Virus record (IMG/VR): IMGVR_UViG_3300025598_000231
Location: 1 to 20,289 of that record
Strand: one strand, 5' to 3'
DNA length: 20,289 nucleotides
DNA from: a virus
In this document: piece by piece, positions 1-20,289 of the stretch
Numbering within the stretch: the stretch's first letter is position 1
Layout: each line of letters begins with the position of its first letter
Translations under genes and position numbers: made by a program
The notes under the pieces: generated by a model
Database searches by the model: none
Told to the model about the DNA's origin: nothing
The model's input: only the letters and a program-made list of their open reading frames with translations

Positions 1-127
1 CACCCAAAATATCTCAACTAGCTATACAATTAGCACCAATAGAAATGCACTATCAGTTGGGCCTATCACAGTTGCTAGTGGACAAGCTGTCACAGTCCCA
101 TCAGGCAGTCGTTGGGTAATACTTTAA
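1..127 (+). CDS. Tail fibre protein, C-terminal end only (partial)
   Basis: The window opens inside a gene read from base 2 and ending at TAA 125-127, giving the last 41 residues. The tail contains SVGPITVASGQAVTVPSG followed by SRWVIL, a threonine/serine/valine-rich C-terminus of a type I recognise from phage tail fibres whose last strands form a small beta structure. No start or other domain is visible. It is followed after 9 nt by another fibre-like gene whose ribosome binding site (AAGGA at 126-130) overlaps this stop. The position at the head of a fibre array supports the fibre call, but with so little sequence it could be any beta-rich virion protein. Confidence 0.6.
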   Translation, partial: TQNISTSYTISTNRNALSVGPITVASGQAVTVPSGSRWVIL

Positions 128-136
128 GGATAAACA

Positions 137-667
137 ATGAGTTCTCTAGTTCTTTCAGGCGATACAAGCGGGGCAATTACCCTAGCTGCCCCAAGCGTAG
201 CTGGTACGAATACTGCTACCCTTCCTGCTGCTACTGGCACAGTAATGGTTAGCGGTAATATGCCAGCGTTTAGTGCTTATGCTAACACTAATCAATCTAT
301 TGGTGCATCAACATTTACTAAATTACAAATAAACTCAACAGCAACAACTGGCTTTGATACTAACTCAAATTACAGTATAAGCAATTATCGTTTTACTCCA
401 ACTGTTGCTGGATATTATCAAATAAATGGGGCGGTAGGATACACCGCAAATCCGGGTACTTATGGGATTGCAACTATTTATAAAAATAATTCAGAATTTT
501 TAAGAGGTACACAAGGAAGCAATACAAATTGTATAGTTTCAGGAATAATTTATTTTAATGGTTCTACCGATTATGTTGAATTATGGGCTTATGCATCTAA
601 TGCAAGCACAGCAAGCGGTGTTTCATATCTTACATATTTTAATGGCTCAATGGTAAGGGCAGCATGA
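137..667 (+). CDS. Tail fibre-like protein with C1q/TNF-like C-terminal domain
   Basis: This 176-residue protein has two parts. Residues 1-40 are a Ser/Thr/Ala/Gly-rich lead with the pattern LSGDTSGAITLAAP and TNTATLPAATGTV, typical of N-terminal stalk segments in phage fibres. Residues about 43-176 resemble a C1q/TNF-like jelly roll: AYANTNQSIGASTFTKLQIN, a FTPTVAGYYQINGAVGY strand pair, then alternating polar/aromatic strands ending FNGSMVRAA. Such domains trimerise and bind ligands, so a role in host surface binding at the virion tail is inferred. The start is backed by AAGGA six bases upstream. Its stop overlaps the next small gene (ATGATG at 664), so the two are probably translationally coupled. 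Receptor specificity cannot be told from sequence. Confidence 0.75.
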   Translation: MSSLVLSGDTSGAITLAAPSVAGTNTATLPAATGTVMVSGNMPAFSAYANTNQSIGASTFTKLQINSTATTGFDTNSNYSISNYRFTPTVAGYYQINGAVGYTANPGTYGIATIYKNNSEFLRGTQGSNTNCIVSGIIYFNGSTDYVELWAYASNASTASGVSYLTYFNGSMVRAA

Positions 668-834
668 TGTACGAAAAACTCATCAAACTTTATCCTGAAC
701 TTGCAAACTTTGACTTTGCTAGTGGTGTTATAACACTACAAAACGATTCAGACAATCGTGGTGACTATATAAAAGCGTGGAATCACCCTAATTTTCCTAT
801 GCCTACTCAGGAGCAATTAGATGCCATTAAGTAA
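664..834 (+). CDS. Small XkdW-like tail protein (56 aa)
   Basis: This short gene starts at ATG 664, overlapping the previous stop by 4 nt, and ends at TAA 832-834. The product begins MMYEKLIKLYPELANFDFAS and contains LQNDSDNRGDYIKAWNHPNF and a closing PMPTQEQLDAI. The order Y-P ... F-x-L-x-x-D ... Y-I-x-x-W ... P-x-P-T-x-x-x-L resembles the XkdW family of small phage tail-associated proteins, whose exact job is not established. It sits directly downstream of a fibre gene, where fibre-assembly helpers are usual, so a helper role is plausible but inferred. The AGGAG that serves the next gene lies inside its last codons (809-813). ATG 667 is an alternative start. Confidence 0.6.
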   Translation: MMYEKLIKLYPELANFDFASGVITLQNDSDNRGDYIKAWNHPNFPMPTQEQLDAIK

Positions 835-1312
835 AGAAATGCTTAATGAGTTGTTTGAATATTGTGATGGAGAAATCTATTACAAGGTAAGCCGTAGCCG
901 TAATAAAGCTGGTTCAAAAGCTGGAACTTATAGACCGCATGACAACGCTTACCAAGTAATTATTAATGGCAAACATTACCTTACTCATCGCATTGTATTT
1001 ATGATGCACCACGGTTATTTACCACAGTTTGTAGACCATATTGACCGCAATCGTTCTAATAACAAGATTGAAAACTTGCGTGAAGCTAGTCTTGAACAAA
1101 ATGCCCAAAATGCAAAAGTTCGCAAAGATGCTACAAGCGGTGTAAAAGGCGTTAGTTGGAGTAAAGTTGATAAAGTATGGCGTGTCCGTGTTCAAGCCAA
1201 CGGCAAGCGTAAAGATTTTGGTGGCTTTAAAGACCTTGAATTAGCGGAGTTAGTTGCTATGGAAGCACGAAATAAATATCATGGCGAGTTTGCCTATAAG
1301 GAGTACGCATAA
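821..1312 (+). CDS. Free-standing HNH homing endonuclease with AP2 domain
   Basis: The 163-residue product has an HNH core at about residues 50-90: HYLTHRIVFMMHHGYLP, then VDHIDRNRSNNKIENLREAS, with H56, D72-H73, D75, and the N-x-x-x-N-L-R pattern (N85-L86-R87). Residues about 105-157 form an AP2-type DNA-binding segment: SGVKGVSWSKVDKVWRVRVQ followed by KDFGGFKDLELAE. This HNH plus AP2 order is typical of mobile endonucleases in phages. The family nicks or cuts DNA at cognate sites to copy its own gene into related phages. The start at 821 has AGGAG seven bases upstream and overlaps the previous gene by 14 nt. An AAGGAG in its last codons (1298-1303) lies 8 nt before the next fibre start. 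No intron is evident, so it is free-standing. Confidence 0.9.
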   Translation: MPLSKEMLNELFEYCDGEIYYKVSRSRNKAGSKAGTYRPHDNAYQVIINGKHYLTHRIVFMMHHGYLPQFVDHIDRNRSNNKIENLREASLEQNAQNAKVRKDATSGVKGVSWSKVDKVWRVRVQANGKRKDFGGFKDLELAELVAMEARNKYHGEFAYKEYA

Positions 1313-2457
1313 TGGCTTACGGAACAGTCAATGCTGATATAATCGGAACAAGCGTAGCAGGAAGCAATTTAGGTGCTGGTAATGCAACCATAATGAAGAA
1401 CCGCATTATCAATGGTGCGATGGTTATTGACCAAAGAAACGCTGGTGCTAGTGTTACTCCTACTAATGGACAATATACTTTAGATAGATGGTATTTCTTT
1501 ATAACTCAAGCATCAAAATTTACAACTCAGCAAAATGCTGGTTCTGTTACCCCACCAATCGGATTTACTAACTATTTAGGTGTAACTTCATCTTCTGCTT
1601 ACTCTGTTGTCTCTGGTGATTTCTTTTCACTTCAACAAAAAATTGAAGGCTACAATGTTGCCGATTTAGGCTGGGGAACTGCTAATGCAAAAACTGTAAC
1701 ATTGTCATTTTGGGTGCAATCTAGTTTAACAGGCACTTTTGGCGGTTCTTTCGGAAATGGAGCTGCTAACAGGTCTTATGCATTCACTTATTCAATTCCT
1801 GTAGCAAATACATGGACTCAAATTTCAATTACTGTAGCTGGCGATACCACAGGAACTTGGGCTAAAGACAATACCGCTGGATTAGCAGTTTATTTTGGTC
1901 TTGGAGTAGGCTCAACATATAGCGGAACTGCTGGTTCATGGTCTGCAAACAATTATGTTTCAGCCACAGGAGCAACATCCGTAGTAGGAACAAACGGAGC
2001 AACCTTTTACATCACAGGCGTGCAATTAGAAGTAGGAAGTAGTGCTACTGGATTTGAGTATCGGATGTATAGCACCGAACTATATAATTGTTATCGTTAT
2101 TTCCAATATTTGCTTATTGCACAAACAAACAGTCAAGTAGGTGTTATTCGTGCATCAGGTTCAGGCGCAACGGCAAGTGAATTTAATATGCCGTTTACAT
2201 TTAGTCCAATGAGAACTGGGCCTACAGCAACATATGTATCAGGTTCACAAACAAGTTTTACCGCTTATTCATTAGCTGGTTCATCATCAACTTGGAATAT
2301 TAATCAAATTGTAAGCACATTTGATACAAACATTGGGCAACTTCAATATGATGGTGTTCGTATTCGTGGTGGTAATACTGGTTATAACGATGGACAACCT
2401 TATTTTGGTGTTGCAAATTCAGGATGGATTGCAGTTACTTTAAGTGCGGAGTTATAA
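1312..2457 (+). CDS. Tail fibre-like structural protein
   Basis: This 381-residue protein begins with a 25-residue Gly/Ala/Ser-rich lead. It then has the block MKNRIINGAMVIDQRNAG and GQYTLDRWYFF (residues about 28-63), a recurring block in phage proteins encoded near tail fibres. The rest is beta-rich and aromatic, with WVQSSLTGTFGGSFGNG and FYITGVQLEVGSSATGFEYR. The ITGVQLE-x-G-x-x-A-T-x-F-E phrase is a familiar end of carbohydrate-binding-like jelly rolls in phage proteins. A role in recognising surface sugars is inferred. Its ATG shares the last A of the endonuclease stop (TAATG), with AAGGAG 8 nt upstream. Another tail-associated small gene follows after 1 nt. Confidence 0.75.
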   Translation: MAYGTVNADIIGTSVAGSNLGAGNATIMKNRIINGAMVIDQRNAGASVTPTNGQYTLDRWYFFITQASKFTTQQNAGSVTPPIGFTNYLGVTSSSAYSVVSGDFFSLQQKIEGYNVADLGWGTANAKTVTLSFWVQSSLTGTFGGSFGNGAANRSYAFTYSIPVANTWTQISITVAGDTTGTWAKDNTAGLAVYFGLGVGSTYSGTAGSWSANNYVSATGATSVVGTNGATFYITGVQLEVGSSATGFEYRMYSTELYNCYRYFQYLLIAQTNSQVGVIRASGSGATASEFNMPFTFSPMRTGPTATYVSGSQTSFTAYSLAGSSSTWNINQIVSTFDTNIGQLQYDGVRIRGGNTGYNDGQPYFGVANSGWIAVTLSAEL

Positions 2458-2458
2458 A

Positions 2459-2605
2459 ATGTATCAATTAATGGAAGAAAAAACAATTAAACGCTTATCT
2501 GATGGTGCTTTTATTCCCATGCTTGAAGACAACACAGACTATCAAGCCTACCTAAAATGGGTAGCTGAAGGCGGTCAAGTTTTACCTGCGGATGAAAATG
2601 CTTAA
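2459..2605 (+). CDS. Small conserved phage protein behind a fibre gene (48 aa)
   Basis: This short gene runs from ATG 2459 to TAA 2603-2605. It encodes a 48-residue acidic protein beginning MYQLMEEKTIKRLSDGAFIP and continuing with NTDYQAYLKWVAEGGQVLPA. The pattern I-x-R-L-x-D-x-A-F-I-P ... N-x-D-Y-x-x-Y-L-x-W-x-x-E-G is one I recognise from small phage proteins encoded after tail fibres; its biochemical role is unknown to me. By position it matches the XkdW-like gene at 664-834 and may help fibre folding or attachment (inference). It lies 1 nt behind the fibre gene and its last 14 nt overlap the following homing endonuclease. It shows no sequence likeness to the first module's small gene beyond size and charge. 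Confidence 0.65.
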   Translation: MYQLMEEKTIKRLSDGAFIPMLEDNTDYQAYLKWVAEGGQVLPADENA

Positions 2606-3224
2606 TCAAAATTTTCCACCTACCGCCTTGCTAGTTATGCAACATAACATAACTGGCTTAAAGTACTTTTGCAAGACATCTTTGCTATACAGGATTTATA
2701 GTTACAAAGGTAGCGGAACTCGTTGGAATAATCATTTAAAGGTTCATGGCAAGGATATTACAGTCGGCGTAATGGGTGTATATACCGATAAGCAAAGATG
2801 CCTAAAAGCGGCTAAAAAGTTCTCTGCTGACCACGATATTGTCAATAGCGATGAATGGGCTAATTTGGTCGAGGAAACAGGCATGATGGGTGCAAGCATG
2901 AAAGGTGAACGCAATCCTTTCTATGGCAAAAAGCATACTCCTGAAATGACAGAGTATCTTCGCCAGAAAAAAATTGGTAAATCAGTTAATAAAGGTGCTT
3001 ATCGTAGCCCTGAAAATCGTGCCAAAATATCAGCATCGTTAAAAGGTCGTAAAAACCCAGCAGTTTCTAAAGCATTAACTGGTCGCAAATTATCAGAAGA
3101 AACAAAACAAAAATTATCTGAATCTCGTAAAGGATATACACACAGTATGGAAACTAGAGAAAAATTACGCCAGAAGGCAATAGTCCAATGGGCTAAACAA
3201 CCAGCCGATGAGGTGAAAGCATAA
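2592..3224 (+). CDS. Homing endonuclease, GIY-YIG-like with NUMOD3 motifs
   Basis: The 210-residue basic protein has an N-terminal region like phage Seg-type nucleases: TGLKYFCKTS then YSYKGSGTRWNNHLKVHGKD (residues about 22-55). This replaces the textbook GIY/YIG tripeptides with a diverged version. It is followed by NUMOD3-type DNA-binding motifs: GERNPFYGKKHTPEM (about 99-115), SPENRAKISASLKGRKNP (about 139-156), and GRKLSEETKQKLSESRKG (about 164-181). Such proteins cut DNA to spread their own gene. Starts at 2592 or 2598 are both possible, as neither has a strong ribosome binding site; 2592 gives a 14-nt overlap with the previous gene. Its 3' end carries GAGGTGA (3210-3216), well placed for the next fibre start. 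The catalytic residues of the diverged core are not certain, so activity is inferred. Confidence 0.85.
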   Translation: MKMLNQNFPPTALLVMQHNITGLKYFCKTSLLYRIYSYKGSGTRWNNHLKVHGKDITVGVMGVYTDKQRCLKAAKKFSADHDIVNSDEWANLVEETGMMGASMKGERNPFYGKKHTPEMTEYLRQKKIGKSVNKGAYRSPENRAKISASLKGRKNPAVSKALTGRKLSEETKQKLSESRKGYTHSMETREKLRQKAIVQWAKQPADEVKA

Positions 3225-3658
3225 TGACAACTATTATTAATGGCTCTAGCCCATCAATTACATTTAGTGATTCGACTACACAAACTACTGGAATACCTTC
3301 ACCAAGCACTTCAGGTAATGTACTTACTTCTAATGGTTCTGTTTGGACTTCTACAGCACCAGTAGCAAGTGGTTTAGGTGTTGGGCAAACATATTCAAAT
3401 GTTACAGGCAGTCGTTCTTCAGGAACAACATATACGAATTCAACTGGTAAACCAATTTTTGTAACTGTATTTATTGCAGATAATTCTAATCAAGGAAGTA
3501 ATCTTGTGTTTACAGTTGCTGGTTCAACAATATACCCGACTATGAATGGTTCAATAGGTTACAGAGTACAGTTTTCTATGATTGTTCCTGACAGCACAAC
3601 ATATTCAATTAGTTGGAATGGTAATGCAAACTTTGGCGGATGGTGGGAATTAAGATAA
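3224..3658 (+). CDS. Short tail fibre-like protein
   Basis: This 144-residue protein starts in a TAATG overlap with the endonuclease. The N-terminal part is a Ser/Thr-rich stalk (SPSITFSDSTTQTTGIP), followed by SGNVLTSNGSVWTSTAP, a linker often seen in phage fibre proteins. Residues about 50-144 are a compact beta domain ending WNGNANFGGWWELR. It lacks the C1q-like pattern of the first module and the NRIINGAMVIDQ block of the second, so the three fibres end in unrelated tips. A virion surface or host-binding role is inferred from composition and position. Its stop overlaps the next small gene by one base. Confidence 0.65.
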   Translation: MTTIINGSSPSITFSDSTTQTTGIPSPSTSGNVLTSNGSVWTSTAPVASGLGVGQTYSNVTGSRSSGTTYTNSTGKPIFVTVFIADNSNQGSNLVFTVAGSTIYPTMNGSIGYRVQFSMIVPDSTTYSISWNGNANFGGWWELR

Positions 3659-3906
3659 TGAAACTATACAAAGACAATCAAAATAACATTTACGGCTACG
3701 AACAAGATGGTTCACAAGACCATTTAATCGGTGAAAAAGTAGCTTTAACGCAATCAGAAATTGATGCAAGAGAAGCTAAATTTGCTGAAGATGAAGCAAA
3801 TAAAATTGCTATACAACAAGCACAAGCAACTGCAAAGGCTTCTGCACTAGCTAAACTAACAGCATTAGGACTAACACAAGCTGAAGTAACTGCCCTTATT
3901 GGATAA
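3658..3906 (+). CDS. Small tail-assembly-helper-like protein (82 aa)
   Basis: The likely start is ATG 3658, whose A is the last base of the fibre stop; an in-frame ATG at 3640 lies inside the fibre gene and would add six residues. The product begins MKLYKDNQNNIYGYEQDGSQ, then has a long charged helix (residues about 38-66, alternating Glu/Lys with Ala). It ends ALAKLTALGLTQAEVTALIG. The helix plus the KASALAKLTALGLT closing is a familiar ending in small proteins downstream of phage fibre genes, so a fibre assembly or chaperone function is inferred. This module has no endonuclease behind it and is followed directly by the lysis genes. Confidence 0.6.
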   Translation: MKLYKDNQNNIYGYEQDGSQDHLIGEKVALTQSEIDAREAKFAEDEANKIAIQQAQATAKASALAKLTALGLTQAEVTALIG

Positions 3907-3910
3907 TTAA

Positions 3911-4132
3911 ATGGATCACGATAACCAAATCGACATATTTAAGTATGGTCAACTTGTTGCAACGGTTGATTCGCTTGAGAAAAAGATCGATAAACTCGAA
4001 AAATCAGTTGAGCAACTTTGTGAGTTGGCAAATAAATCTAAAGGCGGTATGTGGGCAGGCATGATGGTAGTCTCTGCATTGAGCTCGTTTGTAGGCTTTA
4101 TAAGCCATTACTTTGCCACCAAGCCAAATTAA
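3911..4132 (+). CDS. XhlA-like small membrane protein, lysis-associated
   Basis: This 73-residue protein has a predicted coiled coil at about residues 16-41 (heptads in VDSLEKKIDKLEKSVEQL). A single hydrophobic segment follows at about 47-66 (MWAGMMVVSALSSFVGFISH), then a short basic tail. The order short head, coiled coil, C-terminal membrane anchor is that of the XhlA/haemolysin-type proteins that act beside holins. Here it opens the lysis cassette, followed without a gap by two more small membrane proteins. Its ribosome binding site is weak (GGA at 3901-3903), suggesting coupled translation. A role in anchoring or timing membrane damage is inferred from family resemblance. Confidence 0.7.
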   Translation: MDHDNQIDIFKYGQLVATVDSLEKKIDKLEKSVEQLCELANKSKGGMWAGMMVVSALSSFVGFISHYFATKPN

Positions 4133-4315
4133 ATGAACAATAACTACAGACAAGTTTTGATCTGGTTACTAGTTTATGTTGTAGGTGTGTCAGCAACCAT
4201 CGGATCAATCTGCATATTAGACTGGATACCATGTTTGTCCACAGGGGACACGCGGCAATGGACCATGCAACTTATCGCTGTAATAGTCGCCCTATTAGCA
4301 GGTAACCAAAAATGA
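4133..4315 (+). CDS. Small membrane protein, lysis region (holin candidate)
   Basis: The 60-residue product has one clear membrane helix (residues about 8-29, QVLIWLLVYVVGVSATIGSI) and a second, shorter hydrophobic segment (about 45-57, MQLIAVIVALLAG). A polar loop containing DWIP and STGDTRQW lies between them. I do not recognise a named family. Its ATG directly follows the preceding stop and its own stop overlaps the next ATG (ATGA at 4312), so it sits in a translationally coupled run of lysis genes. Size and topology fit a small holin, an antiholin or a holin partner; sequence alone does not decide which. Confidence 0.6.
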   Translation: MNNNYRQVLIWLLVYVVGVSATIGSICILDWIPCLSTGDTRQWTMQLIAVIVALLAGNQK

Positions 4316-4536
4316 AACTGTTTAAAGACATCCTTACCGAAGACGACAACCAAACATACTGCGCTGCACGGTTCTGTGCTGTGGTGTGCGTGTTGGGTTT
4401 TTTAGGTATTGCTTTGTTTGCTGCATTCCATGGCACCGAGATTGACTTGGAAAAATTAGGTATGGGCCTAGCTACCACATTAGGTGGATCTGGCGTGATG
4501 ATTGGTGCAAAAGCTGCAACTCAAAAGAGTGAATAA
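4312..4536 (+). CDS. Putative holin, two membrane segments
   Basis: This 74-residue protein has a polar start (MKLFKDILTEDDNQTYCAAR), a hydrophobic helix at about 21-39 (FCAVVCVLGFLGIALFAAF), a short loop with EIDLEKLG, and a glycine-rich second hydrophobic stretch at about 50-67. It ends in a charged tail (AKAATQKSE). Two helices, a short charged tail and a position directly before spanin and endolysin genes match class II-like phage holins, which open the inner membrane at lysis time. Which of the three small membrane proteins is the pore former is undecided; this is the best candidate from layout. The stop overlaps the next start (TAATG). Confidence 0.65.
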   Translation: MKLFKDILTEDDNQTYCAARFCAVVCVLGFLGIALFAAFHGTEIDLEKLGMGLATTLGGSGVMIGAKAATQKSE

Positions 4537-4946
4537 TGTTCCCTTTATCTATTTTAACTTATGCCAAAATTATTGCTGCTGCTGTTATTCTTTCTGCCGC
4601 TTGGTATAGCGGGTATCATTTTGAGTCTAGCCGCTTTGAAGCATATCGGTTGGAACAAACCCGACTTGTCCAAGAAACCGAACAAAGATACCAAGCAGAA
4701 GCAGACCAAATAAGGACTGAAAAAGATGCACAAATTCAAGCTATTAATACTCAGCTGCTCGATGCTGTTAGCGAGTTGCGTAAACGTCCCAGTCGCGCCC
4801 AAGACGACGCAAATGGACAAGACGGAACTGGGCGAGCCCTTTCTGCCGAGGATGCAGAATTTCTTGTTAGGGAAGCTGCCAGAGCAGACCTCCTCCGCTC
4901 CAGCCTCCAAGCCTGCTACGCCCAATACGACTCACTAAGTAAATAA
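4536..4946 (+). CDS. Rz-like i-spanin (inner-membrane spanin subunit)
   Basis: The 136-residue protein has an N-terminal membrane anchor (residues about 6-24, ILTYAKIIAAAVILSAAWY). A long periplasmic coiled coil follows (about 34-84, rich in Glu/Gln/Arg), then a conserved-looking end with RKRPSRAQ, LSAEDAEFLVREAARADLLR and CYAQYDSL. This is the Rz architecture: an inner-membrane subunit that pairs with an outer-membrane lipoprotein to fuse the two membranes in the last step of lysis of Gram-negative hosts. The o-spanin gene is read in the +1 frame inside it (4726-4938), the classic nested arrangement. It follows the holin candidate with a 1-nt overlap. Confidence 0.85.
   Translation: MFPLSILTYAKIIAAAVILSAAWYSGYHFESSRFEAYRLEQTRLVQETEQRYQAEADQIRTEKDAQIQAINTQLLDAVSELRKRPSRAQDDANGQDGTGRALSAEDAEFLVREAARADLLRSSLQACYAQYDSLSK
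4726..4938 (+). CDS. Rz1-like o-spanin lipoprotein, nested inside Rz
   Basis: This 70-residue ORF lies entirely within the Rz gene in another frame. It begins MHKFKLLILSCSMLLASC, a basic start, hydrophobic core and LASC lipobox, with C18 as the lipidated cysteine. The mature part is short and carries prolines and Ser/Thr (APASKPATPNTTH at the end), as expected for Rz1. TAAGGA at 4711-4716 gives it its own ribosome binding site 9 nt upstream. The family role is to sit in the outer membrane and bind the C-terminal end of the i-spanin. Signal, lipobox, proline content, nesting and own ribosome binding site together make a chance ORF unlikely. Confidence 0.85.
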   Translation: MHKFKLLILSCSMLLASCVNVPVAPKTTQMDKTELGEPFLPRMQNFLLGKLPEQTSSAPASKPATPNTTH

Positions 4947-4958
4947 GTGACCCCCCAA

Positions 4959-4979
4959 TTTACGCTATACTAGCGTAAA
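4959..4979. promoter_or_regulatory. Perfect 9-bp inverted repeat upstream of the lysozyme gene
   Basis: Arms TTTACGCTA (4959-4967) and TAGCGTAAA (4971-4979) are exact reverse complements around a TAC centre. The sequence TATACT (4966-4971) across the centre resembles a sigma-70 -10 box, but no convincing -35 box lies upstream. There is no U-run, so it is not a standard terminator. The AGGAG of the lysozyme gene lies at 4983-4987, three bases after the second arm. It may be an operator, or an RNA hairpin that affects lysozyme translation; neither is shown. Confidence 0.5.
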
Positions 4980-4992
4980 GAAAGGAGCCAAA

Positions 4993-5511
4993 ATGAAAAA
5001 AACTTTAGTAGTACTAATGTGGTGTTTAGGCATTATTGCAGCCTTTCACTTCACAAACCGATATACCCAGATTGAAGAAAACCTCATGGCAATCGCAAAA
5101 TCCACACTAGACTTAATTACCAAAGAAGAAGGTTCACGCAACAAGGCGTACCAAGACTCCAAGGGTCTTTGGACGATTGGTGTTGGCCACCTCATCAAAA
5201 CCGATGAAGAGTATCTGCTGACAGCCACCCTGACAGATGATCAGGTAGAAGAGCTGCTTAGGAAGGATTTAAAGTGGTGTAGCGAGGCCGTAGAGACCTC
5301 GGTAAAGGTACCCCTCCAGCAACACCAATTCGACGCCCTGTACAGCCTCTGTTTCAATATTGGAGGCACTAATTTTTCTAACTCTACCGTAGTTAAGAAA
5401 ATCAATCAAAATGACATGCAGGGCGCAGCGGATGCGATCCTAAACTGGAATAAACCAGAAGTACTTATCAACCGCCGCAAACGCGAACGGGCATTGTTTT
5501 TAGGGGCGTAA
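4993..5511 (+). CDS. Endolysin, GH24 (T4-type) lysozyme with signal-anchor-like N-terminus
   Basis: This 172-residue muramidase cuts the glycan strand of peptidoglycan between MurNAc and GlcNAc. The catalytic set E-8-D-5-T is intact: E46, D55 and T61 within EEGSRNKAYQDSKGLWTIGV. The C-terminal part has QHQFDALYSLCFNIGG and the closing RRKRERALFL typical of GH24 phage lysozymes. Residues 1-20 (MKK, then TLVVLMWCLGIIAAFHF) form a weakly hydrophobic signal with no clear cleavage site, as in SAR endolysins that leave the membrane at lysis. Three cysteines (C11, C96, C120) are present, C11 inside the anchor. AGGAG five bases upstream supports this start; ATG 5086 (Met32) would give a soluble lysozyme without the anchor. 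A terminator overlaps the stop. Confidence 0.9.
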   Translation: MKKTLVVLMWCLGIIAAFHFTNRYTQIEENLMAIAKSTLDLITKEEGSRNKAYQDSKGLWTIGVGHLIKTDEEYLLTATLTDDQVEELLRKDLKWCSEAVETSVKVPLQQHQFDALYSLCFNIGGTNFSNSTVVKKINQNDMQGAADAILNWNKPEVLINRRKRERALFLGA

Positions 5512-5523
5512 ACCCCTGTTTTT
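5502..5523 (+). terminator. Rho-independent terminator overlapping the lysozyme stop codon
   Basis: AGGGG (5502-5506) pairs with CCCCT (5513-5517) around the loop CGTAAA, and TTTTT follows at 5519-5523 after one G. The stop codon TAA (5509-5511) lies in the loop. It closes the fibre and lysis transcription block on the plus strand. The stem is only five GC-rich pairs, so termination may be partial. Confidence 0.65.
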
Positions 5524-5582
5524 GTGCATTAGTAGATATAAGGGCTGATCACCCTACAATCCAATAACCTCGAGGAAAACCC
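5524..5582 (+). promoter_or_regulatory. Leader region before the lysine-rich gene, possible promoter
   Basis: Coming straight after a terminator and before a new run of genes, this gap should hold a promoter. It contains TATAAG at 5537-5542, similar to a -10 box, without a clear -35. AGGG (5541-5544) can pair with CCCT (5552-5555) around the loop CTGATCA. GAGGA at 5572-5576 is a good ribosome binding site for ATG 5583. The stretch around GCATTAGT (5527-5534) recurs in the gap at 12644-12692. Confidence 0.4.
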
Positions 5583-6581
5583 ATGGACGGCTTTAAGACA
5601 TTACCCAAGATGCAGTGCTTCAAAGAAGGCGGCTCTGTAGCAGTTAAAAACATTATGAAAAAAGGCGGCATCGCTAAAAAAGGCGTGCCTGCTGTTAAAG
5701 AAAAAGATGAAGGTCCTAAGCGCCAAATGGTTGCTGGCCTAAAAGGCACAACGCCTGATGTTGCTGATGAAACCACAACTACCATGAAAAAAGGCGGCCG
5801 TGCTAAGAAAGCCATGGGTACCGTTCGCAAATATAAAGACGGCGGAGCAGTAGGTGTATACGGCGCTAAGAAAAAATCTGGCGACTACGACAGCATCGAA
5901 AAAGCCAAAGATATCAAGCCAGCTAAAGCTGCAGCTCCATCTAAGGCAGCTGTTAAGCCAGCCATGAAGGGCAGCGACGTTGCTAAAGAAAAAAGCAAAC
6001 CCGCTGGCTCATCAAAAGCTAAGAAAGTAAGCGACAACGCTAAAATGGCTGATGCTAAGTCTGGCGCTAAAGGCGGCCCAAACAAGTACAAAAAAGGCGG
6101 TGAAGTAAAAAAGATGGCTGCCGGTAGCCAAACAGCTCCATTAGCTACCGGCCCAGATTCCATCGCACGCGCCCATCAATTAGCATTAATGCAAGAGATG
6201 CGTAGATTGCCTCCTGCAATGCAATTACAGTTGTTGCAACAACAGCAACGAATTGGCGGCACAGGTGATATGAACGCGTTGGCTAATCAAATGAATCCAC
6301 AACCACAACAGCAACCAATGCCTACTAACATGGGCACCATGGGTCAAAAGCGTGGTGGTAAAGTTAAAAAGCATGCAGCTGGTGGCAAAATTGGAAAAAT
6401 TGCAGCAGGTTTATTTCCGGGTGCATTGTTTGGGCTTCCAACAGCTGCCGCAATATACAGCAATGAAAAAGCTAAAGATGCAAAAGTAGAAGAAGAAACC
6501 GCTGCTAAAGATAAAGAAGCAGAAACTAAATCTGCTCCTGTTGCTAAAAAACGTGGCGGTAAAGCTACAAAGGTTTGCTAA
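5583..6581 (+). CDS. Lysine-rich repeat protein with eight K-x-G-G-type motifs, function unknown
   Basis: This 332-residue protein has about 58 lysines (17%, hand count) and no fold I can name. The double glycine recurs in a fixed setting: KEGGSV (G16-17), KKGGIA (28-29), KKGGRA (71-72), KDGGAV (87-88), KKGGEV (172-173), KRGGKV (258-259), AAGGKI (267-268) and KRGGKA (325-326), usually followed by K-K within four residues. Residues 90-170 are an Ala/Lys/Ser-rich linker, about 194-245 are Gln/Met/Pro-rich, and 273-292 are hydrophobic ([20 protein letters not shown]). It sits first in a block leading into neck and tail genes. A DNA- or capsid-binding virion protein is possible, but this is inference. 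GAGGA six bases upstream supports the start. Confidence 0.7.
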
Positions 6582-6582
6582 T

Positions 6583-6750
6583 ATGCCAATCGAATCTAAA
6601 CAACAGCAAAAAGCCATGTACGCTGCTGCCGCAGGCAAAAGCAACATTGGCATTCCTAAGAAGGTAGGCAAGGAGTTTATCAAAGCTGGTAAAGCTAAAG
6701 CCAACCTGCCACAGAAGGTAATGAAGAAAGCAGCTGGAAGAGGACGCTAA
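6583..6750 (+). CDS. Small DUF3008-like protein (55 aa)
   Basis: The likely start is ATG 6583, one base after the preceding stop; a longer reading from 6541 would run through the end of the upstream gene and loses the conserved opening. The product begins [20 protein letters not shown], then has [15 protein letters not shown] and a basic end ([11 protein letters not shown]). The order M-P-x-x-S-K-x-Q-Q-x-x-M ... I-P-x-x-V-G-K-E-F resembles small phage and bacterial proteins of the DUF3008 type, for which no role is known to me. It lies between two lysine-rich GG-motif proteins and its stop overlaps the next start (TAATG), so the three are probably made together. Confidence 0.65.
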
Positions 6751-7220
6751 TGAAAGATTTTAAACAAAACGTCAAAATGATGTGCGCTGGCGGTCACTAC
6801 AAAGAAGGTGGCGACGTTAAGCAAGACAAGCAAATGATCAAAAAAGCATTCAAGATGCACGATGATCAGCTGCATGAGAAAAAGCACACCGATTTGTCTA
6901 AGTTAAAAACTGGCGGCAAAGTTAAAAAAATGGCTGAAGGTAGATTGGTTGATGACATAGATTTTAAAAATGCCAAACCAGTTAAAATGCCATCAGGTGT
7001 TGGAAGAACACCTACGATGAATATTGACGGTAAAGACGTTGAAGTAAGACCGGTTCAGATGCCAACACCTAGACTTAGTGATTTACCAAAAACTGCAAAT
7101 CGTCCTGATGATTTAGTTTATAGATATGCTCCCGGTCAAGGACCAAGCCTATCTGATTGGAAGCGCGGCGCTGCAAGCGGCATGAAAAAGGGCGGTAAAA
7201 CTAAACGCGGGAAAAAATAA
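6750..7220 (+). CDS. Second lysine-rich GG-motif protein, function unknown
   Basis: This 156-residue basic protein shares its N-terminal layout with the product of 5583-6581. Here [20 protein letters not shown] leads into GDV; there [12 protein letters not shown] leads into FKEGGSV. Further GG motifs are KTGGKVKK (G55-56) and MKKGGKTKRGKK at the C-terminus (G148-149). Residues about 65-140 are less basic and contain several prolines, with no family I recognise. Its ribosome binding site (AGAGGA, about 6739-6744) is good. The stop TAA is followed by one codon and then the GTG start of the connector gene in the same frame. The GG-motif proteins may be paralogous at their N-termini; function is not known. 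Confidence 0.65.
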   Translation: MKDFKQNVKMMCAGGHYKEGGDVKQDKQMIKKAFKMHDDQLHEKKHTDLSKLKTGGKVKKMAEGRLVDDIDFKNAKPVKMPSGVGRTPTMNIDGKDVEVRPVQMPTPRLSDLPKTANRPDDLVYRYAPGQGPSLSDWKRGAASGMKKGGKTKRGKK

Positions 7221-7223
7221 GCC

Positions 7224-8297
7224 GTGGCCTATTCTAATACATACAACCAGACTACGGTCGACGTTGATCAGATGATTTCCTACGCCTTTCGTGGTGCAGG
7301 AAAGCAAGCTGAAGAAATCACACCTGAGTACGTACAAGCCGCTAAGCAGGCGCTGTTCTACATTTTGCAGAACTCGTCTAACCGCGGCGTTAACCTATGG
7401 TTGTTAGAGAATATCATCCTTGGTGCGCAAAGTAATCAGCAGATCCTTACTATGCCAATGGGCACGATTGACGTGCGCGAGGCAAATTGGATTTACATCC
7501 AGACACCACAAATTGAGACAGCACTGCCTGTTGACAATTCAACTTCACCAAACGTGTTTGATCAAAACTTAAATGGTTTTGGTACAACTACGGTTAGTGA
7601 AAACTGGTTTGGTGCTCAATATCAAAATCAAACTAGCGTGTATTACGTTGGTATCAATGCCTATGCACCAAACTACGGTAGCGTAACATACACTGGTTTG
7701 GTATATGAAACAAGTAACGATGGTATTACATGGGAACAGCAAGCTGCGTTTGATACGCCACTAACCTTGCAAGACCGTACATGGTCTTACATTCCAATTA
7801 ATCTGACCATTCCGTATTACTTCCATCGTATTCGTTCTACCACATCGACGCCATTTTCATGCCGTCAAATTGTTTTTGCACAATCACAACAAGTTATTCC
7901 ATTAGCACGCTTAAACCGTGATGACTACTGGAACTTACCAAACAAACAGTTTCCATCTGTACGTTCTTTGCAATACTGGTTTAACCGTCAGATTGATCCA
8001 GAGATGTATATCTGGCCTGTACCATCCAACGACTTCCAAGTATTCCAGCTCATTATTGAAAAGCAGATGATGGACGTTGGCTCGTTGACTAATCAGTTAT
8101 ACCTGCCCAACCGTTGGATCCCCTACATTCAAGCTGCGCTCACCCATGAGTTGGCGATGCAGTTGCCCGGTGTTGATATGGGGCGCGTTGCTTACTTGGA
8201 AAAATTAGCACTTAATCTACGTACGCAAGCCGAAGAAGAAGATCGTGATAAGTCACCAATCTACTTCCAACCTAACTACAGCTACTATACACGATGA
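7224..8297 (+). CDS. P22 gp4-like head-to-tail connector protein with inserted beta domain
   Basis: The 357-residue product opens with an all-helical pattern typical of gp4-like tail accessory factors: DVDQMISYAFRGAGKQAEEI, then a helix with AAKQALFYILQNSSNRGVNL and W59. These proteins form a ring beneath the portal and hold packaged DNA in the head. P22 gp4 is about 166 residues; the extra length here lies mostly at about 105-222, a beta-rich insert with TGLVYETSNDGITWEQQAAF and WSYIPINLTIPYYFHRIRS, resembling a discoidin-like sandwich. The helical part resumes with IPYIQAALTHELAMQLPGVD and YLEKLALNLRTQAEEEDRDK. The start is GTG at 7224; no ATG occurs in frame until 7272. The ribosome binding site is poor. 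The stop overlaps the next start by 4 nt. Confidence 0.8.
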   Translation: MAYSNTYNQTTVDVDQMISYAFRGAGKQAEEITPEYVQAAKQALFYILQNSSNRGVNLWLLENIILGAQSNQQILTMPMGTIDVREANWIYIQTPQIETALPVDNSTSPNVFDQNLNGFGTTTVSENWFGAQYQNQTSVYYVGINAYAPNYGSVTYTGLVYETSNDGITWEQQAAFDTPLTLQDRTWSYIPINLTIPYYFHRIRSTTSTPFSCRQIVFAQSQQVIPLARLNRDDYWNLPNKQFPSVRSLQYWFNRQIDPEMYIWPVPSNDFQVFQLIIEKQMMDVGSLTNQLYLPNRWIPYIQAALTHELAMQLPGVDMGRVAYLEKLALNLRTQAEEEDRDKSPIYFQPNYSYYTR

Positions 8298-8914
8298 CCA
8301 GCGCATATCAAATGACCTACGATAATCTCGTAGCTGACATTATTAACTATATGGAGCGTAATGACGCCCAGTTTGTAGCTCAAATTCCAAACTTAATTGG
8401 TTTGGCTGAGTCTGCTATTGCAGCGCAGTTAAAAACGTATTTGCAGTTAACCGTAGTTGAAACAACACTGGCCACTAATCAAGTGGTACTAAACAAACCA
8501 GCACGCTGGCGTAAAACAGTTTCAATGAAGTATAATGGCCAACCTATTTTACTGCGCAGCCAAGATTATGTAGCGCAATATCAAGCTGAATCATCCTCTG
8601 GCACACCGCTTTACTATGCTGATTACGACTATAACAACTGGGCGTTCGCACCAAAACCTGATGCCACATACCCTATTGAAATTTTGTATTACAGCGAAAT
8701 TCAGCCATTAGATTCACAAAATCAACAAAATCTGTTCACGCGCGAATGCCCACAGGCGATGTTGTTTGGCTCTTTATTGCAAGCTCAAGGCTACTTAAAG
8801 GCTTTGGACAAGCTACCAATTTGGAAACAATATTACGACGATTCGTTGGCAGCACTCAAGCAAGAAGACAACCAACGCCGCATCGACAGAAACGTAACGG
8901 TTCAGGAACCCTAA
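8294..8914 (+). CDS. Tail adaptor-like protein (SU10-type adaptor family)
   Basis: The 206-residue product begins with helices (YDNLVADIINYMERNDAQFV, LIGLAESAIAAQLKTYL). A central beta section follows with LNKPARWRKTVSMKYNGQPI and TPLYYADYDYNNWAFAPKPD, then YPIEILYYSEIQPLDSQNQQ. It ends in helices (LFGSLLQAQGYLKALDKLPI). The P-x-x-W-R-K ... Y-Y-A-D-Y-D-Y-x-x-W-x-x-x-P-x-P-D-A-x-Y-P-x-E-I-L-Y-Y pattern is one I associate with the adaptor family of short-tailed phages, placed between connector and nozzle. The ATG lies in a 4-nt overlap with the gp4-like gene, so their amounts are probably coupled. Assignment rests on motif memory and neighbours. Confidence 0.7.
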   Translation: MTSAYQMTYDNLVADIINYMERNDAQFVAQIPNLIGLAESAIAAQLKTYLQLTVVETTLATNQVVLNKPARWRKTVSMKYNGQPILLRSQDYVAQYQAESSSGTPLYYADYDYNNWAFAPKPDATYPIEILYYSEIQPLDSQNQQNLFTRECPQAMLFGSLLQAQGYLKALDKLPIWKQYYDDSLAALKQEDNQRRIDRNVTVQEP

Positions 8915-8917
8915 TAT

Positions 8918-10222
8918 ATGTCACAATCATTTGTATCCCCGTTTACTGGTACCGTTATTGAACCAACGGATGTATCCTATTACGCCTTAGCGTTTAGTTC
9001 TAACACCCAACTTTACTGGCCTCAAGTAGTCAGCGGCACGCAGGTCCCTGCATCACGCATTATGGATTGCACGCCGTCTACTAGCAGTTTGTCAATTGCC
9101 CTACCAGACGCAACTCAAGGATCACTTGGCAGTGATATATTTTTCCGCAATAAAGGCTCTTCAGCATTTACCGTTACAGATATTAATGGTTTAAATGGTG
9201 TTACGGTTAATTCTGGCGTAACAGTTTATTTTTACCTAACCAATAATACCGCTAACGTTAATGGTAGCTGGGGCGTTATTACCTTAGGTACTGGCACTTC
9301 ATCTGCTGATGCGTCTTCGTTGGCTGGCGCAGGATTGACTACAGTATTGGGTCAGTTAGCTGTTACTAGTAACGTTGTTGAAACATCAGTATCACCTTCA
9401 ATTACAAATAGTAGCCGAGCTAATACATACGTATGGGTTGGCGGCGTTGGCACATTCACACTGCCAAGCCTTACCACTTTGTCCCCCGGTTGGTGGATTG
9501 GTTTTAGAAATGGTGGAACTGGCACGTTAACAATTGCAACGCAGACTCCATCAAAAATTAATGGTCTGTCTAGCATTACTGCTAACCCCGGCGATTCTGG
9601 ATTTATTTACTACGAATCAAGCACAGGTAACTTTTTTACTGTTGGTTTAACAAATCAAAACAACGTTACTTTTACCTCTGGAACGTATGACGTTGATAGT
9701 ATCACTGGCAGCACGTTTAATTTAACAACGTACGCACCAACCATTCAAACCTATGTTGCTCTATCTGGCACACGTACAACAGGTTTAAGTATTACGCTTC
9801 CAGCAATCACTCAGTTGTATGTGCTAGTTAATAATACAACATCAGGTTCTTACAACCTTTCATTTAATACAACTGGTAGCAGTTCTGCTCCAGTGGTTTT
9901 ATCTGCTGGTCAAGTTGCGTTAGTGCTTAGCGAAGCGTCTGGTCTATTTACGCTTTCAACAACTAACGCTGGAGTATTTTTTGCTCAAAATGGATCCGCT
10001 ACAGCGCCATCATTTTCGTTTATAAGCGACAACGCAACAGGTATGTATTTACGTGGAACCAGTATTTTAGGTTTAACTGCAAACGGTACTGAAATATTAG
10101 ATTTAAACGGTACAAACGCATTAGCTCCAGTAATTAGCACCCCAGCATCGCTTTTAGTTGGTGGGTCGGAAACAGTTACTGGCACGCTTACAGCGGGACT
10201 TATTAGTGGTGGGACGTTCTAA
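8918..10222 (+). CDS. Beta-repeat virion structural protein (tail fibre or spike type)
   Basis: This 434-residue protein has almost no charged residues and is rich in Thr, Ser, Asn and Gly. Residues 1-50 (SPFTGTVIEPTDVSYYALAF and a QLYWPQ motif) look like a virion-attachment lead. Three similar beta units follow at about 57-123, 168-244 and 277-350. Each has a L-P-x-x-T strand, a glycine-rich turn with F-x-N or V-N-N, and a late aromatic strand. The end contains GSATAPSFSFISDNATGMYL (residues 359-378), a motif common near C-termini of phage fibres. Its place between adaptor and nozzle genes suggests it is attached to the short tail, perhaps as a fibre or decorating protein (inference). Confidence 0.65.
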   Translation: MSQSFVSPFTGTVIEPTDVSYYALAFSSNTQLYWPQVVSGTQVPASRIMDCTPSTSSLSIALPDATQGSLGSDIFFRNKGSSAFTVTDINGLNGVTVNSGVTVYFYLTNNTANVNGSWGVITLGTGTSSADASSLAGAGLTTVLGQLAVTSNVVETSVSPSITNSSRANTYVWVGGVGTFTLPSLTTLSPGWWIGFRNGGTGTLTIATQTPSKINGLSSITANPGDSGFIYYESSTGNFFTVGLTNQNNVTFTSGTYDVDSITGSTFNLTTYAPTIQTYVALSGTRTTGLSITLPAITQLYVLVNNTTSGSYNLSFNTTGSSSAPVVLSAGQVALVLSEASGLFTLSTTNAGVFFAQNGSATAPSFSFISDNATGMYLRGTSILGLTANGTEILDLNGTNALAPVISTPASLLVGGSETVTGTLTAGLISGGTF

Positions 10223-12393
10223 TGGCTGTCGCGCCAGCACAACCAGCGCAACAGCAACAAATTCAGCCCCAGTATAGTCAAGTTTACAAAATGGCTTTAC
10301 CGGGCGGGATAAAACGCGACGGTACTATATTCGAAACACCAGAATACACTGATGGTGTATGGTGTCGTTTTCAGCGTCAAGTGCCTAAGAAAATGGGTGG
10401 CTATCAGGAGATATTTTCTACGTTTGATGGAATTATGCGTGGCATGACCATGAATGGCTACAACGGCGTAAATTATGTGTTTGCTGGAACTCGAGTTGGT
10501 TTAGATGTATTTGCAACTGGACAATCGTTAGGAATTGGTAGCGGCCCATACCGCGCTATATTTATTTCTGGCTATTCTCAGTTTCCAGTTGCTAACACAA
10601 CCATTAGTGCTAGCAATACAACGTCGTTTACAATTAATAGTTCTAATGCAACTCCAGTTAGTTATACACAGCCGTTTTCAAATGGTACGCAAATCATTTT
10701 TTCACAAAGCGGCACTGTAACACCTTACACAGTAACAAATTCTACATTCACATCACCCAACACAGTAGTCACTTTTACACCAGCACATTCTGGTTCTATT
10801 AGTAATGTGTGGTTGTATAACTATAACTTTTCAGCAAATAGCAATTTACTTTGGCAGTTTGATTATCAATATAACCCACAGGGTGGCGCGCTTAATTTGC
10901 TTGCACACCCCGGTTTAAATTTAAACAATATTGATAATGCAATTAAGTCTCAAGTATACATTGGTTCGGTATTACCTAATGCGTCTGAACAATGGACGTT
11001 TTATGGATTAGCTGATACCACTGGGGTTGCTCCAACTTACCAAGCTATTGCAGTGGATGGTGGTGTATGTTCGTTGCACCCATTTATTTTTGTGTATGGT
11101 TCTAACGGATTTATTGCTAATAACAACGTAAGTTCAATATATGCCAACCAATCTTTGACAGATTGGAATGGACCATTAGCAAACCAAGTTAACGTTGCTA
11201 CTGGTAAAGTAGTTTTTGGTATGCCAATCCGCGGTGGTGCTTATTCACCAGCAGGACTATTTTGGGCAACCGATAGTTTGATCCGTGTGCTATTTACTGG
11301 CAGCGCGCCAAACTATTGGACATACGATATTGTTTCTAGCCAGATCTCTATTATGTCATCTCAATCTGTTGTTGAGATGGATGGATTGTATTATTGGATG
11401 GGTGTTGACCGTTTCTATTTATACGACGGTCGTGTTACGGTTGTGCCAAATGATAAAAACGTAAACTGGCTATTTAACAACCTTAATTATCAACAGCGCC
11501 AAAAAGTATGGGCGACCAAAGTTCCACGTTACAATGAGATTTGGTTCTTTTATCCCCGTGGCACAGCGACAGAATGTACTGATGCTATTATTTATAATGT
11601 CAAAGATAAACTTTGGTATGACGCTGGCCAAGCTGTTGGTGCACAACGTTCTTGCGGATACACCACAGAAGTATTCCCAACACCATTATGGGCTGATTGG
11701 AATTATAACGTAACGTTTAGTCAAGACTACGTTACTATTAATCATCCAGCTTCATTACCTGCAGCAAATTCTAGTCAGTTATATTTTGCTGGCGATTTAA
11801 CGCCAACATTTTATCCCGGATCTTATCTAACATTTAGTCAAGCGCCGGGAAATGCAGTATTTCAAATTGCTAATGCTAAATTTTATTCTAATGCAGCAAT
11901 TGGCGCTAATGGTGTAACGTTAGTAACCAGCGCTACATCGTTTGGCGTGGCCCCGTTGGCAAACACTTTGGCGTATCAAATTCAAGGTGGCTACCCAATC
12001 TGGCAACATGAGACTGGGTTAGATCAAGTATCGTTTAAAGAACAAACGGCTATCTATTCAAGCTATACTACTGGCGATATTAGCTGGGTTGGCGGTACAA
12101 CGACACCAGCCAACACACAAGCTATTGGTAATAATCGCCGTATGCACATTCGACGCATTGAGCCTGATTTTGTGCAAGCTGGCAATTTAAGTTTAACCAT
12201 TATTGGTCGTAAATTTGCTGCATCACAAGTAGAAGATTCAGGACCATACGTATTTAGCCCATCTACTGAAAAAATTGATTTGCGCGTTGAGCATCGTGAA
12301 GTTCAATTTCAGGTAGTATCTAACGAGATTGGCGGTAACTATGAACAAGGTCGTTTATTAATTACCCAAGAGTTAGGCGATGAACGTCCTTAA
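10222..12393 (+). CDS. Tail nozzle-like protein (P22 gp10 / T7 gp12 type)
   Basis: The 723-residue product starts with a Gln/Pro-rich lead and then MALPGGIKRDGTIFETPEYT, WCRFQRQVPKKMGGYQEI (residues about 24-64). This opening is one I recognise from packaged-DNA stabilisation or tail-nozzle proteins of short-tailed phages. The rest is beta-rich with propeller-like repeats, including GLYYWMGVDRFYLYDGRV, YNEIWFFYPRG and IIYNVKDKLWYDAG, consistent with the hexameric nozzle that extends the tail tube. Residues about 115-190 are a Ser/Thr/Asn-rich insertion. It follows the beta-repeat gene with a 1-nt overlap and overlaps the next small gene by 14 nt. Family assignment is by pattern and gene order. 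Confidence 0.75.
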   Translation: MAVAPAQPAQQQQIQPQYSQVYKMALPGGIKRDGTIFETPEYTDGVWCRFQRQVPKKMGGYQEIFSTFDGIMRGMTMNGYNGVNYVFAGTRVGLDVFATGQSLGIGSGPYRAIFISGYSQFPVANTTISASNTTSFTINSSNATPVSYTQPFSNGTQIIFSQSGTVTPYTVTNSTFTSPNTVVTFTPAHSGSISNVWLYNYNFSANSNLLWQFDYQYNPQGGALNLLAHPGLNLNNIDNAIKSQVYIGSVLPNASEQWTFYGLADTTGVAPTYQAIAVDGGVCSLHPFIFVYGSNGFIANNNVSSIYANQSLTDWNGPLANQVNVATGKVVFGMPIRGGAYSPAGLFWATDSLIRVLFTGSAPNYWTYDIVSSQISIMSSQSVVEMDGLYYWMGVDRFYLYDGRVTVVPNDKNVNWLFNNLNYQQRQKVWATKVPRYNEIWFFYPRGTATECTDAIIYNVKDKLWYDAGQAVGAQRSCGYTTEVFPTPLWADWNYNVTFSQDYVTINHPASLPAANSSQLYFAGDLTPTFYPGSYLTFSQAPGNAVFQIANAKFYSNAAIGANGVTLVTSATSFGVAPLANTLAYQIQGGYPIWQHETGLDQVSFKEQTAIYSSYTTGDISWVGGTTTPANTQAIGNNRRMHIRRIEPDFVQAGNLSLTIIGRKFAASQVEDSGPYVFSPSTEKIDLRVEHREVQFQVVSNEIGGNYEQGRLLITQELGDERP

Positions 12394-12643
12394 GGGCCAA
12401 CAGTTTTTTCCGTTTTTGCCAGATTATTCTAGCTGGGATGAATTTAATGGAAATCTGGTATTGTTTTATAGCCAGACCCACATACCGTTTGCTCCAGAAG
12501 ATGAGTGGCAAAAGGTTGCTAGAGAAATAGCGCAGTCTGCAGCGTTTCAACCGTATGGTACGCCAGACCCGCAGACTTACGATAGCTGGCAAGATTGGGC
12601 GCATGAGTTTGGAAATTTAGTTAACGGCCCTTTAAAAAGATAG
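12380..12643 (+). CDS. Small conserved protein next to the nozzle gene (87 aa)
   Basis: The product is aromatic and acidic: FFPFLPDYSSWDEFNGNLVL, an IPFAPEDEWQKVAREIAQSA helix, and TPDPQTYDSWQDWAHEFGNL. Repeated W-D/W-Q pairs and the Y-x-x-W-x-D-W-A ending recur in small proteins I associate with gp10-like genes in short-tailed phages, but no function is known to me. The 14-nt overlap with the nozzle gene suggests coupled translation and perhaps a complex with the nozzle. It is the last gene before the gap at 12644-12692. Confidence 0.65.
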   Translation: MNVLKGQQFFPFLPDYSSWDEFNGNLVLFYSQTHIPFAPEDEWQKVAREIAQSAAFQPYGTPDPQTYDSWQDWAHEFGNLVNGPLKR

Positions 12644-12692
12644 GGCGTAAACACTCTTATTTTTGCATTAGTGTATGTAGGAATAGGGGAAA
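12644..12692 (+). promoter_or_regulatory. Intergenic element, weak terminator-like hairpin plus leader
   Basis: GGGCGTAAAC (12643-12652) and TTTTTGCATTAGT (12660-12672) match the sequence behind the lysozyme gene. AGGG (12642-12645) can pair with CTCT (12654-12657) with one G-U pair, followed by TATTTTT, a weaker version of that terminator. The region then runs into AGGGG (12685-12689), the ribosome binding site of the next gene. It may end some transcripts and start others. Confidence 0.4.
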
Positions 12693-13148
12693 ATGATGAT
12701 TACATTTCAAAAAGAGGCGCCCATGCCTTTTGCCAATGAAGCGATGCAGCTGTTCAAAGATCACTATGACGAGATCGCTGAACGTACAGATGTAATAAAA
12801 TTGGATCCAAACCTTGAACAGTACAATATGTTGTACGACAGGGGTATGCTAGAAATCCACACCGCCAGAGATGACGGTAAATTGATTGGTTATAGTTTAT
12901 GGTTTGTTATAAACCACATTCACTATAAAAAAAGTTTAACAGTTACTTCAGACGTTTTATACATTAGTCCGAATTACCGTAAAGGTATGTTGGGCTACAA
13001 ATTTATAAAATGGACTACAGAAGAAATTAAAAAGCGTAAGCCCCAACGTATTCAGTTTCGTATAAAACCATTTTTAGATTATGGTAAATTGATAGAACGC
13101 CTTGGTGGTAATTTTTTTGAAAAAACATATTCAATAGTAATGGAATAA
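12693..13148 (+). CDS. GNAT-family N-acetyltransferase
   Basis: This 151-residue protein has the GNAT layout. The acceptor half carries FKDHYDEIAERTDV. Strands beta 2-4 include LEIHTARDDGKLIGYSLWFV (about 53-72) and DVLYISPNYRKGMLGYKFIK (87-106), where R96-K-G98-M-L-G101 fits the acetyl-CoA pyrophosphate-binding loop. It ends LIERLGGNFFEKTYSIVM, as GNAT proteins often do. The family moves acetyl from acetyl-CoA to an amine; the target is unknown. Placement between the nozzle block and the internal virion proteins suggests action on a virion or early host protein, but that is inference. Starts at 12693 and 12696 are both served by AGGGG; ATG 12723 with AGAGG is a shorter alternative. Confidence 0.8.
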   Translation: MMITFQKEAPMPFANEAMQLFKDHYDEIAERTDVIKLDPNLEQYNMLYDRGMLEIHTARDDGKLIGYSLWFVINHIHYKKSLTVTSDVLYISPNYRKGMLGYKFIKWTTEEIKKRKPQRIQFRIKPFLDYGKLIERLGGNFFEKTYSIVME

Positions 13149-13150
13149 TA

Positions 13151-14329
13151 ATGGGTGGAACAGCAGAAATAATTGCAGCACCAGTTGCAGATTTTTTGGG
13201 TAGTAGTTTTGCTGGGGACGCGGCATTTACGTTAGCCTCATCAGACGTTGCTGCACAAGCTGCTGCAGGCGCTATTTCTGTTTCTGACGCGTTAGCGGCT
13301 GGAGCTTCTGTTTCCGATTTAGCCTCAGCTGGGGCCCTTACTGATCTTGGCGGCGGAACATTTTTAAATACCGCTACAAATGCTTTGGTAGACTCCACTG
13401 GAGCAGCACTGACAGATTTAGGTGGTGGTTCTTTCCTAAATCCCGTAACTGGTGCATTAGTAGATTCAACAGGTCAAGCATTACCACAAGTTAGCTCTGG
13501 TATTTTTCAAGGAGCAGACGGTTCATTCCTAAGCGCTACCGGAGACCCATTAACCCAATCTGCTGTTGATGGTTCTTTTCTTAATACCAACACTGGCGAA
13601 ATTATTGACGCTACTGGCGGCGCTGCTGCTCAAGATGCTGGTGGTTTATTAGGTACCGGAGTAACAGCAGAAGATGTTGCTAAATACGGTCAAAAAGCAT
13701 ATAGCGTATTAAATAAATTATTAGACCCAGCAACCAAAGCACTTCAAACAGGTCAACATTTAACTGGCCCAGCCGCTGGAGCAGCATTGGGGGCCATTTC
13801 TACTTTACCCACAAATTCACAAAATCAAACACAAGACCCAACCCAAACAGGTGGTGGATTTTTAACACCGACATTTGCTGGCGGAAATACAAATTATACT
13901 TTAAGTGATAATGATGTTGGTAGTCCAACAACACAACCATACACAGCGCCAGTCAATATCCCTTTAATGGCGCCACAAGCCGCACCTCAATTAGCAACCG
14001 GTGGTCAAGTTGATGTTGATGGAGAAACACAAGAACATGTTCCTGAATTTTATAGCGAAGGTGGCTTAAAACATCGTTATGTAAAAGGTGACGGTGATGG
14101 TACTTCAGATGATGTACCAGCAATGTTGGCTAATGGTGAGTTTGTAATACCGGCTGACGTAGTATCTTCATTAGGTAATGGTAGCAATGATAGTGGTTCT
14201 AAAGTGTTAGATAATTTTTTAGAAACTATTAGAGAACATAAACAAAAACATAGTGCAAAGCATTTACCGCCGGACAGCAAAGGTCCGTTAGCATATTTGC
14301 TAGAAGCTCACAAAAAGGTTAAATCATAA
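13151..14329 (+). CDS. Low-complexity internal virion-type protein with four 24-residue repeats
   Basis: The 392-residue product is Ala/Gly/Ser/Thr-rich. Residues 62-158 are four tandem units of about 24 residues. The first two (62-85, 86-109) share ALTDLGGG-x-FLN ... ALVDSTG; the next two (110-132, 133-158) are more diverged but keep G-S-F-L and D-A-T-G or S-A-T-G. A helical part follows (about 172-200). Near the C-terminus lie two GG motifs (LATGGQVD, YSEGGLKH) and GDGDGTSDDVPAMLANGEFV, continuing IPADVVSSLGNGS (about 313-345). That block is familiar from phage virion proteins ejected with DNA or located in the tail. It ends in a Lys/His-rich helix. Function is inferred only from position and composition. 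Confidence 0.65.
   Translation: MGGTAEIIAAPVADFLGSSFAGDAAFTLASSDVAAQAAAGAISVSDALAAGASVSDLASAGALTDLGGGTFLNTATNALVDSTGAALTDLGGGSFLNPVTGALVDSTGQALPQVSSGIFQGADGSFLSATGDPLTQSAVDGSFLNTNTGEIIDATGGAAAQDAGGLLGTGVTAEDVAKYGQKAYSVLNKLLDPATKALQTGQHLTGPAAGAALGAISTLPTNSQNQTQDPTQTGGGFLTPTFAGGNTNYTLSDNDVGSPTTQPYTAPVNIPLMAPQAAPQLATGGQVDVDGETQEHVPEFYSEGGLKHRYVKGDGDGTSDDVPAMLANGEFVIPADVVSSLGNGSNDSGSKVLDNFLETIREHKQKHSAKHLPPDSKGPLAYLLEAHKKVKS
13334..13621 (+). repeat. Four tandem ~72-bp coding repeats (24-residue protein repeat)
   Basis: In-frame units begin at about 13334, 13406, 13478 and 13547. The first two are alike at protein level over nearly all 24 residues, while the last two have diverged. The conserved core is F-L-N-x-x-T-G-x-L-V-D-S-T-G. 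A beta-solenoid-like stack is a reasonable guess for such short glycine-rich units. Confidence 0.6.
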
Positions 14330-15333
14330 TGGCCGGTCTAAGTAATTTAATTGCCAATTCAACTCAACAAGCCACGACGTTACCGTCATGGATGACTACA
14401 GCACAACAAAACGTTGTTAATAGTGCTCAAAATGCAGCTGGTAATGTTCCTACACTACAAAATACTGTAGCACAAGGAGCAATTAACCAATTAAACAGTC
14501 CAGCAAATCCTTTTGCTACTTCACAAGGAACATTAGGATCAATTGCTTCTGGTGCTGCGAATCCATGGATTGTTAACCAACAAACTGGTCAAGTAACTCC
14601 TAACGTTAATACTGCGTTGGGTGGTTTATTTCAAGCCCAAAACCAACAATTAAATACTTTAATTCCACAGATTACTGCCCCAGCTGATGCTGCAGCAATT
14701 GCATCCGGACAATTTGGTAGCTTGCGCGGCAATACTGCTGCTGACACAGCACTGACAGGCGCTAATGCAAATCTAGCTGCAGCTCAAATGCAAGCTGCAT
14801 TATCTAACCAGCAAACTGGTGTCCAAGCTGGCGCAGCACAAGGCGCTGTTGGTCAAGAGTATGGCACAACAGCAAATACATTGGCTGGTTTGCAACAAAC
14901 GGCTCCGTTGTCTACTGCAGCTAACGTCGGTAAAATTATTGGAAACCTTGGAAATGTTGGAACAACTGTTAGCAGTTCTACCAATGTTTCACCACTTAAT
15001 CAAATTGGGGCATTGGCTAGCAGTTTGGGTGGTGGTACAAATGCTGTTAATGCTTTACTTAATACATTAAGCCCAGGTTCCACAATTGGAAGTTTAGTTA
15101 AAAGCATATTTGGAACTACTAGACCCGGCGGTGTTCCTTCTGATGCGAACCCAGATCCAAGCGGCAGTGGTAATTGGATTGGGACAAATGGCCAGGTGTA
15201 CAGCCAAGATGGTACACCAATTGATACAAGCGGTTCTGTTTCAAGTGCAGGAGATCAGGCTGTAAACGCCACAATAGACCAATATGGTAATGTTACAAGT
15301 CAATTTGATCCTAACGCATACGGCGCAGGTTAA
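14329..15333 (+). CDS. Internal virion / DNA ejection-type protein, Ala-Gln-Asn rich
   Basis: This 334-residue protein is low in charge and rich in Ala, Gln, Asn, Thr and Gly. A long helical section at about 95-195 contains GLFQAQNQQLNTLIPQITA, AIASGQFGSLRGNTAADTAL and ANLAAAQMQAALSNQQTGVQ. The ASGQFGS-R-G-N and alanine-glutamine-rich helix pattern is common in short-tailed phage proteins ejected into the host (P22 gp7/gp16/gp20-like role). The C-terminal third is Gly/Ser-rich with NWIGTNGQVYSQDGTPIDTS. No enzyme motif is visible. It starts in a TAATG overlap with the preceding gene and is followed by two more candidate ejection proteins, so the three probably act together. Confidence 0.55.
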   Translation: MAGLSNLIANSTQQATTLPSWMTTAQQNVVNSAQNAAGNVPTLQNTVAQGAINQLNSPANPFATSQGTLGSIASGAANPWIVNQQTGQVTPNVNTALGGLFQAQNQQLNTLIPQITAPADAAAIASGQFGSLRGNTAADTALTGANANLAAAQMQAALSNQQTGVQAGAAQGAVGQEYGTTANTLAGLQQTAPLSTAANVGKIIGNLGNVGTTVSSSTNVSPLNQIGALASSLGGGTNAVNALLNTLSPGSTIGSLVKSIFGTTRPGGVPSDANPDPSGSGNWIGTNGQVYSQDGTPIDTSGSVSSAGDQAVNATIDQYGNVTSQFDPNAYGAG

Positions 15334-15344
15334 AAAGGTAAATT

Positions 15345-17108
15345 ATGGCAGCTAGTACATCCAGCGGATTAAGTTTAGGTTTTAACGCAAAAGGCGAGGC
15401 TGAGCCAAAAGGCGCTCTTCCTTTAGATGCAACAGAAACTAAAAAGCTCTTAACAAACTTGCAACAAATGGTTGACGAGCGTCAAAGCCCATTAAATCAA
15501 TTAATAAGCGGGCTTAAAGACGCTAGTGCTTGGGGTTCTGGCGGACTTGAAGGTCCAACAGCTGCTTTGGCTATTCGTGGCAAACAAAAAGACGAAGAAG
15601 AGCAACAAGATTATAATAGACGCCAAACATTGGCGGCTATGAAAGCTCAGTTAGCTAATCAGCAACAAGTTATGAATTACAATTTAGGTATTTCTGGAGC
15701 AACAACTGCTGCCGGACAAACACCAACTATTAGCGGAGGTACAACACAAACTTCCGCTGGTAAAGCTTCTCCTGTTCAACAAAAAATTTCTAGTTTACCC
15801 CCAGCGTTACAAGCTGTTGCATACGGTTATCTTAATAAACCTGTGCCAGATTTTGACGCTATTGATAGAATGGTTGAAGAATACGAAACTAAAGGTAAGC
15901 CAGAGCTTGCTAAAAATGTTGCCTTTATTAATAGTTTACCGGAAGGCCCAGAAAAAGAAATTCTTAAACGTCAAGCGTTTGAAAAAGGCTACGGTGTATT
16001 TGAAACAGTTGATTCACAAGGATTTAAAAAACCGTATTCAATTCTTGGAGGAGGAGCACCTTCAAGTCAAGCTGCCCCGTCCACAACCGGCACACAAGGA
16101 ACAGCGGCTCAAGTTGCTTCTTCGTTGGGTGTTCCGATTATTAGCGGTGACCGCGATTGGGATAAACAGTATAACTTATATTTAAATAGCAAAAAACCTG
16201 GTTACAGCGGACCTCCCGTAGCTTTCCCTGGTTACAGCCAACACGAAACTGGCAACGCAATTGACGTGGGTCCAATAACTGCAGATCAGCGTCAAAAATT
16301 AATTGATGCTGGATTTACACAACCAGTTCCAAATGATAAAAATCATTGGGAGTTAACCAAACCAGGTGCTAAAACAACAGAACCATCGTACACTGGCGGA
16401 TTGCCAACAGGTAGTACTGCAGCTGCTGAAACATTTACTAAAAACGTTCAAGCCAACAATGAAGATTTTAATAAAAACACAGGTGGTAAGCTTGGCGAAC
16501 AGATTTTAAATGATAAAGATAGAATGCGTTATTTAGATGACGCACTTAAAATTGTAAATGATCCTAAATCAGATATTGGTCCGGGTTCTTCTTTACGTCA
16601 AGCTATTACACAAGCAAAAGGCTACATAGGTGATTTAGATCCTAAAGAATTGGATGACCTTACACAAAAAGGAATTGTAGACCAAGCGCTTAAAAAGCAA
16701 GTAGTTGGCAATGTTAGGGCTGCTTTAGGTGGACAATTGTCTGACCGTGACGTTGCAATTTTTGAAAAAACAATTGGTAACATTAATGATCCAAAAGAGT
16801 TCTTAAAAAGAACATTGCAGTTTGAAAAAGCATCTATTGTTGCAAGAAACAACTTAAATACATTTATTAACCAAGCTAATGTTTTAGATAAAAAATCTGC
16901 ATTTGCTGATTATATGAAACCTGGTGGTCAGTATGAACAAGACCTTACCAAAAATTTAGGTGTAAGCGGTTCTCCAGCAACAGCAGCGCCCTCAGGCAAA
17001 CCATTGCCAAAAGGTGCTCCTGAAGGCGCACGTTGGGGCGTAGGCCAACACGCCAATAAAGTATATGTAATACAAGACGGTAAAACTTATGAATGGACTC
17101 CGGACTAA
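15345..17108 (+). CDS. Internal virion protein with M15 peptidoglycan peptidase domain (VanY/Ply500-type)
   Basis: The 587-residue protein has a flexible, Gln-rich N-terminal region (1-145), a helical part (about 145-225), then a peptidase domain at about 253-340. The zinc and catalytic set of M15 peptidases is complete: SQHETGNAIDVG carries H300 and D307 (S-x-H-x-x-G-x-A-x-D), and DKNHWEL carries D331 and H334. The spacings (7 and 3 residues) equal those of Ply500 (H80, D87, D130, H133). Such enzymes cut peptidoglycan peptide stems. A helical C-terminal half follows (about 360-560) and a short end WGVGQHANKVYVIQDGKTYE. Within the virion operon, a role in local wall digestion during DNA entry is inferred, distinct from the lysozyme at 4993. 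AAAGGT precedes the start. Confidence 0.8.
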   Translation: MAASTSSGLSLGFNAKGEAEPKGALPLDATETKKLLTNLQQMVDERQSPLNQLISGLKDASAWGSGGLEGPTAALAIRGKQKDEEEQQDYNRRQTLAAMKAQLANQQQVMNYNLGISGATTAAGQTPTISGGTTQTSAGKASPVQQKISSLPPALQAVAYGYLNKPVPDFDAIDRMVEEYETKGKPELAKNVAFINSLPEGPEKEILKRQAFEKGYGVFETVDSQGFKKPYSILGGGAPSSQAAPSTTGTQGTAAQVASSLGVPIISGDRDWDKQYNLYLNSKKPGYSGPPVAFPGYSQHETGNAIDVGPITADQRQKLIDAGFTQPVPNDKNHWELTKPGAKTTEPSYTGGLPTGSTAAAETFTKNVQANNEDFNKNTGGKLGEQILNDKDRMRYLDDALKIVNDPKSDIGPGSSLRQAITQAKGYIGDLDPKELDDLTQKGIVDQALKKQVVGNVRAALGGQLSDRDVAIFEKTIGNINDPKEFLKRTLQFEKASIVARNNLNTFINQANVLDKKSAFADYMKPGGQYEQDLTKNLGVSGSPATAAPSGKPLPKGAPEGARWGVGQHANKVYVIQDGKTYEWTPD

Positions 17109-17111
17109 AAC

Positions 17112-19397
17112 ATGGCCCTAAAAGAAGTCGATTACGATCCCTTTAAAGGTAAATTAAAAGAAGTCGATTACGACCCTTTTAAAGAAGATAAATCTTTAGC
17201 AAAAACATTTGAGCCAGCTACTGCTACAGTAATGCGAGCTCTTATTGGTTTAGCTAAACCTCCTGCAGCTATGGCTGAAATGGTTGGTTGGGATAAGCCG
17301 GCCAAAGATTTGTTAAAAATGGACGAAGAGTATAAGAAAAAGGCTGGTATAGCTGGCACAATTTCTAGTACGCTAGGCGATGTTGCTGGTTTTATGTTAC
17401 CAGCTAAAGAGTTTGAAATTGGCTATCAAGGTTTAAAAACAGTTCCTAAGTTTGCTAAATTAGCCAAAGCCATGGAAGGTAATTTTGCTAATTTGCCAAG
17501 TTGGGCTAAAGCATCCGCTACAGGTGCCGGAGCTTCACTATTTACCCCTACAGGTAAATCAATTGCAGAGCCAGGTTATTTTAAAGAAAAAGCAGAACAA
17601 GCTGGTACGGGCGCCATTTTAGGCCCTGCTGCTGAAAAAATAGTTGGTGGTGCGTCACGTGTTCTTTCACCACAATTACAACGTTTAAAAGACCTTGCAG
17701 CACAAGGTATTGATGTAAAACGTTTTCTTAGCGGTTCAAAAGGCGTCCCTGGATTTGAAGATACGTCTGGTGCCACTTTGGGTCAAACTTTAGGCGGTTC
17801 GGCGCAGGCCCTTGAAAGAATTTTGCGGGTATTGCCTGGCGCTGGAATTAAAGGTCAAGCTGAAAGTTCTAATAGAAACTTATTAGAAATGCTTCGTTTA
17901 AGAAAACAAGCATTAAGCAATCAAAGAGACAGAGATAATGCTGCGTTAAAAGCCGTGTACGATAGTCGCCAGCACCCATTGCAGCAATTAACTGATCAGT
18001 TAAAAGCTGATAGTGCAAATAGACATCATAAAAGTGTTTCTAAATTGCACGAAAATTTAAACAATGAACAAGATCAATATCATTTAGATGTTTTAAATAA
18101 AGTATTATCGCATTTAAAAGATGAAAAAGGTCAGCCTTTAAAATTGCCAAAAGATGTTGTTGGTAGCAATGCTATTAAGCACATTCAAGAAAGACTGAGC
18201 GAAACTTATGGTAAAGCAACTGGTTTATTAGGTGACCCAGAGCTTGGTGGTTCTATTAAAATTACACCAGAGTTGGAAACTAAGTTAAAACAGGTTGTTG
18301 CTGATAATCCAGACGTACCAGGTTTAGATGCTGAAGTTAATAAACTCATTAATTTAGGCGGTGACACCAAGTTAATTTCTCCAGTTCAATGGCAAGCCCA
18401 ATTTCAAAAACTTGGTGATCGAGCCTACAATTTGCTTACCAAGGGTAACGCAGATGATGTAGAGTTAGCTGGCGCCCTAAAAGACATTAAAGGCCATTGG
18501 TTAGACCACGTTGGTGATACTGAAGGTGGTCAGTTAATGAAAGACGCTAACAGAGCTTATAGCCAGCTGCAAGGTCCCCAACGCGCTGTAGGATTGAAAT
18601 CATCAATGTTGGATGAAGGCAGATTTACGCCTGAACAATTAGTTTCTGGTTTAAAGCCAGAAATGTCTATTAAACGTTACACTGCAGCAAATGACGAACA
18701 GTTACAAGATGCTTTAGCAGCTGCTAAACTTTTAGACGCAAAAAGACAAAAAGTAGAAGAACAAGCAAACAAATGGAAAACTCAGTTAGAAGAGCACCAT
18801 GGTAAATTGGATGCTAAAGAAAAAGAAGCGCTTGACAAAATAAAACTAAATCAAAAAGAAGAACTTGACAACGCCTACGAAAATCAAAATTCTAATGTTG
18901 AAACACTTGTAAACAAAATTCAATCTGAAAGCGTTCCAAGTAGTTTATTAAATAAAGCCGGATACGAATTAGCGCTTGGACCAACGCTTAGCGCTGGCTT
19001 GGGTGGATTAAGTTTTCTTGGCGCTCACCAAATGGGTTTACCTTTAAACTACCAAATAGCTGCTCCAATAGCTGCGGTAGCGGCCCCAGCTTTGGCTACT
19101 CGTTTTGGTTATACTGGTGCAACAGATCTATTAAAAGATTTGGCAACAGAACGACCAGAGTTTGTTAAACAAGCTGGTAAAATGTTACAAGAAAACTTGC
19201 CAACTGCAACTGGTGCGCTTGTTAATGCTATGGAGCCAACCGCGTACCGTCAAATTGGCGGAGGTAAAAACGTTCAAGTTTATGCGCCACAAGGAATGGA
19301 AAACGCACAGCCAATTCCATTTCCAACTGTTCCGCAAGATGATCAAAGCACTCCTATTGTTCCAAAACGCGCGGGTGGTCTAGTTCACTTGCGGTAA
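17112..19397 (+). CDS. Large internal virion / DNA ejection-type protein
   Basis: The 761-residue product starts with a doubled peptide, LKEVDYDPFK at residues 3-12 and 15-24. Residues 30-180 are Ala/Gly/Lys-rich with amphipathic stretches. About 185-345 are helical with SNRNLLEMLRLRKQALSNQR, and about 535-605 form a strong Lys/Glu/Gln coiled coil. Two hydrophobic segments follow (618-639 and 647-667). It ends PKRAGGLVHLR, another GG motif. Helical bulk, late membrane-like segments and its place at the end of the virion operon fit proteins ejected to form a channel across the envelope, as in P22 and T7; no lytic motif was found. The stop overlaps the convergent polymerase gene by 13 nt. Confidence 0.65.
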   Translation: MALKEVDYDPFKGKLKEVDYDPFKEDKSLAKTFEPATATVMRALIGLAKPPAAMAEMVGWDKPAKDLLKMDEEYKKKAGIAGTISSTLGDVAGFMLPAKEFEIGYQGLKTVPKFAKLAKAMEGNFANLPSWAKASATGAGASLFTPTGKSIAEPGYFKEKAEQAGTGAILGPAAEKIVGGASRVLSPQLQRLKDLAAQGIDVKRFLSGSKGVPGFEDTSGATLGQTLGGSAQALERILRVLPGAGIKGQAESSNRNLLEMLRLRKQALSNQRDRDNAALKAVYDSRQHPLQQLTDQLKADSANRHHKSVSKLHENLNNEQDQYHLDVLNKVLSHLKDEKGQPLKLPKDVVGSNAIKHIQERLSETYGKATGLLGDPELGGSIKITPELETKLKQVVADNPDVPGLDAEVNKLINLGGDTKLISPVQWQAQFQKLGDRAYNLLTKGNADDVELAGALKDIKGHWLDHVGDTEGGQLMKDANRAYSQLQGPQRAVGLKSSMLDEGRFTPEQLVSGLKPEMSIKRYTAANDEQLQDALAAAKLLDAKRQKVEEQANKWKTQLEEHHGKLDAKEKEALDKIKLNQKEELDNAYENQNSNVETLVNKIQSESVPSSLLNKAGYELALGPTLSAGLGGLSFLGAHQMGLPLNYQIAAPIAAVAAPALATRFGYTGATDLLKDLATERPEFVKQAGKMLQENLPTATGALVNAMEPTAYRQIGGGKNVQVYAPQGMENAQPIPFPTVPQDDQSTPIVPKRAGGLVHLR
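17118..17183 (+). repeat. Direct repeat coding for a doubled EVDYDPF peptide
   Basis: Copies at 17118-17147 and 17154-17183 (period 36) encode LKEVDYDPFK twice. The DNA copies differ at three positions, all silent, while the six-base spacer codes Gly-Lys. It lies at the very N-terminus of the large internal virion-type protein. Confidence 0.85.
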
Positions 19398-20289
19398 CGT
19401 TTACCGTACCAACCCTCAGCAGCAAGAGGAAAATCGGGAGCCCATACTGGAGGTGTAGTCATTATTTTAACTACATCATTCAACGCGGACTCCCCGTTTT
19501 GTTCTTCCACTAAGAGGAGTACCTCATCGTGAATGCTATTGATTACCAGAAAACCATTCGCTTCAAGATTAAGCATAGCCACGGCAAGAAAGTCCCGGGC
19601 AGTTCCTTGAACAGCGGATTGAAATATCGAGCTGCCAATAAGAGCGTTGCGGCTCCATTGCCTGCTGTAAGTGTTTTGGGAATGGACGACAACACCCATT
19701 TTCTTACTACCCCACGGAGTGGTGAGCAGGTCGAGCTCTGGCCTTTGCCAGCAGATAAGTCTGCCTGATGGTAAGCGCATCCATAGCGCCTTGCCATCAC
19801 ACTTGATTACAATTTTGCTACCTGCCGCAAAAGGATTGCCGGGGTTCTTAACCGCGTCAATCGCGGCTTTCTCGCAAGCAGCCCAAAGATCTTTTACCTT
19901 GGCATACGACATACGGTAATTGTCTACGGCATTCTTGGCCTGATTTTCTGTCAGGCTTACTCCCATCCCTTCAGCGTATTTGACAAGTCCCTTAGCCCCT
20001 TGTCCGAACATTGCTCCAAGAACTGCCGACTTGGAAACCTGCCGTTGGTCTTTCGTAACCTCATCATAAGGTACGTTATATAAAGACTGCGACGCAAAGA
20101 CTTTATACTCATCTAATCCCTTTCTGAATAGTTCTACTTTGTCCGTTTGGTTCGCAAGCCATACGCCGACTCTATTTTCGATGGATGAAAAATCGACGTC
20201 CACGAAGGTTTGTCCATCTGGCGCACTAATAGCGGAACGCACCAAGCTGGATAGTTCGTCCATCGTACCAACACCTTGCCCAAAAACTT
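19385..20289 (-). CDS. polA: DNA polymerase I family A, C-terminal polymerase domain (partial at window edge)
   Basis: The minus-strand frame stays open to the right window edge, so the 5' part (fingers, any exonuclease) is missing; the Met at 20263 is internal. Numbering from that Met, motif A is FVDVDFSSIENRVGVWLA (D24, E29, R31), motif B is RQVSKSAVLGAMFG (R74, K78), then SAVQGTARDF, and motif C is INSIHDEVLLLV (H245-D246-E247). It ends in AAEGWYGKRYRK, a complete C-terminus. The enzyme copies phage DNA. Against E. coli Pol I, the residue at position 762 is Leu and that at 766 is Phe rather than Tyr. It converges on the virion operon and is the first gene of an opposite-strand replication module. 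Its stop (TGA, 19387-19385) lies within the end of the plus-strand gene. Confidence 0.95.
   Translation of the reverse strand, partial: VFGQGVGTMDELSSLVRSAISAPDGQTFVDVDFSSIENRVGVWLANQTDKVELFRKGLDEYKVFASQSLYNVPYDEVTKDQRQVSKSAVLGAMFGQGAKGLVKYAEGMGVSLTENQAKNAVDNYRMSYAKVKDLWAACEKAAIDAVKNPGNPFAAGSKIVIKCDGKALWMRLPSGRLICWQRPELDLLTTPWGSKKMGVVVHSQNTYSRQWSRNALIGSSIFQSAVQGTARDFLAVAMLNLEANGFLVINSIHDEVLLLVEEQNGESALNDVVKIMTTPPVWAPDFPLAAEGWYGKRYRK
19392..19406. repeat. Short perfect inverted repeat at the convergent gene junction
   Basis: CGGTAA (19392-19397) and TTACCG (19401-19406) are exact inverted copies around CGT. The plus-strand stop TAA is the end of the first arm, and the repeat lies within the last codons of the polymerase gene. 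There is no U-run on either side, so at most it is a weak bidirectional pause site; it may be chance. Confidence 0.3.

Follow-up and report, generated by a model that had tools for sequence, protein, structure and literature searches.

Boundaries between tail-fibre units are a recurrent landing site for unrelated endonucleases in a freshwater phage group

Comparison of related loci strongly supports the conclusion that, in a group of freshwater phages, unrelated endonucleases repeatedly land where one tail-fibre unit gives way to the next. The stretch analysed here, referred to as the window, is a complete IMG/VR virus record of 20,289 bases. An earlier note on this DNA had described consecutive modules of fibre, small helper and endonuclease genes, and the claimed order and positions were borne out by open reading frame (ORF) calls: fibre-helper-HNH/AP2, fibre-helper-GIY-YIG/NUMOD3 and fibre-helper, then lysis genes. 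Its count of three modules holds for the fibre-helper pairs, but the third pair carries no endonuclease and is followed by the lysis genes instead of a fibre. The genes of the array are as follows:

137–667, + strand: fibre 1, 176 aa (phrog_15750, E=1.2e-5; homologues lie 5' of XkdW helpers in many contigs)
664–834, + strand: helper 1, XkdW family, 56 aa (PF09636, E=4.7e-7)
821–1312, + strand: HNH_3 and AP2-like endonuclease, slot 1 (PF13392, E=8.8e-16; phrog_99, 2e-63)
1312–2457, + strand: fibre 2, 381 aa (phrog_4492, tail fiber, 2.9e-48)
2459–2605, + strand: helper 2, 48 aa (phrog_34019, 3.5e-9; alignment A3)
2592–3224, + strand: diverged GIY-YIG and NUMOD3 endonuclease, slot 2 (PF07460, 4.2e-17)
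3224–3658, + strand: fibre 3, 144 aa (phrog_18834, 3.4e-14)
3658–3906, + strand: helper 3, 82 aa (phrog_33019, 0.0035)

Helper 1 also gave a weak match to the tail fiber assembly family phrog_8746. Loci from other metagenomes match the array, which makes an assembly artefact unlikely: L069 is 99.98% identical to the window across 6.2 kb, and L072 is identical to it between about 950 and 3900. A search of positions 1–5000 gave no match to a group I intron or any other Rfam family at E≤1, and both endonuclease genes are complete, separate ORFs, which rules out an intron origin; on their sequence, they are best read as free-standing homing endonucleases. A host search with the protein encoded at 7224–8297 found no relative in genome_contigs, and among named phages this protein was matched only by distant Caulobacter phages, together with one uncultured record.

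Some 560 loci were fetched in total, and enrichment was measured in 145 non-redundant loci retrieved with fibre or helper queries only and no endonuclease query. Within this sample, endonucleases occupied 22/124 helper|fibre junctions and 15/187 other|fibre junctions, 0/245 fibre|helper junctions and 5/604 other|other junctions; at any junction 5' of a fibre the count was 38/326, versus 13/1051 for the rest (Fisher p=7e-15). The slot is used by at least six endonuclease families, among them HNH_3/AP2, diverged GIY-YIG, canonical GIY-YIG/NUMOD3, zinc-ribbon HNH (phrog_374), EndoVII-like, GIY with an I-HmuI NUMOD, and NUMOD3 with an HNH_5-like domain. Locus L217 has the two types of the window in reverse order, slot 1 holding GIY and slot 2 HNH, and many helper|fibre junctions are empty among relatives, so that the presence or absence of an endonuclease at this fixed position between conserved genes is polymorphic. 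Enrichment, family number, the reversal in L217 and the empty junctions all uphold the proposal that this is a repeated landing place for unrelated selfish genes.

The HNH_3 domain of the slot 1 protein scored 57.7 bits against a curated cut-off of 24.8, and a profile search matched the protein to I-HmuI (1u3e, E=2e-5). The AP2 part of its proposed HNH-plus-AP2 architecture reached 22.3 bits, under the Pfam cut-off of 33.3, and the C terminus is best described as having weak AP2 similarity only. When the window was compared with L073, the HNH gene formed an island of 96–100% identity between flanks only 50–70% identical, indicating that this gene can move without either neighbouring gene. In 62/71 contexts, loci retrieved with the HNH query had no recognised fibre or helper neighbour, so the HNH family resides mostly elsewhere.

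For the slot 2 protein (2592–3224), the claim of a GIY-YIG-like domain plus NUMOD3 is sustained by the PF07460 match and by a predicted fold closest to I-TevI. Pfam returned no match for the GIY-YIG part, and the fold was assessed with an AF2 model (pLDDT >92 across most of residues 11–90), for which the I-TevI catalytic domain was the top PDB match in Foldseek (probability 1.00; target-normalised TM 0.65–0.67); the protein is thus predicted to have a GIY-YIG fold. Its NUMOD3 region weakly matched the I-TevI DNA-binding domain. In alignment A4 the protein has YFC for YIG, keeps the second Tyr and lacks the Tyr of the first motif, and graded intermediates connect the canonical and window-type motifs. 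Nuclease activity of the predicted enzyme is uncertain, because its active site departs from the canonical one. Named phages contain only distant relatives.

The earlier note had also pointed to matching junctions around the two endonucleases, with overlaps of 14 nt to the helper and 1 nt to the next fibre, and the ribosome binding site (RBS) of that fibre in the last endonuclease codons. Both RBS positions (1298–1303 and 3210–3216) are correct. The overlap lengths are likewise correct in the window, but a 14-nt overlap does not serve as a common signature. Among relatives of the slot endonucleases, the overlap with the helper is 1, 4, 8, 11, 14, 17 or 20 nt, and the signature reading was rejected on this range of 1 to 20 nt. 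An alternative ATG of the window GIY gene at 2598 would give an overlap of 8 nt instead of 14. The elements at these junctions are as follows:

1298–1303, + strand: AAGGAG, RBS of fibre 2, in the final HNH codons (from the sequence)
2585–2595, + strand: CCTGCGGATGA, left-hand copy of an imperfect 11-nt direct repeat found on either side of the GIY insertion (from the sequence and the empty-allele alignment)
3201–3224, + strand: captured helper-2 3' tail CCAGCCGATGAGGTGAAAGCATAA, PADEVKA* (22-nt suffix match; empty alleles)

Endonuclease genes in these slots, the window GIY among them, end in copies of helper 3' ends. A tail score ≥12 was reached by 22% of endonucleases that follow a helper, compared with 1.3% of 716 control genes (p=6e-9). 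The window GIY tail, which was aligned with the empty alleles L075 and L006, matches helper tails from other loci over a 22-nt suffix and scores 17, while a score of 15 was reached by 0.1% of the 716 controls; the right-hand repeat copy lies at its start, and it holds both the RBS GAGGTGA (3210–3216) and the 1-nt stop/start overlap. By contrast with such scores, the window HNH tail scored 7.5 against helper tails, which is not significant. Tail capture was found again in new loci. The 3' end of the L200 HNH gene is a 36-nt helper-1 tail (35/36 identical), and zinc-ribbon HNH genes end in helper-2 tails of 24–27 nt. It is very improbable that this likeness reflects mere convergence on an RBS and a stop/start overlap. 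Short ends bearing a Shine–Dalgarno (SD) sequence are indeed alike in helpers and other genes, and for most HNH and canonical GIY tails the match extends over only about 11 nt; yet the tails of L200, the zinc-ribbon HNH genes and the window GIY are long, controls with the same overlap rarely reach such matches, and the tails also have in common coding sequence past the SD (PTLAKPTDEELA, TPLPAENT). At least for the GIY gene, capture of a helper 3' end appears to explain the matching junctions better than coincidence does: the gene would have its RBS and 1-nt overlap because it acquired them with that end.

A further trace of insertion was found in the fibres. Truncated 5' remnants of a fibre, here called scars, lie immediately 5' of the endonuclease in 17 contigs, compared with 0/354 control genes preceding fibres, and nearly all stop no more than about 5 codons from the NRIING motif of a conserved (K/R)NRIINGAM site. 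Three candidates were rejected as scars, L211 and L300 since both are GTG-started fibres and the gap in L181 since the endonuclease there is GTG-started. The corresponding site of the window is the following:

1396–1422, + strand: conserved KNRIINGAM coding site, intact in fibre 2 (from scar ends and recoding in relatives)

Fibres 3' of GIY-YIG genes carry 9.1 versus 3.8 mismatches in 24 nt at this site (p=1e-5), while the 33 nt beyond are not diverged, and the recoding was replicated in new loci (n=42, p=2e-11). The canonical motif was retained by 10/49 intact fibres after canonical GIY-YIG genes versus 96/124 at empty junctions (p=5e-12). Because fibres in the sample are related, these p values overstate independence; the guards against this are the number of different recodings and a test paired with the nearest empty relative, in which 32 discordant pairs ran in the predicted direction and 1 in reverse. 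Among new loci, fibres beside window-type GIY genes were not recoded where they had a (K/R)N... motif, and a VNRIING/YNRIING subset was recoded; a pattern requiring K/R before NRIING misses this subset, and a relaxed pattern finds both. Judged by sequence, the donor's target appears altered in canonical GIY-YIG relatives, and we infer that 1396–1422 is the target of the canonical GIY-YIG/NUMOD3 family found there. NRIINGAM is unsupported as an HNH target, as fibres 3' of HNH genes are not clearly recoded (p=0.06); window fibre 2, directly 3' of the HNH gene, has the site intact.

We consider it likely that free-standing homing endonucleases aimed at the ends of the flanking genes make the boundary a hotspot of intronless homing. 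The DNA they recognise would be conserved because it encodes a conserved terminus of a gene next to the boundary. For canonical GIY-YIG/NUMOD3 enzymes and some window-like GIYs, the target would be the (K/R)NRIINGAM-coding site, about 24–35 codons into the fibre; for the zinc-ribbon HNH family and, by inference, the window GIY, it is probably the helper-2 3' end (PADE...). During coinfection the enzyme would cut an empty junction, and donor-templated repair would copy the endonuclease in. Non-homologous joining of one broken end may sometimes leave the 5' end of a fibre cut short ahead of the endonuclease, or fuse a helper 3' tail to it. Either way, helper-to-fibre translational coupling through the RBS and stop/start overlap would be kept, so that insertion would cost little. 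Recoding of the target in the linked fibre would shield the donor from the enzyme it encodes, and repair may carry adjacent fibre sequence along, because the cut lies beside hypervariable fibres.

Tolerance alone, with insertion occurring anywhere and helper|fibre occupancy seen because it is harmless there, could account for two features: both neighbours remain intact with RBS and overlap kept, and T4 free-standing endonucleases are usually embedded in operons (PMC2988022). We regard it as quite improbable, since tightness and coupling are the same at fibre|helper junctions, yet 0/245 of these are occupied (although selection against parting fibre and helper could explain part of this figure), other|other junctions stand at 5/604, the scars stop at one site and the recoding is local to that same site. 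Homing to flanking gene ends also has to be set against selection at the level of the phage, under which the endonuclease serves as a shuffling cassette and cut competitors take up the donor's fibre module, widening or changing host range. Related phages do not always carry the same fibre modules with both endonucleases: contigs that match the window at 92–97% identity from nt 3830 onwards differ from it in their arrays, and these endonucleases are missing there. The contigs have in common a breakpoint at 3830–3832 in helper 3, adjoining the lysis genes:

3830–3906, + strand: 3' end of helper 3, common breakpoint and onset of high identity to contigs whose arrays differ

The comparison indicates that fibre arrays do turn over, with a frequent breakpoint in a helper 3' end. 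This turnover, the position of endonucleases beside hypervariable fibres, and L072, which is identical to the window over 3 kb and yet differs in the fibre-1 module just 5' of the HNH, would all suit a shuffling cassette. That reading nevertheless seems unlikely to us: endonucleases are absent from most junctions and from many variable arrays (L005, L006, L008, L012), the array breakpoint lies beside the lysis genes and away from any occupied slot, and the HNH moves without its fibre, as the L073 island indicates. Cutting may plausibly promote the exchange of fibres or a shift in host range. We consider it possible, if rather doubtful, that the boundaries are maintained cutting sites, with competing families aimed at the conserved gene ends to either side of each hypervariable fibre; any coinfection involving an unprotected phage would then compel repair across a fibre boundary, and the selfish genes would act as a standing motor of tail-fibre reassortment.

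The free-standing endonucleases of T4 are alike in that HNH and GIY-YIG genes lie between conserved phage genes, vary in presence and absence and contain expression signals of the downstream gene (PMC2988022). Cleavage by T4 segA-G and mobA-E takes place hundreds to thousands of bp away from the endonuclease gene (PMC2988022), whereas here the inferred targets are no more than about 100 bp away, the same kind of slot is used by several families, and scars at gene ends mark the insertions; the term 'tail fiber' is absent from the text of that review (PMC2988022). F-CphI of cyanophage S-PM2 is likewise free-standing, adjoins its target gene and is protected against by the donor's altered target, but there an intron blocks the target (collaborative homing; PMC6083498), compared with point recoding and no intron here. 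Skunavirus HNH endonucleases also have several recurrent insertion locations, with subfamily tied to location and nearby polymorphism proposed as homing footprints; in the portion of that paper covered, the sites are mostly in the early region, and a fibre-module slot, scars and tail capture were not found (PMC12724721). I-TevI resembles the window GIY in catalytic fold and, weakly, in the match of its DNA-binding domain to NUMOD3, and I-HmuI resembles the window HNH, but both of these are encoded within introns, unlike the window genes. For homing endonucleases next to fibre loci, the only report in the literature covered is an aside on T5-like phages in the BASEL paper (PMC8594841); that literature, which included few subscription papers, contained no account of scars, of recoding or of a helper|fibre slot.

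These observations would tie a selfish element to the exact boundaries of host-range gene exchange, with concrete targets. Scars and recoded sites may allow the cleavage sites of uncharacterised homing endonucleases to be read from sequence alone, and tail capture would offer a route into a tightly coupled operon that leaves the translation of the neighbours unbroken. Window fibre 2, with its intact KNRIINGAM at 1396–1422, is predicted to be cuttable by the canonical GIY-YIG enzymes of related phages.

The 20,289-base window is the entire virus record, and its three fibre modules, both endonuclease genes, the overlaps and the ribosome binding site (RBS) positions all match the description in the earlier note. 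That note read the first endonuclease (821-1312) as HNH plus AP2; HNH_3 far exceeds the Pfam cut-off, while AP2 is sub-threshold. For the second (2592-3224), its GIY-YIG-like plus NUMOD3 reading is upheld: NUMOD3 is clear and the N-terminal domain has a predicted GIY-YIG fold (AF2, residues 11-90 at high confidence), with the I-TevI catalytic domain as top PDB match at the maximum probability and a diverged motif (YFC in place of YIG). No intron was found at the window array. The array recurs in other metagenomes, where one locus (L069) is 99.98% identical across 6.2 kb and another (L072) is identical starting at about nt 950. Other window genes are:

4536-4946, probable inner-membrane spanin
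4726-4938, probable outer lipoprotein spanin (MHKFKLLILSCSMLLASC...), nested in the former in a different frame
5583-6581, 6583-6750 and 6750-7220, successive proteins rich in lysine and glycine in which KKGG/KxGG motifs recur, placed between lysis and neck genes
15345-17108, virion-region protein of 587 aa in which PF02557 detects a VanY peptidase domain (E=3.3e-6)
19385-20263, minus strand, C-terminal part of a Family A DNA polymerase, convergent with the structural operon; its start lies 26 nt inside the end of the record

Queries for relatives were helper 1, fibre 2, the two endonucleases and a conserved structural gene further downstream (7224-8297), and occupancy was counted in 145 non-redundant loci retrieved through fibre or helper queries only. 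Endonucleases of at least six families use the slot between modules, as expected of the repeated landing place that had been proposed: they lie at 22/124 helper-to-fibre junctions versus 0/245 fibre-to-helper junctions, counts that are approximate because gene calls and family HMMs were made for this analysis, and three contigs in the occupied set closely resemble the window or relatives of its HNH. Across all junction types, an endonuclease directly precedes a fibre in 38/326 cases and is found elsewhere in 13/1,051 (Fisher P = 7e-15). Endonuclease-free fibre-helper-fibre junctions are common and keep the same TAATG/ATGA coupling (for example, L165, L168, L170, L012 and L007). Locus L217 has three endonuclease genes, a GIY-YIG one ahead of fibre 1, a window-like GIY in slot 1 and an HNH in slot 2, and L234 also has three endonucleases; arrays in L217, L234 and L443 hold two or three different endonucleases each, mostly immediately before a fibre.

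Fibres directly downstream of a canonical GIY-YIG gene are changed exactly at the NRIING motif (KNKIINGAC, KSRIINGAM, KNRIINGSM, KNRLINGAC and KNRIINGDC, among others). The 24 target nt carry 9.1 mismatches after canonical GIY-YIG (n = 10) versus 3.8 in empty junctions matched for flank divergence (n = 47; P = 1e-5), and divergence is not raised in the adjoining 33 nt. Rerunning the test on loci fetched later with endonuclease alignments gave 8.4 mismatches (n = 42, P = 2e-11). The canonical motif is retained in 10/49 such fibres versus 96/124 empties, and when each fibre was paired with its nearest empty relative, 32 pairs differed as predicted and 1 in the opposite direction. The many different solutions, in ~30 sequence clusters of which some share ancestry, argue for repeated selection over a single linked lineage.

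Insertion also appears to have left scars on both sides. In L250 the order is helper, fibre 5' remnant MAYGTVNADVIGTSVAGSNLGAGN, GIY gene and complete fibre MAYGQVNADVIGTSVSGSNLGAGNASLLKNRLING. Remnants of this kind occur in 17 distinct contigs versus 0/354 control genes preceding a fibre; most abut the preceding gene with normal overlap, and they end mostly -4 to about +5 codons relative to the NRIING motif, outliers (L426, L416 and L443) being in part alignment effects. In L076, L265 and L436 the endonuclease start is fused to the fibre 5' end; L436:2453-3160 encodes a chimeric protein with ~23 fibre 5' codons in frame ahead of the GIY endonuclease. On the right, endonucleases after helpers frequently end in helper 3' sequence, as in the L200 HNH (...NHPTLAKPTDEELA) and zinc-ribbon HNHs (...TPLPAENT, ...TPLPAEETL and ...TPLPADEVKAS). 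Tail scores ≥12 were reached by 22% of 37 such endonucleases versus 1.3% of 716 controls (P = 6e-9). The window GIY end (...KQPADEVKA) shares 22 nt with helper-2 tails of empty alleles L006 and L075, and new loci L325, L429, L409 and L415 add cases of this type. The RBS and 1-nt overlap noticed earlier are thus, in the case of the window GIY, the original 3' end of the helper; the tail match of the window HNH falls short of significance. Two further features are:

about 3479-3547 in L123 (also L128 and L129), an equivalent decapitation scar in a neck-protein-like gene: 5' remnant MAVPNSREQFKYYLLRRLGAPVI, GIY-YIG gene, complete gene
2585-2595 and 3201-3211 in the window, imperfect 11-nt repeat flanking the GIY insertion

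Tail capture also occurs beyond the helper context, where the C-terminus of an HNH (L263:2502-2939; INDLKARIETLEAK) equals the tail of an upstream coiled-coil gene in L274.

Between the window and L073, the last helper codons plus HNH (~800-1262) are 96-100% identical, whereas both flanks are 50-70% identical and the downstream L073 fibre is unrelated. Related phages do not always carry the same modules: L003-L005, L007-L009 and L070 are 92-97% identical to the window from nt 3830-3832 on, and L006 is 87% identical from there and 94-96% further downstream, yet their fibre arrays differ. The breakpoint falls inside the helper-3 3' end in all of these contigs, which together with the differing arrays supports module exchange at helper ends, with the endonucleases as only a possible cause.

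The simplest model would be intronless homing with a target near the insertion point: cutting, resection and copying off the donor would insert the endonuclease gene, one end would now and then be joined non-homologously to give the scars, and the recoded target would protect the donor. That these enzymes cut, what the window's two endonucleases target and whether host range is affected are matters of inference. T4 seg/mob genes are the defining examples of this kind of element but cut hundreds to thousands of bp away (PMC2988022), whereas the target here would be close to the insertion. That homing replaces its target is already established (PMC6083498 and PMC12724721); a search of the open-access literature turned up no account of fibre target recoding, of gene ends being captured, or of several endonuclease families sharing a helper-to-fibre slot. 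Window fibre 2 keeps an intact NRIING motif and is predicted to be sensitive to canonical GIY-YIG enzymes.

Follow-up and report, generated by a model that had tools for sequence, protein, structure and literature searches.

The window, the whole 20,289-nt stretch of viral DNA analysed here, contains two copies of a bipartite element that recurs in related contigs, and each copy is probably a late promoter that the host's RNA polymerase reads by means of a phage-encoded sigma factor. The family is best read as putative phage-sigma late promoters fused to terminators. A phage sigma would bind the core polymerase and open the element sites, which would therefore give each late gene block its own start. 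In about one third of the copies the spacer and the GGGCG box are predicted to form a hairpin, in most cases with T residues after it, so that the same bases would also terminate the upstream transcript. This would amount to a transcription plan drawn from sequence alone, with starts predicted to the base, for a phage group without closely related cultured phages in the collection that was searched. The element is named nowhere in the titles and abstract openings of the open-licence literature searched.

Two copies of the element in the window

Exact copies of GGGCGTAAAC occur in the window only at 5504–5513 and 12643–12652. Both gaps carry GGGCG, 17 nt, GCATTAGT (5526–5533 in copy 1, 12665–12672 in copy 2) and then TAGG or TAAGG. 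The preliminary description had listed a T-run, TTTTTG, GCATTAGT and a G-rich stretch as common to both gaps; all of these are present, and the repetition is real and even understated. For a weight matrix, the 136 elements (of 151) dissimilar to the window's own copies served as training set. It gives scores of 45.8 (12643) and 41.4 (5504), while no other place in the window exceeds −5.3 and the best score in 200 dinucleotide shuffles is 18.4. The window copies are not due to chance. The gaps at 4947–4992, 5512–5582 and 12644–12692 are, as had been noted, the only large ones (at least 38 bases) in the ORF map, but the first of these, which had been mentioned alongside the two copies, holds a different hairpin and lies outside the family.

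In copy 1, on the plus strand like all features below, the −35-like box GGGCG (5504–5508) stands at the exact spacing to GCATTAGT and is followed directly by the lysozyme stop codon TAA (5509–5511). Between the two promoter boxes lies an intrinsic-terminator-like hairpin (5501–5518) with its T-run, together 5501–5523. The extended −10-like box TGCATTAGT (5525–5533) is defined by the logo of 78 elements, with a geometry deduced from copies that have an ATG at element positions 36–38; these copies also place the predicted transcription start (position 36) at 5540. The predicted transcript 5′ end would contain a hairpin, GGG-CTGATCA-CCC (5542–5554), the stem of which varies among relatives with pairing kept. 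A palindromic ribosome-binding stretch, CCTCGAGG (5568–5575), precedes the gene at 5583; other loci have CCTATAGG, CCTTAAGG or CTCTAGAG.

The GGGCG box of copy 2 (12643–12647) shares its first G with the last base of the upstream stop codon TAG (12641–12643). Its extended −10-like box TGCATTAGT lies at 12664–12672, as placed by the logo of 78 elements and the weight matrix. The start predicted by the same geometry as in copy 1, 12679, would leave a 14-nt leader with AGGGG ahead of the gene at 12693. Against the promoter reading, 13 of the 25 relatives found for the gene that follows do not have this site. A sigma70-type promoter scan of the window was uninformative (37 matches, 46.2 expected), and a search of Rfam with seven sources returned nothing at gathering scores.

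Spacing and conservation

When spacers of 10–26 nt were permitted, 124 of 126 pattern matches in IMG/VR (119 loci, not deduplicated) had a spacer of 17 nt. In comparison, the same pattern gave 29 matches in bacterial and archaeal genomes, spread over 13 spacings, with 6 at 17 nt, four of them from one MAG. The 17-nt-spaced matches in bacterial genomes come mainly from a single betaproteobacterial MAG bin; they may be co-binned phage contigs and point to no host. Since the patterns used to select the sets of 151 and 78 elements included GGGC and some of the 3′ half, conservation at these positions is by construction; the controls for this selection are the spacer count just given and seeding on the 3′ half alone. 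The latter, applied to loci not retrieved by the full pattern, found GGGC at exactly −22 in 46 of 51 non-redundant sites, with at most one site at any other offset. A looser 3′ seed without TAGG found it at −22 in 55 of 85 sites and at −23 in 5. Position 21 is T in all 78 elements although it lies outside the seed, and TAGG, or the start codon TATG, begins 35 nt after the first G of the element. Among the first 14 contigs, GCATWAGT is missing in two (G008 and G014); a wider pattern found the element in G008 (L111).

Placement relative to genes and the predicted start

The stretch from the −10 box to the start lies outside called ORFs in 54 of 73 elements from 19 records, as compared with 3.5 % of random stretches, and the next gene is on the same strand for 66 of the 73; this set includes near relatives of the window. 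The element thus recurs ahead of late genes on the coding strand. These further copies, mostly intergenic and facing a same-strand gene, support the earlier suggestion of transcription-unit borders and perhaps a phage-specific promoter, and the promoter part of it gains further from the fixed 17-nt spacer and from the link of these genomes to a phage sigma factor. An ATG occupies element positions 36–38 in 35 of 151 elements, and in 34 of these the frame it opens runs to 50 aa or more, which suggests both a transcript start and a sigma-type geometry. We infer that transcription would start at the A of position 36. At the other end, a TAG stop codon overlaps the first G in 51 of 151 elements. 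The densest copies hold a stop codon, a terminator, the putative promoter and a leaderless start codon inside about 40 bases, and would be unusually compact regulatory DNA.

A T4-late-like arrangement, in which sigma would read only TATAAATA (positions 29–36), transcription would start near position 42 and GGGCG would be an activator site, is unlikely. It would account for the exact TATAAATA of some copies and for a sigma lacking region 4, as T4 gp55 does. PMC7892883 describes T4 late promoters with a −10-like element but without any conserved −35. However, the ATG at 36–38 in 35 of 151 copies would then fall upstream of the start, positions 31–34 are variable in the logo of 78 elements, and GGGC is held at a rigid distance.

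A superimposed terminator-like hairpin

A hairpin of −5 kcal or lower is found in 52 of 151 elements; 200 shuffles gave 12.9 on average and never more than 20. It is accompanied by at least four T out of seven in 47 elements, and 41 have no stable hairpin. In the window as a whole, the terminator scan yields 27 sites for 20.8 expected, which is near chance; copy 1 is among them and copy 2 is not, in keeping with the initial ranking of the first as a good terminator and the second as a weaker one. The excess over shuffles and the good terminator-like site of copy 1 would also suit an intrinsic terminator common to the ends of gene blocks, with GCATTAGT as a conserved tail without promoter role. 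This is very unlikely to be the whole function, as GGGC is kept without a stable hairpin (weaker than −1 kcal) in 12 of the 46 sites where it stands at −22 after seeding without it, and as conservation runs about 20 nt beyond the T-run, with start codons set on it in 35 of 151 elements. The word terminator holds for a superimposed feature of some copies, not for the purpose of the shared words, for which a phage-sigma promoter remains the preferred reading.

Link to a phage sigma factor

Of 51 contigs that carry sigma and measure 20 kb or more, 50 were scanned with a loose pattern, which found the element in 48 (129 matches; reversed control, 0) and left two, G054 and G056, unmatched; the contig omitted, L312 (G005), has five elements in the placement set. 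Counting against the sigma reading, only 4 of the initial 13 records have sigma, as do 8 of the 21 contigs retrieved by the pattern with a 17-nt spacer; it was found in none of the remaining 13 of these contigs. No sigma gene was found in the window, itself a fragment, and most element contigs lacking sigma are taken to be fragments. Three of them are 38–50 kb long, and their opposite-strand block appears cut short. Neither sigma nor element is present in two related phages, Caulobacter phage RW and ctpbd312 (terminase identity 41 % and 54 %, respectively); base composition may partly explain the missing element in RW.

In the sigma clade with an altered residue 429, T or A replaces G at position 28 of the element (5/5 versus 0/43 contigs of the 50-contig set, to which the classing was confined although contigs beyond it, L102 and L171 among them, also carry A there), a covariation that is weak because the tree shows one origin only. 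A second sigma clade has CGTATTAG, which is also seen in G031, outside that clade.

Transcription by a single-subunit phage RNA polymerase is common among podophages, and a promoter for such a T7-like enzyme could explain the long conserved core, which has TAGG as its last part close to the start and a T-rich stretch ahead. It is the least probable of the explanations weighed here: PF00940 is unmatched in 15 of 15 contigs with a positive T7 control, two boxes 17 nt apart are a sigma arrangement, and the linked gene encodes a sigma. The profile was also unmatched in 15 of 15 records including the window, in a partly different set without positive control.

A −35-like box and a sigma factor without region 4

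The phage sigma favoured here as the specificity factor matches Pfam sigma regions 1.2, 2 and 3 above cut-off (one member scanned). Its profile matches 72 distinct PDB sequences, and all of the 60 listed are named sigma factors. The 80 relatives are 187–231 aa long and lack region 4, only 11–15 residues following the EPxSL motif in the 68 that have it. Region 4 is the usual reader of the −35 box. The puzzle is thus a sigma that lacks this domain, yet would act at promoters with a rigidly spaced −35-like box. The combination would contradict how phiEco32 and 7-11 have been explained, an account in which no region 4 goes with no −35 box, and therefore raises a direct question: what reads GGGCG?

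Recognition could be split, with the truncated sigma (regions 1.2–3) reading the extended −10 and a separate phage protein reading GGGCG, a proposal that we regard as tentative. If so, each late block would depend on this machinery and be insulated from its neighbours by the terminator lying within the promoter. There are three candidate readers. A small beta-beta-beta-alpha protein, mostly of 64–70 aa, is encoded directly downstream of sigma in 78 of 80 loci. Its predicted fold can be aligned with 6j9e_J (57 residues at rmsd 2.7, Z 5.0) and with 2mc5 (Z 4.6), middling Z values tied with those of unrelated proteins. A marginal match to it (E 0.008) also turns up in ctpbd312, where sigma and element are both missing. 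A neighbour of 90–125 aa is found in 65 of 79 loci; it is given no role because its model is middling (pLDDT 73.9) and it has no PDB match at E ≤ 0.001. A free-standing region-4-like protein of 54–56 aa may serve in the four of 80 sigma loci that encode it, too few for a general −35 reader.

Comparison with known systems

The small protein beside sigma resembles the host-polymerase-binding p7 of Xp10 in size, and its predicted fold aligns to the two structures named above; no sequence relation to p7 was found, and the likeness is a lead only. In Salmonella phage 7-11, the late promoter GTAAtg-(16)-aCTA lies upstream of late genes and is used by the host polymerase with the sigma SaPh711_gp47, as described in the available part of PMC8948821. 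The bipartite layout, the position and the proposed use of host polymerase with a phage sigma are alike. However, the box sequences show no relation, region 4 is present in gp47 in contrast to the sigma here, and the fused terminators and leaderless starts have no counterpart in that part of the 7-11 description (PMC8948821).

The window has an SU10-type adaptor, and SU10 belongs to the phiEco32 group (PMC8948821, in part). According to the same excerpt, the phiEco32 sigma phi32_gp36 lacks region 4 and drives middle and late genes from tAATGTAtA, a single element without a −35 box, which is explained by the missing region 4. A linked phage sigma without region 4 is common to both, but the element described here has a rigid −35 box all the same.

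T4 late transcription (gp55, gp33, gp45), as far as the source excerpt goes, pairs a phage specificity factor with phage co-factors, as would the machinery proposed here. The T4 late promoter motif resembles TATAAATA, and a TATAAATA-like stretch is present in some copies. Unlike the present element with its conserved GGGCG, T4 late promoters have no conserved −35 in the excerpt of PMC7892883.

The element in the window and its relatives

In the window, 20,289 bases of a virus record, lysis genes and structural genes from a tailed phage stand in one run, among them the lysozyme (4993-5511) and an SU10-type adaptor (8294); the opposite strand carries the terminal part of a DNA polymerase gene. 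The preliminary description had claimed that two gaps about 7 kb apart share a recurrent element, and this holds: both contain GGGCG, 17 bases, GCATTAGT, then TAGG or TAAGG, the first copy running from 5504, after the lysozyme, and the second from 12643, before the gene at 12693. A weight matrix trained on 136 of 151 elements, namely those dissimilar to the window's, scores these sites at 41.4 and 45.8; the window's next site reaches -5.3 and the best score in 200 dinucleotide shuffles is 18.4. By eye, the element is recognisable after the lysozyme gene in all 31 relatives compared (16 distinct sequences), while the hairpin arms, T-run length and leader around it vary. Of 25 relatives compared at the site 5' of the acetyltransferase-like gene (copy 2), 12 have the element and 13 do not, so this copy is either younger or often lost.

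Other structures lie close by. A hairpin with the loop CTGATCA (5542-5554) lies where the copy-1 transcript is predicted to begin; its stem varies yet pairs across ten distinct leaders, with GATCA kept in the loop. The ribosome-binding stretch at 5568-5575 is an 8-bp palindrome, CCTCGAGG, replaced in relatives by other palindromes (CCTATAGG, CCTTAAGG, CTCTAGAG). The third gap (4947-4992) holds a different element, CCCCCCAA followed by the hairpin TTTACGCTA-TAC-TAGCGTAAA, directly 5' of the lysozyme ribosome site; a comparable hairpin with a differing stem was seen by eye in 9 of 13 distinct stretches, including the window's own type.

Recurrence, spacing and placement

A scan of IMG/VR with GGGCG N{10,26} GCATTADTANNNNTAGGA matched at least 120 stretches, and the spacer measured 17 nt in 124 of the 126 matches listed (119 loci, duplicates kept), with one of 12 and one of 26. 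Run against genomes of bacteria and archaea, the same pattern matched 29 times with 13 different spacings; six of the matches were at 17, and four of these six came from one betaproteobacterial MAG. When only the 3' half served as seed, in loci fetched by protein similarity, GGGC[AG] stood exactly at -22 in 24 of 28 distinct sites; the other four had GGGCT at -22 (one), GGGCT at -23 (one) or neither (two). In a larger set of loci fetched without the pattern, GGGC was exactly at -22 in 46 of 51 non-redundant sites, any other offset occurring at most once. A looser seed, which takes in background because TAGG was dropped, found GGGC at -22 in 55 of 85 sites; five had it at -23, and 23 had no GGGC close by.

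Nineteen records (the window and 18 relatives, some close) carry 73 elements, 2 to 8 per record. The -10/start stretch lies outside ORFs in 54 of these (random stretches: 3.5%), and 66 point towards a gene on their own strand. A further class of element, found at L060 (G001 28973), G035 58142, G062 51219, G072 10916 and G076 30442, precedes a leader of about 90-110 nt that is conserved and apparently structured (AGGAAGATTAATCCC...CTTCCCGG...), and for which no Rfam match appeared in the sources searched.

Hairpin or promoter box

Conservation of GGGCG could in principle reflect a terminator hairpin. From GGGCG through the spacer, 52 of 151 non-redundant elements fold at -5 kcal or below, whereas 200 spacer shuffles gave 12.9 on average and 20 at most. 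In 47 of the 52, four or more of the next seven bases are T (11.4 expected). A reading frame of 60 or more open codons also ends near the element in 86 of 151 cases, its stop codon starting within -5 to +20; in 51 this stop is a TAG whose last base is the element's first G. Essentially hairpin-free elements number 41 of the 151. Because GGGC was itself a criterion for choosing these elements, sites seeded without it give the fair test: among the 46 with GGGC at -22, 16 fold at -5 kcal or below and 12 show no fold. As these 12 unbiased sites keep GGGC without a fold, the predicted hairpin is real but optional, and does not account for the GGGCG box.

Predicted transcription start

In 35 of 151 elements TATG replaces TAGG, which places an ATG at positions 36-38 (counted from the first G of GGGCG); the T and G of this ATG were outside the seed pattern. 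With one exception, these ATGs start a frame of 50 aa or more (34). Thirty such elements, from the list as read by eye, represent two protein families, one of about 63 aa starting MKDFISEII or similar (n=20) and one starting MxxYxYQIxGALE (n=10). At least one case outside them, L018, looks like chance, because its gene begins at a later point, as the window's does. The arrangement suggests leaderless messages, with transcription starting at position 36. Counted back from there, TG would fall at -15/-14, ATTAGT would span -12 to -7, and the upstream box would lie at about -35, with 17 bases between, a layout consistent with ordinary sigma geometry.

Link to a phage sigma factor

Of the 13 records compared at the outset, four (G002, G003, G004 and G005) encode a sigma factor of 191-196 aa; it was not found in the other nine, window included, which are taken for fragments. 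Pfam sigma regions 1.2, 2 and 3 are present in the one member scanned, and the family profile aligns to bacterial sigma factors until about residue 178. The 80 relatives measure 187-231 aa, and 68 have an EPxSL motif beyond which just 11-15 residues remain; region 4 is therefore missing.

Of the 51 contigs that carry the sigma gene and are 20 kb or longer, 50 were searched; in 48 the loose element pattern occurred, 129 times in all, and its reversed form had no match. Conversely, of 21 contigs fetched by the pattern with a 17-nt spacer and searched, eight encode the sigma factor; the 13 without it include three of 38-50 kb that look cut in the opposite-strand block. These sigma-less contigs are the weakest link in the association. 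In the sigma clade with residue 429 changed, position 28 of the element is T or A instead of G (5/5, versus 0/43 other sigma-bearing contigs searched), an association that amounts to a single event on the tree; another clade is seen with CGTATTAG in place of TGCATTAG.

By terminase, the nearest phages in the collection are Caulobacter phage RW (41%) and the environmental genome ctpbd312 (54%). Neither sigma factor nor element was found in them, the best element scores being about -18 or lower; base composition may be part of the reason in RW. As for a phage polymerase as the alternative, no T7-type enzyme was found in 15 contigs, with a T7 control that worked. The elements are probably a family of phage-sigma late promoters fused to terminators, for which the accessible portions of the open-licence literature gave no earlier description.

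What reads the -35 box

With region 4 missing and the box nevertheless at a rigid distance, another reader is expected: something other than sigma region 4 should read GGGCG. Three neighbours of the sigma gene are candidates only. A small protein, mostly of 64-70 aa (up to 90), is encoded on the same strand 0.5-2.8 kb past the sigma start in 78 of 80 loci (L251:10886-11077 and 77 others); of the two exceptions, L263 ends at sigma and L257 before the gene's place in its sister L258. This protein may not be tied to sigma, because ctpbd312 has a marginal match (E 0.008). A second neighbour, of 90-125 aa, occurs in 65 of 79 loci. Finally, four loci (L299:15318-15485, L285:14643-14804, L295 and L297) have free-standing region-4-like ORFs of 54-56 aa farther downstream, some 4.5-5.3 kb from the start of the sigma gene, one of these ORFs being over the Pfam cut-off.

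Two members of the small protein were scanned and had no Pfam family over the cut-off. Its predicted fold, beta-beta-beta-alpha, is confident (pLDDT 95.5), and the structural matches reach middling scores, with a best Z of 6.5. One of them is to Xp10 p7, a phage-encoded protein that acts on the host's polymerase (Z 5.0, rmsd 2.7 over 57 aligned residues), to which a sequence search shows no relation. T4 late promoters are described as having no -35 box (PMC7892883), and in phiEco32 and 7-11 whether promoters have one depends on whether the sigma factor has region 4 (PMC8948821). In contrast to phiEco32 and 7-11, the phages compared here keep a -35 box at a rigid distance despite a sigma factor without region 4.

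Follow-up and report, generated by a model that had tools for sequence, protein, structure and literature searches.

Two genes in a viral record of 20,289 bases, analysed over its whole length (the window), encode proteins, KGG1 and KGG2, that repeat a genuine, conserved short motif, [M/Y/L/F]-K-x-G-G-x-[V/A/T]-K, and that are tied to the phage head-connector block. The existence of such a shared motif, put forward in an initial annotation of this DNA, is borne out by enrichment as well as by conservation. As read from the sequence, the floppy, Lys-rich repeats and the cysteines near the chain ends suggest tethers, with other parts of the virion and perhaps DNA as their binding partners.

On its plus strand, the window carries tail-fibre, spanin, endolysin, connector and tail genes, and the DNA polymerase gene lies on the minus strand. 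The three-gene stretch of KGG1, p55 and KGG2, in which p55 had escaped the initial annotation, is flanked by the endolysin gene and p357, whose homologues are annotated as ‘tail adaptor’ in the distant relative MW202545 and in CRP-901/902:

5583..6581, plus strand: KGG1, 332 aa, ten GG (nine in a basic setting)
6583..6750, plus strand: p55, 55-aa basic protein with no GG motif (phrog_16759)
6750..7220, plus strand: KGG2, 156 aa, four GG
7224..8297, plus strand: p357, tail adaptor, the gene that always follows the KGG block
8294..8914, plus strand: p206, SU10-type head-tail adaptor, after p357 (PF24175, E 4e-19; phrog_2941)

In the model predicted for p357 (mean pLDDT 75), a discoidin/CBM32-like beta-sandwich is apparently inserted in a connector protein, and fold searches match this sandwich to F5/8 type C/CBM32 domains in the PDB. 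p55 resembles an N-terminal module, MPSKSKxQxxxMxAxAH, of KGG proteins from set-B phages; close matches to this module occur in phiKZ (PHIKZ165.1) and other jumbo phages as well as adjoining the portal in Stenotrophomonas phage BUCT555. By eye, two ORFs among the tail-fibre genes (821-1312 and 2592-3224) are homing-endonuclease-like, of HNH and GIY-YIG type, and an ORF at 4726-4938, which is nested within the Rz-like spanin gene in a different frame and begins MHKFKLLILSCSMLLASC, likely encodes an outer-membrane spanin lipoprotein.

The GG pairs of KGG1 start at residues 16, 28, 71, 87, 164, 172, 225, 258, 267 and 325. The repeat noted earlier in this protein is real, but the eight copies then counted in a basic setting are nine of ten, since every GG except that at residue 225 is basic. 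KGG2 has four (residues 14, 20, 55 and 148), in agreement with the previous estimate of at least three. Given by their GG codons, the copies are:

5628..5633, plus strand: KGG1 motif 1, CFKEGGSV
5664..5669, plus strand: KGG1 motif 2, MKKGGIA
5793..5798, plus strand: KGG1 motif 3, MKKGGRAKK, with a first Gly that does not vary among 30 orthologues
5841..5846, plus strand: KGG1 motif 4, YKDGGAV
6072..6077, plus strand: KGG1 motif 5, AKGGPNK
6096..6101, plus strand: KGG1 motif 6, YKKGGEVKK
6354..6359, plus strand: KGG1 motif 7, QKRGGKVKK, opening the C-terminal segment that is present in L012 KGG2
6381..6386, plus strand: KGG1 motif 8, AAGGKIGK
6555..6560, plus strand: KGG1 motif 9, KKRGGKATK, C-terminal
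6789..6794, plus strand: KGG2 motif 1, CAGGHY
6807..6812, plus strand: KGG2 motif 2, YKEGGDVK
6912..6917, plus strand: KGG2 motif 3, LKTGGKVKK
7191..7196, plus strand: KGG2 motif 4, MKKGGKTK

Enrichment was assessed against 2000 shuffles of each protein against itself, a baseline that keeps its Lys and Gly content. KGG1 contains seven KxGG versus 0.87 expected and four GGx[VAI][KR] versus 0.21, numbers that none of the 2000 shuffles reached in either case, and KGG2 contains three versus 0.32 (p 0.003) and two versus 0.06 (p 0.0015), respectively. By these composition shuffles, both proteins thus exceed random Lys/Gly-rich sequence. KxGG was significantly enriched in no other window protein, and across 657 further gene products with GG from related loci, the loose motif stays at background (229 versus 214.8 expected). 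Furthermore, the strict form is confined to KGG1 and KGG2 in the complete relative G002 and to two proteins adjoining the adaptor in MW202545. Hence, the spread over several proteins of the operon that had been suggested narrows to KGG1 and KGG2, and a motif running through the whole operon is rejected.

The looser versions previously pointed out in the 392-aa and 761-aa proteins are present as peptides:

14000..14005, plus strand: LATGGQVD in the 392-aa protein, a looser cousin of the motif
14060..14065, plus strand: FYSEGGLKH, also in the 392-aa protein, within a conserved tape-measure-like segment and not the K-motif
19374..19379, plus strand: KRAGGLVHLR at the C-terminus of the 761-aa protein, a separate C-terminal motif

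None of them is the K-rich motif, and the proposed connection of these two proteins with KGG1 and KGG2 is not supported. In most members of the 392-aa family, the conserved segment is preceded by variable PHI-A-x-GG-x-[VT] copies, one to four in number. Within the segment, F[FY]SEGG, found in nearly all members listed, is followed by GDGTSDxxPAMLAxGEFVIPADV. This SDxxPAMLAxGEFVIPADV segment with FYSEGGL, which has a weak phrog_6090 match, classes the 392-aa protein as tape-measure-like. KR[AD]GGL[VI]HL recurs at the C-terminus of a 315-aa late virion-block protein in L025-type phages.

The motif was sharpened with 28 non-redundant relatives, whose logo reads M/Y/L/F at -3, K at -2 (60%), any residue at -1, GG, any residue at +1, V/A/T at +2 and K at +3 and +4; its strict form occurs 88 times in this set versus 1.2 expected. 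Lys at -2/-1 arises partly by construction because the set was chosen for K.GG/KGG. Positions -3 and +2 played no part in the selection, and their preferences recurred when 52 proteins from other phage types were taken as a second set.

Conservation in orthologues, which the initial annotation had made a touchstone of the motif, is evident from this logo, from an alignment and from a codon comparison. Ten columns are invariant among 30 KGG1 orthologues, mostly in or next to motifs, and GG is strongly conserved while its neighbours at -1 and +1 vary. N/S is 0.41-0.43 at GG codons, 0.84-0.94 at motif positions -3 and -2, 0.65 at other glycines and 1.21 at all other codons, figures that are descriptive because the sequence pairs are non-independent. 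Synonymous change at GG codons is high, above average, which argues that GG is kept as amino acids and not as a DNA word; a DNA-level word such as a recombination signal is rejected as the sole cause. The same data weigh on low-complexity drift, according to which the proteins would be Lys-rich filler that gained GG via repeat recombination and has no specific function. Although linkers that vary greatly in length (175-628 aa) and the exchange of segments between KGG1 and KGG2 would suit such drift, the stronger conservation of GG, Lys -2 and hydrophobic -3 than of other positions amid plentiful synonymous change, the invariant columns and the fixed gene position largely refute it and leave it very improbable.

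The KGG1 family has at least 254 IMG/VR relatives. Searches of Pfam, NCBIfam and PHROGs with KGG1 and KGG2 gave no match beyond chance, because conservation is limited to short motifs. Likewise, tblastn of KGG1, KGG2 and a 38-aa module (see below) against 50,697 phage records gave no match, a PDB sequence search gave no relevant one, and 84,980 bacterial genomes, searched with two peptide patterns only, returned 30 pattern matches with no confirmed KGG relative. The literature on the KGG motif, DUF6321 and phiKZ gp165.1 offered nothing useful; neither a published account of the motif, in literature short of most subscription papers, nor proteomics of any KGG-encoding phage was found.

The gene neighbourhood is highly regular. 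A tail-adaptor gene lies within 1.3 kb downstream of KGG1 in all 81 loci with enough downstream sequence, which were partly retrieved through the KGG sequence itself, and a 55-aa gene stands between the two in 75 of them. When loci were retrieved through the adaptor only, a KGG protein was encoded upstream in 38 of 40, and in the remaining two KGG relatives are cut by the contig end. By this head-connector linkage (81/81), the KGG proteins would class with minor virion or internal head proteins, and we infer that they are expressed late and are present in the virion. At the equivalent position, MW202545 encodes a protein of 449 aa in which GG occurs 19 times. In other phage types (loci L082 to L119), the interval between the capsid and adaptor genes is occupied by cassettes of several KGG proteins. 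No KGG protein accompanies the homologous adaptors of Caulobacter phages; the function would therefore be dispensable or replaced in that branch. Two further features of these loci may be recorded: several small basic proteins in L091, L097, L112 and others end in a second C-terminal motif, R[AGH]xG[IC]xx[RK]GKT[KR]G[KR]x[CVL], and a 412-aa protein of MW202545 (L120:8833-10071, minus strand) has a long CCSCCCSCCC run near its C-terminus.

In the window's lineage, KGG1 directly follows the spanin and endolysin genes. This position and the strong basic charge would also fit non-structural proteins that sit by chance in the late operon, i.e. late host-takeover, DNA/RNA-binding or lysis-helper proteins. 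Yet, the linkage of KGG1 to the adaptor is fixed, and in MW202545 and the set-B phages no lysis genes separate the KGG genes from the capsid and adaptor genes that flank them. A non-structural role is thus considered unlikely, if with appreciable weight.

AlphaFold modelling of KGG1 yields a mean pLDDT of 50.9 and a pTM of 0.18, so that the protein is predicted to be disordered apart from short helices, among them a helical hairpin at residues 193-224. The net charge is +38 for KGG1 and +17 for KGG2; the head and tail proteins of G002 are nearly all acidic or near neutral, with -51 for the portal and -57 for a tape-measure-like protein. (G002 also has a 330-aa ORF, L212:2056-3048 on the minus strand, that overlaps the terminase ORF and appears intein/HINT-like by eye.) Predicted disorder, several copies per chain and a motif more conserved than its linkers place the KGG proteins among multivalent short-linear-motif proteins.

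Their architecture is mosaic. KGG2 opens with a paralogue-like start, MKDFKQNxKMxC, and also carries a QDKxMIKKAFKMHDxxLH module; the 38-residue QDKxxIKKAFKxHD module that belongs to KGG2 in the window is part of KGG1 in other phages. Conversely, the last 75 residues of the window's KGG1 match L012 KGG2 with 54% identity (E 2e-21). The boundary of the swapped segment coincides with a KGG motif, a feature that had gone unnoticed before. One stretch within this segment and two cysteines of KGG1 are located as follows:

6399..6464, plus strand: hydrophobic stretch of 21 residues within the swapped KGG1 segment, as seen in the sequence
5616..5618, plus strand: N-terminal Cys12 of KGG1
6576..6578, plus strand: C-terminal Cys332 of KGG1

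The terminal cysteines, likewise new relative to the initial annotation, form a recurrent pattern. Among 50 non-redundant KGG1 proteins, 46 have a Cys in residues 9-40 versus 11.9 expected, and 28 have one within the last three residues versus 1.3 expected (maximum 6 in 2000 permutations). Although the permutation makes no correction for phylogeny, the linkers that precede the C-terminus differ widely in length. Across all KGG proteins, a C-terminal Cys occurs in 27 of 93, compared with 17 of 1219 other ORFs. The C-terminal motif is missing from about one third of KGG1 proteins, and the terminal Cys from some.

Taken together, the favoured, if tentative, reading, to which we give a little under an even chance, is that KGG1 and KGG2 are multivalent polybasic tethers of the head or connector that dock through GG peptides and lay lysine-rich linkers on DNA or acidic virion proteins. 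As late-gene, intrinsically disordered and strongly basic proteins of the head/connector block, they would use [M/Y/L/F]-K-x-G-G-x-[V/A/T]-K repeatedly along each chain as a short docking motif. Its anchors may be the hydrophobic residue at -3 and Val/Ala/Thr at +2, with the Gly pair permitting a tight turn, and one chain could thereby grip a repeated partner at several points; the most likely partner is the interior of the capsid or of the portal/connector. With its linkers resting on DNA or acidic virion proteins, such a tether could help to hold or order the packaged DNA, or could close off the head at the connector. The cysteines towards the two ends might pin the chain via disulfides or metal, perhaps after release. 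Of the common partners proposed earlier for the motif, DNA and the capsid lining fit such a tether, and cleavage at GG is without positive support.

A late protein that is basic and disordered might just as well act on DNA or RNA of the host, or have a role in assembly only. In the latter case, the KGG proteins would be accessory scaffolds or chaperone-like tethers that are lost before maturation. They are disordered, multivalent and adjoin connector genes, and their head block also encodes a GroES-like protein and an acidic scaffold-like one; however, this means that a separate scaffold-like protein is already there, and an assembly factor seems improbable. Conceivably, tethering by KGG proteins could extend to a new virion component, a disordered polycation docked in the capsid or connector by PHI-K-x-GG-x-V whose end cysteines oxidise on cell exit to give a redox-set staple between DNA and shell, such cassettes then being a hidden, fast-evolving part of aquatic phage heads. 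This more far-reaching proposal is speculative and rather unlikely.

The substrates of adenovirus and African swine fever virus proteases are virion precursors with recurring GG, and adenovirus-type cleavage sites follow (M/I/L)xGG-x, with a hydrophobic residue at P4. By analogy, the GG motifs might be protease sites at which polyprotein-like KGG precursors are cut after GG during maturation, so that basic peptides are freed into the head. The strong conservation of GG next to variable -1 and +1 neighbours and the coincidence of a segment boundary between proteins with the motif are compatible with such processing. Nevertheless, Pfam and PHROGs scans of ten G002 head/tail proteins, several of which have no match, revealed no maturation protease, and the Mu gpT-like capsid protein of G002 aligns only to the capsid part of protease-capsid fusion profiles. 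In addition, the hydrophobic residue would be at P5 for a cut after GG, one position off the adenovirus register, and such a cut would not require the V/A/T at +2 and the Lys at +3/+4 that are conserved. Cleavage after GG, one of the functions initially considered, is less likely because no protease was recognised among the head and tail proteins scanned, and we regard it as distinctly improbable.

In many freshwater phages, these unnamed proteins are encoded by genes that lie between those of the capsid and the connector. Should they belong to the virion, they would illustrate how a disordered chain can change rapidly and yet keep a structural role via a repeated docking peptide, and they could serve as a marker for the connector blocks of phages that cannot be cultured. 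With the motif, the cysteines at the chain ends and a similar cassette in a cultured SAR11 phage, the question is within reach of experiment.

Among known systems, GsiB-type stress proteins with the Pfam KGG repeat (PF10685) are hydrophilic and repeat a Lys followed by Gly-Gly. KGG1 and KGG2 have the Lys-Gly-Gly repetition in common with them but do not match the profile: hmmscan gave no hit up to E 0.1 with KGG1/KGG2, and none up to E 1 with four orthologues and the 449-aa protein of MW202545. The internal head proteins of T4 and other phages are late, often basic and packaged or assembled with the head; the KGG proteins, presumably also late, share the basic character, with no sequence link found. 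Their nearest described relatives are DUF6321 (PF19846) and neighbouring small basic proteins of cyanophages and pelagiphages, together with a cassette in the cultured SAR11 phage HTVC027P. DUF6321 and its companions are small, Lys-rich like KGG, encoded in the head block and end in W[KN]C, and such genes lie between connector/scaffold and capsid genes in KBS-P-1A and HTVC142P. KGG1 and KGG2 differ in that the domain is absent: the profile matches neither of them nor p55. It does match set-B proteins and a 133-aa relative protein, and in some relatives DUF6321 is fused to KGG motifs. In HTVC027P, gp44 to gp54 form a run of small, mostly K-rich proteins between the portal and GroES genes (L221:10113-12884), which includes KGG-motif proteins and a DUF6321 protein; the main text of the transcriptome paper on this phage holds no gene-level data on the run. 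The cassette differs from the KGG block by having no detectable overall homology to KGG1/KGG2 and by its location before, not after, the capsid gene, yet its gp47 carries MYKKGGSVKKKK and other GG motifs, and its gp44 carries GVFKKGGSSKF.

Follow-up and report, generated by a model that had tools for sequence, protein, structure and literature searches.

Organization of the locus

The window, as the whole stretch of DNA analyzed here is termed, spans 20,289 bases and constitutes the entire virus record. The order of genes in its right half resembles that of the P22 late operon, with virion structural proteins (phrog_2941 and phrog_3287) followed by genes in the gp14, gp7, gp20 and gp16 slots. 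These four slots were assigned by gene order and not by homology to P22; relatives of the phrog_3287 protein carry the annotation 'phage stabilization protein' in two of seven named records. The gene order of the gp16 type (a gp10-like gene, then gp7, gp20 and the tagged gene) is fulfilled in the window, the relevant features of which are listed below.

8294..8914, + strand: virion structural protein (phrog_2941), by PHROG match
10222..12393, + strand: virion structural protein (phrog_3287) in the P22 gp10 slot, by PHROG match
14329..15333, + strand: 334-aa protein in the P22 gp7 slot, inferred from gene order
15345..17108, + strand: 587-aa upstream protein with a VanY-type stretch, in the P22 gp20 slot
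17016..17105, + strand: C-terminal tail of the upstream protein, APEGARWGVGQHANKVYVIQDGKTYEWTPD
17112..19397, + strand: 761-aa tagged protein in the P22 gp16 slot (third P22 ejection protein), by gene order
17118..17147, + strand: tag copy 1, LKEVDYDPFK, from translation and repeat comparison
17154..17183, + strand: tag copy 2, LKEVDYDPFK, with three silent differences from copy 1

The stop of the 587-aa gene lies 3 nt before the ATG of the tagged gene, the product of which begins with MALKEVDYDPFKGKLKEVDYDPFKEDKS and carries a VD[YFH]DPF-like tag among its first residues. The sequence-only reading described LKEVDYDPFK as coded twice in a row, with three differences between copies, all of them silent. 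Direct comparison of the 30-base copies bears out the differences, which fall at copy positions 1, 21 and 24 (3/30 bases), and the peptide is indeed coded twice, but not strictly in a row, as GGTAAA (Gly-Lys) separates the copies. No other exact repeat of a peptide within the protein exceeds these 10 aa, and the repeat cannot be ascribed to chance, because 2000 shuffles of the protein gave repeats of at most 7 aa, a length reached in only three of them. The 761-aa protein matched none of the Pfam and PHROG families at E 1e-3, and neither the whole protein (no match) nor its 26-aa tag peptide (nothing at E 10) retrieved any counterpart when used as a query against named phages. Since no gp16 or ejection-protein family profile matches it, the protein can be termed gp16-type by position only.

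Conservation and distribution of the tag

The doubled peptide had been interpreted in the sequence-only reading as a docking tag under selection, an idea that would be refuted if orthologues lacked the motif or if the copies were a recent tandem duplication unique to this sequence. Neither is the case. The doubled tag is kept in four relatives from IMG/VR (84% identical over the best segment and mutually identical in the tag region), with copies that have diverged from each other, MGLKKVDYDPFKGKLKEVEYDPFKEE. Hence, a neutral, recent tandem duplication, for which the small number of base differences between the window copies might be adduced, is practically ruled out by the divergence seen in these relatives and by the occurrence of doubled or tripled tags in many unrelated proteins.

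The wider distribution of the tag was analyzed by scanning IMG/VR for any DPF that has [DE][YF]DPF 12-42 bases further on, with the two Asp codons scanned separately. The scan returned 67 and 52 stretches for the two codons, and 111 of 120 pattern places were in frame. A control pattern in which D-P-F was reordered to F-P-D returned 14 stretches, as against 67 for the matched DPF pattern; nine of these 14 were in frame and three of the nine lay, by the same lenient rule as for DPF, close to the beginning of an ORF with 75 aa or more. With the DPF pattern, 73 of 105 ORF places had the tag among the 80 N-terminal residues of an ORF no shorter than 75 aa, leaving 57 after removal of near-duplicates, from which six (L090, L097, L111, L114, L154 and L176) were left out by eye as spurious or unrelated ORFs. 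The remaining 51, together with the window and Pseudanabaena phage Pam5, in which gp13 bears two DPF tags, present two copies in 41 proteins, three in 11 and four in one; the scan itself required two copies, so that these counts start at two. Among 85 tags found instead through the upstream tail described below, 30 are single, 53 double and two triple, and doubling is consequently common but not required. A scan for single EVDYDPF was near chance, with 12 stretches of which only three (L008, L010 and L015) were N-terminal, and no doubled in-frame tag was present among the three stretches found in the scan of genome contigs.

The resulting consensus is P-V-[DE]-[YFH]-D-P-F-A. Among first tag units, residues that the search pattern does not force are well conserved (P at -4 in 36/49, V at -3 in 39/49, D at -2 in 41/49 and A at +3 in 34/49), while 164 of 381 same-residue codon pairs (43%) in adjacent copies are synonymous but different (66 copy pairs, 53 proteins). 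These two results support the proposed selection on the peptide itself.

Single-linkage clustering of the 53 tagged proteins at E 1e-5 yields 24 families, of which four are singletons among rows later dropped, and many of the proteins with doubled tags have no detectable similarity outside the tag. A Pfam and PHROG scan of 38 tagged proteins (the window protein and 37 of the 57 dereplicated ones) identified LPD38 domains in five, ddrB-ParB in two and ART-PolyVal in one, as well as PHROGs for virion RNA polymerase (six), DarB-like proteins (five), virion structural proteins (four) and endolysins (one or two each). Polyvalent phage proteins have been called likely packaged, according to the part of PMC5512222 that was available, and we infer that the tag is carried by large proteins of a kind thought to be injected. 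In named phages, homologues of one DPF-tagged body (L147) bear other N-terminal peptides: a repeated AYRRGL-type peptide in Caulobacter phage GB2A, a repeated NPFAQFA in phage DSL-LC05, where the protein is annotated as 'putative DNA transfer protein', and a FPDDTSPDVI-type tag in Sinorhizobium phage phiM5. The phiM5 homologue is weak (E 6e-3), is annotated as 'putative internal virion protein' and, according to its record, has been detected in the particle proteome.

A C-terminal tail on the upstream protein accompanies the tag

Most ORFs directly upstream of tagged genes end in a tail of about 30 aa, …GARxAPDGxWYVPDPxRPGKYLxV, so that tail and tag stand at facing ends of consecutive proteins. 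For a forward test, a profile was built only from 34 tails of other loci, taken from the tail scan, and applied to the C-terminal ends of 51 ORFs that precede a tag, the window included. At 5 bits or more it recovered 40 of these 51 and none of 511 control C-termini; at 3 bits the figures were 40 and seven controls, and at 0 bits 44 and 72 controls. The controls came from 56 loci of the phage group of the window and include near-duplicates, and four control rows were dropped as relatives of the window's own upstream gene. Below 5 bits were the window, L021, L078, L080, L081, L095, L096, L129, L130, L139 and L144. Three of these tails (L096, L130 and L139) look by eye like shortened hairpins, and no hairpin-type tail was found upstream of L078, L080, L095, L129 and L144, which have DPF tags without PVD. 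A hairpin-like tail also precedes all three N-terminal single EVDYDPF tags mentioned above and, at L055, a protein without a DPF tag.

The reverse test used a DNA pattern for PDPxRPGKYL that is blind to tags and yielded 106 stretches, of which 104 loci were read and 101 counted, after exclusion of one internal match (L233) and two loci with less than 150 nt downstream. In 103 of the 104 places this motif sits no more than 14 residues from a C-terminus. The gene that follows begins with [DE]xDP[FWY] in 89 of 101 loci (75 of 86 distinct contexts), against a background of 12 tags after 838 other gene ends in the same loci. Because related sequences are not independent, the Fisher value of this test is not a calibrated probability. 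Among the 12 misses are variants (PVDHDPDF or PVDYDPDF in L213 and L275, TPVGYNPF in L214 and L229, and VPTDEMPA twice in L253) and two loci in which the tag lies further downstream (L221 and L248); no clear tag was found at the start of the next gene in L252, L255, L261, L265 and L290.

The tail of the window itself is less clear-cut. It scores 1.6 bits in the held-out profile, under the 5-bit threshold, and 5.8 bits, against 3.5 for the best control, in a wider profile from which the window and L021 were left out, although this alignment covers the Pro/Ala-rich linker and GARW and not the hairpin. In pairwise comparison it scores 48 with the L120 tail, where the best of 511 controls reaches 35, a value exceeded by five of 78 tails. 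As judged from these alignments, the window tail probably belongs, as a divergent member, to the type of tail that goes with DPF tags, but its link to the tag is weak, with the position of the gene and pairwise resemblance to a few tails as its basis.

The bodies of the 85 tail/tag pairs belong to 19 families on the upstream side and 22 on the downstream side, and 26 family combinations occur among the 77 pairs in which both bodies reach at least 100 aa. The sequence-only reading had offered the portal, the connector or another ejection protein as docking partner. Nothing points to the first two, and the co-occurrence with the upstream tail fits best with the ejection protein of the gene directly upstream; it supports the docking idea only indirectly, since binding itself has not been shown.

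Tail and tag adjoin on the DNA, and co-inheritance by linkage is therefore a confounder that only an experiment can exclude. As a rule, no more than about 40 nt separate the tail gene from the tag gene, and overlaps are frequent, which is what would be expected if the junction were a recombination cassette in which tail, stop and tag travel as one DNA segment and pair without functional meaning. Such a cassette does not account, however, for the conservation of both peptides across all the upstream and downstream body families in spite of much silent divergence between tag copies, for tags whose start lies 214-647 nt beyond the tail (L227, L221 and L248, taking the first fitting ATG) or for the incompatibility of P22 and Sf6 proteins discussed below, and we regard it as quite unlikely. 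It could also be argued that the tag is a propeptide or a protease recognition site removed in maturation, as are the first 20 residues of P22 gp7, the N-terminus of which is cleaved by host OpdA according to the P22 record; this reading predicts neither a matching tail on the neighbouring protein nor several copies of the tag, and seems very improbable.

Structure predictions

The model of the whole window protein is mostly helical, with a mean pLDDT of 41 and residues 1-33 without predicted structure, and is not usable beyond suggesting an unstructured N-terminus. AlphaFold was further applied to the in-frame junction of tail and tag in L288, folded as a fused chain with the stop read through, which gave a model of low to medium confidence. 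In this model, strands are predicted in the tail at 19-20, 26-29 and 37-41, and a further strand at 74-78 (ALVPV) immediately before the DHDPF of the second tag copy; the first copy is not predicted to pair. Mean pLDDT is 76 for residues 71-80 and 66.7 overall, with a pTM of 0.45, only five alignment rows cover the tag, and neither coordinates nor PAE were inspected. The strand at 74-78 has to pair with something, and the model offers no candidate outside the tail, which makes strand addition of the tag to the tail likely as far as this single model goes, in the absence of binding data.

A Foldseek search against the PDB gave no relative, and the tail profile gave nothing convincing against the PDB (the best match, at E 0.024, is unrelated). 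The tail had given by eye an impression of likeness to WW domains, but PDB profile, Pfam and fold searches lend it no support.

Other tail and tag types, including those of P22-like phages

The association of a C-terminal tail with an N-terminal tag on the next protein is not restricted to DPF. A scan for DYSKLSDEEL returned 38 stretches with 10 doubled N-terminal tags, and a TP[AQ][QE]xAxxELx[RK]R tail lies upstream in all eight with visible upstream sequence (five distinct); in L043, L058 and L203, which have a single tag, the tails end in E[LI]ERRK. In P22, gp20 ends in …YTSKSGIKFTVE and gp16 starts with MKVTANGKTFNFPDGTS, and two kin of the window (L039 and L044) have tails …TKSGIKYRIVPK and …TPGGIQFKVITP with MI[VI]E[IV]NGQQVE[LV]DDSF tags. 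A further pair, SKFGGV/LPSGSYY, was considered but is not claimed, L206 having a similar tail without that tag.

Tail and tag were compared in 17 phages that have a P22-like gp20, comprising P22 and 16 others among the matches listed (60 of 151 records); in 16 of the 17 the gp20 tail and the gp16 tag are of matching type. Agreement is complete for type A (3/3: P22, MG40 and APSE-1), for type B, with a …FSSLWGD tail and a MAKAWKDV[IV]AS… tag (8/8: SI5, ST104, JEP4, HF4s, ST64T, Louie, HK620 and Sf6), and for type C (2/2: Emek and phiSG1). Type D, with a …KYG[YF]LP tail and a FDQFD tag, agrees in 3/4 (Proteus V3, Aeromonas 4_4512 and sortregn), phiKp_30 being the sole disagreement with a type-D tail and no tag. 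Assignment to any type except DPF was done by eye, and the 17 phages are related and not independent. The first 12 phages were chosen before any of their tags had been seen and the last four (phiSG1, phiKp_30, Aeromonas 4_4512 and sortregn) afterwards, with their own tags still unseen; the agreement of phiSG1 is less independent because the Emek record had already named this phage as similar.

The best single case of a joint change of tail and tag over similar bodies is, from sequence comparison, SI5. Over residues 1-400 its gp20 is 96% identical to that of P22, and its gp16 shows 72% identity starting at P22 residue 49, yet neither the gp20 tail nor the gp16 tag is of the P22 type. Conversely, MG40 retains both tail and tag of P22 (94% and 83% identity), with a gp16 body segment that is only 29% alike.

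Published genetics bear on this point. According to the available part of PMC10883804, either Sf6 gene 16 or Sf6 gene 20 alone in P22 gives <10^4 PFU/ml, whereas both together give 5x10^10 PFU/ml; non-infectious P22 virions with Sf6 gp16 did contain the Sf6 protein, and P22 gp20 lacking its last 33 residues yields non-functional virions. An interaction between gp16 and gp20 was inferred there, but in the text of PMC10883804 consulted it is not placed at the gp20 tail and the gp16 N-terminus. As Sf6 gp16 enters the P22 virion and fails to function, the mismatch acts after packaging, and the mismatch between the P22 (type A) and Sf6 (type B) tails and tags is a candidate site for the published interaction.

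These data also weigh on the possibility that tail and tag are separate sorting signals that bind one third part of the virion, such as the portal barrel or the scaffold, and covary as that part changes, much as the T4 capsid-targeting sequence serves to sort internal proteins. The diverse and cargo-like nature of the tagged proteins (LPD38, ddrB-ParB, ART-PolyVal, virion RNA polymerase-like and DarB-like) and the location of the tag at the very N-terminus are in keeping with sorting. Nevertheless, a sorting signal sits poorly with an Sf6 gp16 that is packaged in P22 but non-functional (PMC10883804, in its available part) and with SI5 and P22, which are close in gp20 and in the compared part of gp16 and differ at both ends, even if the SI5 portal was not compared. 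We deem this explanation unlikely, without discounting it.

Proposed model

We favor, with a probability of roughly 0.6, cognate docking between consecutive ejection proteins, in which the C-terminal tail of the gp20-slot protein would recognize the N-terminal tag of the gp16-slot protein. The tag, the tail, their co-occurrence and their covariation are observed; direct binding between them is most likely, but inferred. The doubled VDYDPF peptide would act as an N-terminal docking tag on the gp16-slot protein, with the C-terminal tail of the preceding gp20-slot protein as its cognate, and matched tail and tag types would be swapped between phages as a pair, the bodies on both sides varying separately. 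The tail may fold as a small beta-hairpin which LVPVD, before DPF, would join as an extra strand, a geometry that is again inferred, and Asp-Pro-Phe might constitute the specificity tip. Likewise inferred are a role for copy number, with extra copies possibly giving avidity or spare sites, and the same mode of action for the divergent tail of the window. Docking of this kind would link gp16-type cargo to a gp20-type conduit during DNA delivery.

A more general proposal can be made only tentatively, and we place it somewhat short of even odds: that a modular docking code operates in short-tailed phages and their relatives, with a C-terminal tail on ejection protein n and a short N-terminal tag, in many cases doubled, on protein n+1, in at least four recurring types, such that any cargo with the right tag is delivered and the P22/Sf6 incompatibility is a mismatch of code. 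The four recurring tag/tail types would be DPF/hairpin, DYSKL/ELxRR, FPDGT or VDDSF/SGIKF, and FDQFDE/QFxAKYG, and an RNA polymerase, an antirestriction or a polyvalent protein that acquired a tag would become coupled to the conduit.

How ejection proteins recognize each other, and how they remain compatible despite their variability, is an open question. If correct, a tail/tag code would account for the failure of single exchanges of gp16 or gp20 between P22 and Sf6, would allow compatible ejection proteins to be predicted from tail and tag type, would provide a short motif that flags injected cargo proteins in unannotated phages, and would offer a simple handle for in vitro work on the conduit. 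In a literature search that did not reach subscription papers, no paper describing the motif or the tail/tag pairing was found. What is new here is a partner of the tag, a tail usually present on the directly upstream protein.

Comparison with known systems

The T4 capsid-targeting sequence is a short N-terminal peptide on injected internal proteins that functions in packaging and undergoes cleavage by the prohead protease. The phage tag differs from it in having a matching tail on the neighbouring protein and in that the P22/Sf6 mismatch acts after packaging; the published hybrids argue against a packaging role of the tag in the P22 group.

Another counterpart is P22 itself, which shares with the window the order of gp20 and gp16 and with our proposal the need for both proteins to match if virions are to be infectious (PMC10883804, as far as its text was available). 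Unlike the window, P22 has another tail/tag type, TSKSGIKFTVE with MKVTANGKTFNFPDGTS.

Repeated DPF is also found in Eps15, where two consecutive DPF form the minimal unit bound by the mu homology domain of SGIP1 (PMC4731787, available in part). That system belongs to eukaryotic endocytosis and uses a different binding domain, and the likeness is likely to reflect convergence.

A parallel in mechanism is provided by the SLiM/beta-hairpin docking domains in NRPS and PKS-NRPS assembly lines, in which, in the accessible part of PMC9113145, a short disordered motif at the end of one protein docks to a module at the end of its neighbour, the motif adds a beta-strand and the pairs set which subunits join. 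The phage pair has the reverse polarity (an N-terminal motif and a C-terminal hairpin-like module of about 30 aa), its motif is often doubled, and its setting is a virus ejection machine; in addition, a search for a homologous alpha-beta-beta-alpha-alpha docking domain gave no meaningful Pfam match among 46 tails. The tail/tag pair hence resembles the short-linear-motif docking of peptide synthetases without being a member of that family.

Exceptions and further terminal peptides

In the scan for the tail pattern PDPxRPGKYL, an internal match was found in only one of the 104 loci read (L233), where the pattern lies within a long ORF, 842 residues ahead of its end. In another compared locus, L253, the DPF-type tail is present, yet the following gene begins MANLVPTDEMPAGVPTDEMPA, a doubled tag that differs in sequence from the DPF tag. 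Additional doubled N-terminal peptides were observed on proteins of the ejection-gene region in three compared loci, the preceding C-terminal tail being different in each case:

L336: NFFDQFDEQ / NYFDQFSKQ
L337: ITADDIFG / ITSEDIFG
L335: GPWEQYA / GPWQNYA

At its opposite end, the 761-residue tagged protein terminates in KRAGGLVHLR (window 19365-19394), and similar ends occur on other proteins of the same region: KSGGLAHLR (L039), ATGGLVYLR (L052) and KRDGGLIHLYGE (L037). Judging from the peptides alone, these similar ends may possibly constitute a further terminal signal.

Other genes of the window

821-1312 and 2592-3224: ORFs amid tail-fibre-like genes
5583-6581 and 6750-7220: proteins in which KKGG-type stretches are abundant
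13151-14329: protein containing GDGTSDDVPAMLANGEFVIPADVV

By eye, from sequence motifs alone, the first two ORFs resemble HNH- and GIY-YIG-type homing endonucleases. The 13151-14329 product matches the tape-measure PHROG phrog_6090, albeit weakly (E 5.7e-5).
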